Part shown: positions 1 to 64,000 of the stretch, one piece after another
Layout of the letters: the number at the start of each line of letters is the position of its first letter
Position numbering within the stretch: the first letter of the stretch is position 1
DNA from: Cliona cf. orientalis
Lineage: Eukaryota; Porifera; Demospongiae; Clionaida; Clionaidae
Length of the DNA stretch: 64,000 nt
Reading direction: 5' to 3'
Assembly: GCA_963930775.1 (NCBI GenBank)
Contig: OZ005689.1
Span: 15,902,760 to 15,966,759, forward strand
Position numbers and translations under genes: made by a program
Notes under the pieces: generated by a model
The model's input: only the letters and a program-made list of their open reading frames with translations
Told to the model about the DNA's origin: nothing
Database searches by the model: none

Positions 1-300
1 ATGCACTCTTTTAATAGGGAATGCTTTTTGCCCTGGTACCACATAAACAGCAGCGATGAGCTACGCAAGTATGTAGGAGAGGCCTTTCCAGAGAATACGA
101 TTATATGCCGTTTTTCAAGAGATCAGACCAGTTCATATCTGCAGGATCTCTGGGAAGAGTAAGCCTATAAAAATACTCAGTACTAGTGATCATCATTCAT
201 TTGTGACATGATATTTAGTGGTGTATGATGGCGGGAGGGGGGCTAGGATTAACTAAATCAAGTTTGCAGTAGAATTTGGGCAAAACTAATAAATATCTAA

Positions 301-358
301 GTGTGATGTGATGAGTATGGATGGTGGGGGGGGGGGGGGGGGGGGGGGGAAGGGGAGG
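301..358. repeat. Poly-G tract
   Basis: An almost pure run of G of about 25 bases lies in the first intron of the P-loop/PHD gene, inside a G-rich stretch. Its exact length is likely unreliable in the assembly. Confidence 0.8.
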
Positions 359-811
359 GACAGTTTGGAGCCTTATAGGTACTCAGCTGGTTATTAAAAA
401 TAACAACCTTGAGGATGTGCTGTAGACATGCAATCCTCTATCCCTTCCCCATGCTATACCCCCACAGATTTGAGGCATCTACAGGGTCTGGCTCAGAATC
501 AGAAATGGATACAGAAGGAGAAACCAAATCCACTATGAAAGCAGTAACCTGTATCGGAAGACAGCCCAACAGTGACGTATTTGTGCTTGGACCAGATTTG
601 CATTTCACATCGGATGGAAAGCACATTGAGAAAGAGAATCAGGAGTTCAAATACATTCCATTGTTGCTAAAGCAACTTGGAGCTTTGAAGAGCAGCTCTG
701 CAATTCAGTCTTTGCCAGAATGTTCGGCTGAAAAGGATGCACTCCAACATGTGGTTGAGGGTATGCAACGAATTGGTGGAGAGAATGCCATGTGTGGACT
801 ATTTTGTCTAG

Positions 812-1675
812 GTGAGTTATAGCTTTCATAATGGAATACTTTATTCGGTGTAGAAGAAATGCAAGCCTGTTAATATCCTATACTATTATAATAAATTATT
901 GCTTTATAGCAGGAGTGCATTACTAGGAGTGTGCAACGCCACAATAGTAGTACAATATTAATATCTCTTTCCAGATTTGACATCACAACCACCCTTGTAT
1001 ACATGGGCCTGAATATAAGTTGCAACCACTGAGTTACATTCTGTATAGATGCAGCTGCAGCTAGTTACTGATAGGACAGTGCAGACATAACCTTCGTGTC
1101 TTCATGGTTTTAGTGGTTGCATATTAATGATATTCTGTGATGTCAAAATTTAATCTGGTAAGAGATGTTTGCACTACTATTGTGTGCGTTGCACACTCCT
1201 AGTAATGTACTGCTGTTTATAGTAAGGATTCTTGAGCAGTGTAGATAAAATTAATATCTCTTGTCATAATAATAATAAGCATTAAGATAGATGCACTGCA
1301 GGATGCAGATGCAGCCCCAGGGTATTATGCTCTAGTATCAATGTGGTATCGTTAACTAAGGCAAATTAAAGTGCCATATTAAGGTCATGGGATGTTCACT
1401 TAGCTATCAAATCTCCTGCAGAGTTGACCATGCATAGAACAGCAATTCTGAGCTCAGTGACAACTCTACAGGAGACTTGACAGCTATTAAGTGCTTGATC
1501 ATCTTGGTATTATGCAACTGTCATGGGGCTATAGCCAGTATGGGATCACCTATGTCTGGCACCCATGCTTATAATGACAGCTATAGTAAGAGAATCTCCC
1601 ATGACCTTTAAATTCATGATCAATTGGCATGTCAGTGTGGCAGTGCAGTACTCTATTCCTGCTATATACACATAG
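812..1675. other. Intron 2 of the P-loop/PHD gene
   Basis: The donor is GTGAGT at 812 and the acceptor is AG at 1674-1675. The phase fits, with one base left from the upstream exon. The interior has no convincing coding sequence. It contains near-complementary stretches such as GTGTGCAACGCCACAATAGT near 930 and its inverse near 1175-1200, suggesting an old inverted-repeat insertion. Confidence 0.5.
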
Positions 1676-2392
1676 GTGGAGCTATTCTGTCATTATTCTA
1701 TGACTCTGTACAGAGAAGGTGTGGTAGCGTGGCTATACCAGTTGTATTTGGAAAAGTCAGTGCTGGTAAATCCAATATGCTCCGTATGGCTCTGGCCATG
1801 TGCAACAACCTCGACAGAGGTTTTATTACCCATCTAACCGAGAGCTCTGGTCGCCATAAATTGGCTGGCTCATTACCATTTGTTTACGATGACCCTAGCA
1901 ATTGTGAAACCAAGTTCAAGCAGCTGCTAGTTGAAGCATATGGTGGGGCTTCAATGGAAAATCAACGTGAAAATATTAGTGCCCATTGCGTTCCAATTAT
2001 CAGCGCAAACCTGGATGTAATTGACAAGCTGACAGCAGCTGTACCAAGGTAATAATTTCAAATCATGAGACGCATAATTATCATTTCCAGATAATGATTA
2101 TAGGTACATAAGCAGGTGTGTACTTCTACCATGTTGTGGTTTGGCATCATCTGTTGAGTTGGATGTCCTATCTGAGTTACTTTCAGTTGCCGGAGCTGCA
2201 TTCCCGCAGGCCTTACGTGTTGGACATTACATTACACAAATGTCTGCAGATAAGGTATACGCCATCAGAGAGAAGTTCTGCAGGAAAGTTGAAATAAGTG
2301 AAGATAGACAGGATTCTAGACTGACGACACACTATTCCTTATTCATTGCTTGTGTGAAGAAGGTAAAACATAACAATAATTATTATTAGTTA

Positions 2393-2525
2393 GACACTGT
2401 TTACGAGGCTTCTATGTGATTTAGAAGACTAAAGGGCTCTATGTAGAATCCCAAGAGAGGCGAGGGTTCTCTGTTACAGAGCCCTGAGGTCTTCTAAATC
2501 ATGTGGAAACTGCCTAAACAGTATC
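2393..2525. repeat. Hairpin element 1, CCC-AAG/CGAGGG core
   Basis: An interrupted palindrome has outer arms CTGTTTA / TAAACAG, middle arms GATTTAGAAGAC / GTCTTCTAAATC and inner arms AGGGCTCT / AGAGCCCT. The core is GAATCCCAAG..CGAGGGTTC. The same core with unrelated arms appears at 17467-17586 and 26270-26404. Confidence 0.75.
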
Positions 2526-2849
2526 AATAAGTTTAGATCATAGTAAACACTTTAATAGCCTGAGGATACAAGATGTAGGGGTTCTATCAAAATCGTATAC
2601 CACATATTATAAATCCCTGCTAATGACTAATCAGATTGCAATATTTGTTACAATTATGATCTAATAGTAATAATTAACCCTAGATAAATCAGAAGGGTGA
2701 CAGTTCTCTGTTATGGTATGACATAGCATAGGTGCATATGCTGTGGTGTACTCAACTAGTAGGCTGAATGCCCCAAGGATTTTGAATCCTCCCGTGTTGA
2801 ATGGTAAGGGTCGTCTGAGAGAAAAGTACGCATTTGAGGTATACTCTGC

Positions 2850-3008
2850 AGTGGACAAGTCCTGCCCAGAGGTGCAGTAGTGCGCAGCTGTTACATGGCA
2901 CCTATAGCTACATCAGCTACATCAGCTACATGCATGACTGGTTGCCATTCTGTCTTTGCTGGTCAGTTGTCAACAGTGTAAACAGGGAGTGGCTCTCAAG
3001 TGCGTAAT
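2850..3008 (+). repeat. Dispersed repeat R1, copy 1
   Basis: This copy matches 19088-19205 in reverse orientation. Shared blocks include AAGTCCTGCCCAG, GGTTGCCATTCTGT, GCTGGTCAGTTGTCAA and GTGGCTCTCAAGTGC. It lies in the fourth intron of the P-loop/PHD gene. Confidence 0.7.
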
Positions 3009-3284
3009 TCGGGGTATACAATAATTACTGGTATGTCACTGAGGCTTTCAGTCATAGCCAGGTCTACTTCAAATTCTAGATCATGCACTGATTCTGAAGA
3101 AAACACCATTTTAAGTGCAGGGTATGCAGATACTGATTCGATCAGAACAGCCCTACACAGTGAGCCATGCTATGCACGCGCACGAATCATGTAGCAGTGA
3201 AGGCTCTGTACTCCAGTGCATTCATATTAGTTATGAAAAACGTGACCACATCCCCAGTAGCTTCATAGTTCTAATGGTTCATAT

Positions 3285-3600
3285 TATGGTAAAAAGGTCG
3301 TCAATATAGTGCGTACACCGTTCAAGCCACATCGATGCTGGCGCCTCAATCGCAGAGACGGAGTCTGAGACAGACTCTCGACCTCGACAATAATAAGTTT
3401 CAATCACAGGAGATGAAGTTGACACTACCATAAAGCTTCCGAACATCAGGTTGGTCGCAGCATGGCTAACTTTATTTATCCACGGGATTACATCCGCCAA
3501 TAAACTGCGTGAAGTTCGGCCAGCGGTACTTATCAGCACTCAGCTTGTAATGTATTCACTGGATACAGTCAGGAAGGATAGATTATATCATCATTACCTA
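3285..3600 (+). repeat. Dispersed repeat R2, copy 1
   Basis: It starts near GGTAAAAAGGTCGTCAATAT, continues through GGCGCCTCAATCGCAGAGAC and CTCTCGACCTCGAC, and later contains GTGAAGTTCGGCC. Related copies are at 14360-14465 (reverse) and 37495-37980. The open frames in it are not supported as protein, because conservation is spread along the DNA in all copies. Confidence 0.65.
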
Positions 3601-6374
3601 ATAATCACAGAAAAGTCAATTGCTACTGGGGATGTAATATTGCGAGCTATAGGGCATCATGCACGGAAATTAAATAGAACATGCATAATATACTATGTGT
3701 ACGACTAGATTATTAAGAAGGTCAAAGTACCCGGCATAACTGTGAAAGACATGTGGCGATACATTGAGAATGTTGTTGGTCCAGAAGTGATCTCCCGTCA
3801 GACGCCAATGAAGGAAACTCAAGAGAGTGACAATGACATAGAGAAACTGTTGGAGAAGATGGTGGATAAGAAACCTTCCTTATCAAAGGTGCTTTATTTC
3901 TCTAGTATTATTATGTCCAGGATATTGTATATCAATTACTAAGCAGGTCCTGAGATGTGTTAATCCATCTATAAGTTACACTGATCCAAAAACCAGAGTC
4001 AGTGTTCCTGGTGTTGCCATATCCCTGAATCTCTTCCTTAAACACTTGGATGGAATTGGAATTGAACACCCATCAGCTGATATCATCAGGAAACGTTTGC
4101 ACAGGCGAGAGAGGGCTGTCATTGGAAGATACAAGCAATACTTCTTGACAGGAAAGTCTAAGGATTGAAAAATTACCAGATCAGGTCCACATGCCAAGAC
4201 TCACGTTAAGTGCCGAACATCAGTGGCCATCCCCAAGGACTGGGTATCAGAGTATGTCTACAATTTCTTGATCGGTATATTTATTAGCACTAACTAACAG
4301 TGCATGATTAGGCACCCTATAGCCCTGTTTACACGTAGTGCTAACCTCAAAGTCCATGTTAACGTGCTAACCCATTTGTAAACCGAGGTAGCTAGTTAAT
4401 CCGGGGAATTTGAAGTGGGTTACATGCATAGTAGTGGACTATGAATATCTTTACTTGGGTTAAGCACATATTCGTGTACGTAAGTGCAATTTAATCTAAA
4501 CTGGTTTGGTACGTGTAATGGGGCTTATGTGTGTGAGGCCCAACACTAAATATTATACAAGATAACCACGTACCATACCTATAACTATAGTGATGTTCAT
4601 GTGCATATGCTGCATCTGTATCTATCTGTGTAGATGAGCATACCCTAGTAATAGTATGATAGACCAATAATGATAATAATATTGTACGTAGATAAAGATA
4701 GAAATCAAGAAAATACTGAAGGTGATGGAAACGATGGAGGTAGTGAAGTTGGCCCCGGAGATTTGTATGGAGAGGACTCAGGCACTGAAGGTGATGGAGA
4801 AGAGCTCGAACGTGGTAGTGAAGTTAACCCTGGAGATTTTGAAGGAGATAGTTTGGGGATTAGGAGAAGCCTATCTGAAGGTGAAGTTATAGAGGAAAAC
4901 ACTGAGCTGTCAGTTACAGGTATGCAAAGTGAGATACAAGAGGCTATCAGTGAAGGTGACCTGACTACACCAATGGGTGCAGAGGTTAATCAAGGTAATT
5001 TTATCATAATATTTTATTCCTAATAGGCAATTTTTAATGTTATAGTTACTGAAAGTGTAAATGATACTAACTCAGAGAATAGTAGTAATTCCCAGGAAAT
5101 GACAGTTATCAGCGCTAGCTCGGTAATTAAAGAAACTCCCATTGCAAGTGAGTCATTGTGATCATAATAATAATTATTTATTATAATAATTATAGTGATA
5201 CCAATTATAGTATACTATATATTATTATTATTATCTGCCTACATAAGAGCACAGATGCAAGAGTGGAGAAAGAATTGATGAGATTTCTGTGAGAAGAAAA
5301 CTAGAACGTAAGAAAAAATCAATGTATTGTTGAATGGTCTGAACCCAAATATTTTTATTGAAGTATGCAAATTTAATCATGACAATCAATTGATACTACA
5401 GATAACTTCCTTTTTAATCAACCTATAATACTGACCTAATTAATCTATCCCATCAATGTCCGTTGACAAGAACTTGTTAATTTGGCATGCGATAATCCAT
5501 CAGTTTACTCGTATACAGTTTCACTACCTGACATCCAGCCAAGTAGTCGTAACTTACACAACTTGGGCTGAGCCCAATTAGGAGACCAAGTATGCTTTCT
5601 AATAATATTATTATTATATTATAATATAGTCATGCAACTGATTAACGCACTCTAATAGAGCTAACCAGATGCATTTGGAAACAACGTTTGGATCACTACG
5701 GTCTGTCTCCCAAGAAGAATCTTCACTGTGAGTAGAAAAATTATAGCAAGCTGAATATTGCAGAATCTGACGAAAATTATGTTAATCGCTATACTTAGGT
5801 AAACTTCCGATAGTTGCTCATATCATGAAGAAGCAAATTTCTTGCAGGATTCGAAAAGGTATAAATGATTAATGCATAGCCAAATTATTAGTGTGTATAA
5901 TGTATCAGATTCTAAAATCTTACAGATAACACTAAGTACCTGAGCAAGTTGAGATCAAAATCAAAGGGCAAGTCAGGTAAACTGACGTATCTATTGTAGA
6001 CCTACTCCATCGTATTGAATGTTACTATTGTATAGGTACAGCAGAGGATTCTGGACCATGTGCTGCAGATAGGTGCATCATTGATCAAGCACCAAAGAAG
6101 ATGAAGTCAATTCGATGGCTAGGTTGCGAGTCATGTGATAAGTGGTTTCATGGCTTCTGCATAAAGGCTAGACCTAGCGATTACCGTAAAAAAAACTGGT
6201 TATGCAGCAAATGCAACACTGAATGACTGAATAACTATTGCTATTCCTCTATGGACTTTTTTCTCTAATTTCATTACCACTTTATCCAGATTCCTACATG
6301 TACTTATTATAATAATAAAGAAGCTGAATAACCACCCTTTAGACTGCATTGTATTATACGATGTACAAGGTTTG

Positions 6375-7690
6375 TGAGGATACCCGCTACACCCTAATGT
6401 GTGTGAGCTTGTAATCATGTGAACATGGATGTACATACCCTAATGTGAGTGAGCTTGTGAACAGGTGAACAGGTGAACATGGATGTACATACCCTAATGT
6501 GTGTGAGCTTGTGATCATGTGAACATGCATGGATATACCTTAATGTGTGTGAGCTTGTGAGCATGTGAACATGGATCATATACCCTAATGTGTGTGAGTT
6601 TGTGAGCATGTGAACATGGATAATATATCCTAGTATGATTGTGTGAGCTTGTGAACATGTGAACATAGATGTACCCTAATGCATATGCGAGCATGTGAAC
6701 ATGGATATACCTTAATGTGTGTGAGCTTGTGAGCATGTGAACATGGATATACCCTAATGTGTGTGAGCTTGTGAGCATGTGAACATGGATATACCTTAAT
6801 GTGTGTGAGCTTGTGAGCATGTGAACATGGATCATATACCCTAATGTGTGTGAGCTTGTGAGCATGTGAATATGGATAATATATTAGTATGATTGTGTGA
6901 GCTTGTGAACATGTGAACATAGATGTACCCTAATGCATATGTGAGCATGTGAACACGGATATACCTTAATGTGTGTGAGCTTGTGAGCATGTGAACATGG
7001 ATCATATACCCTAATGTGTGTGAGTTTGTGAGCATGTGAACATGGATAATATATCCTAGTATGATTGTGTGAGCTTGTAACATAGATGTACCCTAATGCA
7101 TATGCGAGCATGTGAACACGGATATACCTTAATGTGTGTGAGCTTGTGAGCATGTGAATATGGATAATATATTAGTATGATTGTGTGAGCTTGTGAACAT
7201 GTGAACATAGATGTACCCTAATGCATATGTGAGCATGTGAACACGGATATACCTTAATGTGTGTGAGCTTGTGAGCATATGAACATGGATATAGCGTGTG
7301 TGAGCATGTGAGCATGGATGTACATACCTGAGCTTGTGAACATGGATATTATATTATCCTAATGTGTGAACATGGATATGCCCTAATGTATGTGAGAATG
7401 CCGAACCCTAATTATTAATGTGTGTGAGCTTGTGAGCATGTGAACATGGATATTATACCCTAATGTATGTGAGCATGCACTTGGAACATGGATACCCACT
7501 ACCCTAATGTGTGTGAGCTTGTGAACATGTGAACATGGATATCCACTAGCCTAATGATTGAGAGCTTGTACATGTGAACATGTGCCTCGGAGCAATGAGT
7601 ACCCCTACCCTAATTTAATCTGTGAGTTTGTGAGCACATGAACATGGATTGACATATGAAATGTGTGTTAGCTTGTGAGCATGTGAATAT
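6375..7690. repeat. 42-bp minisatellite array
   Basis: Tandem units read approximately ATATACCTTAATGTGTGTGA followed by GCTTGTGAGCATGTGAACATGG. About 25-30 variably degenerate copies are present. A longer higher-order unit with ...TAGTATGATTGTGTGAGC... and GATGTACCCTAATGCATATG recurs near 6630, 6890, 7060 and 7180. Reverse-strand open frames rich in H-K-L-T-H are by-products of the repeat. Confidence 0.9.
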
Positions 7691-7720
7691 ACCTACAATG
7701 ATAGCTTAAGCACTAGCACT

Positions 7721-7792
7721 TAGCCCTGTCCCCACACCACTCCCACATTTCAATAACATTGAAAACATGGGAGTGACCTGGGGACAAGACTA
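7721..7792. repeat. Short foldback with TAGCCCTGTCCCC ends
   Basis: This 72-bp near-palindrome begins TAGCCCTGTCCCCAC and ends GTGACCTGGGGACAAGACTA. Its internal arms (ACTCCCACATTTCAAT and its inverse) resemble the ends of the 6-kb helicase transposon at 19911-25886. No clear target duplication is seen. Confidence 0.6.
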
Positions 7793-7799
7793 TAATAAC

Positions 7800-8470
7800 T
7801 TGCATAATCATTAAGTACTAGTGTGCTTATGAGCACGCGCATGAAACACCATGCAGGAATAAGTTATGCATAAACATTATTAGCTATGGATTACTTTAGC
7901 AAATGCAAGTTATACTCAATACTTACTTAGGATACGTGACAAGTGGGGTGTCACAAAACTTTTGTGCTCAAACACTCATTCTCAAATCATGCATTGTATC
8001 GTGCATGCATAAATAATTCTCGTCAAGATGAAGATACATAGCTTATAATATGACATTGTACTGGTACCCTAGCATTATTAGAAAGGTATAATTATTATAA
8101 GGTGCTCGGCAAAAATAGATAGTAATGGTCGTTAATGGTGCTATCGACATCGTATGTGTAAATGGTCGCACATGTAATAAGTGTTAAGCGACCACCGAAC
8201 TCCTTGCCCGTGCTATTCGCACTTATTTATCATACAGGTGAGGAGTAACTAAAATCTGCCACGTGCATGTGATTTGTAATTAGACTAGCCTGTTGACGTG
8301 ACAACCAAGAATAATTATAATCATAAGCAAACTTTGAAAGCTAGAAGCAGCAGGATTATCATTCCACATGGATACATCACTATCCTCTTCCTTCATCTTT
8401 TCTGCCCAATAGTAAGTCTGTGGATATATGAAACTCTTTTATATTAGCATGTTAGCATGAAAAATTCGTT
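7800..8470. other. AT-rich intergenic DNA
   Basis: No coding potential or recognised repeat. The stretch separates the satellite from the retroelement relic. Confidence 0.5.
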
Positions 8471-8474
8471 TATG

Positions 8475-9660
8475 ATTCCATTACTCGTGCATATCGATAA
8501 GATAAGATACTCTTCCCACTCTCTTCAGCACCTGATATAGCTCTTGCCATTGTGTTAGCAGCTGGTTGGGGATGTCAGCAAGTGTACTAGTGTTGGATCC
8601 CCTGCATGGAGCAAATTCTCTTAGTCTCGCATTTTTGTCGTACATGTAGCTACATGTACCATTATTTATTGCTCTTTCTTGAGACTGACTCTCTTTTGCA
8701 ATGTCTGTAATCTCTCTAAGCTTATCTTTTGTTGATAATACATAGCTTACAACGCTGCCATCGCTTAGCTTACTGACCTCCTATGACTCCTTCAACACAT
8801 CCAGTGGTCCCCTTAATAAGTTACTACAATATTATTGTAACAATTTAAACGGATAAATCTTGTGGAGGCCTGTGGTATTTCTCTTTAGGTGAATAGTAGA
8901 TAAGGAATGAATGAGCTTATCCCCATCCTTTCCTTCAGTAGTAGCTGTCCTATGGGTGGAGCATTAAACTTAATTTTACTTCAGAGTCTGGTTGAAAAGT
9001 TGCATCAGTGCAAGCCATCCATTTGAGGGTGGTATGGGGTTGTATAGAATTGGATGAACATGTAGCAGTTGGTAAAGCTCTGCCAGCAGTTGAGAGATGA
9101 AATTAATTGCTCCCCTGGTCTATTAAGATCTCCTTAGGCATTCGAACTCTCGTCATCGAGTATTGCTTCGAGCGCTTCTTCGATCGTGTATATACCTCGA
9201 GGCCATGATTTTTACACGTTGCTGTCGATCCGTGTGGTTTGAACGCAAAATGCCACTTCCGTTTTTCCTTAGCAACCAGAGCGCGATTTGCTAGGGGCTT
9301 TGCATAATGAAAGAGCACTATATTGCGCACTGTATCGCTTGCATTAGAGCTATTGACGACCAACATTTCGCACTGGAGCAGTCATTTTGCGAGGTCACCA
9401 CCCCAAAACGGAATTATCCGTTTACAGCGGTGAAAGGGTTATTCAGCATCAATACTTTTCTGTTTTCAGTGGTACTGCATCAGGATAGTGTGTAGCACAA
9501 TCACATAAGATTAGAATATACATATTTCCCTCATGGCTGTGAGGTAAGGGTCCAACCATATCCATGGCTATCAAGAAAATGGCTCTGAGATAATTCTCAA
9601 CTTGGGGATGAGACTCCCGGGAGGCTGGAGGATCCTGCAGATTGCTACACTAGTACTGCT
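8475..9660 (-). pseudogene. Ty3/gypsy integrase relic
   Basis: Read on the minus strand, shifted frames give consecutive integrase landmarks. Near 9610-9460 is IAMDMVGPLP followed by HYPDAVPL. Near 9160-9110 is MPKEILIDQG. Near 9060-8990 is degraded HPQTDG-like sequence. Near 8810-8480 is the C-terminal part, including RGPLDVLKE, SYVLSTKDKL, LLTQWQELYQV and a terminal IDMHE followed by a stop. Many frameshifts and stops make it dead. Roughly 250-290 bp (about 9165-9450) between the D-rich and DQG blocks does not fit integrase and is probably a later insertion. Known family: Ty3/gypsy RVE integrase, which joins retroelement cDNA to chromosomal DNA. No LTRs were identified. Confidence 0.75.
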
Positions 9661-9954
9661 AGCTACATGCACTTATACCGAATATTGAAGTGACTGCACT
9701 GTTATCCTCTCCGGAGCCAGTGTTTGTACCACAGTGTGAGGTCATTCTTATATAACCATGGCATGTAGGAATTGGAAATTCACTCCTATCCGGATGTAGT
9801 GCACTATTATATCTGCTTAGAACTGTCTACACTGATCTTCAAATACATAGGGTAGTATACCGACAGATGACACAAGAGGTCATCTTAGAATGCAAGAAAA
9901 TTAATATGAGCTAATTGATGGTGTATTACATTTCCAGACTCGATCCTGGTCACT

Positions 9955-10245
9955 GATGTCATTGTCGTTATCAGCACGAAAATCGCCAGATCTCGAGTTT
10001 TAGGTGTCTGTGCGTGCTGTAAGCACAATCAATCGATAGATATCGGTGAAAAACTGGCTTGTAAGGGCGGGCTTTGAATTGCTCAAAAATACTTACCAGT
10101 GCTACAAATCATGCATTTTCTGTTCAGCATGCCTGTGGTTTATCGACCACACCCACTCTTTCAGCATGCTGATGCGACTGCATATTATGCTTAAGCTCAG
10201 TGTTGGAAAGGGTCATCAGGTCATAAAACAGCTCTGCCGTGATAA
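9955..10245 (+). repeat. Dispersed repeat R3, copy 1
   Basis: This copy is about 85% similar by eye to the reverse complement of 47115-47405. Shared blocks include GCACGAAAATCGCCAGATCT, CATTTTCTGTTCAGCATGCC and GTTTATCGACCACACCCACT. It is non-coding and probably a MITE or SINE fragment. Confidence 0.75.
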
Positions 10246-10272
10246 TCTACTATAATGTCATCCTACCACACA

Positions 10273-12147
10273 GTGCTTTTTTCTGGCCTTGAAAACCAAG
10301 TAGTACCCCTTGAAGAGGTATAGTTGATATTAGGTGCCATGCTCGAGGGAATGCAGTTTACTGGCATATCAATGGTACTGATCCTCAAACGAGAGAACAA
10401 GATTACATCAGAAAAGGCTTCCAATTTACATATGACACAACTCGACATCTGAATATGCTAAATGAACACAACAACACTATGAGAGTTGAGGCTCGCCTGG
10501 GTAACAATAATACACTAATTAGCTGTATTGTTTTCATCTATGGGCAGCCAGAATTTAGCCAAGAGGAGACTCTCGTTATTGCTGGTGAGAAGTATTGTTG
10601 TACTCATGTGACTTCATAGTTAATGTGTAGTTTATGAGTGTAATGCCTGGTTAGATACTCCATTTCATGCAACATTAATAATTAGGTCCCCCATTGGTTC
10701 CAAATTTGGACCACAGACAAGCTCTATCGAGCAATGACTCAGCTGCAATTGTTCACACTCTCAGTTGGGATGCACCTTTCTCATGGTCAAACTTCCCCAT
10801 CATTAGTTGTGTTATCAACATCACCAACCTCATGAATGGAGTAGCAAATTAAATGTGACAACAATACGTGGTAATGAGTCTAATCTCACCACTCACGTGT
10901 TCACCAGTTATGGAGATAGGTGTTATGGAATAGACATCTCTGTCATTGCAACTAATACTATTAGTGACAGTGAACCTGCTACACTGTCAGTGGGTCATCC
11001 CATTAGTACGTTCATCACAGATTTGATGTTATGTTAATAAGTGAAATCATTTTCTCATTAATTTTCTTCAGTTATACAGAAAATTGGAGAGATAGAAACA
11101 ACCATTACTTTCTCATCAAGTGGAGCACCCCATGTTTGGCTGAGTTTTATGGTATAGTAAACATATCCCGGTACTAGTACACACATTGCATTATTCAATA
11201 TTGCTCTGCATAGATTCCAGATATTTGTCCTGAATATCAAACTGGTACATATAATATTACTATGTACGACGTTGAAGGTCAAGCACTTCACCACTTTGGA
11301 CCAACACAATTCATGGCCACACAAGAAGATGATGATTCTATAATAGTTAGAGAAATTAAGACTGGTTTTATGAAAAATCGCAACTATTCCATAACAGTTG
11401 GTACAGAGAGCATAGGAATTTCGCACTCTAAAGAAAAGATGTTTAGTAAGCATAGACTATCCCATGCATGCATACTGTTATACTATAACTCTAAAATAAT
11501 TTTTATGCTTTGTATAAGGTACATTGTTTACTGGATGTCACATTCCAATTGAAGACCATGAAACTGGCTCTGTAAGGGCTGCCATTGCACAGACTAGTGA
11601 ATCATGTGTAATAGCCAGTTCTGTAGTTGGAGGAGGTGTGTTAATGATCTTGTTCTTGGCCCTGATCGTGTTGACTATTGTAAAGATACTAAGACGAACT
11701 ATCAAGAAGAAATGTAGGTCACACTTATTATCTTATTCAGGTCATTCATTTATACAACTTGTAGCATTCAGAAGAGGAAGTAATGTACTGGAGCATCAAG
11801 GAAGTAACGTATGTACACGTGTGCCTACAAGCTTAAAAGTTCAAGCCAGTAATCCTATTTATGAGGGAGCAATTTACGAGACTACCCCTGGTGAATCAGC
11901 CAAGTCTTTACCGGACTCAACAATGTCCCCAAACACACCTTCAGCAGAACAGACTTGCCGCTACACATTTGATTTGGCACCCAAGCTTCCAGCTCCAAGA
12001 AAAATGTCACTAAACCAGGAATCATGTGAAAGTAGCCATGATCTGTCCTTGGGTTCACTCAAGCCAGCTGAACTCTCAGCCTCCGAATTTGACTGTCTCT
12101 CAACAGATGGGTACATGGCAATGACTAGTGTGACATCAAACAATTGA
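10273..12147 (+). pseudogene. Ig/FN3-like type I membrane receptor, frameshifted
   Basis: Exon 10273-10584 encodes an Ig-like domain (CHARGNAVYWHINGT) but needs a frame change near 10315, after VVPLEE. Exon 10686-10989 is FN3-like (HTLSWDAPFSWSNFPII) and needs a shift near 10845. A small exon lies near 11072-11150. Exon 11214-11444 continues the ectodomain and donates a single A that fits the next exon at 11519. The last exon, to 12147, has one membrane helix (VLMILFLALIVLTIVKIL), a basic stop-transfer stretch and a tail with tyrosine motifs (NPIYEGAIYE, DGYMAM). The expected product is a surface receptor or adhesion protein with a signalling tail. Two frameshifts suggest a decaying gene or local sequence errors. 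The upstream part, including any signal peptide, was not found. Confidence 0.6.
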
Positions 12148-14355
12148 CAATAATAATTATTAAGATAATCAGTGGTTTGCTAGTTACAAACATTGTATAG
12201 TGGATACAGTAGAACCTGACATCATAGAGCATTTCAAGATTCAACTAAAAATTTGCTTGTATACTAGTTGCATACATCATTTGGATTGGTATATGTAGGT
12301 AACTGTAGAAATCAGCTGCTGTGTGAAAATTATCTGTATACAGGGGGGTAGTATTATGTTGTGCTGTTACAATAGATTTATAAACTGTGTGAGTTGTACA
12401 CAACTTCTCTCCAACAATTTTTAGCACACAATTGTGATAAAAGTTCACAATAAGATATTTTATCCTAAAATACTTTTTCTTGAATAATGGGTACTAGATA
12501 AGTGAAGAATATAATTATTTGAATAATGGGTAAATTAAAAAAAATAATTATTTGGCCCAGGCCTATTGTTCTTCAAGCCATTTTTCACATAGAGTGTCAT
12601 GAATTGCATGTAGCAGATAAATACAAATTTTGGAGTACCATTTTCTTCACTGGAGGAATAATGATGACAAGTGTGAAAGGTCTTGGCAGGCTATTACAAC
12701 CAATAATGTTGCTAGACAAATTTTAGGATGCAATAGCCAATCCCATCACTAGCCTAGTAAAGGAATGATTTTGTGATTTATTCAGGGCTTCCGATGAGTA
12801 GTCTAGTGGATTAAAACAATGGTGCGTGACATTGATTACATAGCTGATTCAATCATTGTCAGGAATTCAAGCCACCGCACATGAATGCATGGTTTATCCT
12901 ACAAGAATGTACACCTTGAAGCTGCTATTAGCGAAATTAGGGTTAAGTGGAGAGCCAATAATAATTTTTCTTCTTCATGCACATCAAAATGAGAAGTGAT
13001 CAGTCTTGATAAATCTCAATAATCAGATAACATGGTCCATAATTTATATGCACATCAAGCAATGTGACCTTTTCTTGTGTTGCTTTTAAAGCAATCACAA
13101 TTAAAATATCATTGTATTCATCACTGGAGAGCCGCTTGTCTGTAAACTGAATTCATTATAGCACCTTCTTGGATAGGAAAGTGTATTGTTGTCCCTGGGT
13201 GTTGATAACTAGGACATTTGTGCTGATAAAGATACAGTAGCTGTTAGTTTACTCTCCGAGAAAGGTGATTCCTTTGTGAATAGCTGATCAATCAATATGA
13301 GGCATCCATCACTGAAGCGACATAAGGTAGAAAACATTAACTTTTACTTCTCAATCATTCTTCATTACCTACACCATAATAACACTTTACAATTCTCAGT
13401 TTGCTGATGTACACAAAATTCAATGATGATTACATGAACGGCATGATGATGAAGTAATAACTATTACGTGTCCATGGAGTGTACATGTGAATATCGATAG
13501 ATCATACTTTCTTGAAGAATATCATGATCACCATGCATGCACTTATGGATAACTTACAGTGGATTAACTATTAATGATTATTCAGAAATAATTGTTTCAT
13601 GATCATGGTGTTTGCCAATATTATGCTTCAATGATACATTCAATTAAAAACACCTGTATCATATAATGTAGATATTACTTCAGGTATTACAATGACATGA
13701 TAATGCTTTCAGAGTTGACATGTTTGAGGTCACCGACTCTATCACTCCTGGGAAAATGAAGTGGCTAAAATATTCTCCAGTCAAGTATGAAATATGAGAG
13801 GCTAGTAACTTCAATACCAGTACACAGTCCTGGTTAGAAAACTTGTACATTTGGAAGCTGTCACTTGAACAGTAGCTCTCAAAACTTTCAATAAGGAGAC
13901 TCTATTATGGCAAGAGCTGTTAATTAAGGGGTATAAGTAGGTACGGTGCACATTCATGGTTGCACCATGATGATGTCTGTGCACACCAGTATATGCCTGC
14001 ATAATGCAATTCTTATTATATCCCCAGTAACAACTTTTTTATAGTTATTAGATGTAACCTATGTCGTCATAACATTAAAATTCAGAGCCTTTTCTGTATG
14101 GCTTCTGATACCTGAAAATCCACAAAATCATAGATTAACGTACATACATATCCAGCAAATACACTAAAAGCTGAGCAAGTAATGGTGGCCAAACTTCACA
14201 CGTTCTCTAGGCTAACATAAGCTTGTGAATAAACAAAGCTAGCATTGCACTATAGCTATAGCTACACATCATGCCATGACTGAAGCTGTAGCCACTGTGC
14301 TATTGAGTTTATCTCCGGTGATTGAAGCATCAAATGACAATACCTGTCCCTGTCA
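12148..14355. other. Intergenic DNA, no gene seen
   Basis: AT-rich sequence between the receptor gene and the R2 repeat copy. Short open frames have no recognisable domain or splice context. Nothing else is supported. Confidence 0.5.
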
Positions 14356-14359
14356 ATGT

Positions 14360-14465
14360 CGAGCGAGAATCGGTCTTAGACTCCATCTCTGCAATTGAGG
14401 CGCTGGTTTAAGATACCTGTATCGATGTGTACATTGACGACCTTTTACCACATGCACCACAACAC
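14360..14465 (-). repeat. Dispersed repeat R2, copy 2
   Basis: The reverse complement contains GGTAAAAGGTCGTCAATGTA, CGCCTCAATTGCAGAGATGG and GATTCTCGCTCGACAT, matching the 5' part of the copies at 3285 and 37495. Confidence 0.7.
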
Positions 14466-14774
14466 CATAATATATTTTGCCACTTACATAGGTGAATCCA
14501 CGATACTATATTATAGCTAGGACTTAAGCTTATTATGATAAAACTAAGCGCATTCATCATGCATGCATTTTGGATGTGTGTTTAATGGTAGCAAACTTAG
14601 TAGTAAAGTGATCGGCCATCACGTGCATAGCTATAGATAGAGCTAGTAATAATATTATTATAATGTACAGTTCAAGTTCTTTATTTAATAAAAAGAGTAG
14701 ATTTTTTATGGTAGTCAGTAAAAGGTCAGCTAGGTATTGTGTGAATAGTAGCCTGTGGAGCTACGATGTTTTTA

Positions 14775-14915
14775 ATTTATGGAATAAATTATTAAGTAGT
14801 AATGTCGTCCTTTTACCCTTCCCCATGCACCTTCAAACATCGTATTTACAATTTATTATCCAATAATTAATTATCACTTTGTAACTAAAATTTATCTGAG
14901 GATGTATATACCATT
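14775..14915 (+). repeat. Dispersed repeat R4, copy 1
   Basis: Shares AATTTATGGAATAAAT, CACCTTCAAACATCGTATTT, TTAATTATCACTTTGTAACT and TTTATCTGAGGATGTA with 25962-26095, in the same orientation. Confidence 0.75.
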
Positions 14916-14919
14916 TTGT

Positions 14920-15670
14920 GATTGTGATTGTTTTTGTTTTTTTAATTAATTAAAACATTGCAGAGTGTGAAAAAAATACGTAAGTATTAGTACACTTGCT
15001 TTTTTACGTATTGAATCAGAAGTACATGTATAATATTATGATAGAGAAAAGCAAGCGTAGGCCCTTAGCATCCCTACACTTGCTTTTTGAGTAAGTGTAG
15101 GAATAAACTAATCGGGCAGTAATATGATGTCCCCACTATTACTAGCCAATAATAATAGCTAGGGGATAATACGAATTTCTCCCAATCAAGGATAGCACCA
15201 ATGAATTACAGTGAATCAGCAAAATATGATAGCTAATTGAGAAAAGCAAGTGTAGGGCTTATTAGTATAGTGGACATGATTATCCCTACATTTGGCCCTC
15301 CCATCCCTACTTCATCCTTCAGTTTCATTGTTTTAGTATTACAAGTTGCATTATACTCTGTGCATGCATGTGCATTAATTGAGACAATTATTGAGAATAT
15401 TTTCAAAATAATTACACAGTGTGACTTCACACTGAGAAGGATAATAGTTTTTCAGCTGATGTACAAGAAATCCATTCTCCCCTCATAGATAATAATATAT
15501 TAATAATACAAGTAAAATTAATGGCTACTGTAACAATAAGAGTGTGCACGTGGCAACCTTGACACTACTTTAATTATATAAATCCAATCAACGTAGAGTG
15601 ACTAATATTAAACTAGGTCAGACAATATAATACTTATGCCTATAAATTAAATAATTAATGTCATGCATGC
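14920..15670. repeat. AT-rich DNA with small AAGCAAG/CTTGCTT palindromes
   Basis: GAAAAGCAAGYGTAGGG-type arms recur at about 15047, 15090 (inverted) and 15240, with another CACTTGCTTTTTTA near 14993. They form short stem-loops. No gene is seen. Confidence 0.4.
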
Positions 15671-15674
15671 CAAG

Positions 15675-17461
15675 TCATGGTAAGTCTGAAATGGTGCCGT
15701 AAGTAGCTTTTGGTTGAATATTGACATCTTGTTGCTGATCTACATTATCAGCAGTTATCAAACCATCATGATCAATAGCTTTGAAAAATGGCCACCGGAA
15801 CAACTGTTTCAGAAAGTGCAATTTGCAATGGCAAATTCCTCTTACTATTCTGTAGGCGATTGTCAAACTAAATATTATAAATGGAAAAGCAATCACTATC
15901 TGGAAAAAAATAACATTGATTCGACCTTCATTTTTTGAAGATGCTATATAGCAGAATGTTGCCAAATGTGTCAAGAAGATGCTATCAACAACATTCATGG
16001 TAGTTTCCTTATAAGGTCTGGAGAGTTCAATAAGAAGGGCAGCCACTGAGAATGCAAATCCATGAACAAGCCGTATCTCAAAATGAAAAATAGAATTTAT
16101 TGGCCGAGCAAGATAAACAGCAAACCTCAATAAAAAATAGAATCCTGAGAAACTTCTTATACCTTTTGCGCTATCTGGTCCATCTCTGTAACAAGACTGG
16201 AATTTCGAGTCTCGACAAAGATGTGAATGACTATTCTGAATCGATTCGAAATGCATTTTGACAACAATCTCTGAAATTTTCCGACAGGATATAACAGCAG
16301 TAAACATGTTGGCAAACTGATAAATGCAACGCAAAGTATAACAACAATGGAAAGAATCAATAAGTATGTTGTACTTTTTGTGTCAATTCTAGTATCAACG
16401 CTAAGTACATAATTTTCTCGAGAGCCATAACCATCAACTAAAGAATAGTTTTTTATTCCTGTAGTCTGCACTGTAAGAATAATCTGGTAAAAATATTTTG
16501 CAGTAAGAAAGGAGAAAGAAAGAAGCAAAAACATCGATGAGATCACTCTTGGTATTCCAGCCTCTTCTTAGTCGAGCAAAGCATCTATGGAATGGCCTCC
16601 ACAGCCAGATGATTGGTCTAAAGTTATGACCATGGAGCTCAACGCAACACCATGTGAGAAGTATTAGTAGGAAAGGATAGAACACTGAACTATAGCCAAG
16701 ATATAGAAAATGAATAGGTCTTAACTTGCTACTGATGCAAAATGGAGATGAAACGTAGTGAAAAACGTCGAGATTAAACACTCCATATACAGTAAGAATG
16801 CTCTTAGTGCCCATTCTAAGAGTTCCACTGCAGTTACGATATTTTATGTTACTGAAAAGTGCCCATTGGCTTGCACACTCCTCAAAAAATCCCAGCACAA
16901 TTAGCTGACTGTACGTGATGAAACATGTCATTGGTGCTGATGTTGAAAGATAAGAATGAGAAGATAAAATATAGTTATTGGAATAAATTCCAGTGCTAGA
17001 TACATTATGATTTCATGCCAGGTGTCTTGGCAAAAATAGCATACATTAGTACACGGTGTTACAAATGGTCCAGGCCCATATCCACTCTTACACTCACTAC
17101 ATAAGTGACCCTTTCTGTTCAATGGCCCACACATGTACGAATTGAGCTCAGAAATTTCGTCTTGCAATAATATTATGTATCCTGTCTCTGCCGTAACATT
17201 GTACCCTTCTAAGTAGCTATGCCGTATTTTAATTGACGAGATTAACCCTTTGTTCGAATTGTACGTCAGTATCTGATCCGGGTTGACTGATGCACGCTTA
17301 TCATCACACTTAAGCGGTTGAAATTGGAAGCACTGGCAATCATTTGTAGCCGAGCTATAGTTAAACCACATTGGACACTGATTTGATAGGTTTTGAATGC
17401 CACTTACTGAATAAACTGATGCTGATATATACCAGTGAAACAGATTCTTCAGATCCAGCAT
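15675..17461 (-). pseudogene. Cysteine-rich multi-pass membrane protein, frameshifted
   Basis: Four open segments follow each other on the minus strand: 17461-16928, 16931-16434, 16546-16157 and 16334-15675. They read as one protein only with frame changes near 16950, 16490 and 16200. The N-terminal part is extracellular and cysteine-rich (MCGPLNRKGHLCSECKSGYG, then TPCTNVCYFC). Many hydrophobic helices follow, for example near 16990, 16660, 16330 and 16010, then a short polar tail ending at 15675. It resembles a large sponge family of uncharacterised multi-pass receptors, a resemblance recalled rather than searched. A hairpin element sits exactly at the 5' edge (17467), so the start is missing. 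It is a pseudogene unless the shifts are sequencing errors. Confidence 0.65.
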
Positions 17462-17466
17462 AAGTA

Positions 17467-17586
17467 ATAGTTATTGACCAACTCCCAAGGTTTGTATGCA
17501 GTATAGAAGCACAAATCCCGAGGGCAAAGCCCGAGGGATGAGTGCTTCTATACTGCATACAAAGCAAGGGATTGGTCAATAACTAT
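17467..17586. repeat. Hairpin element 2, CCCGAGGG core
   Basis: Outer arms ATAGTTATTGACCAA / TTGGTCAATAACTAT and inner arms GTATGCAGTATAGAAGCAC / GTGCTTCTATACTGCATAC enclose ATCCCGAGGGCAAAGCCCGA. It abuts the 5' end of the membrane protein pseudogene. Confidence 0.85.
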
Positions 17587-17589
17587 TTT

Positions 17590-18220
17590 CTAGCCCATTG
17601 TTTCCATGGATACAATAAACATGTTTTTAGCCCTCAAGAACTGTATGAATGTTTGCCCTGGCCCTCAGGAACTGTATAATAGTAAACATATGGACATGAG
17701 CCCTACAAGGAGGGACTGTATCACATATACAGTACCTTGTATACCTTAGTAACCACATAGCAACGGGCTAGAATAAGCAATCCTACACTGCAATATCAGC
17801 AATAATTGTAGAAAATAATAATGAAGGGCCGAGAACCATAGTGGGCTAACCCCAAATTAAATATGGGGAACTGTCTAAAAAGCACAAAAATGGACTAAAA
17901 ATCATACATTGTACTCTACCAACTTATTGAAATTTTCAGAAATGTGAATTTTCTATAGCTCATGAAACACATTTTAAACATATTTTCAAGATTCAGGGGG
18001 CTAAGTCAACATTTGTGGGTTAGCCCATTATGGCTCTCAGCCCTTCAATTATAGTTCCATGTTCAAGTAAAAAACTTCCTGGGATAAGTATAAAACAATT
18101 GCACTTGCAGCTATAGTTGGCTGACTGATCTGAGTTGCCGAATCCTACTGTTATATAATATAGCTTACTGAAATCACTTTAACACGTCACTGCAGTTGCT
18201 AGACATATCTTAGACATACT
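17590..18220. other. Intergenic DNA
   Basis: No gene. The stretch 17810-18050 contains GAGAACCATAGTGGGCTAAC and, inverted, GGGTTAGCCCATTATGGCTC, forming the ends of a diverged MITE-like unit of about 225 bp. Confidence 0.45.
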
Positions 18221-18230
18221 AATTATTATT

Positions 18231-18582
18231 GTGACCTGCTATAAGAAAAGGAACCATTGGGGATTTTTCAAAAAAAGTTGAGTCTAGCCCTATATATGCG
18301 CTGAATACAATGGTGTAAGTTTGATACTGATCACAAGTGGAGTTATGGCAATTTTTATGCACTCGGGTACGTACATTCGTTTCTCAGAAAATGCACACTT
18401 TTAATTAAATTAATTTTGAGCACATAATTAAGCCTATAACTACAGTTCACATATTCTAACTACAAAATTTTAATTTTTCTAATGAACTAAGAAACAGAAA
18501 ATTGAGAGGTCTTTATTTTTTTGCTATTATTGGAAATGAAAATTTATCCCCAATGGTCCCTTTTCTCATACTAGTGGGTCAC
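18231..18582. mobile_element. GTGACC-end MITE, 352 bp
   Basis: Terminal inverted repeats start GTGACCTGCTATAAGAAAAG at the left and end TTCTCATACTAGTGGGTCAC at the right. The near-inverse blocks GGAACCATTGGGGA and TCCCCAATGGTCCC extend them. The perfect 10-bp repeat AATTATTATT flanks both ends. No coding capacity. A related copy is split by the 6-kb transposon at 19543-25961. Confidence 0.8.
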
Positions 18583-18594
18583 AATTATTATTAC

Positions 18595-19080
18595 ATTGAT
18601 ATTATTGCTAGTAATAACTGTTAATAATTACTTAATGAAAATTTTTCACTATCATTATCACATCATCAAGCATAGGATAATAGTATAGTATAGCTTATTA
18701 TGTTGCAAGTTGGTTTATCCATTTACGGAATGCTAATGTTTTGATAATTTCCTCAATGAAAGCAACAGCCCCATAATTACTGCACTCAATACTATTCAAT
18801 AATATAAAAATAATTATAATTGTGATCATTTCATTTTCGATTTATCAATTTAATGAATGCATAGGAGTGCAAAACCCTCACCGCTACACGCATGCATGAC
18901 TCATGCACATGTAGATCTATAGTAGCTAGCTATCCATATCTCAGCGTGTATGCCTGCTCAATATAAGGAGTATTGAACTAGATACATACTACCATAGTAT
19001 TATTATGGTAGCATGTATCTAGTTCAATACTATAATATACATACCCTGTCACTATAATGACTGAAAGCCTCTGTGACTAC
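18595..19080. repeat. AT-rich intergenic DNA with a near-perfect palindrome
   Basis: At about 18972-19031 the arms GTATTGAACTAGATACAT and ATGTATCTAGTTCAATAC enclose CTACCATAGTATTATTATGG, giving a stem of nearly 30 bp. No gene is seen in the rest. Confidence 0.75.
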
Positions 19081-19087
19081 TTAAATT

Positions 19088-19205
19088 CAATTATGCACTT
19101 GAGAGCCACTGCCTGTTTACACTGTCACTGCATTGACAACTGACCAGCAAGGCACAGAATGGCAACCACAGCTGCACACTATTATACCACTGGGCAGGAC
19201 TTAAC
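19088..19205 (-). repeat. Dispersed repeat R1, copy 2
   Basis: Reverse-complement match to 2850-3008, lacking a roughly 50-bp central stretch (GCACCTATAGCTACATCAGC and neighbours) that is present in copy 1. Confidence 0.7.
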
Positions 19206-20352
19206 ACTACTCACATAGCTTATGTGGTACTATATATAGCTAATACCTCAGCACTTACAGAGCTGATGACCATTACCTTACGCGCTCAAAATTTAATTCT
19301 CTTCTCACTGAAATAATCACTCCACAAACACATTAAGAACGCTTCCGATCTCTTGTGTATTCGAGGCTCATCCCGAGCATTCTCCTGCCTCAATTTTTTG
19401 GGGAAAAAAGGATGATAATAAAATAAGATAATAGTAGGGAAGGATAGAACGTGGAGCGCAACCTCCACGCTAAAAAATTAAAAAACACACAAGAAACAGT
19501 TTCTTGGACTCTTTTTTTTTCAAACACAATTATTAATAAATTGTGATCCGCTATGAGAAAAGGAACCACTTGGGATATTTTTTCATTAATCTAATAATTG
19601 CCAAAATGTGTGGAAGATTATTATTTTTCACTTTTCTGTTTTTTGGTCTATTAGAAAATATAGATTTTTGGCTTCATAGTGATTTACTATGTTCATAGGG
19701 TTGCAACATGTAAACTATAGTTATGGGCATTTATTATTAAATTTTACTTGGGTGCATACAAATTAATGTAAATTTCAATTAAAAATGCACATTTCCCGAA
19801 AAACGAATATTATACCTACCCGAGTGCATAAAAATGGTCATAACTTGGCTTGCAATCAATATTTTTTCATGAAACCTGCACCATTGGATTCAGCACACAT
19901 ATATAGAGCTTAGCCTCGTACCCAGGCCACTCCCATGTTTTCAATGTTGCACGCAGAAAAGGGGGAGGGCCTGGTTGATTTTGCTGACGTAATGGACGTG
20001 GTTTGGGACGACGCGCAATGGAATGTGTAATTATTGCACGCGCGCTTTGCGCTAGCGCGGAAGCGCGCAGCGTGATCCTCGAACTGCGCTGCACTGGGAA
20101 CCGGGTGGGAGTGGCGAGGCTAGCTGCGCACAACGCGACTCGCGTTCAAGAAACTTGCGGGTAAACGAAGAAGAATTCTACTGCCTACCTGGATCTTCTA
20201 CGACTGTTTTTAGTGAGAAGATTGATCGTAAGTTTATATGAAAATATGTGTAATCTCATAATTATAGTAGTTAAGTCTAGTAGTTGGCGGGAAATCATAG
20301 TTTAGGCGGGGAAAATTCAGTCTGAGGGCTAGCTAGCTAGGGAAAAGTGGCG

Positions 20353-22414
20353 ATGGCTGACCTCGGGCTACAAGTTTGTAGCGAGACTTGTGCGCTTTCG
20401 TGTACACTTCCTAGTGGGGATAATGAGGACACTGAGGATCAGAGAAGTGAGTGCAGGGCCTATACAAAACTATTTCAAGCTCTGTTTGACTATTTTGGTC
20501 ACTCCACGTTTCGTGATGGCCAAATGGAGTCCTTGCTGCCTCTCTTGCACGGAAAGGATGTGTTTGCTCAAATGGCAACTGGAGCTGGGAAATCTTTATG
20601 CATTTTTAGGTCCTCTCTGCTCAGGTAGTGATGCAATTGGTATTGTGATAAGTCCACTAACAGGCTCAATTGAAGAGCAGGTACCAAAATTAATAGAAAT
20701 ATGCAATTGATTATCATAATATGTAGATAGCAGTACTTAGAAGAATCGATGTAGGAGCTGTTCACGTCACCGAAGAAGTGCCTCTGTCTATCCTAGAATG
20801 TGGATATCGATTTGGTAAGTTGTGATTACCTTTATCCATTATAACAATTATGGACACTTAATTACTAATCTCACACAACTGCAGTATTCATGTCTCCAGA
20901 AGTTGCAATAAGCAAGCATGGGAGGGCTGTAATTCAAAAACTCCGAAAGAAGATAACTGTGGTAGCTATAGATGAGGCTCATTGCATTCATGAATGGTAT
21001 GACACTAAAATACTCTATATTCTGCCTGCGATGATATTATTATTAATTTTTATGATTCTAGGGGCAAAAACTTTAGACCAGCTTATGACAAAATTGGTGG
21101 CCTGAGAGCACTTATAAAGGCACCCTTTATATGCCTTACTGCTACTGCACCTCCTGAGATTAGGTCCGAAATCAGTGAGAGGCTTCATTTAGAACAACCA
21201 GTCCTAGTTCTAAGGAATTTGGATAGGCACAATATCTTTTATTCTGTATCCACAAAAAATGGCATGGAAGTAAGTTTATATGACATTGTGCACGGCAACG
21301 ACACTGTACATAATAATAATAATTATTGTAGCAATTATTAAACCAATACAGAATGACCTTCGATCTCTTGCATCTGGGCTAAGATCAGCAGAACACCCAC
21401 AGGATTTTCCAAAGACAATAATATTTTGTCAGACAAAGGAAATTACTTCGAAGATCTACACTTACTTGTCATGCTATCAAAAAGACAGAATTGGAATGTA
21501 CCATGCCTCGCTCACCAAGGAAACTAGGCAACATGTATACAGGCTGTATTGTGATCCTGGTTCTCAACTACGTTAATTGTGTAATAGCTACCATTGCATT
21601 TGGAATGGTAAATGCATTGACATTAATTTTTATGTACTGTGCATGCACATGTTCAAGTTTATTAGTGTTTAATATTGTATTTCAGGGTTTAGACATCCCA
21701 GACATTCAGCTGGTCATAATTTATGGAGTTCCTGAGACCATTGCACAATTTTCACAGGTACATACCTATAGCACGTATATAATAATAGTATTATAGCACT
21801 TGACTGGTCACTTTCTATAATTCTTTGTACAGTTAAGTGGTCGAGCTGGCAGATCAGGCCTGCCCTCTATTGCTCATACGTTCTATAGTTCGAAAGCTAA
21901 GGCCATTAAGGAAAAAACAAAAGTGGGGCAGTTTTGTACCTTGCCACCGAAGCAGTGTCTTCGGCGATACTTGCTAAAAGAGTTAGGGAGTGATGAAGCA
22001 GAACTTCCCAATGCAGCACTATGCTGCAGCAATTGCTCTCAAGGTGACATTCCGTATTCACAAATAAGTGATCTTTTGAAGAGGAATAAACAAACAAGAA
22101 CAAAGAAGCGTCAGCCTCTTAGGGAAATAAATCAATCACTGAAAAATGATCTGGAGAAAAAATTGAAAGATGAGCGTTGCAAGATAAAAGGAGAAGTTGA
22201 AGGTTTCCATTTCCTTGGTGATGAAATTATTTGTCCAGAGAAATCGATTCATGAGATATGCCAGAAAGCTACATGGATAGAGAGCAAAGAGGATCTAAAA
22301 TTAACTCATGGAGTAAGGCCAGAATTTGTGGAGAGATTCTACAATGTTGTGGTTGATGTCACAAGCACTGCACCCCCACCAAGTAAACGTGGACGTACTA
22401 GCAGAAGGAAATGA
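20353..22414 (+). pseudogene. RecQ-like SF2 helicase of the transposon, two frameshifts
   Basis: Exons: 20353-20680, 20727-20814, 20885-20996, 21062-21269, 21352-21607, 21686-21757 and 21833-22414, with GT-AG borders and matching phases (about 548 codons). Motifs in order: FRDGQ and GAGKSLC (motif I), SPL, DEAHCIHEW (II), GKNFRPAY, CLTATA (III), IIFCQTK (IV), IATIAFGM then GLDIPD (V), SGRAGRSG (VI), and a RecQ-type zinc region CLRRYLLKELG...CCSNCSQG. A basic tail follows. The frame must change near 20605, just after motif I, and near 21573, before motif V. The ATP-dependent 3'-5' helicase role is inferred from the family. In this element it presumably assists transposition. The ATG at 20353 follows the 5' TIR directly, so the promoter is likely in or next to the TIR. 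Confidence 0.8.
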
Positions 22415-23099
22415 TATTATTATATAACCACAACAATCAGAATTATAGTTATCACATGTACATGCATGTCAATTTTGACCACTTTCATATGCACTTTAAT
22501 TTCAGATAACATCATAGTCAAACAGTTCATAATCCATATCTAATTCGTAACCTTCTTCAGTGACGATTTCTCCTGAACTTTCAGACTCATCTGTAAAGCC
22601 CAGAGACAGAAATTTGGACAGCCATCCTTGTGAGATTTTCTTCATACCTTTTAAGATTGGATCATCAAATTCGATCTTTTCTTTTCGGTTGGGTTGCTCC
22701 ATGACCATTAAATAGTCACGTAAGTGTGTGACAAGCTTCTCGATATCACCTTTAGCACTAGTGGTGGTATAATGGGTAGATCTGGTAGCTCCGAACATGG
22801 AATCAGTAAGCTTACAAGCTTCGAGAAGGAACAATGCACAAAGAGACACTCTTTCCATGTGTGCTTTAGTTGCATTGGAACCACAGGATCGTAGTGTTTG
22901 CTTTATCATCCTATTGTGTTTGGTGTGGTGCAATTAGAAAAGTAATACATAATATCCTACATACCAGTACAATGTCATGCACGGGAAACAATACACACAG
23001 TGCATGCAATATCACAATGTTATAAAAGTACATACTCTTGTACACATACACATGTACACTTGCATACACACAGAAAGTATACACATATACACATGCACA

Positions 23100-23108
23100 C
23101 ACAATTGC

Positions 23109-23145
<37 letters not shown>

Positions 23146-23146
23146 C
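23100..23146. repeat. (CA)n microsatellite
   Basis: A pure CA run of about 30 bases inside CA-rich DNA, within the last intron of the transposase gene. Confidence 0.9.
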
Positions 23147-24144
23147 CATCATAATAATTGTGTGTGCACACACAGTGTCATACATAGTTTACATAGGTAC
23201 AGCACTTTACACACACATGACACAAACATATACTTGTACATTGGCATAAAATTAGGTACACACACTGTCAATGTGAAAGTTCATGCACACGAAACTCACA
23301 GATTGTAGTGCTCGTTCAATTGGTCCAGAGGCTTCCCTTGTCCCAATCGTCCTGTCATATTTACAGTCCTGTTATGGGTAGCAATATAGGCCATTCCTTT
23401 AGGAAGATCTGCCTTCAAATTGCAGACAAGATTGGTAGCTTCAATGGCGTAATTTGGTTTATCACAGCCAAGAAAGTATACCAGCCAATTTTGCCAATGC
23501 ATGATGATATGTGGGCCCTCCTCATATCTAATAGCACTCCTTAGATCAATGTAAAGAAATGCTGCATGAAGAAATGAACGACAGAAACAAAAGACGGTGT
23601 CCGTGGATGCTTCTGGAGCACTGATCGTTGCCTGGACAATAGATTTTGCCATTTCTTCAAGCCACTGGTAACTTGATGTATGGGGTATATTAGCATTTTG
23701 ATCTTCCACATGAAGAATTTGACAAATAGCAACTAGCTATCATATGGCTTTTGAAAGCATGTAGCAAGAATTCATCACAGGTACTGAATACTTTGGCTTT
23801 TTTGTCAACCTGCTTTCGATCCAGTATTTCACGAAGATTGGAAAGAGTGCCTGGCTCAGAGGGTTTCCCCCAGTAAACCTGAAAAATTACTTTTAGGCAC
23901 TCCCACAGGAAGTGGAAATCACCTGTGATTGGACATAAGAAATTTTATGTTAATACAACGGTATTAACACTATTAACATGCTTACCTGGGGATTCATTTG
24001 CCCATTTTAGGCGAAAAAGTGGATCGATTTCTGATTGCTCCCATCGTTTTGCACCACGAATATTTTTGCAAGTTAACTGATCACCAGTAATAATCTATGA
24101 GTTGTACAATAATAGGTAAAAAGCAAAAAGTGTGTATGAGTGTG

Positions 24145-24177
<33 letters not shown>

Positions 24178-24180
24178 ATG
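24145..24180. repeat. (GT)n microsatellite
   Basis: A GT run of about 30 bases lies in the intron 24268-24095 of the transposase gene. Confidence 0.9.
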
Positions 24181-25961
24181 TATGTATATAATTATACTAA
24201 TATATACATGATTATTATTCATGATTGTGTGATACTACCACTTAACACTTTATTGACAATCGCAATACCTGTGGTGTTCCATCCAGTGCAGCATCTCGGA
24301 TAAATTGCTGAAGAATTAGAATGGTTTCACTTGTGTACTTTTCATCACGAAAAAGCAGCTTCAAGGGTATCACCTCTGATTTAGAGGGAGGATGAGGAGA
24401 GGTCCTACTAGGAACTAGTGGTTTCAGTCCTTCGAGAGACTTAAATTCGGACACCAAAAGTTCCATGACCATCAGAATAGCACGATCATAGAATATTTTC
24501 CCCTCGTCAGCTCCTGGAAGTATATCACTAATCGATAATGAACTCCTGTTCCTTTGGCAAGCTGTATCTCTCCAGGACATATCCTGAGGAATGTGCTTGA
24601 TTTTCACCGCAAGCCTAGAGGTCACATTTAACATCTTTGAATGATGATCTGTAGGTGGAATACAAAAAATGCAGTGATAGCTACATAGAGTGCAGGTGGG
24701 TAAAAAAATTATATGCCCTCCTAACCTTCTCTCTCATGACGCACAGTCTGATAAAAATTCAGATTATCATAGATCCATAGCCAGTGATCAACCTTGATTA
24801 ACTGAAGGAACCTGGCCTCGTCTGTCAATCGCTTCAGGTGCTCCCACGTCGAGTAGTAGGATAAACTCACACCAGCATGGTTCAGAAAGGTTATGACCTA
24901 TTGTTGTAATGGCAAATGTTAGTGAGTTTGAAAAGTAGAGATCCTGGAGCAAAAATATGTGGACATTATTATCACATACATACCTGCTTGTGAGTTGATC
25001 GCCCAATTAGCATCATTCCAACTAGCATTTGCATCCCATTGGCTCGGTTAGATCGAGCATTTAGAAGTAGTATCTGGCACATTAAAGCTTTCAGCTCTTC
25101 AACAGGCATGGTTACTTCATTTCGGAGGTTGCGGTGCGTGTCACCAATCTCATTAATGAAAGATGGGCATTGTGCGTTTGACATCAGATACGATTGTGTC
25201 CAAGTTAAAACTTGAAAAGTTATCGAGAGTGGGACCAGTCATGACTAGTGATGTAGACGATAGCATATCCATCATCTCCTTATGAACATCAGTTGGGTGT
25301 ACACATTGAAGCTTCAGGGCACGGTTCTCTGCTCTGACCTGTTCCAGCTCCTGTAGAACATCTTGTAAGGTAGGAATGAACTTGATTCCAACAATGATTG
25401 TGGAATGATCACTTGTTGTGGAGCTTCGAGAGAGAGAGAGGGGAAACGCCTCTTTGATCAATCTCGAGGTAGCGACGGTAGAAACACGCTCATAATGCTG
25501 ACTAATCATTTCATGAACGTCAGAGAATTTTACGAAGTCATCCCGACTCCCAGCCACCAATCTCGTCCTTAGCCTTTATGAATGTACGTGTTTGAATGAA
25601 TATATAAAAGTTTAAACATGAAATACTCACCACTCAACGCGATCGCGATCAGCCATTTTCTACAATAAGCACGAGGTGCCAGTACAGTGCGGTGCGCTAG
25701 CGCTGGCCCTATAGGCCTAGCCCCTAGCCCTGCCCTCGCCCGGCCGGGCGACACCGTACCGAACGCGTGGGTGATCGTGATGATGCAATAATGCACATTC
25801 CATTGCGCGTCGTCCCAAACCACGTCCATTACGTCAGCATCCCCCTTCAACATTGAAAACATGGGAGTGGCCTGGGTACGAGGCTACATAGAGCTATCAT
25901 TCCATGCCAAAAACTCAATTTTTATAAAATATCCCGAGTGGTCCCTTTTTTCCTAGGTCAC

Positions 25962-26095
25962 AATTTATGGAATAAATGAAGTAGTAATGTCATCTCTTTA
26001 CCCTCCCCACCTTCAAACATCGTATTTATAATTTATTACCCATTGATTAATTATCACTTTGTAACTAAATAATTTTTATCTGAGGATGTACATTT
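25962..26095 (+). repeat. Dispersed repeat R4, copy 2
   Basis: Matches 14775-14915 from AATTTATGGAATAAAT through TTTATCTGAGGATGTA. The split MITE borders it. Confidence 0.75.
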
Positions 26096-26269
26096 AGTCA
26101 TGCAGAACGATAATTAGCTACAGAGAAAAAAATAATACAATTTTGTGTGGGTAGCTATAACTGATATTAATTAAAAATCAGCTAGGTATTGCATGCTGAC
26201 ATCAATCAGCCCCAAATGTCTGCCATGACTGTATTTTTATATTTTATTCCTGTATACTATATAATAGTT

Positions 26270-26404
26270 AGAGACCAAGTCCAAGGTCTATACACATTTT
26301 AAGAGACCCGAAGGCCCGAGGCTGTAGCATCCCGAGCGAAGCGAGGGTGCTACTAAGGGCCTGAGGGTCTCTTAAAAGTGTAGAGACCATTGGACGAGGT
26401 CTCT
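26270..26404. repeat. Hairpin element 3, CCCGAGCGAAGCGAGGG core
   Basis: Nested arms AGAGACC / GGTCTCT, TTTAAGAGACCC / GGGTCTCTTAAAA, GGCCC / GGGCC and GTAGCA / TGCTAC surround TCCCGAGCGAAGCGAGGG. The core matches the other two hairpins while the arms do not. Confidence 0.85.
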
Positions 26405-26492
26405 GATTTAGAATATAGCAACTGTAACCATGGTAGTTGACCTGAGGACTAGGCTACTGTTGTAATGTGCATCGATCCTTCTTTGCCCTTGG

Positions 26493-26575
26493 CTATACTT
26501 GTAGGTCTCTATGAAACTTGTAGGTCTCTATGAGAACTTGTAGGTCTCTATGAGAAATAGAGACCTCTGAGTGTC
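26493..26575. repeat. Tandem CTTGTAGGTCTCTATGAGAA units
   Basis: Three copies of a 20-bp unit, CTTGTAGGTCTCTATGAGAA or close, are followed by the inverse ATAGAGACCT. The GGTCTCTA sequence also occurs in the arms of the neighbouring hairpin. Confidence 0.75.
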
Positions 26576-26702
26576 CAATCAGATCACAGTATTTGTTACA
26601 ACTATATTCTAAAACTAAGTTATTTGCCAAGATATACAGTGCTACATTAATTTCCATGTTTTTCAACATGGTTATATACTATAAACACAAGTCATACAGT
26701 GT

Positions 26703-29700
26703 TTATCGGTTTTGTGCTTTAGCTATCTCTTTCTGCTCATTACGAGTGCCAATAAAGCGTTGTAAGATAGGCATCCTAGTAACCTCCTCCGTGGAATTTT
26801 GTGCTTCTTTGCACCTCCTAATGATCTGATCACATTTTTTGAGTTCATCCTGATGATTTCTCAGTTTATAAAGTTCTCTATCTCTTTCCTCCTTGACTTC
26901 ATTATAAGCAATAACACCAGTCGGACCTTCAGCAATGGCCACTCCTATCCTGAAAAGACTGAGTGCTCCTAATCTCAAAGGTATGCGAATCCTATCAGCT
27001 TTGACAGTACTTTTTTCCTTAAATCTTTCAGCTGTGGCTTTTGCTAAATAACCATCGCTGTTTATCTCTTCTACTCTCTCATTTATCTCTCGTTGAAGCT
27101 TGTTGCACTGCTCTTCAAGTTCTGATATGCATGTCATTACTTTAGATTTGCACTTTTCTTCTTCTTTCAAAACTTTATCATAACCTCTTTTCACTTTTCT
27201 CTTTTCCTCTTTGACTGTTTGTATTCTAGTGTTGCATTTTTTAATACCATTTTCACACCTTGTTAGCGCATCTCTGCACTTCTCAGCCTCTCTGATATAA
27301 TCATTGCGAGAAAGAGCATTGAGTTGTTCAAAGCGTACTAGACTTCGTATAAGAATAGCTTTTCTCTTAGACATATCCTCCCTACAGGCCTCTAGGTACC
27401 ACTTCTGACACCTGTGGTCAATGAGGTGCCTTAAAATCAGTCTTTCAAGATAACCTTTTGATGTCTGCCATCGGTCTAGACTGCTTTCTGCTGATTCAGC
27501 TAATCTTACTGCTTCTTTTACTCTTCCTTCAACTGAGATGAATAATGATGATGATGAATCAGATCTTCTAAACCATCCACCTTGAGAAAATTTAGTATCC
27601 TTTCCTGTCTTGTCTACCTCTATTTCTACCTCTTTTGTTGTCTGAATGTTTGCATCAAGCCATGATAAGAAGGTACTACTGTCTTCGGCACATTTCTGCC
27701 ATTCCTTTTGTTTTTTGTCCACTTCCTTTAGCTGTTTCTTCAGGTCTTGGTAATATTTCAACACCTTGTACAGCTGAACCTGTATCCCTGAAAGGTTAAT
27801 GTATTTGCGAGTGACATGCGTTACTCTAAAATAATAGTGGTAACAAAATGCATACAATTAAGGTCATTTAAATATAATTTTTTTTCATCAAAAAATTAAT
27901 ATTTCTTACCTATGCTAGTGTCTTCATTAAAAATGATTGATACTAAGCTTTCAGGTGATTCTGATCCAGAGTAAGAACAGTACACCCTCTGCAGATTTTC
28001 CTTCTGTTGCAAGCACTGCTTAGGGAGACCGTTTCCGAGACCAAATGTCAAAACTCTTTGAAGTGATACTCCAGTGACAGCAAATGCACTGGTGACATCC
28101 GATGTGATGCAACAATACAGTGTAGCTATGTCCACTGTTGGCTGACTGGTCACACAACGGTCCCCAACATTCTTTACATAGATCCAAAACTGAAAACAGC
28201 GGCATGTGAGGGAAGGAAGGACTGTTGGGAGATGTACTCTGACTGAAGCATTGTAGCTTGTGGTGCTCCAGCAGATAGTGTTGGTTTTGAAAGAGGAGAT
28301 GAGACCAACTTCATGAATGAGTGAATACTTTCTTGGCCAACTAATGTTGACATTGTTCACAGTCCAGTCAGCTTGGTAGTTAGTGTGAGAAGTGACCCAC
28401 TCAGGTGGCGGTATGAACTGTGGGTCTGTAGAAATTAATTGGAAAACATAATCATAAGTTTACCACATTCAATGTTTGCATGGCGTTGTACAGCTACATT
28501 TGGAGTTCTACTACACAAATGTATACACCGTATAATAATCTACATGCATGGTAACTGTAATACAATACTACGTCTAGCTATATAATAATATTGTCCTTAT
28601 GTATGACTGTATCGACAAAAATGACTATACTTACACATTACTACGGCAGTGCAGTCCTCCCCCTCGACTTCACCACACTGGCTGCTAATGAGAGAGCCCC
28701 TGCCAATAGCTTGTAATGATACCCTAATGGATTTACATCCTTTTAGTGTGGCTTTGTCAAAGAATACGAGGCATCCGTGATGCTTCTTGGCACTATCAAG
28801 CCTCTGTTCCACTTCCTTGGTCAGAGATATTGGATTACTTAAGTGGTAAGAAATAGTAGACTTTAGCAAGAAATGAGAAGCTCTCCTATCCCCTTTGAAA
28901 TCAAGAGAAAGCTTGCCTGCTGAATGGTCAAAATTTATTCCTCGGATAGAGGGTGTAGGCAAGTGAATAAACACTCGGTCTAAATAGACTCTTTTGCTGT
29001 TGATATGCATTTCATTACCACAAGAGAACACAAAGCATTTGAATGTCAAAGCTTGCTTACCACCCAATTCCACCGTGCATGAACCGTTCGCTGCATATAC
29101 CAACTGAAGTATATATGACGTAGACTCTTCTATTAAACCAACACAGCACAACGTGACTCCTTTAGGAGGGTCCCACACTAATTTAAGAGAACCACCGCAT
29201 GTCACAGTTTTTGAATGTGCACCTTCCAAACACTTGAATCCAGTTGGTGGTGGTAAGACATAGAGAGGTGAGGATAGGCTTGGGCAGCTGCAGAGTTTGG
29301 TCTTTGTACCTTTCACCTGTGCTGAGCATGTCAGCATAGTTTGTGATTGATGAATAACGTAGTGCCCACCCCTACCCACTGTCTGGATTATCTGAGATGA
29401 CTTGTCAGTGATTTTGTCTCTTATGTCGGTGCCATTGAAGAAAAAAAACCTCTCCCCCTCAGGTCCAAGGTGGCTATCCACTGGAGACACATCAAGTACT
29501 GTTGAAGAGTGTTCTTTGACCTCCACTGTGCATTGACTCTCTTTGTCTGAACACTTGACTGTAGCATAAACTCTGTCTGCATTTGTATTGTACTGAAATT
29601 TAGTCCATTTTGGAGTCTCCTCTCTTGAGACGTAGGACTTAGACCTGGTCATATCACTTTTCTTATAGCTACCTTCAATACATGTGAGAACTTGGGCTTG

Positions 29701-32700
29701 TACAGAGAATGGGCCGCTGGCATCTGAGGGTATTTCTTCCACATTGAAACCAAAATGGAGGGTGTGTTTTTGTTCTTTTCCCACAGAGAGAGTAGTTGGT
29801 TGGCTGGATAGAACACTGTCGCCATTGAGGAGTTGAATCAAAATATTCGAGTGTTGTGGTACGTCAGAAAGAAAGATGCTTCCTGTGATTGTGTATGTGC
29901 CCTCACTGTTGGTAAGCTCGACAGTGACTTCCGTAGGAGGATCAGGGTTTGCAGCTGTGTCTGGCTCTGTGTGTTGTTTAGTTTCATTAAGAACAGTAAC
30001 TTTGGACCAATCTCCTTTGAGGATGTGTTCTTCGTCTGAACTAATCGTTTCCTTTCCATACTTTACTTTTGCGGATAACTTGACTATGCAGCGGATTTCA
30101 AACGATATCAACGAAGCTTCAGCTATCTTCGGGTCATCACATTCGTACGAAGGTTTAGTAATTGTGTTAACTATTTCAGTAGTGCCAGAATGACCCTCTG
30201 TTCTAATTCGTATGTCATAGCTGTACCGTTCATCATCATCCTCTAATGGAGGACACCATGTGGCACGTAGTTGTACAGGGAAACCGTCTGGAGAATACAG
30301 CACAACTACTGGTGGGGATTTGAGCATGCATGGTAGATTAATGAACTTATTGTGATCATTGAGCCACTTTTCATTCTTGCTAAGTAACGCTTGAAGTTTC
30401 TCTTTTTTTTTCTGCTGTCCGCCTCCTACATCATTGGCTTTTATACTGAGACGGATGACTGTCATAGAATGGACCACTTGGGTTACTGTTTCAAAATGTT
30501 TATCAAATTGAGATAGTGATGATACATCCGGAAGGTAAGCAGTCGGAGGTGCAAGGTTGTCGTCTGACGGTTTTGAAAAGATGTCAGAAAACTTTTGCTT
30601 AAACCAATCGACAAATGCCTCCCATATTCTTTTTGGTAGATGCTTGAGGGTGTCTTTCTTTCCAATCTTCACTTCTACTTCCATGATATCTTTTCTAAAG
30701 ATATCGGTTCCAATCAGTTTGACCACAAATGTTAACTTCAAACCAATGGCCACCCTATATCTACTTGAATCTGGATTTTCGTTCAGCTTAGCGTCCATCT
30801 CAAACTTAAACTTCAAACATTTCTTGACGATGTACTTTGCAAGCCATGATACTAAAGCTAAAAGGCCTCCAGTCATGAAGGCTGAAACTGCAGTAATAAA
30901 GTCGTAGAGGTACTCGAAAGCTTTAAGTACCTTCTCAACGGGGAAGTCCCCTGCTGCTGGCCATTTAACAATCTCGAATCCTTTTTGTTTGCTCCATTTA
31001 AATTCGATGGTCATTTCCGCTATGTATTCGATGGCACACTTTACCTTTCCTTCAAACACCCCCCCAAAGGAGTATTGAACTACAGTGCTGAACAATTGCT
31101 TACCGAGCAATACAACACCGGCTGACAAAAATAATTTAAATTCTTGACTTCTACTACTGTAGCTGCAGCCCAAAACAACACTATCACCTTTGAACTTTGG
31201 GTCCTTTAGTTCAACCAGACCCAGGATATCTATGGCACCTCCAACCATATGTCCTTCAATCATGAATTCAAACACTGGATCTTTAGTAAAGGTGGCAGTT
31301 ATTTTAAACTCTCTTTTCATGACAACTAATGTTGACATGGCATTCAAGCCCTTTTTGACATTGAATCCCATATACATGTGTGGCTGTCTCGCATACACCA
31401 AATGACCTTCTCGAAACTCAATCTCAACAAAAGAGTTTGTAGAACTCCCTTCGAAACCGAATGCAGCGGCAACAAGATCCGTGAGTTTAAGAACACCTTC
31501 AATTGTCATCGCTAACAGAATTGGTCGTCCATCTTTGAAGATCACACTGCCATTAAAAGTTAAGGAAGGTTTGCTAAACTTCACACTTCCTGCCAATTTC
31601 ACCTCGTACCTTGTTCTCTGTTTCTCTCTCTCAATTTCTATACCACATTGTATATTCTGCAGCATGGCACCAGCAAATTCCAAAGGAGAACTAAATGAAT
31701 CCGTGCACTCTGACACGGAAAAATTAATATCCCTTTTTAAAACGTGCATGCTTCCTTTAATGGTAATATCGGATTGTCCAAGATTGATTTTTAAATCACC
31801 GGAAAGCTTAGCTTCACTTTCGTTACTTTCGTTAGCTAATTGGTACTCAAAGTACACATTGTTGAATGTAATTTCTCCAAAAAGTCTCATCTTTGGGATA
31901 TATGCAGTTATGGACAACTCGCGGCTCTTTTGGCCCTCAAATCCACCTTGTCCAATGTACATTGACATCATTATGTCTGGAAAGTCGTCTTCACTTAACT
32001 GAACAACATTGCAAAATATGCTATCACTTTGTCTCAGAGCAACTAAGTCAAGCTTACAGTAAACGTAGAAGCCTCTTTTGAGTTGTGTGTCTCTCACATA
32101 GTTAGTGTCTGATGGATGAACAGTGGCCAGTGGAGGTGAAGATTGGAAGTCCTCTATCCCTTTGGCACACTCCTTAGCCTCATCAAACGACTCTACGGTA
32201 CTTTTCATTCCATTCGACTCGTTCGTAACTTCATGAAAGGTGCTAATGATATCATTCAAGTTCTTTGAATCCATGGCAACAACAAGAAAGTGCAATTCTC
32301 TTACCAGGAGAACTTGATCAATGGGAGCTAGAACGTCAGAAATTTGCTGCAATTTATAGCCATGTGGGAGTGAAAAACCAATTATGTAATCATTGCTGCT
32401 ATTCTTGAAGCTGAGCATTACAAGTCCGTTTCCTATGTCTTTGACTTTGAGGTAGAAGAACAGCTGTTTCTTGGTGACATTTACTGCAAGTACAATGTTT
32501 TCAACTGCAACGTTTGATACTTTGTCTGGTAAATAATTTGGCACTAACTGCTGTTGACGTTTGCCCATACCTCGAGCTCCTTCAATTGAATTGGATAGCA
32601 TTTTGAGACTCAAGCTGTCTAAATTTTTACACAGACCTATAAATACGATATCTGCAGTTTTCCCAGCAGGCACCAAGGCCAACCGTGCATCCACTTGAAA

Positions 32701-35700
32701 GTTGCACACAGAGAAACAACTGCACACATAACCGGAATATTGCAACGCTACATTTTCATGATTCGTGACACAAAGTTTTGCACCTAACGATTGAAGAGCG
32801 ATTCTGTACCCTCCCAGATCAATGGAGCTTTCAAATGATGAATCACATGCCACCATGATGTCAGTTTTGTTTTTCTGCTCTCTAAATAGAAATTCAATTG
32901 AGCGCATGCTACTGAGCTGGTCGTGGTAATTGTCAGAAAATTCTGGTACAGCCAGTGATTGAGACTGAATTGGTTTCAATGTGTCAATGGCTTTGATAAA
33001 GTCAAATGGTTGTTCCACTCTACCTTTCAACGTCATTCCTTCTTTATTCACTTCTCCTTCTAAAGTCACCACTACATTGGCAATAGTAATGCTCCCTCTG
33101 ACTATAACTTTGAATTTGCTGTCGCTTTTGTATTCTACGGTCAGTTCTATTTCTTCAAGCACGATTTTTGGATCAGACATCAACTCAAGTGATGTATTTG
33201 AGTCGGATCTCAATCTTAGTGTCAATGATTCAATACATATGGGAGTAGCTAACTTCAGGCAAATGCTAGCACTCTGTACTTCAAGGTCCATAAAACTGAA
33301 AGTTTCCCCTAGTTTGCTAGGAACATTGAAATCTGGGAGTCCGATAAAAGACAAAAACAAGCTAAGTTTCACTTGCTTTCCTGCTATGTTAGAAGTACTG
33401 ATCCCACCAGAAAGCATACTATCAGCAGAGTCGTACGAGAGTGTGGCAAAGAGAGTCTCACCTACAAATCCTTGTACAGAAAAGCTAAGGGAATTTCCCT
33501 TGCTGTAAAGTGCAGTCAGTTCCACTTCAGAGAGCATAAGGCTTCCCATCTCTATCTCGGACTTGTAGATTGTGATCCCAGCTTCTGTGATAGTGTAACA
33601 ATAATTATTGTTATTCATTATCAAGCTTATGCTCTTGATAGTGATGTCGAGGACTGTAGATAGAACAGGTATTTGAGAAACAGCCAGTGATTCAGCAAAA
33701 TCAAATCCATCTAGGACACACGAGAGTGTCAGTGCATTGCTGTAATTTCTAAAGGAGAAATGACCATCCTTTTCTTGCGTGGGGAGAGAAAAGTTCACCA
33801 TGCATGTGTGTTCTTTAAGAACGGTAATCCTGCAGTATGAGCTGATAGAGATATTATAATCTTCTGAGAAGAAAAGGTCAATATCTGCCGATTCAATGGT
33901 CAACTTTTCTGAGATAATATCCAATCTGGGAATATACAACTTAAGGTCAAAACAGCGGACAGATAGTGGCTGTAGGGAGGGATTTAGTTCAGTATAAAAG
34001 TATCGAAGCTGAACACTATCTAGCACTGACTTTATCATGGGGAATGCTGATAGCAAGGCATCCTTAAATTTACTCTGTGGACTAAAGGTTTCCACGATAG
34101 CCAGTACTGAAGGTCCCACTATTTTTTGCCTTTTCTCAGGATCACTGTATGGCATGGGAACAGGTCTCAATGTCAAGTTATAGGAGTGGCTGCCCAGTCT
34201 ATGTGGTGTGTCTACTTCTTCTTGGGCTTCAGTCAGAGGAAGTATTTGTAACTTTAACTCCGTATGTGTCAAAGTTTCACATGTGAAGACAGACTCTATT
34301 CCAAGCAGTGAAAAATCTGGAGGACACGTGCACACAGCTCTTACTGCACTCAGTTTGAGGCGCTGTTGGAGATATTGCGGTAATAGATGCATGATGTCGC
34401 TTTCAAGAGGTTTTGGATCCAACTCAAAGAAAGCAGACGTGATCCTTGTGTCTGAACAATAAGTGGCTGGCTGCTCTACTATGAGACTGGAAGACACAAC
34501 TGTACACTGCTCAAGCTCTTTTCCTAATATCAAAATAATGTGTTTGCCATGGTCACATTCCATATCATCATTGGAAGCATCAAAATATTCCAACAAATCC
34601 GATGGTTTGCGTCTGTTCATGAACTCTATCTCAACCATTGATGAGCCTCGTGAAATAGATAATGCCCTATATATGGCCTGTTCTCTGCTTTTGACTATGT
34701 AACAGTCACCTCTGAGATCCACACCATCCACCGTGTGTGGACACATTAAAGAGAATTTCATTTCCATGGATGTAAGTTGTACTTGAAGTGTGGAGCTGAG
34801 TGATATTGAACACAATTGTGAGGGTTGTTCACTAACAATGAAGGCTCCTCGGATGTCCAGACTGTCTTTAGTTTCAAAATCGATCACCGTGTGAGGTAAG
34901 TTAACATTCCAGGTTGCTAAGTATGACGATAGTTTTATAGGGAATAAGCGAATCAAGTGTTCAGCTTTTGTCACTCCAAGTATGAGTCCAAGAAGTGTTC
35001 CTACAGTGTAGGTGCTTGCCTCTGATTGGCTACCAATGTCCGAAAGAAGAGTAGTTAGTGGACGACCTATGCTGCTACTGTCCTTGCATACTTCAGAGTA
35101 GTCAATTGACAATGTGCCTTTTACTCCTCTAGCGTGATTGAAGTTAAAGTCAACTTTAAGAGATGTGTCAGGACACTTAGCATTCTCCACTTCTACTGTG
35201 ATGGCTTGTACGTCCATCCCCATGACTTTGACAGTGGAAGGAGGCACATGTAGGTTGAGTTTGGCAGATTTTGCCGTTTGATGGTTAGTTGCACCACTAA
35301 GAACAAATTCAGACTCCTCCTTGACATCTAGTTGTAGTATAGTCTGTGCGAGGTTGTCCATTTCAAGTGGTCCTTTAGCCAATGAAATAGACAAAGAAAG
35401 TTGTCTTTCAAGTTGTGGTCCAACTAATAGTTTCAAGATTGAAGAAAAGCTCATGGATGCTGGCTTATCTACATGAGATGGTGCTACAACTTTCAGATAT
35501 TCCGAAAGAGAAGGGTCTTCGTCCTCACATTTGTTACCACGCACTCCTGAATACTGAGATGCTTCTTGGTCGCCTTTAATAACCTCTTTGCCATATGAAA
35601 TGTTCTCCACTTTAGTTGAATAATTCCATGGCCAAGTTTCTAGGCAGTCCTTTCTGCAGTCTGAAAGTGGGTCACCATTCTTTGTCAGATCAATGGGTAC

Positions 35701-38700
35701 ACTTGGTATGTGGCTTCCCTTCAGATACTCAATCTCCACTAATTTCAAATGTTCATTGATCTTAAAGTCTGGAGGAAGGTGAAGTATCTTTTCTTCCAGA
35801 CTAACTCTTGAAGTAACTAGAAGGGTGACAGGAATAACTTGGTTCCTCTTATTTGTGTCATTGTGCACAGACAGAATAATTCCACTCAATACTTCTTCAT
35901 CCGGATGATTATATTTCAAACCAGAAGAGATGACGTACACTTTTGCAGGTATCTTTTTGTAAGATTCAGCTGCTGCTTTGGTGAAGACCACAGTCTTCCA
36001 TTGTTCTCTTTCTAGCCGTGTAAACAGGCTCCCTACTTCTGCAGGCATTTCCATAGTGACAACTCCAGTTTCCAGACGTACACGTTTACTTTTACGTGTC
36101 TGCATATGATCACGATACTTGTCCTTTAGTACCCGTTTTACGTCTTTATAAACCTTGACCAAATCTGTTGGCAGGTTTGATGTATTTGTATCGGAGCTGG
36201 AGAGATCCAATTTCCAAATATCTGACCACACTGTATTTAGCTTTCCCCTGAACTCCCCACACTGAGTCTCTAGATCTGATATAAGGCCACGAAGATCTGA
36301 ATGTAGATAAGCAAAGTAGGCTGCATACACTTTTAAAATGTCCATCCTCACACCATATGGCAAATGTCTTACTAGCTCAAAAACATCACCACTCATGTAA
36401 AAATTCACCAATGAGCGAAAAGCTAGCAAATACTTCCAATCTTTGCTAATGTTGCCCCGATAGTATTGCCTTTTGCTGCCATGGTGTGGGACCTGGAAGA
36501 CTTGGAGTGATTTTATTTGATTTTGAAGGAACTGGAGTGTTTCAGCTGTGGCATCTCCAGTAAGGATAGCAGCATTACCTATGTTTAGAATGGTACTAGA
36601 TTCGTTCCAGTCCTTAATACTTTTAGTAGCTTTGTCATGTTTCGACTCTTTCTCTGATGTACCTGGCTCACCCTGCTTGTATACTAGACACTTACATCCA
36701 CGACTTGACAGAGGAAAATACAATTTCAAGCATTTGGCCATTTTGATGAGATCATGCGAACCCTTTACTTCTTCATCAACAATCGTAGCTGCACTGAAGT
36801 TTAATTCTTGTAATCGGTATAGAAGAAATTTGCATAACTGATTATTTTTGTGTATAAAAGCTTCTGTGAGTACAAGGTGGCCTGTAAACTTCGTTTTGTC
36901 AGATAGTGTGACTCCTGGTCCATCACTCTTTGGTAACAGGCAGCAATTGTCATCAGTAAATAATTTAGCAATCAAATTGAAGTGGTCTGAATCTGGATGG
37001 CTCAGAATGATCCCATTTAAGTGACTTCGTGCTCCTTGCTGACATTCACTCAGAGCTTTTGTCAAATTTTGGCTTGTTCCCAGCTCAACGTGATCAGAGC
37101 TGCCACCATCGTAGAGGTAATATCTCACTCTTCCTGAAAATACAATGATCAAGCTACATCATGGCTTGGCTGATGGTTTATAACTCAGCATATTAGCTAG
37201 TGAGTATTTTGCAGTAGCTAAATGTAACGTTGTTAATACCATCCCTCACATGTCATGATCACCCAATACCTTAGTGTCACTAAATTTAGCTGCATTTTAA
37301 TAATAATTATAGCGAATTTAGTGACTGGAAGCACAATCGCTATAAATTAATATGCTGCTAAACTGGAAATATCAAATTAAAATGTTGCTAACTTTGGTGA
37401 CAATTATAAATCATACTACACCTTAAATATATTTGTTGCAAGATTTGCATGGTACATTTTATGAAAACTTGACCATATCCTCGGTGGCTGCATAGAGGAA
37501 TGGTGCATGTGGTAAAGGTCGCCAATATATACTGAGTTCACATTACAGCTAGTACGCCTCAGTCGCAGACTAGACTCTGTTCATCTGGAGTCTGAGAGTC
37601 GCTCTCGACCTCGACAGTGAAAAGTTTCAAGTCTGAGAAGAATTCAACAGCGCATTACAACTTCCGAACCGTCTTCAGATCGGTCCGGTGGCACGCACTG
37701 TGCGTGCTTAGCCTGGTGGGCCAGCCCCTTCAAGAGAGGGGCTGGCCCGCCAGACTAGTGCGTGCTTATATATAGCGCAGGGTTATCTATATATATCCAC
37801 GGCATTATGTCAGCCAAGAGAACGTGTGAAGTTCGGCCGTCACTGCTCGTCAAAGAAGGCAACACGCTGCTTGTAAGGTATTCGCTGAATACATGCGCAA
37901 GATACTCTACATATTCACTGAATTTCGAGTCGCAGAAAGGCTCCATCGAGGCCCTGAATTTTTTCATAATTACCTCATAGATTACATCATAGGTTTCATC
38001 ATAATTAACGCATAATTACCTAATAACCTCAAAAAAAGTAAATTGTTACCGAAGACATAATGAAAAACTTAGAGACTACGTCCAGAGTCTCTCATGAATA
38101 CGCTGCCATAGGACACATTGACAAACTGCGCATGCTCCGTATACGCGTACAATATTGGGGCGCGCGGCTTGAGCCGGTTGTGCCATGTGCTCGACTGAAT
38201 AGGGAAATCCCCCTGCCCTGAAAGTGAGCTCGCTAGAGAAAACGAATTGAGACAAACGCCATAATGATATCATTGGATAGTCCACGATCTCTTCAATTCT
38301 ACGCTAGGTTCGAATTCTGGGTCTCAACACCCTGTCGTGCAAGCTAAACATTTTGAAGCAGTTTTCAACCTAATTTCATCATAGGTTTCATCATTATTCA
38401 TCATAATTACCTCATCGCGAGGCCAAATCGATTTGTTGATTGGGACTCTGGACGTAATGAACAACTTAGAGACTACATCCCGAGCCCCTCATGAAAAGTA
38501 TTGCACCGCGCTACTGTACGCTGACATAATTCGAACTAGGACACTTCGACAAACTGCGCATGCTCCGTATATGCATATAATATTATTGGGGTGCGCGGCT
38601 TGAGGTGGTTGACCCGGACGTGACCTCTACCTGCCATGTGCTAGACTGAACAGGGAGATTCCCCCCCCCCCCACCCCCCGAGTGCGAACTCACCAAAGAA

Positions 38701-41700
38701 AGCCAACTGAGAGAATCGCCATATCTCATCGATAGTCCACAATCTCTTCTACGCTAGGTTCGAATTCTGGGTCCCAACACCCTGTCATGCACGCTAAACA
38801 TATTTTGAAGCAGTCTTCACCCCCGAATTTCATCATAATTTCATCATTGGTTTTATCAACCGAGGCAGATAAGACTGAAAAGGACGCCATCCTACCAACG
38901 CCACCACTCAGCAGTGGTAATGGTACGTAGCCGTACAAGGGGGTAGGCTTGCTGGAAGGGGGTGTATTGGTGGACCCAGCGCTCTGGAGCGGAGTGCAAA
39001 AGGTGGCGTCGGGAGCCACTGGCGGCATACCAAGCAACGCAGTAACTATGTCTCAAGGAAACGGGACAACGATTTCCCCCTCCACGCCATTGACTAGCGT
39101 TCTAAAACTCAGCTCAAGCGAGCAGACCAGTGAAGCAATCATAGTGGGGATGAACTCCCCACCGGTTCCCAAAAAGGTAGCCAAAAAGATATGGAAGGGC
39201 GAGTACATACAGCTCGATAAGTTACTACCCTCTAACTTGGGGGCGCCAGAACTAACCTTGGTAGACTTGCTGGGAAAAAATCAGGAGAAACAAGAGTGTT
39301 CTAAACGAATAAAAACCATTCAACAGTGGGTGATATGCTTTAATGCATACACTAGCATTGTAGCTATCAAACAACCAGAGAGAATTAGAAACTTGCTAGC
39401 CTACTCATTGATGGTTACCAAGGCTAGCGCAGATTATCAGGGCACACCATGGTTGGCCTACGATATCCATTTTCGACAAGTAGCAGTAGTCATGAAACAA
39501 ATAGATTGGTCACAGGTAAATTCTTCTCTATGGACCCAGTAATGCGAAGATAGCGACAGCCCAGGACTCGGGTCTAACAATGGTACCGGTCCACCAGCCA
39601 GACGAGAAGGGTGTGGAAGAGAGTAGCAACTCGGGCTATCGGCCAGAAAAACAGCCTAAAAAAGACACGAAGTGGAAACCGTATCCAAAAGAGCAGCCGA
39701 TATTCTTGAGATGGAATAGAGCAGGATGCCGGGATGCAAACTGCTCATATCGACACATTTGCATAGACTGCCATTCACCAAAGCATAAGCTCTCTGCATG
39801 CCCAGGAAAAGAGAGTGCACCGAATCAGACTTGGCAGACTCAGGGCTGGCAAACACATGCACAGATGTAGCCCTTTCGGATCCCTGTCGAGGGTCCACGC
39901 AAATGAACTAGCTGACTATCAAAACTGGCAACTAGCACATACAGTGATTCATGCTAATTACTTATCTGATTTGTATGTAGACACAGACAATAGCACTGAT
40001 TTTGGTTTGTTAGATACTTGGGATGTAGATCTTTATCTTAATCAAATGTACAAGCTCGCTGAGCAGGATACTATGTATGCATGTTGTGATGTTGTGTATA
40101 ATAATAGTCAATTACCAAACCTGTATAGTAATGACCATCAACCCATTGATGACAAACAAAACATAGCCACAATACAGCAGCAGCAAACAGACAGCTTAAG
40201 CTGGCAGAATGGTTTATCTGAACAAAAGCCATATCCATATACAGCATATTATGTGGTGGCAATGCAAGCATGCATCCCATCAGCCCCATGTACAAAAGTG
40301 CCAGCATCAGCAGAGAGAATTGTGACACCACTAAAACTGCAAAATTGGCTGTCAGCCATGAAAGAATACCCAGATGCGCAGTTCGCAAACTATATAGAGA
40401 CAGGCATTAAACATGGATTTCGGATAGGATTTCAGTGTGGCTCAGTGCTATGCATATCAACAAAAGCTAATGCAAAATCAGCTTCACTTCATCCCAGGCC
40501 CATCACAACATATTTAAAAGAAGAGTTAAAGGAAGGTAGAATCGCAGGCCCATTTCCAATGGCAGCAGTGCCTGAAGTACAGTGTAATAAGCTTGGGGTG
40601 ATACCAAAATCTACACCTGGCGAGTGGAGGTTAATACTGGACCTATCATTCCCAAGACAACACAGTGTCAATGATGGTATTCCAAAAGAGTTATGCTCAT
40701 TACAATAGCCAACGGTAGACGAAGCAATCGGCCACATCCTGAGGCTCGGAAAAGGGGTACTCTTAGCAAAAGCTGACATAAAACATGCATACAGAAATAC
40801 CGTATATGTTCTAATATAGGCGCCACCCTAATTTAGGTGCCCTTTGAGACCTGCGCAATTTTTTCGGTTCTAATTTAAGGCGCCTTTCCGGACATCAATT
40901 ATTTTTAGGCGGCGCCTACTTAATTGGAACGTATTGCAATAATTATATGGCAACACCGCAGTACTGTACCGTACCGTACCGTATACCGTCGATCGATCCA
41001 TCAAGCTAGCAGTTTAGATGTCAAACTAAGCTGTCTCTTACATTTATATGGACACTTACCGACTGCTTTGATGTCTTTCTGGGGTTAGAGACAATCGTTC
41101 TGATGGCTACGGTATCGACAACTTGAGAATGATTCAGCGATCAGAATGAAATTTCCAAAAAGAACTGAAACTAGAACCATATTTTTGTTGTTCTCGCCAC
41201 TATCATATTGACTGCCACTAAATAGGACCGATTAGTGATGGCGCTTGTGCTCTGGCAAAACTTACAGAATCGTTCTAATTGCAGCTCTTAGGCACCGCCC
41301 TAATTTAGGCGCCCTTTGACCTGCTCGTGGATTTTTCAGTTCTAATTGGAGGCGCCTGCACGATCTGTAATTATTTTTTGGGGGCGCCTATATTAGAAAG
41401 TATACGGTATTCCAATTCACCCACAGGACAGGCACCTGTTGGGTATGCAATGGGAGGGAGAGTTATACATCGACATGGTTCTCCCATTTGGTTTGAGATC
41501 TGCACCGAAGATTTTCACGGCAGTGGCAGACATGGCAGAATGGATAATGAGAAGGTGAGTAGTATCCTGGTGCTTACACTACATCGACGATTTCCTTATC
41601 GCGGGGAGAGCAGAGACTCCAGAATGCGCTAACAATTTGCAGGTACTAATAGCAACGTGTGATTACCTAGGACTTCCCCTGAAATCACACAAACTAGAGG

Positions 41701-44700
41701 GTCCGACGCCAGTATTACTGTTTTTAGGCATTGTCTTAGACACAGTAAGAGAGGAGATAAGGCTACCAGAGGAATAACTATCTGAACTAATCAAATTGAT
41801 TAAATACTGGCTGGGTTTGCATAACTGCAAGAAGCGCAACTTGTTATCGTTAATAGGAAAACTCTCACATGCATGCAAAGTAGTTCAAGTTGGCAGAATA
41901 TTCCTGCGAAGGATGATCGATTTGGCATCGAAGAACAAACAGCTAGATCACTGGGTGCACCTTAATTCGGAGTTTAGAGCCGATTTGTTATGGTGGGACA
42001 CCTTCCTAAATTTATGGAATGGACGTAGTATGTTTGAAGTACACAACCCTATCTGGCAACCCCACATAACATTCAGCTCAGATGCTTCCGGTTCATGGGG
42101 TTGTGGTGCCATTTGGAACAACAGATGGCTACAGGTACAATGGGAAACACACTGGCTTGAACTAAATATCGCCATCAAAGAACTATTGCCAATCACATTA
42201 GCATGTGTAATCTGGGGTAGTCACTGGGGCCATCAACATAAAGTGTGACAACATAGCAGTTGTTCACGTGATCACCAATTTGACGAGCAGAGACCCCATG
42301 CTCATGCATTTATTAAGATGTCTACATTTTTCTGTGCAATGTATAATATTAAACTAAGAGCAGAACACATTGCTGGGGTACATAACACAATAGCTGATGC
42401 CATTTCGCGGAATAATTTGTCCATCCTATTTGCACAGGTACCTCAGGCAGAGAGAGTTGCCTCGCCAGTACCTCACGAGCTATTGCACTTCCTTGGCAAC
42501 AATCAACCCAACTGGCGATCACCTACTTGGAGGGGTTGGCTACAGAATTGGTCGATAACAGTCTGGCCAATAGTTCTAGGAGATCGTACACCTCCGCTCC
42601 AGTGGCAGCAGTACTCTGCTTACATGGCGAGACAAAGGGCTTATTGAGCCGCCGTAGGTGGCGAGAGGGCATGTAATCCGCGTAGTGCTAACGTAGACGG
42701 CGAAATCCTAATTGTTACTAAAAATAGCAAAACGTTCAATGAACAAACTAGTATAGGCAATGTTTGTACCTGGTTTTATAGCGACCTACTTCCACGCTAA
42801 GCCTTTGTTGGCAGCACCGAAGATCCAGAAGGCAACACCAATCGTCGAGATAAGTGAAAAAGAGGCTATACTCGAGTCGATCAGAGACAGTGGCGGTGAA
42901 AAACAGCTCTGAGCTGACAAAACGCCATCACACGCTGTATCAGACTAAGCTGGGGTCATGAGACGTTGAAGGCCTTCATTCTAAGCTAGTCTTTAATACA
43001 ACAAAATCAGAAGCTTACCCCATCGCTTCTGTCTCTGTCGTTGGGCGGAAAAATGAATGGAAGCTTTACACTGCTGGAGACTCAGACTCAGCTCGATTTT
43101 GTTTCTGACACTTGGCAGCGTTGAGAACCGCCTGAAAGGACCATGATAGCCTCTCTTCTTTGTCAAATCTCGAAAAGAACGGCCTGATAAGCCATCAAAC
43201 AAAATTTCATAGCTAGTCAAAAAATCTATTTTTAGTAACATGTTGGATTTCGCCGTCTACATACGTTACATGCCCTCTCGCCGCCTACGGCGGCTCGTAA
43301 GCCCTTGGCGAGACGAACAACATATGAAGGCCCTTTATTTGTCTTGGCATCGGGGCAGCTGCTAACCAGACAAAAGTTAGTAGATCTAATCAAACAAGCT
43401 ATTCAACAAGCCGGCATTGATCCGTCAAACTATACAGGACACTCCTTTCGTATCCGTGCAGCGACGATAGCTGCAGCAAATGGAATAGGAGATGCAACAA
43501 TCTAGACATTGGGCAGATTGTCAAGCGACTCGTATACACGGTATATCCGCATTCCAAGACATCAGCTGGCAAGTCTCTCTAAAACATTGTCGAATGACTA
43601 GCGATTGCAGGGGTTGATGGTCGATATTCATTTGTGAATTCTAAAATTATTGTTAACAGTATTATATTATTGTGTGAAAACAAGTATGTTTGATGTCACA
43701 ATCATGGGATAATATACTACTACTAACAGCATGCTATAGCATAATCTAGTATAGCGCGCATGCGCAGATGAAGACCACACCCCTCACTGCAAGGTAGCTG
43801 TCACCATGTAATGGCGACGTTCTCACTCCGCTCGAACCGGCGTCGAATCTACCACCAGACCATGACAAACCCTGAGAGCAGACATCGCCTCTAGCTTCGC
43901 TTGAGGCTCGGTGGCCTGCCGAGCAGGCCTGTCGAAACGCGCAGCGCTTGCGCCGCTCGCTCGAGCTCCGAGTCGAGAATGCATCTCTATGGCTCCTAGG
44001 CCCTGGCAACCTCGTTTATGCACACGGCACAACAATTCTGACCAATCACGAGTCTGTAGGAGAGCGCATCTTTTATGCCCTCCAGGTTAGGACACAGACT
44101 ATATAAGAAAATTGTCACTCTCAAAAATATTTTTCGTTGTATATATATAATTATGTGAAACAATGGTATTGGTTATTACCAAATCAGGAGTACTAGATAA
44201 ACATATGATGTCATTAAGTGTACGGAACTTTGGGGGATATATTTGGGGGATTCCAAAGTCCCGTGGGAACAACAGAGTCAGCAATGTAACTTGTGGTAAC
44301 AGGCATAAATAAGTAGTGGACAGGAAGGGCCCCCTTGTCAGCAGCAACCAGTAAGGGGAAGCAGGAGGGTATGCCCACTGGCAACCCGAAACGCATATGC
44401 CTACTCGCAACCTAATAGAACAAAAGATGCCCGCTGGCATCTAGAAACCACAAGGGATGCCCGCTGGTGTCTGAAGGCAGTAGGAGATGCCCGCTGGCAT
44501 CCAGAGATAGCATTGTGATAGCAAGACGCCCACAGGCATCGGGACAGGGGACAATTTCTCACCTGTCCCAAGTGGGAGGGGTACCATGACCCCTCCCAAG
44601 CGCGAGCGAGTTGACCCCAGGTACCAACTGCCAAAGGTAAGATAATAAGGGACAGTCTGAGTCGTGATAGAGGACATCCTATTTTAATGAACAACTTAGA

Positions 44701-47700
44701 GACTACATCCCGAGTCCCTCATGAAAATTAGCCGCCATAACTTCAAACTAGGTCACGTCAACAAACTGCGCATGCTCCGTACACGCGTATATTGGGGCGC
44801 GCGTCTTGAGCCGGTTGACCCGAAAGTGACTTCCACTGCCATGTGCGCGTGCCAGACTGTATAGGGAAATCCCCCCAGAGTGCGAACTCGCCAAAGAAAG
44901 CGAACTGAGAGAATCGCCATAATATGTCATCGATAGCCCACGATCTCTTCAACGCTAGGTTCGAATTCACATGTCATGCGTGCGTAAACATTTCGAAGTA
45001 GTTTTCACCCCAATTTCGGCTATAGAATGGTTATATACCGTATACGCGGAAATATTGGCGAGCATTTAATTTGGCGATTTTCGCCGTCGAGCCGCCCACA
45101 AAAATATTGGCGGTTTTAAATTTGGCAATTTTTTCCTATGCGTAGGCCTATACAATAGCGCGAAAAATCTTTCGCGCGCATTTAATTTGGCGATTTCTGC
45201 GCCGATCGCCAAATCGCCAAATTTAATGTAACGCCAATATTTCCACGTTTACGGTAGCAGGGTTAGTTCGGCAGGGTTGGGTTTCGGCTACCGTATGGTT
45301 AGCAGGGTTAGTTCGGCAGTGTAGGATTGGGTTTTGGCTACGGTATGGTTAGCAGGGTTAGTTCGGCAGTGTAGGGTTGGGTTTCGGCTATAGCATGGTT
45401 AGCAGGGTTAGTGATGTACTATACTAGTATCATTGTTGTTTGGTGTATATTATAATCATGAAAAAAATGGGTTCCAGCAGCGGCGGCAGTGGTGATGCAG
45501 TGGCGGTGTGTCTGGGTTCTGAATTCGAAGCCGATGGTACGGAGTTCGAATCCAGCTTGTCCTCTTTACTTTCGTTCGTTTTCTAGCTCCTTTTTTCTAA
45601 AAAATGTCTAAGTATTTCTGTTGGATCTATAGCGTTGGCAAAGGTCGTTCCGCCTGCCGGATCAATAGCCACTGTGCTCATGAATATGCCTAGCCTTGTC
45701 CCCAGGCCTTCTGAGGGGGGAGGGGGAAGGAAGGCCTGGTATCCACTGCATGTGCATGTGCTACATTTTCCGCATAATTTACCATAAAGTGTACGTACAC
45801 TAGTTTCTACCACGTGCTGATAAGTGAAATGGTCCATGTGTCTAAAGAATACGGAATGACCTCCCGACCTTTGTACTAGCGATCACGCTAAACACATGCC
45901 CACGCTGTTCAGAGGCCTTTGTCGATCGATGGACAATATCGCTCGGACCACCTCGAAATCTCACTCGAACTTCCAACTGTCTAAGCCTGCCATTACTAGG
46001 TACGTTGAGCACGATACATTAAGGTCAAAGGACAAGTATACTAGGCAGTATCCGTACGTAATCGGATTATTCAGAATCTGAATAATAACAGCGCATGCGC
46101 ATGCAGTGGATACCAGGCCTTTCTTCTCCCTCCCCCCTCAGAAGGCCTGGGGACGAGGCTAGAATACGCCGCCATAATTCGAACTAGGACACATTGACAA
46201 ACTGCGCATGCTCCGTATATGCGGATAATTTTGAGATGTGCGGCTTGAGCCGGTTGACATGACCTTCATCAGCCATGTGCCCAACTGAATAGGGAAACCC
46301 CCCCCCCCCCCCCCCTGGAAGCGAGCTCGCTAAAGAAAGTGAACTGAGAGAATCACCATCGGCTAGTCCACAATCTCTTCTACGCTAGGTTCAAATTCTG
46401 GGTCTCAACACCCTATCATGCGAACTAAACATTTTGAAGCAGTTTTCATCATAATTTCATCATAGGTTTCATAATGGATCATCATAATTACCTCATCGGT
46501 TGGCCGAATCAATTTGTGAATTGGGACTCTGGACATAATCACACACCAGCTATCTCATACTCAATAAACAAATCTATCATTGAAAAAACTGATTCACAAA
46601 CTGAGGAACATGCAGTTTTATTGTACATGTACGCTACTATTAAGCCATACCAATTCGATAAGTTTGTTCACGAGTACTGACGGGTCACTTTTTTGGTTAT
46701 GCCATTTATAAAATTATAATATGATGATTCTTGTTGGGCAATAGTGCTATAGCAACTGTGCAATGCCGTCTACGTTTGTAGTCAGAATGGTATGAGAGAC
46801 CATCAGCAGGCCAAGGATGGCTAGAGACTTGTAGTCGTCTGGTGCTTAGCAATGATTGTATCTCAAAGTCAGCATGCAATCACATACCCAATTGAAAGTT
46901 TCCGCATCTACTAATGAGATAGCTATAGTGATCACATGATACACGTCTACAATTATGTTCCGGCCACCCAGGCCATGATCATCATATATAGTTTTACTCG
47001 TGAACCAACAAATCAAATTGCTGTGGCCTTATCATGCATGCAGCCTGCCTTCTCCGCACCTGACAACTAGAGCTTTGTAGAGCACTTACCCCGCGCGCCC
47101 TGTAGCGACTATGGCGTATGAGGCACACATGTAGCAGTTTCATGATGTGACGACCCTTTCCAACACAATGCTTGAGCATGCGCAGTCGCATACCTTTATG
47201 CTAAAAGAGTGGGTGTGGTCGATAAACCACAGGCATGCTGAACAGAAAATGCACGATTTGTAGCACTAGTAAGCCTTTTTGAGAAATTCGAAGCGCGTAT
47301 GAACAATTTTTTCACCGATATCTACCGATTGGTTGTACTTATAGCACGCACAGACGCCTAGAACTCGAGATCTGGCGATTTTCGTGCCGACAACAACAAC
47401 AACAGACATACAAACCGATTGCTTTACCCCTTGCGCATGCGCGCGGGGTAACAAAGAGATAGATAGCTACAAGCCTATAATGGTTACTTGTTCCCAACAG
47501 GCAATATGGCCCGTCTGATAGTGTCCAACAATACTATTCCTTATTTGGTCACACACGCATTCTTGTTTACAAGCCACACAGCAGTACCATGACATTGTAC
47601 GTAAACAATGGCAAGTGACCTCATTCACATCAACTGGGCCACCAAAGAGAAATACGCATAGATATATAGTCAATCATCTTCTCCCCAGGCCCTTTCAGCA

Positions 47701-48212
47701 GAGTGGCCCCCTATGCCTTCTAGTTCTACATTAGTTTTTCTTTGATGTGGTAACTCAAGCCTTTAAATTGATGTGGTTAAAGAATCCACCCAGACCACGC
47801 CCACCCGCTATGTGAATTTAGATATATAACATAATGTCTGTCTGTGTTCATAATATTTGTAGGTTGAGAGCTATGCCACCTTGGAGCAATGCCAGTGTCA
47901 TAGTGGAACTGATGCATACATAATATTAACACTATTAGATTACAATGAACTGATATCAGGTATTTTAATCATAGTACATGCAGGTCTATAAAGGCATACT
48001 ATACGGATGATATCATCTATGATAAAGGTAGTTTGAGAGCTCGCCAAAAGCGCTATATAATAAACAGTGGGATCTGGACAGCTGCGCCCACACGATCGCG
48101 CTGCGTCGCTGCTTCGCATACCCGGAGAATTGTCTTCATCCACCTCGATGATGTTGGCCAGGCCAGCTCCCACATTGACGACGTGGAGAGTGAGTCTGTG
48201 TCGTTCTGCCAT
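26703..48212 (-). CDS. Giant MBL-fold / FN3 / coiled-coil protein, 3,396 residues
   Basis: Four exons: 48212-48122, 37133-28635, 28425-27910 and 27787-26703. All have GT-AG borders and exactly matching phases (total 10,191 bases, stop included). The first exon gives LTLHVVNVGAGLANIIEV, the usual opening strand of a ComEC/Rec2-like MBL fold. Exon 2 continues YYLYDGG, then LSHPDSDH (residues about 75-81), ILTGD (220-224) and PHHGS (246-250), all typical of that fold. A very long beta-rich middle follows, with a hydrophobic stretch near residues 2100-2125 (ITAVSAFMTGGLLALVSWLA). After it come FN3-like modules, an extracellular-type cysteine-containing module in exon 3, and a lysine/glutamate-rich coiled coil in exon 4. 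Metal binding is predicted from the motifs; substrate and location are unknown. Exon 2 is an uninterrupted 8.5-kb frame, so the gene is very likely functional. Confidence 0.8.
37495..37980 (+). repeat. Dispersed repeat R2, copy 3
   Basis: Contains GGTAAAGGTCGCCAATATAT, GCCTCAGTCGCAGACTAGAC, CTCTCGACCTCGACAG and GTGAAGTTCGGCC in the same order as the 3285 copy. An internal stem is present near 37710-37755 (GGTGGGCCAGCCCCT / AGGGGCTGGCCCGCC). Confidence 0.65.
38060..38395 (+). repeat. 390-bp terminal-type repeat, copy A
   Basis: First of four copies (A 38060, B 38456, C 44686, D 46165). Shared blocks: ACTTAGAGACTAC, CAAACTGCGCATGCTCCGTA, GCGGCTTGAGCCGGTTG and ACGCTAGGTTCGAATTCTGG. A and B are in tandem. 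The last block matches a tRNA-type B box (GGTTCGAATTC). Confidence 0.75.
38655..38682. repeat. Poly-C tract in repeat copy B
   Basis: A C run with a single A. The same position in copy D (about 46303-46320) is also poly-C, while copies A and C have only short runs there. Confidence 0.8.
38949..39870 (+). pseudogene. DIRS gag-like region with zinc knuckle
   Basis: The first frame, ending at a stop at 39542, carries KIWKGEYIQLDKLLPSNLG, TIQQWVICFNAYTSIVA and a GTPWLAYD block, recognisable from DIRS gag-like proteins. A frame change then leads into 39580-39870, with a cysteine/histidine module RAGCRDANCSYRHICIDC...C. Probably one ancestral ORF encoding the capsid/nucleic-acid-binding protein. 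The spacing of the cysteines differs from a retroviral CCHC knuckle. Confidence 0.6.
39900..42410 (+). pseudogene. DIRS reverse transcriptase and RNase H, broken
   Basis: Conserved RT pieces: GVIPKSTPGEWRLILDLSFP near 40600, an in-frame TAG at 40706-40708, then LLAKADIKHAYRN up to the insertion at 40800. After the insertion come PIHPQDRHLLGMQWEGELYI, VLPFGLRSAPKIF and the catalytic YIDD near 41585. The thumb runs near 41790-41900. RNase H starts at TFSSDASGSWGCGAIW (near 42080), continues past a stop at 42246 and ends EHIAGVHNTIADAISR near 42370. The element copies RNA to DNA in its family; this copy cannot. Confidence 0.75.
40800..41407. mobile_element. CCGTA-end MITE inside the RT, 608 bp
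   Basis: Ends CCGTATATGTTCTAATATAG and, inverted, CTATATTAGAAAGTATACGG, flanked by TA on both sides (40798-40799, 41408-41409). Just inside each end lies a roughly 110-bp direct repeat beginning CGCC(A/G)CCCTAATTTAGG, at about 40816-40925 and 41285-41398. The RT frame continues across the insertion from AYRN to IPIHPQ. Confidence 0.8.
42540..43605 (+). pseudogene. DIRS tyrosine recombinase fragment
   Basis: Downstream of the insertion are GPLFVLASGQLLTRQKLVDL, the catalytic GHSFRIRAAT (H-x-x-R) and, after an in-frame TAG at 43503-43505, LGRLSSDSYTRYIRIP with the tyrosine. Much of the N-terminal recombinase is missing, because the sequence before the insertion (ending SAYMAR) is too short. 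The family integrates circular cDNA through a tyrosine-linked intermediate. Inactive here. Confidence 0.75.
42635..43306. mobile_element. MITE inside the DIRS recombinase, 672 bp, 9-bp TSD
   Basis: Terminal inverted repeats AAGGGCTTATTGAGCCGCCG and, inverted, CGGCGGCTCGTAAGCCCTT continue through GGCGAGAGGGCATGTAA and GTAGACGGCGAAATCC. Flanks are GGCGAGACA (42626-42634) and GGCGAGACG (43307-43315), a 9-bp duplication with one mismatch. TSD length and long TIRs fit a Mutator-like non-autonomous element. Removing it restores a continuous frame. Confidence 0.8.
43740..44100. other. GC-rich segment in the DIRS 3' region
   Basis: GC- and CpG-rich relative to its surroundings (e.g. CGCTTGCGCCGCTCGCTCGA). 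No credible gene was found in either strand. Confidence 0.4.
44360..44545. repeat. Imperfect tandem repeat with GATGCCCGCTGGCATC core
   Basis: Four to six units of about 38-42 bp, each centred on the palindromic block GATGCCCGCTGGCATC or a variant. Confidence 0.7.
44686..45020 (+). repeat. 390-bp terminal-type repeat, copy C (DIRS 3' repeat)
   Basis: Matches copy B in order and orientation (AATGAACAACTTAGAGACTA, ACTGCGCATGCTCCGTACAC, CAACGCTAGGTTCGAATTC). B and C bracket the DIRS coding region. Confidence 0.75.
45038..45254. mobile_element. CCGTA-end MITE, 217 bp
   Basis: Ends CCGTATACGCGGAAATATTG and, inverted, CAATATTTCCACGTTTACGG, flanked by TA. The inside is full of AATTTGGCGATTT-type inverted blocks. 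No coding capacity. Confidence 0.8.
45253..45415. repeat. 50-bp tandem repeat
   Basis: About 3.3 copies of GGTTAGCAGGGTTAGTTCGG followed by CAGTGTAGGGTTGGGTTTCG and GCTACCGTAT. Confidence 0.85.
45691..46161. mobile_element. TAGCC-end MITE, 471 bp, relative of the helicase transposon
   Basis: TIRs of about 62 bp begin TAGCCTTGTCCCCAGGCCTT and end, inverted, AAGGCCTGGGGACGAGGCTA. Flanks GAATATGCC and GAATACGCC form a 9-bp target duplication with one mismatch. The terminal 18 bases match the ends of the 6-kb element, but the inner sequence does not. It lies inside repeat copy D. Confidence 0.8.
46165..46510 (+). repeat. 390-bp terminal-type repeat, copy D
   Basis: Shares CAAACTGCGCATGCTCCGTA, TGCGGCTTGAGCCGGTTGAC and CTACGCTAGGTTCAAATTCT with copies A-C, including the AATTGGGACTCTGGACATAA tail near 46515. 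Its start was split by the TAGCC-end MITE. Confidence 0.7.
47115..47405 (-). repeat. Dispersed repeat R3, copy 2
   Basis: Reverse complement of the 9955-10245 copy. Flanked on the left by an unrelated GC-rich segment. Confidence 0.75.
47410..48115. other. Intron DNA, no feature recognised
   Basis: Part of the long intron of the giant gene. Short open frames only. Confidence 0.4.
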
Positions 48213-48260
48213 AGCTAGATCGATCCTGTAATTCAAGCTGGGAAATTATTACTTCGATTG

Positions 48261-48270
48261 CTTTTATAGC
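48261..48270 (-). promoter_or_regulatory. TATA box for the giant MBL gene
   Basis: GCTATAAAAG on the minus strand lies about 50 bases upstream of the ATG at 48212, implying a 5' UTR of roughly 20-25 bases. The MULE left end is at 48307, so almost no ancestral upstream DNA is left between them. Confidence 0.55.
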
Positions 48271-48452
48271 GCTCCACTCCCCAAGAACGGTGAGGCATTG
48301 TGTCATGGGATCGACTAAGTTCACCCCGTTTGAAACGGTTACGTCACTGACCCCACCCCTTACGCGGCGCGCGCAGTTGTACTCGGTACTCGGTACGGGT
48401 ACTCGTCCATAATAATATGCAAACTTGAAGAGCACCAAATAAAAGCACACCA

Positions 48453-51400
48453 TCAACAAAGGAAGTCAGAAAAGTTTGGAGGCCATGTGTCCGTTTGTTC
48501 CATGGCCTGAAGAACAGATAGTGGCACAGCTGGAATGTTCACGCCAGGAGGAGCTAGGATTGTTCCATGTATCAAACCTCCAGCAAAGGTACGTGCACTC
48601 ATCTTAGTGAGGGTACTCAGAGAAGATGTGGGTGTAGATTGTAGAGTAGCAGTGCCATCGGTTTTTGCCCTCTTGGCAAGTTGTATGCCTAGTTGAACAT
48701 GAATCAGTGGTTAGAGGGTCTCTTACTTGATACAAAAGTTCATACTTACATTTACGCTTGATGCAGCACTGTTTCTTTCTGCCAGGGCCTCCAAACTTGG
48801 GTTTGTCTTTACAGTTGATGCAGGTGCCACAGTCGTGTTGCTCTGTACACCCTTGACAATCACCACACCTACCCCTCTTTCTGGTCCCAACTGCATTGTG
48901 GAAGATGTAAGTACACGGTTTAATACAGTATGATTCCAACCCTACCCTTCACATACCTACTGGAACAGTAGCGATGGTAGTATAATTAATCGGCTTGGTA
49001 CCATTGTTGACCACTTTAGGTACTCTGTAATTGGATGATAATTGCACACATGTATTAGTGTGTGTATTCGTATACGTATGTATATGGACATGTACCTTGA
49101 ACTTTGTTGTACATGTAGCTTTGATACAGTTGGCTGTTCTGCTGAATGTTTATCCTTTAGTTCCTATTGTAAACAAATTCAAGTGATTCAAAGAGTTATG
49201 TCTTAGTCTAATGCACCTTCCGTAAGCGATCAGCTTTGGCTCCAACTCTGTTACGAATCTTTGAATCGGCTTTTTTCCTACCCCTTGGTTTTTGTTTGGG
49301 TAGTCTACTACAGGAAAGGTTTAGCTTCATCCGTGCATACTTCCGTTTTGTATTCAAGGCTCGGGAAATTACTGAAGGTCGAACAACTAGTTGTTCTTCC
49401 TGTGGTAGACCAGCTCTGAAAGTTTGTAATGAACACTTGAGTTCAGTGTCCAAATCCACTAACTTGGTGACATCAGTACACAAGTATGTTAATGATTCTA
49501 AACACTTGAGTGTTATTCGTGCTTGTTCCCCAGCAGTTTTTAGAGATACACTTCGTACCTATATTATTATTAAAACATAATAATATACTATCATTTAAAT
49601 TTTGTGCATTCTTGTGATACTATACATTGTACATGTACTTACAGGCTTTGGAAGGTTAGTTACAGAGGTACCGCTCTCAGCTGTGGGGTGATTCTCTGTA
49701 TCTATGACTGACAGTTCTTCTAAATTATCAGTGGATGACTGAAAGTAATCTTGGAGTGCTTGGGTGTCCGTCGAGAGATAAGCGCTTTGCAAGTAAGTTT
49801 GAGGGAGGTTATTCCATGACCATGCTGATCGGTGGGTGAAGATGGCAAAAAAATGTTTGCATGGTATGTGGTATCTAAGCCAATCCTTGCAAGTGCAAGA
49901 AGGCATTTGTTGCGAGCTACTGATACCAAAATCAACCCTATGCTTGCTTCCAGACGTTTTTTCAACCTCAAATACTCCTTTTTCGCTGTCGATATCATGT
50001 ATGCTGTCGGCTAAAAATTTTGAGCTGTTAGTACGCCTGTCCAGACAGTGTATGATGACTGATCTTGGCCGGTCGTGCAAGTAGGAAGGAATGTGACTGT
50101 GATATGAACGATACATTGAGGACTGTTGAAAATTTTGTAGCACATATTGTTGCCTTCGAGTGGGTAGAAAGTTTTCTACGATGATGCTGACTGTACTAGA
50201 AAGTGTAGCCTTTTGCTTCCTCCTAGGCAAAAAGCTGTACTTGAACAACCTGTTCTGTGCTTCTGTCCCGTTGTTTGTGTCGACAGCAGCATGGTAGTTG
50301 TCATCCCTGTATGCCCTTGCCCAGCGCTATAAATAAATTGGAGGGGTGTGAACTATATTATACATGATTGTACATATTAAATTTTTCACAAAGCATTAGA
50401 CTAAGCTTACTTGGGGTATTGTCAGCCACTTAGCTGTAAGCCATTCTCTCACTTGTTCATGATTGTTCCATACTGCTGATTGTTTGAGATTAGTCACTGC
50501 TAACTTGTAAGCACTTGTAGGATCAGCTTCGTCAGTAGGGGGAGCCCAGGCACAAGCACGCAAAAATGTAAGCAGTTCTTCTGCTTCAGTTTGACTCAAC
50601 CCATGCTTGTGATCCTTAGCCCAACGATCCCAGGCTTGCTCCCTGTGGAAATCGCACAAATACACGGTAGTTGCTGGAAATACCTCTTCAAGAGCTACTA
50701 GCTCCGCCTCTGAGTAGTCACTCATGAAGTAGAGTGGGCACCAATTGGGATTCCAAACCTTGAGCTTAGCCAAGGCCTCGGATATGCTTTCAGCCGTCTC
50801 ACTTTGAATCACAAACTCTGCCACGACAGAATATCCCACATTGGTTTTTACACAGATGAAAAATAAAGCAAGATCATACTTGGTGGTTTTATATGTAGCG
50901 TCGATCAAACTGATTGTATTACCATATCTGGCTAGTAGCTCCTGTTGCCATTTACTTTGATGTATCCAAAGTAGGGTTTGTTCATAGTTATTGGTGTCCG
51001 TGATAATGCCAATTCCATTTCCACCATCATTACCATTGAAATGACCTTCTACTGTTGTTTCTGTAGGTTCCTCAGTTGGTGTTGGAGAAGTCACATCCTT
51101 TGCATCCTTGATGAGGTATGGTCGAAAAAAATGTAGACTTTCTGGATCAGAAATTTTCCATTCGTTAATTTTGAGATGTAGATTTTCTTGATCTAGGCAC
51201 GAAAGCTGAAGGGCTCTTTTAGCCATGTATATGTGGTTTTTCAAATCACTATCAATAGGAAAGTATGCTCTGTCGTCAGAATTTGGTGGGCTTTCCTTAC
51301 ACAGATCATGAGTTACATAGTGCCGTAAAAGCCTTCGAACCTCATGAATCTCTGTAATTCCCTCAGCTACTAATTCCGAAATTTTTGCCGCTACTTTCTT

Positions 51401-51883
51401 ATTCATTCTCTGAGAGAATCCAGCAACTCTGTTACCTGTGTGATGACCAGTATGGGCTTCTTCTGTTGGCAATGATACAAAGTAGACTATACGTGTGGCC
51501 ACACACTTTTGTGTAGATAACGCTGCTTTAAGCTCAAACATTTTCCTCTCTCGGAGGGTACGTATAGTTGCCTTGCCCTGCAATTCCACTTTGTATTCTG
51601 GGTATGCTATGCACTTTCTGATCGAAATGTGTGCGTGACAGCCCTTCTTCCTACTTCCCTGAATCAGTACTCGGGAGCTTTTATGGGATTTATCTTTGTA
51701 ATAATGAGGGCCAAATTGGCAATCTAACTGTCGACTTTCAGCTATGCAAAATGGTGTGTTGTCTAGCTCCATCCGTCCATTTGCCCAAAATAGCTTTGGA
51801 ATTGAATTCTGTATGATAAAAAAATTTCCCCCCTTTATGCAGGACATGTTTGGCAAGGAGTGAACATCAAAGTGACTATTCAT
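48453..51883 (-). CDS. MULE transposase with SWIM and CXXC zinc fingers, 1,003 residues
   Basis: Exons: 51883-50411, 50326-49643, 49558-49217, 49163-49096, 49024-48957, 48890-48750 and 48688-48453. Phases match at every junction and the sum is 3,012 bases with one terminal stop. Residues 46-84: cysteine/histidine region like WRKY-GCM1 (QGSRKKGCHAH). Residues 320-420: MULE core with LIDATYKT (D328), MSDYSEAE (D389), CDFH (410-413), and a candidate third acid in NNGTEAQNR (E513). Residues 635-649: SWIM finger C-x-C-x9-C-x-H. Residues about 882-925: CXXC finger with RCGDCQGC, DCGTCINC, KFGGPG and KKQCC, the pattern of CpG-binding CXXC domains. The C-terminal exon runs into the left TIR region. 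A further exon at 52275-52085 may add an N-terminal part. Confidence 0.85.
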
Positions 51884-51897
51884 TCTTATTCTATACT

Positions 51898-52068
51898 CAG
51901 TGTTCTCCCCAAGCTAAATTCAAGGCATGACAGGAGGGCATAGTTTGGGTGGCCGGAGCCTGTGGCCTCATCAAAGCACATGGATTGTCAATATTCACAC
52001 ATCAAAGAAAAGTCTGTACTGAAGGCCTATTGGGCCGACATGCCTTGGGTATGCTAGGGAGAACACTG
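51898..52068. mobile_element. CAGTG-end MITE in the MULE 5' intron, 171 bp
   Basis: Ends CAGTGTTCTCCCC and, inverted, AGGGAGAACACTG, with 5-bp flanks ATACT and ATATT (one mismatch). The related copy in the neighbouring MULE (near 53960-53975) lacks it, reading TATTTATACTGTGTTTTTAC, which serves as the empty site. Confidence 0.75.
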
Positions 52069-52084
52069 ATATTGTGTTTTTACC

Positions 52085-52275
52085 TTATTCTGTGTGTCTG
52101 TACTGATATTCTCTTTATTCACCAACAATGTATTTCCAGACCGAGACTTTGACGATCTACGTGTACCGTAGCTGGTCACAGTTGCCCTTGAATGTGATGA
52201 GAGCAACTCATCAAGGTCATCAACCCATCCCTCATAGTATGTACCACATCTTTGAAGTCCCTTGCTCCAATCCAT
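52085..52275 (-). CDS. Possible 5' exon of the MULE gene
   Basis: ATG at 52275 opens MDWSKGLQRCGTYYEGWVDD and ends at AATAAG followed by a GT donor, phase 0. To join the transposase exon in frame it must use an acceptor about 20-30 bases upstream of 51883, such as AATTTAG/CTTGGGGAG, which lies inside the 171-bp MITE. The alternative is that translation starts at 51883. Confidence 0.4.
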
Positions 52276-52960
52276 GATACAGTTATACGCTGATCATATG
52301 TGTCTCTACCTGTCCAACAGATCAGTATAAATTTGGGGGTTTTAGCTTCAAAGGGAGATAGTTTTCACACTTACAATGAAGATGTGTGCACAGGGAGAGC
52401 TGAATGTTGATGTGCAGGCTGCAAAGGCAACGTGTAGGTGTGTAGGCCAAAGAGAAGAAGTCGTACTTGGCGCCAATTCGCGGGAATCCACGTGGTGGCA
52501 ATCATGCGGGCCCGGGAACCGGGTACGTGAATAGCTGGCCGGCTACGTAGCTGGATAATCGATACGCCGCGCCGCGTAAAGCTTAAAGGGGTGTGGTCAA
52601 TGACGTAACCGTTTCAAACGGGGTGAACTTAGTCGATCCCATTGTGTCATGGGGATCGACTAAGTTCACCCTGTTTGAAACGGTTACGTCATTGGTCCCA
52701 CCCATTTCATGCGGCGCAGCGCATCGTTGGCCGCCGCTAGTACTTGCACTCTGAACCACCCATAACACCAAAATTAATTTTGCCATGAACAAAGAAGTCA
52801 GAGCTAGAGCTAGGGAAGGCTGTGTCTGTCTGTTTGTGTCATGCATGGCCTGAAGAAGAGGTAGTAGTACAGCAGGGATGCTCACGCCTGGAGGAGCTTG
52901 GATTGTTCCCATGTAGCAGACCTACTAGTACTGCAAATTAAGGTACGTGCACTCATCTTT

Positions 52961-53343
52961 GGGCTATTCCAGATAATGAGGATACACCCCTATGGAGGAA
53001 GATTGATTAGTATTGTAGGATCAAGATTTAAGGTGATTTAATGAAGTAATGAGGGCATTTTATGGATTTTAATGAGGTATTGTAGGCACCATTGTAGATA
53101 GTAATGAAGTATTGAGGGGGCATGGCAGTGAATAATATTATTAGTATAATTTGATGGAGTAGCTGGTCAGGGTATGGAGGAATTACTATTACATTTGTAG
53201 GATGAAATAGAGATTACTGATCTGTTTTATAGACTAAAATGAGCAAATTGATTAGTTTTGATGATTATTTTTGCACTTTAATTGATATTTAGGGTAGTGA
53301 ACATAAATCTCTAGCGGTGTACGCCTATTATCCGGAATAGCCC
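52961..53343. mobile_element. GGGCTATTCC-end MITE, 383 bp
   Basis: Ends GGGCTATTCCAGATAAT and, inverted, ATTATCCGGAATAGCCC. Flanks CATCTTT and TTTATTA allow only a 3-bp TTT duplication. It sits inside the second MULE copy. Superfamily not determined (PIF/Harbinger-like TSD length). Confidence 0.7.
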
Positions 53344-54060
53344 TTTATTAAAATTAATGGTGAAGGTGCCGATTCTACAGTAGCAGCTTGCTCTCTTAGT
53401 CAAGTGAATGCCTAATTGAACATAAATCAACGGTGATAGGGTGTCTTTAATACTTGAATACATCAAAGATTTAAGTACACAATTTCCCAATTGATGCAGG
53501 TGCCACAGTCCTGTTGCTCAGTAACTATAGCCTTGACAATCGCCACACCCACTCCTCTTTCTGGTCCCAGCTGCATTATGGAAAACATACCCACGTTATG
53601 AAAAACGTAAGTACACGGTTACATGTACATGTACCACTCCAATCCCCTCTCATATAATATAGCCCTTCACGTATCTACTGAACAGTAGCAGTATATTTGA
53701 TTGGCTTAGTACCATTCCTGACCACTTTAGGTACTCTGTAATTAGATAATAACTGTACGTATGTACTTGTGTATGTGTACGTGTGTGTGTGCATACATTG
53801 TCGTACATGTAGCAATTGGCTATTCAGAATATTTGTCCTTAGTTCCCAATGTTTTAGTCTAACGCACCTTCCGTAAGCAAATATTGAATTCTGTATTATA
53901 TAGAGGGAATATTTCCTCTTTGTACAGGACATATTTGGCAAAGAGTGAACATCAAAGTGACTATTTTCTATTTATACTGTGTTTTTACATTATTTTAATT
54001 TGTGTGTCTGTACTGATAATAATTTTTCATTTCCACTTACAATGTATGTATTTCCAGACC

Positions 54061-54105
54061 TAGCCTTGTGAATTGACCTGGGTACAAGGCTACGTGTTCC
54101 AGACC
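54061..54105. mobile_element. Tiny TAGCC-end insertion, 36 bp plus 9-bp TSD
   Basis: TAGCCTTGTGAATTGACCTG and GGTACAAGGCTACGTG are flanked by TTCCAGACC on both sides (54052-54060 and 54097-54105). The first MULE has the unoccupied site at about 52133 (TGTATTTCCAGACC running on into GAGACTTTGA). The termini match the helicase transposon family. Confidence 0.8.
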
Positions 54106-54249
54106 TGGATTTTGATGGTCTACCGTACGTGTGTACCAATGTAGCTAGTCACGTTGCCTTTGCATGTGATGAGAGCAGCTCATCAAGGTATCCCATCCTT
54201 CATAGCAGGTACCATTCCTTTGAAGTCCCTTGATACAGTCACATAATAT

Positions 54250-54720
54250 GTAAGCCCAGACCAATTAAATAAGTTGTTGCACGGATTCGCTCAATTGCTC
54301 CAGTTATTGGGCAAACAGAAGAAAAAAAATGTAATCAAGTTGGGTGGAGCTTATATACAATAGAGGGTTTTTGTATTCTATCTTGATTCCCTGGTCCTAG
54401 ATAGTCACATTAGTCTGTCTTAATTAGAATGTGGTCTATAACCACACCCCAATTGATTGCTTTTTTGCTTTTTTTCCTTTTTTTCGGTCGCTCGGTCCAA
54501 GTTTTACCTCACAGTATCCGAGCAACAACAAATTAAATTAACTACCAGTCAAACCAATCAGTATCATAAACTTAGTGTTTCTATATAGCTTCAAAGTTCC
54601 ATAGTTTCGTATAGTGAAGACGTGTACGGTGTACACAAGGGAGAGCTGGATGTTGATATGCAATTGCGGATTTGTGGACTACAAAGCTAATTACATGTAA
54701 GTTATAATTTAGTAACTTTC
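54250..54720. other. Unassigned segment of the second MULE
   Basis: AT-rich DNA with no counterpart seen in the first MULE and no gene. Possibly another insertion. Confidence 0.35.
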
Positions 54721-55141
54721 CCCATTGATTTATGATCAACTGACTAAGAGAGCAAGCTGCTACTGTAGAATCTGCACCTCTACAAGTACCTTCACTATTA
54801 ATTTTAATAAAGATGACTCAGCTCTTGACGAGGCTAATGAGTGCACTGAGACGTACTTTGCAGTAGGTCTGCTACATGGGAACAATCCAAGCTCCTCCAG
54901 GCGTGAACATCCCTGCTGTACTACTACCTCTTCTTCAGGCCATGGCACAAACAGACAGACACAACCTTCCCTAGCTCTAGCTCTGACTTCTTTGTTCATG
55001 GCAAAATTAATTTTGGTGTTATGGGTGGTTCAGAGTGCAAGTACTAGCGGCGGCCAACGATGCGCTGCGCCGCGTGAAATGGGTGGGGCCAATGACGTAA
55101 CCGTTTCAAACAGGGTGAACTTAGTCGATCCCTTGTGTCAT

Positions 55142-55660
55142 GCTATAAGCGCTGATTGCCTGCTAATTGAAGCCGCACGCGCCCACGCGGTAAATGAACA
55201 CTGGGCGTGGTGGATGTCTGATAAGTTCGCGTGTACATTCAAATTTGCCCGCTGAGGCTCGCTCTGCTGGGCGTTCGACTTTCTAGGCATCGTGTAGGCT
55301 CTCGATCCTATATTTATCAGTTTTCTCACTCTTTAGCCGTCCATAACCGAAGATTGCAGGCTTCTCAACTCGATCGTCGCGAATGTCTTCTGCGCTGCAC
55401 GTGTTCGATTTCCGCGTACTTCCGTGGACTATACCGTGATATTGGTAGCGAGTCCAAAGGATAATTTTAACCCGCAAAAATGCGTCGCTTGTTTTTACGC
55501 GTTATACTCTATCTAAACGCGGCACCATAAAGTGACATTACAAATTTTCATATCCACAAGCCAATTCTCGACCGTTTTCCATGCTTCGCACGTCAATCGG
55601 CAGCTCTTTTGCTGTACTTTCTGGATTTGATGGTAAGCAACATCAAGACATAATTTTTCT
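55142..55660 (+). other. CpG-rich segment with a possible first exon
   Basis: CpG-richer than its surroundings. ATG at 55581 opens 17 codons and a fragment (MLRTSIGSSFAVLSGFD) and reaches a GTAAGC donor at 55633. No partner exon was found. It could be a promoter region that once served the giant gene, now more than 6.8 kb from its first exon, or a separate gene. Confidence 0.3.
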
Positions 55661-57000
55661 GGGACTTATTTCTGCTGTTTCTGCCTAGATTTGTGAGTAC
55701 TTGTTACCTCCAAAACTTTTAGTGGTCCTTACTGTGACATATAGGTTTTTTCTGGTGCTGATTTCAATAATATGCATCACTGCAGGTCATTGATGGCCTA
55801 CGTTTTTGTGGAATATACTTTTTAGGTAGTTTCATTATAGCTAGAAATAGTTATAGTTTGGTATTGTGGAAAGACTCACTCTGCTGGGCTCTAAAGATAG
55901 TTAATATACAGAGGCCCCAGGTTCAGCAGTAACCTAAAGCAGTATTGAAGTCCCACTATCATTCTACCGGTATTTGCAAGTGCTATCCAACAGTATTTGT
56001 AACATAATCGTAATTAAAATAAAACATTTCAAGGCAATAATATTATGGCATACCCATCCAAACCACTTTCTCCATATAAACTTAATACAAACAAAAATGA
56101 AGCTAGCGGCGTGTCTGTGCAACCAATTTACATGGTTAAGAGGTCAAATGATAGCTCATTCTGTGAGCTATCTGGTGCAATTTGTTTCGTGACTGAACTC
56201 CTAACCAGAGCTGAGATATTGTAGATTATCTGGGGACCCTTGGTGGCCCATAGTTTGTATGGTGCCATGTCTGTAGTACTATGCAAGGAGCAAAAAGAGA
56301 GACAGTAGTGAGTAACTTCAAAAGGTTGTAGAACCAAGAAAGCAGAGTAAATCCCCAGCAATATGCATATTGTTCGGCTGCTCTAAGGTTGCTCTTCATG
56401 CCTGTAGCATCCTTGTACCACTTTTCAGAACTTTTCGAAATTCTTTGGACACGCTAATATTGGGCGCGCCCTGTGCCCACTTTAATTGAATTTTTGAACT
56501 AATGAGCTCATTAAGAAGCAACTAGGCCTTATGTATGGACACAATGCCTTTAAAGAGAGAAGGTTATCGTCCCAGACCACGCCCACCGCCAGTCAAAGTA
56601 AGTCAAAGTCAAAGTTCATATTTACTGCCCAAACAGGATACACAATACAGTGTAGATATACTTATACTATGATAGAAAATTACACAAATTTACTTAGCTA
56701 ATTTTAAACCAATAGTAAAAAGTTCTTCAGAACATGAACAAATAGTGTCAAATAGAGAGTCAATATCCATGTTGAGGTCGGTGTGCTGGGTTAAAAAGTG
56801 ATTGTTCAGTGCGTGGTCAGATGGAATAGTTTCACTGCATAGTTCCAGCTGACCATGTACCATGCGCTCGCGCACCAGCTATGCAGCGCATAACCCCTTG
56901 GCCGTTTGGGCGCGCGGGAATTTCAAATTGGTTTGATATTTAAGTTAACCCTCTCCTCTGATACACCACGTGTACTGTTCACTGCAATCATACTGCACTC
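55661..57000. other. Intergenic DNA
   Basis: No supported gene. A GTCAAAG tandem (56592-56612) precedes an old repeat-like stretch, GTTCATATTTACTGCCCAAA. A reverse-strand frame of 61 codons at 56875-56690 has no recognisable domain. Confidence 0.4.
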
Positions 57001-57011
57001 GAGTATTGAAG

Positions 57012-57610
57012 ATGGCTAAGTTACTATCACTGAGGCAAAGGAAGTCACTCATGGGACGGAAAACCACCTCATTCTAAGAGGGATTTTACAACAAGGGAGC
57101 TCTTCTTCCTCCTCACATAAGAAACAGCACAAATAATTGCTATGCTAACAGTGTCCTCCAATGCTTGTGTAACAACAGTGTATTTAGAAATGCGTGCACG
57201 GCAGCAGGCAAATTTGCTGATGGTACATAAGAAATCAGCCATAAACTGTAGTCTTAATAAGTGTACAGTACAATAATAATGTAGGTATCCTTAGAGGAGT
57301 CTGAGATACTGTTAATGAGTACTGTGACAGTTATTCTCGAAGCAAAACTGTGCTCAGTGCATCCACCATGACAGCATTCCTGAAAGCAAAGTACAGCAAC
57401 CAACATTGTTACAATGTGATGCACATGAGTTCTTAACATTTCTTGTCACCAATCTGCTGGAAAAGCTATCACCTGAGTAAGAATTACAACAAAATCGATT
57501 TAATAGTATAGGATTATGTAGCATAATTTTTAATAGGGACAGAGATTTTTTTACGAAATACACATGTGAACACAACAAAAACAAGTGTGTGGCACAACTA
57601 GCCACCTATG
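57012..57610 (+). pseudogene. Ubiquitin-specific protease fragment
   Basis: Near 57095-57185 one frame reads NSTNNCYANSVLQCL, the cysteine box of USP-type deubiquitinases (usually N-x-G-N-T-C-Y-x-N). Near 57395-57475 another frame reads LLQCDAHEFLTFLV, matching the QQDAHEF box, and ends at a possible donor. A third piece, YTCEHNKNKCVAQ, lies near 57555. Stops and frame changes separate them, and the histidine box is missing. The family removes ubiquitin from proteins; this fragment cannot be functional as it stands. Confidence 0.65.
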
Positions 57611-57744
57611 TTTTAATAGTGTGCAGTGACATGCATGCCCCTCAATATTACAAGCTGAATAGGAAAGTAACCTGTTAGTTTACTTGCACACCCCAGGCAA
57701 GTGAAAATTTGTAGTTAGTGATATAATATATATATATGTGAAAA

Positions 57745-58222
57745 GCATAGTTGACAAGTTTTTGAAAATGGAAACCGGGACATTTGACCACACCCACCAT
57801 TTAAACCACACCCATCATTTAAACCGCACCCACTACCACTGTATAATCAATAAAGATGAGACAGAACTGAGCAGTCATAGACGCGCGATTTTTTAATGAA
57901 ATTCATGATGACATTTAATGATATTCATGACAAAAAATAAAATTAAAAGCCACCCGCCCGCCTGGGGAAATTCCTGAACATAGGATGAGAAACTAATAAT
58001 CAATTTTGCTTGGCCTTAGTAGTCCAACAGTTACTTTGAAGCTCTTTGGGACACTTGCACACTACTTGCCTTCTTACTCTTGGACAGTAGCTCCTTTGGC
58101 AGTTTGATCTCATCTCATGTGCCACACCCCCAGTCTGGACTGCTCTACCGGGACATGACCGGGACAGGAGGCCAAATATCGAGACTGTCCCGGTCAAAAC
58201 GGGACGGTTGGCAACTATGTGG
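57745..58222. mobile_element. Diverged MITE with CATAGTTG ends
   Basis: CATAGTTGACAAG at the left and GGTTGGCAACTATG at the right are imperfect inverted repeats. Inside each are GGGAC/GTCCC blocks (AACCGGGACATTTGAC, CTGTCCCGGTCAAAACGGGA). Three CCACACCCA-like repeats lie near 57790-57840. No TSD was resolved. Confidence 0.5.
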
Positions 58223-58599
58223 AAGCAAAACACTGCTAAATAAATAGAGAATGAATTAGCTTCTTTTCCAAAGCTGCTTTGCATTGACATTACGAAAACT
58301 CAAGACAGGTGTGTATACCCATACATAATGTACTTATAGTACATGTAAATGTTAGCACCAGTTTGCATACACAATAAAATTGGACATTCACACATCGCAA
58401 TGCGCATAATTAATTCTTATCCAGGTAAAGTGTGTATTATAAATATTTGATTCAAAATCAACAATCACAATACATAACCATGAATGTCAGAACACCACCC
58501 TAGTAACCCCAAGACATCAATACATCAGTTAGGGGAAAGAGAGCCTGGTACACACTGTCTGCGCATGCCCCGCTGCTCCGGCCATAAATTTAGTTCAGT

Positions 58600-58810
58600 T
58601 CAATTTTTGTCTATAGGCAGGAACAATGCAGTCTTGTGAACAGGCTTCGTAAAGACTCCTGATTGGGTCTTTACCTCAAGAACACGCACCAAGCCATCGA
58701 TATCGCTACCAGTAAAAGCTTAAGCATCTTGCCCAGAGGCCACTGAGTACTGTAGGAAACATGCCACCATCATGAAGAACCACGATATCTCCAACAGAGA
58801 TGTTTCTGGT
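58600..58810 (-). pseudogene. BEL/Pao-like integrase C-terminal relic
   Basis: On the minus strand, shifted frames give VGDIVVLHDG followed by SDIDGLVRVLEVKTQSG and VFTKPVHKTALFLP, the typical end of BEL/Pao-type polyproteins. Frame changes separate the parts. Confidence 0.55.
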
Positions 58811-59042
58811 AAGTTTGTGCCACTTGACGAATCTTCAGAGACTGGTCAGATATTGCAATTGCTTCTTGCCTCCCCCTGCATACAGGACTATGGTTTAGCT
58901 AGTGACCCTCTAGTAAGCAACATACAATGTCATGTTTCCTTTGTCTTTCAATCATAAACTCATACAGTGGATTGAGTATTACCACTCTACATGTACAGCA
59001 CCTCACACTGCAGTGTGTAGTTGACGAGCCCACACTGGGATT

Positions 59043-59374
59043 CAGGGGCGTGTCCAGCGGGGGGCTCAGGGGGCTGGAGCACCCCCCTAAGGTCTGGCAC
59101 AACATCCAACTTAGTAGCTGTGTGACAACTATTGTTACTGAAAAGCAACAACTGATAGCTAAGACCAACAATAAACTTACTGGACTCGCTCTAAAAGGAA
59201 GTTTCTCGTCGCTGCTAGGCCAAAAACAGCCTTCTTTATCATCAAGCTGTCTTCAAGAACGCGTTAATGAGGGGCGTGGTCAATGTTTTGGGGGCGTGGC
59301 TAAAAACTTTGCGCGCGCGCTTCGCGCGCGTTTGGCTCAGCACCTACCTTCCTTAAATCCTGGACACGCCCCTG
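59043..59374. mobile_element. CAGGGGCGTG-end MITE, 332 bp, 5-bp TSD
   Basis: Ends CAGGGGCGTGTCCAG and, inverted, CTGGACACGCCCCTG, with GGATT on both sides. A GC palindrome (GCGCGCGCTTCGCGCGCG) lies near the right end. Fits hAT-type termini with 5-bp duplications. It does not encode protein. Confidence 0.85.
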
Positions 59375-59463
59375 GGATTAGCAAAGACATAATTACTCAC
59401 TGGTATAACAACAATGCACATGTTCAATCCAATTATACACAAGCACTATGTAATGATGTAATA

Positions 59464-62426
59464 GCGGTAATTACCGAATATTGACCAGTACCTAATATCA
59501 ACCAGCTATCTTCGACCTCCTGCACCTATTTTCGACCATCGTAGTATCCCTCAATAAACGGGAATTTACGGATACTTATCAGTACACCTGAAGTGCTCAA
59601 GAGTATCATGGCTGGAAAGCACAAAAGGAGACGCTGAAAGGGAGCACCGAAGCCTAAACTTAGTAACAACTGACCGAAAAAGTATCGTCAGTGGACAAAA
59701 GAATCAATGGCTGGCGCAATGAAGAGCTATTTGGATGGGAAAATGGGAATGAACAGGGCAGCTGACCAGTATGGCGTACCAAGGACAACGTTGAAAGATA
59801 GGTTGTCTGGGAGAGTGACTTTGGGCACCAACCCTGGACCTGTACCTTATTTGACACCCGAAGAAGACGAGCTTGTTAAGCACTTGCTGACGTGTGCTGA
59901 TATTGGATATCCGAAAACAAAGCAAGAAGTATTAGCGATCATTCAACAGGCTATCCACAAGAAAAGAGAAGATGCTGCAAAAGAATTTACAGGGAAGGGG
60001 TGGTGAAATCAATTTGTTGAAAGAAGGCCAGATATCATGCTCCGAAAAGGTGATGCTCTGGCAATTCCTCGAACCAATGCTGTCACGGCAGCGAATATTG
60101 CACAGTATTGTAACAGCCTACTCAAGAAGACACTGGAGGAGATCAGTCTCATGGGATGCCCCAACAGAATTTACAACATGGATGAATCAGGAATGCCTTT
60201 AGATCATAAGCCGCCAAAGGTTGTGGCTCGAAAGGGCACAAGAAAAGTACATTGCCGTACTTCTGGAAACAAATTACAGATATATAGCTAACTGTGCTTG
60301 TGTGTGCCAATGCCACAGGGTCAGTTGTTCCTCCTATGGTAATTTTCGAGCGTCAGCGCTTTAACCCAGAATGGAGCAAAGGTGAAGTGCTCTGCAGCAG
60401 ATCGGACACTTTCATATAATGAATGACCATCAACCAGCAGTTGGTGGCCGGGTTGGTGGAATGTGCTTTATAAACTGCTCGGTTAGCCAGTAATAAAACA
60501 GTTCTTGATCCGTCCAACCCTTCTCGGACATACCGTAGAGAGTGTCTGGTATTATCATCTTCTGTTTGCCTCCTCATTCTACTCACATTGCACAACCATT
60601 AGATGTGAGCTTTTTTCGTCCCTTGAAAGTATATTGGTCGGAAGTGTGCCACCTGTTCATGCAAGAGAATCCCGGGAGCTAGTGTTGTGTTTTAGTGGCA
60701 AGGGAGGTGCAACATATTATGGTCCTAGCGACAACAAGTCTACCTCATTTTCTTTTGAATAGATAGAACTGTTCACTACCTGGTACGAAAATGGATATGA
60801 CATCTGTATACTGATGCTGAGTACATGATCTGGTTGGCTGAAACTCATCCTGATGCTTTACCAGATTACTATAGCAATCCTGAGGATTATATTAATCAAC
60901 GTTCAGATCCCTTTCGACCACTTGAAGAGGATGATCCAGTTGGCGACAAACAGAGTGATAACGATGGAGCTGATAATTCAAGCCACAATGGTGGTGAAAC
61001 ACCCGGAGAAAATGATATGGAAACAGAGAACACTGGAACACCTCATCCTGATAACAATACACTCGGGGGAAGGTGATATGGACACTGGTGGTAATGGAGC
61101 ACCTTCTTATCCTGATGATAGCATGCAACAATCAAGCACACCTGCTCAAAGGAATCCAGAAGCTACCGCAGTGTCTCGTGAGGTGCACACGCCTTCCAGT
61201 ACCTGTCGTCCGTCAACTACGTCAAGCAGAGCTTCATCCCTTGGATCTGAATCCAGAAGAAAACCACTCTCTCCGCTAACAGAATTTCTAACATTGCCTG
61301 ACATTCCTCCTACACAAAAATCATCAAAACCAAAAAAAATAGTGGAGCGCGTGTTCTCACAAGTGCCGATGCTATTGCAATGATGGAGGAAAGCAGAGGA
61401 AAAAGCGTGAAGAGGAAGAAGCTAAGGAACAGCGGAAGAGGGAGTGAGAGGAAAAGAAATTACAAAAGGAGGAAGAAAAACGAAAGAAAGCTGAAAAAAG
61501 GCAGAAATGAGAGGCAGAACAAAAGAGAAAAGCAGAGGAGAAGGAGATAGAAAAGAAGACTGCGGAGTTAAGGGAGGCTGAACGGAAGAGAAAAGCTAAT
61601 ATAAACTCAAGGAGCATCGTCAAGCCAACAAAGAGAACTACCCACGTAACAGAAAGTACCCTACAAGAAGCACCGGTGACGGGCTCCAATAGGAAGAGAT
61701 CAGCAGCAATGTGAATGTGCAATATGTTTTGGCGCGTATGAAGATGACCTCATCGATGGTGAATTGAGTCAAGAATGGATTCAGTGCACCAATGACGGGT
61801 GTGAAAAATGGATGCATGCCGAATGCCTCTCTACTAATGATGATAGACTGTATGTGTATCAGGTATGCAGCAATACCTTTGCTTAGAACCAGATCATGCT
61901 ACACTAACTGATGCTAATAAAAACCATTAATTATTATTGTGTAGAGAAGTACGTACTTATATATTGAATCATTCTTATTATAATGCAACGATTGTTTCAT
62001 TTCCTTATTTCAACAGTTTTAATTTATTACTATTGCTAACATTGACATTGCAACACAGAATTTATTGTGCATTGATCTATATGTGTGCAGCATCTGTGTG
62101 TGTATTGGGGTCAGTAGTGTATGTACTATTAATAGTCCCTTTATGGCCTCTTCAAAGGGCAGCTGTTCCTGCGTGGTTGACAATATTATGTCTATAGGAA
62201 GTAAACACAAGGTCGATTAATACGTACACATGGTCGATTATTGGGTTTAAAACACTAGTACATAAATGGTCATAACGTATAGCCCTGAAAGTTGCATTAT
62301 TATGTTGTAGGTAAGTGGTCGCTCTTTCTGCTGGTGATTGTTCGGTGCAAAGGTCACGTTCTGAAGCAGAGATACAGCTCTAAGTACATTAATGGTCGAT
62401 AATTGGTAATTTACGCTACCAACATA
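59464..62426 (+). mobile_element. pogo/Tigger DNA transposon, inactive
   Basis: TIRs of about 25 bp (GCGGTAATTACCGAATATTG and, inverted, TAATTGGTAATTTACGC) are flanked by TA at 59462-59463 and 62427-62428. It contains a pogo-family transposase relic with a PHD-like C-terminal finger. Stops, frame changes and an internal inversion inactivate it. Confidence 0.8.
59610..61890 (+). pseudogene. pogo transposase with HTH and PHD-like finger
   Basis: Psq-type HTH near 59720-59810 (MNRAADQYGVPRTTLKDRL). DDE domain begins YNMDESGMPLDHKPPKV (near 60170, first catalytic D) and goes on to VVPPMVIFERQRFNPEW. The expected next section (YGMSEKGWTDQELFYYWLTE through LVDGHS) is found on the minus strand between about 60540 and 60380. 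The forward strand resumes with IIIFCLPPHSTHIAQPLDVS (near 60565). An acidic linker and a lysine/glutamate-rich coiled coil (61380-61620, with stops) lead to a C-terminal finger near 61720-61860 (CAICFGAYEDD, WIQCTNDGCEKWMHAECL). Family: cut-and-paste transposases with TA targets. Confidence 0.75.
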
Positions 62427-62485
62427 CCGCCGATCTAAGACCCTTAAGTCTTACAACAAATAATAAGATGACGCACAAAAAGCTA

Positions 62486-63386
62486 CAGTGCAACCAAGCA
62501 AGAGAGCAAAACTTTTTTATTTCAGAATTTGAGCCTATTTGACTCATAAAATAAAATCTATTATAGATAAGAGTTTAAAATTTGGTGCCAATCTTCTTCA
62601 ACATAAACTCTACATAAAATTTAAATTATGGGATGTAATCATGATTACTTCCATTTTAATGGCTTCACAAGATAACATGGCTTTCCAAAATATGTTAGGC
62701 ACATTAAATGAGTATTGTTTTCGGTTAAGAGTGTGCGCTCTACCCAGTCATGCATATCCATATGACATGAGTGTAGAGGCTGTGCAGTGCATTGCTAACC
62801 AGATATTGTCCTAAAATCCCTTTCAGAGGGCAAAATATGTTAGGCACATTTTTCTTATTTAAGAAATTCCAATTGGTGGGCTGATAGCACTTGTAATAAA
62901 GTTACTACCGTATTTCTTCTAAAAATTCGGCCCTTCTAATTATTCGGCACCCTTTACCGAATGATTGAATATAGTCTCTAATTTTTCGGCAAAGGTCGTC
63001 ATGCGTATATGCTATAAACGGGAATGAAATGCGCACGCAGACAGAATGATGAATATTAACCTCTAAAAATTCGGCGAAGCTAAAGCAATATTATTATTTC
63101 CATGCCGAATTTTTAGAAGAAATACGGTAAATCCCAAATTTGAAGTCTTGACTCCTTACCACTTCCAAGATATAGCCACTTTTTATCCAAAATCAGTGAA
63201 AAATCTACGAAAACTGGCCTGCACATATGTGGCTTCTGTATTAGCTATATATGGGAAATTTGCAATTTTGTAAAACACAATAAAAATGATTTTGTGGCCA
63301 TTTTGATATCAAGTAGGTCTATCTATATAGTTTTTAGCCCAAAAATATGGTTTTAAAAAGTTTTGCTCTCTTGCTTGGTTGCACTG
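62486..63386. mobile_element. CAGTGCAACC-end mariner-type MITE, 901 bp
   Basis: Terminal inverted repeats of about 32 bp (CAGTGCAACCAAGCAAGAGA and inverse) are flanked by TA (62484-62485, 63387-63388). They are almost perfect, so the insertion is recent. It contains a nested CCGTA MITE. A 91-codon open frame at 62539-62814 has no recognised domain. Confidence 0.85.
62908..63127. mobile_element. CCGTA-end MITE, 220 bp
   Basis: Ends CCGTATTTCTTCTAAAAATT and, inverted, AATTTTTAGAAGAAATACGG, flanked by TA. It repeats AATTCGGC blocks internally. Nested within the mariner-type MITE. Confidence 0.85.
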
Positions 63387-63388
63387 TA

Positions 63389-63670
63389 GATTTAATGAGA
63401 TAAATATCAATAAAGTGTCAGCGTTGCTGAATAAAGATATGTCATATACATGGTTCTACTATAATTATTATTATACTATTTTTTTATTATGATTATATGA
63501 TCATTGAAAACGCGCATTATTCTGGTAAAGGTCGTCAATCGCTCCACATAATCTATAAACGTTATGAGCATGTAATATTAAAACATAGAGAGGTAGTTCA
63601 TGCATAAACAGTATCCTGCCTGTGCAAGATTGTCCATTAGTACCGTGCGCATGAGCAGATGGAAGCGGCA
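63389..63670. other. Intergenic DNA
   Basis: No gene. GGTAAAGGTCGTCAATCGCT at about 63523 matches the start of repeat R2, suggesting a truncated fourth copy. Confidence 0.4.
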
Positions 63671-63676
63671 TGAACT

Positions 63677-63964
63677 CAGGGGCGGATACAGAGGGAGGGC
63701 TAAGGGGGCTGTAGCCCTCCCCCTCAGCCCCAAAATTAATGTAGGCCGTATTTAATATAAAACTGAACTGTAGTCCCCAACCTTCGACTTACCACGAAAC
63801 TGACAATCAGAAACGTTGAAAACTAGCCTTACTGCAGCCGTTTGTGTTCGTTTACAGCCGTTCTTGTGGGCGTGGTCATGTGACAGTGGGCGTGGCCTAA
63901 TTTTTTCGCGCGCTTTGCGCGCGATTCTAGCCCCCTCCCTCACAAATGCTTGTATCCACCCCTG
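63677..63964. mobile_element. CAGGGGCGGATACA-end MITE, 288 bp, 5-bp TSD
   Basis: Ends CAGGGGCGGATACA and, inverted, TGTATCCACCCCTG, with GAACT on both sides. A CGCGCGCTTTGCGCGCG palindrome near the right end matches the MITE at 59043. Non-coding. Confidence 0.85.
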
Positions 63965-64000
63965 GAACTTCTGTACAAATATTATTATTATTGGGCCACT

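What the first reader, a model, noticed from the sequence alone, without database searches (positions are those of the whole stretch)
48453..51883. MULE transposase fused to a canonical CXXC CpG-reader finger
Seven exons join perfectly to a 1,003-residue protein containing MULE catalytic motifs, a SWIM finger and a CXXC finger with all eight cysteines in the standard spacing and the KFGG and KQ-C signatures. CXXC domains in DNMT1, CFP1 and TET proteins bind unmethylated CpG. In a transposase this could target insertion to CpG-rich promoters or gate activity by methylation of the element's CpG-containing ends. The element does sit at a promoter here.
Basis: partly seen in the sequence, partly recalled or inferred. 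Interest (0 to 1): 0.92.

Follow-up and report, generated by a model that had tools for sequence, protein, structure and literature searches.

The report
Sponge jumping gene with CpG-reading finger
A sponge genome carries a family of jumping genes whose cutting enzyme has a built-in protein finger of the kind that recognises unmethylated CpG DNA, which could let the elements sense DNA methylation and land in gene promoters.

Summary
Observation confirmed and extended. The seven exons give the claimed 1,003 residues; an upstream exon makes 1,077. Domains: ALS2CR8, MULE RNaseH, SWIM, type-1 zf-CXXC. The gene fills a 4,334-bp transposon, 48307-52640, with inverted repeats and a 10-bp target duplication. 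Chromosome lengths identify the sponge Cliona cf. orientalis. The fusion recurs: 23 of 38 zf-CXXC hits in this genome, this copy included, lie behind this family's exons on the same strand; none in control orientations. Finger and transposase distances correlate (r 0.78, 20 copies); the finger is conserved at saturated synonymous divergence. Eighteen element ends carry 4-13 CpG per 100 bp; interior means are 1.6-2.2. Ten insertions have CpG-rich flanks (mean o/e 0.99; backgrounds 0.51, 0.56). This copy ends 38 bp from a TATAAAAG box. CpG binding, transcription and targeting are untested; no CXXC-less insertions were compared; other species are untested. A MULE survey has no mention of CXXC. 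New variant of a known kind.

The parts
48307..52640 (-). Autonomous-type MULE-CXXC transposon, 4,334 bp
   Evidence: Inverted repeats, TSD and intact gene inside
48307..48361 (+). Terminal inverted repeat, 3' side of the gene
   Evidence: 57-nt arm 48305-48361, 96% complementary to 52586-52642; starts GGGATCGACTAAGTTCACCCCG
52586..52640 (-). Terminal inverted repeat, 5' side of the gene
48297..48306 (+). Target site duplication ATTGTGTCAT
   Evidence: Read
52641..52650 (+). Target site duplication ATTGTGTCAT
   Evidence: Read
52084..52275 (-). Exon 1 (new), MDWSKGLQR...; N-terminal region like P0001
   Evidence: In-phase splice; alignment to P0001
50411..51913 (-). Exon 2: ALS2CR8-like N-terminal domain and MULE RNaseH-like core with D402 and D463
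   Evidence: Pfam; residues invariant in 4 sequences
49643..50326 (-). Exon 3: third acidic residue E587 and SWIM finger
   Evidence: Pfam SWIM 7.5e-6
49217..49558 (-). Exon 4: basic linker
49096..49163 (-). Exon 5
48957..49024 (-). Exon 6
48750..48890 (-). Exon 7: type-1 CXXC finger
   Evidence: zf-CXXC 6.1e-15, 55.4 bits; nearest solved structure KMT2B, 65 bits
48453..48688 (-). Exon 8: rest of the last cysteine codon of the finger, and C-terminal tail
52652..55132 (.). Second, non-autonomous element of the same family (2,481 bp) with inverted ends of about 270 bp and remnants of the first and CXXC exons
55133..55142 (+). Outer TSD of element 2, TTGTGTCATG; inner copy 52642-52651, one base out of register with element 1's TSD
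   Evidence: Read
48261..48268 (-). TATAAAAG box upstream of the neighbouring minus-strand host gene
48122..48212 (-). Candidate first coding exon of the host gene (MAERHRLTLHVVNVGAGLANIIEVDEDNSP...), donor GTATGC
   Evidence: joins in phase to the frame at 28600-37158 by inspection only

Best explanation
This is an autonomous-type Mutator-like DNA transposon from a clade whose transposase carries a type-1 CXXC finger at its C-terminus. Shown: the intact gene model, its domains, TIRs and TSDs; recurrence of the fusion in divergent copies; conservation of the finger; CpG clusters at the mapped element ends; CpG-rich insertion flanks. Inferred: the finger binds unmethylated CpG as in MLL and CFP1, and this brings the transposase to unmethylated CpG-rich DNA. 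That would mean both new promoter-like target sites and its own CpG-rich ends, so that copies with unmethylated ends are mobilised and land in unmethylated, gene-proximal DNA.
For: Intact 1,077-aa model with all domains. 23 of 38 genome zf-CXXC hits, the window copy included, lie downstream of this family's MULE or SWIM exons on the same strand, 0 in control orientations; 20 of 30 SWIM-exon loci have CXXC 689-1,153 bp downstream. Finger and SWIM-exon distances correlate: r 0.78 over 20 copies, 0 of 5,000 permutations as high, and 0.56 for the 184 distant pairs. The eight cysteines are each kept in 21-23 of 23 linked copies, K of KQ in 23, Q in 18; mean pS 0.90 against pN 0.31 over 15 representatives. 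Ends carry 4-13 CpG per 100 bp over 18 ends, against interior means of 1.6-2.2 in five elements. Flanks of 10 insertions: mean CpG o/e 0.99 against 0.51 (204 windows) and 0.56 (141 windows); 0 of 20,000 resamples as high. Window CpG o/e 0.57 with TpG and CpA excess; DNMT1-like, TET-like and MBD hits in the genome. This insertion lies 38 bp from a TATAAAAG box.
Against: Flanks of transposons lacking CXXC in this genome were not compared, so a general preference for open promoters explains the flanks equally well. The flank backgrounds are not random genome: one is this window, the other 12 fetched loci that include transposon and gene bodies, one of them (L005) the interior of a MULE-CXXC copy. 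One of ten insertions (L053) has a CpG-poor flank, 0.24. Some ends are weak (4 CpG at one end of L042, 5 at one of L049), and one interior 100-bp stretch of L042 has 10. Five of 23 linked copies have K in place of the CpG-contacting Q. Ten of 30 SWIM-exon loci show no CXXC hit. TSDs are mostly AT-rich. In close pairs changes are few, and in L011/L029 all five are replacements. Two longer relatives elsewhere, P0001 (890 aa) and the sea anemone protein P0092 (718 aa), carry no CXXC in their listed domains. No transcript, binding or methylation data.
Confidence: 0.55

Rival explanations
1. Methylation gate (not exclusive of the best explanation): the finger's main job is to read the element's own ends. 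Unmethylated end CpGs allow synapsis or cleavage, methylated ones block it; target choice is incidental.
For: Ends are CpG-enriched in the seven lineages with a mapped end, 4-13 per 100 bp over 18 ends. A CpG near position 21 recurs in unlike TIRs: TTCACCCCG, TTCACGCCG, TTCACCACG, TTCACTCG. Apparent CpG to TpG or CpA decay in some ends, such as L053 and the left end of L039.
Against: Position 21 is T in 63 perfect copies of the main family's TIR, so that CpG is dispensable there. Does not by itself explain CpG-rich flanks.
Confidence: 0.3
2. Passive: the finger is an auxiliary DNA-binding module, and CpG-rich surroundings only reflect a general MULE preference for accessible promoters.
For: [quoted passage not shown] No CXXC-less control was run here. 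Q is replaced by K in 5 of 23 copies.
Against: The finger is conserved at saturated synonymous divergence and is more conserved than the SWIM exon, mean distance 0.435 against 0.568 for distant pairs; CpG clusters at the ends are not explained.
Confidence: 0.25
3. Anti-silencing: finger-bound transposase shields the element's ends from DNA methylation, comparable in outcome to VANC of VANDAL MULEs.
For: Ends keep CpG while the interiors of five elements are depleted, o/e 0.39-0.53. The CXXC protein KDM2A is described as enriched at more than 90% of mouse CpG islands (passages of PMC3685328). VANC is described as an anti-silencing MULE protein that induces hypomethylation (PMC6446971).
Against: Conserved TIR function alone can keep end CpGs; many copies look young, 63 TIRs identical over 40 bp.
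Confidence: 0.15
4. Annotation artefact: the CXXC exon belongs to a neighbouring host gene.
For: No transcript examined.
Against: The exon lies inside the TIRs with in-phase splices, and 23 copies share the order; the adjacent non-autonomous element keeps remnants of it.
Confidence: 0.02

Closest known systems
Mutator-like elements (MULE superfamily)
   Same: MULE transposase domain, SWIM finger, TIRs, 9-10 bp TSDs; the 2019 survey gives 8-11 bp TSDs (passages of PMC6446971)
   Different: The survey's zinc-finger table, shown to me only down to group 42, lists PHD, FLYWCH, SWIM, C2H2 and CCHC but no CXXC
CARF (ALS2CR8) and ZSWIM1/3
   Same: PF15299 and PF21056 domains
   Different: From general knowledge these are single host genes without TIRs and without CXXC; here a multicopy mobile element
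Type-1 CXXC proteins: KMT2A/B, CFP1, KDM2, DNMT1
   Same: Eight cysteines, KFGG, KQ; best solved-structure match KMT2B, 65 bits
   Different: Those are host chromatin proteins; here the finger is part of a transposase
Transposon-encoded TET/JBP dioxygenases in fungi (PMC12730594, abstract and outline seen)
   Same: DNA transposons that captured a host DNA-methylation module
   Different: An enzyme that oxidises 5-methylcytosine, in other transposon superfamilies, rather than a reader fused in a MULE transposase
VANDAL MULEs with VANC
   Same: MULE acting on methylation (PMC6446971 passages)
   Different: Separate ORF causing hypomethylation; no CXXC finger mentioned there
Chromodomain-bearing retroelements (chromoviruses; recalled)
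   Same: Chromatin reader fused to the integrating enzyme
   Different: Histone-mark reader and integrase; here CpG reader and DDE transposase

Membership tests
MULE superfamily | MULE transposase domain | tested here: met
   PF10551 5.8e-12, 46.3 bits, cut-off 27.6
MULE superfamily | DDE catalytic residues | tested here: met
   D402, D463 and E587 invariant in four sequences; their assignment as the catalytic triad is from general knowledge
MULE superfamily | Terminal inverted repeats | tested here: met
   57-nt arms, 96% complementary
MULE superfamily | 8-11 bp target site duplication | tested here: met
   10 bp here; 9-10 bp in 7 of 8 family elements with both ends in hand; in L039 the right terminus is diverged and no duplication was seen
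Named animal MULE clades (Phantom, Ghost, Spectre, Curupira) | Placement in a transposase tree with reference members | not tested
   No reference transposases of those clades were at hand
Type-1 CXXC finger | Eight zinc-binding cysteines | tested here: met
   21-23 of 23 linked copies per position
Type-1 CXXC finger | KFGG linker motif | tested here: met
   Present here; its four positions are kept in 20-23 of 23 linked copies
Type-1 CXXC finger | KQ or RQ CpG-contacting motif | tested here: met
   KKQ here; Q in 18 of 23 linked copies; role from passages of PMC3685328
Type-1 CXXC finger | Binds unmethylated CpG | not testable with these tools
   Needs a binding assay
CARF/ZSWIM domesticated genes | Single-copy host gene without transposon ends | tested here: not met
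   TIRs and TSD present, multicopy

The most novel reading that the evidence does not exclude
A whole clade of animal DNA transposons senses DNA methylation with its transposase: a CXXC finger makes the enzyme act only on copies with unmethylated CpG-rich ends and steers it to unmethylated promoters, including sites beside its own copies, so that the host's methylation directly sets both mobilisation and landing.
Probability: 0.3. Interest if true: 0.92.

Novelty: new variant of a known kind. Interest (0 to 1): 0.8.

Why it matters
DNA transposons are usually seen as passive targets of DNA methylation. A transposase with a conserved reader for unmethylated CpG would couple mobility and target choice to the host methylome. 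It makes the old question of how elements choose promoters, and how methylation blocks transposition beyond blocking transcription, testable with one protein module: change the KQ motif and see what happens. It could also offer a natural route to CpG-island-directed gene insertion tools.

Tried and rejected
Artefact or host-gene chimera: rejected, since the exon lies inside TIRs and recurs. Structure prediction of the finger (one sequence) and of the MULE exon (four sequences) gave mean pLDDT 58.7 and 48.0, so no fold search was made. The CXXC-only tree (about 46 residues, 28 sequences) is unresolved; MULE fingers do not form one supported clade, and L033 groups with a non-MULE gene L010 at 79, so a second capture is not excluded. 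A phase-1 AG acceptor 6-8 codons before the first cysteine occurs in 17 of 23 linked copies, which favours one main capture; L020, L028, L030, L031 and L032 lack it, and in L053 the first cysteine is lost so the scan landed elsewhere; some unlinked fingers (L015, L017, L023, L037, L051) have it too. I tested whether the unlinked finger L017 is the exon of a host KMT2 donor: no FYRN or SET hit lies near it, so the donor gene is unknown. The protein database gave 3 relatives of the single sequence and 281 by profile, 120 listed; none of those listed carries PF02008, but most are reading frames of about 400-500 aa matching the big exon, which could not include it. A search with the finger region alone gave 2 candidates and no hit. 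An IMG/VR scan with P0001 as query gave none. Distribution in other species is therefore untested. Recent close pairs have too few changes for dN/dS. Papers seen but little used: passages of PMC12616128 (another sponge, wrong chromosome sizes) and of PMC10027918 (MULE-derived host factors).

Full report
What is there. The minus-strand gene at 48453-51883 is real. Its seven exons join to 1,003 residues from M75, and an eighth, upstream exon (52275-52084) joins in phase to give 1,077. Pfam finds ALS2CR8, the ZSWIM RNaseH-like and MULE domains, a SWIM finger and a zf-CXXC finger, all above cut-off. D402, D463 and E587, which I take as the catalytic triad from general knowledge, are invariant in four sequences. 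The finger is closest among solved structures to KMT2B (65 bits), followed by MLL1, KDM2B, MBD1 and DNMT1. It has the KQ motif that the CXXC review describes as binding the CpG (passages of PMC3685328).

The element. Inverted repeats of about 57 nt bound a 4,334-bp element, 48307-52640, with the 10-bp duplication ATTGTGTCAT on both sides. A second, non-autonomous element of the same family (52652-55132) lies 11 bases away. Its duplication TTGTGTCATG overlaps that of element 1 one base out of register, so two insertions used the same 11-bp target.

The host. The window's CpG o/e is 0.57 with TpG 1.28 and CpA 1.24, a pattern expected of germline CpG methylation. DNA-methylase hits close behind a CXXC hit on C9 look like DNMT1; there are TET-like and MBD hits.

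The fusion is a family trait. The genome has 38 zf-CXXC hits. Of these, 23, the window copy included, lie within 9 kb downstream of a MULE or SWIM exon of this family on the same strand, and none in the control orientations; 15 are not linked. Of 30 SWIM-exon loci, 20 have a finger 689-1,153 bp downstream and ten have none, several of them fragments. The four best MULE-domain matches of the genome (L001-L004) belong to other clades, 22% identical, and no zf-CXXC hit lies near them. Matches of this protein to the linked copies are mostly 30-65% identical, one close sibling (L053) apart. Finger distances track SWIM-exon distances, Mantel r 0.78 in 20 copies. In 15 representatives synonymous differences are saturated (mean pS 0.90) while pN is 0.31. 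A phase-1 acceptor 6-8 codons before the first cysteine occurs in 17 of 23 linked copies. One ancient acquisition followed by long joint evolution fits best, but the finger tree is unresolved, and a second capture in the L020/L031/L033 group is possible.

Ends and targets. A TIR start like GGGATYNACTATGTTCACCCCG recurs in unlike lineages (20 matches at up to 6 substitutions, 16 after removing loci fetched twice, against 3 in a mononucleotide shuffle of the same bases). With up to 2 mismatches the related pattern occurs 140 times in the genome against 0 for the reversed pattern. The 40-bp TIR occurs 103 times with up to 3 mismatches, 63 of them perfect. Of 107 listed ends, 80 pair into 40 elements, 36 of them 588-3,914 bp and so presumably non-autonomous; 27 ends stay single. 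TSDs of 9-10 bp flank 7 of 8 elements with both ends in hand; in L039 none was seen. The 18 mapped ends carry 4-13 CpG in their last 100 bp, against interior means of 1.6-2.2 in five elements, although single interior windows reach 4-10. Flanks of ten insertions (16 flanks of 200-500 bp) average CpG o/e 0.99, against 0.51 (204 overlapping windows of this window) and 0.56 (141 of twelve fetched loci, which include gene and transposon bodies); 0 of 20,000 resamples reach it, while one insertion, L053, is CpG-poor at 0.24. Three pairs of main-family elements lie within 200 bp of each other against 0.004 expected under uniform placing. This fits insertion beside existing CpG-rich ends, but also local hopping. 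In the window, the element ends 38 bp upstream of TATAAAAG and about 95 bp upstream of an ATG whose exon, by inspection, joins in phase to a 2,853-residue frame; the start looks metallo-beta-lactamase-like to me, with no Pfam hit for the long frame.

Mechanism. I think the finger docks the transposase on unmethylated CpG-rich DNA. This gives promoter-proximal insertion and a preference for copies with unmethylated ends. The architecture and its conservation are shown; CpG binding is inferred from family knowledge; dependence of targeting or excision on the finger is conjecture. The main weakness is the missing control with CXXC-less transposons. The rivals are not mutually exclusive, so their odds do not sum to one.

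Novelty. A 2019 survey that collected 1,631 MULE sequences (passage) has no occurrence of 'CXXC' in its held text, and the part of its table shown, down to group 42, lists no CXXC finger type. The 2025 study of TET/JBP-bearing transposons concerns an enzyme, not a reader (abstract). The searches listed (20 of 39, 15 of 15, 20 of 24, 1 of 1, 15 of 15 and 10 of 10 papers) none that, by title and start of abstract, describes a MULE-CXXC fusion; only open-licence papers are held and I did not open most of them, so this is not proof. I rate it a new variant of a known kind.

Noticed in passing
52641-52651: Two family members inserted into the same 11-bp target, ATTGTGTCATG, one base out of register. 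Two more adjacent pairs exist in the genome (gaps 29 and 157 bp).
   Followed up: partly
48307-48346: The TIR holds a near-palindrome CCGTTTGAAACGG with a CpG at each side, perhaps a dimer site.
   Followed up: no
TIR position 21 across the genome: This base varies among copies (T, C, G, A), often the same at both ends of one element, pointing to subfamilies or end conversion.
   Followed up: no
L053: Close sibling of the window element (82-98% over most matched stretches) with about 2.9 kb inserted in its transposase region; its end CpGs look decayed to TpG.
   Followed up: partly
L012:928-2859: Single open frame of 644 aa with a CXXC finger and no other Pfam domain; not MULE-linked.
   Followed up: no
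L015, L023, L037: CXXC exons with the MULE-type phase-1 acceptor but no family MULE exon within 9 kb upstream; perhaps relics or further families.
   Followed up: no
28600-37158: Open frame of 2,853 residues whose candidate first exon lies about 11 kb away at 48122-48212; the intervening stretch has frames that look like a retroelement (38931-42644; two frames scanned, no Pfam hit).
   Followed up: no
59674-60003: Frame with an HTH Psq domain (8.1e-12), possibly another transposon-type gene.
   Followed up: no
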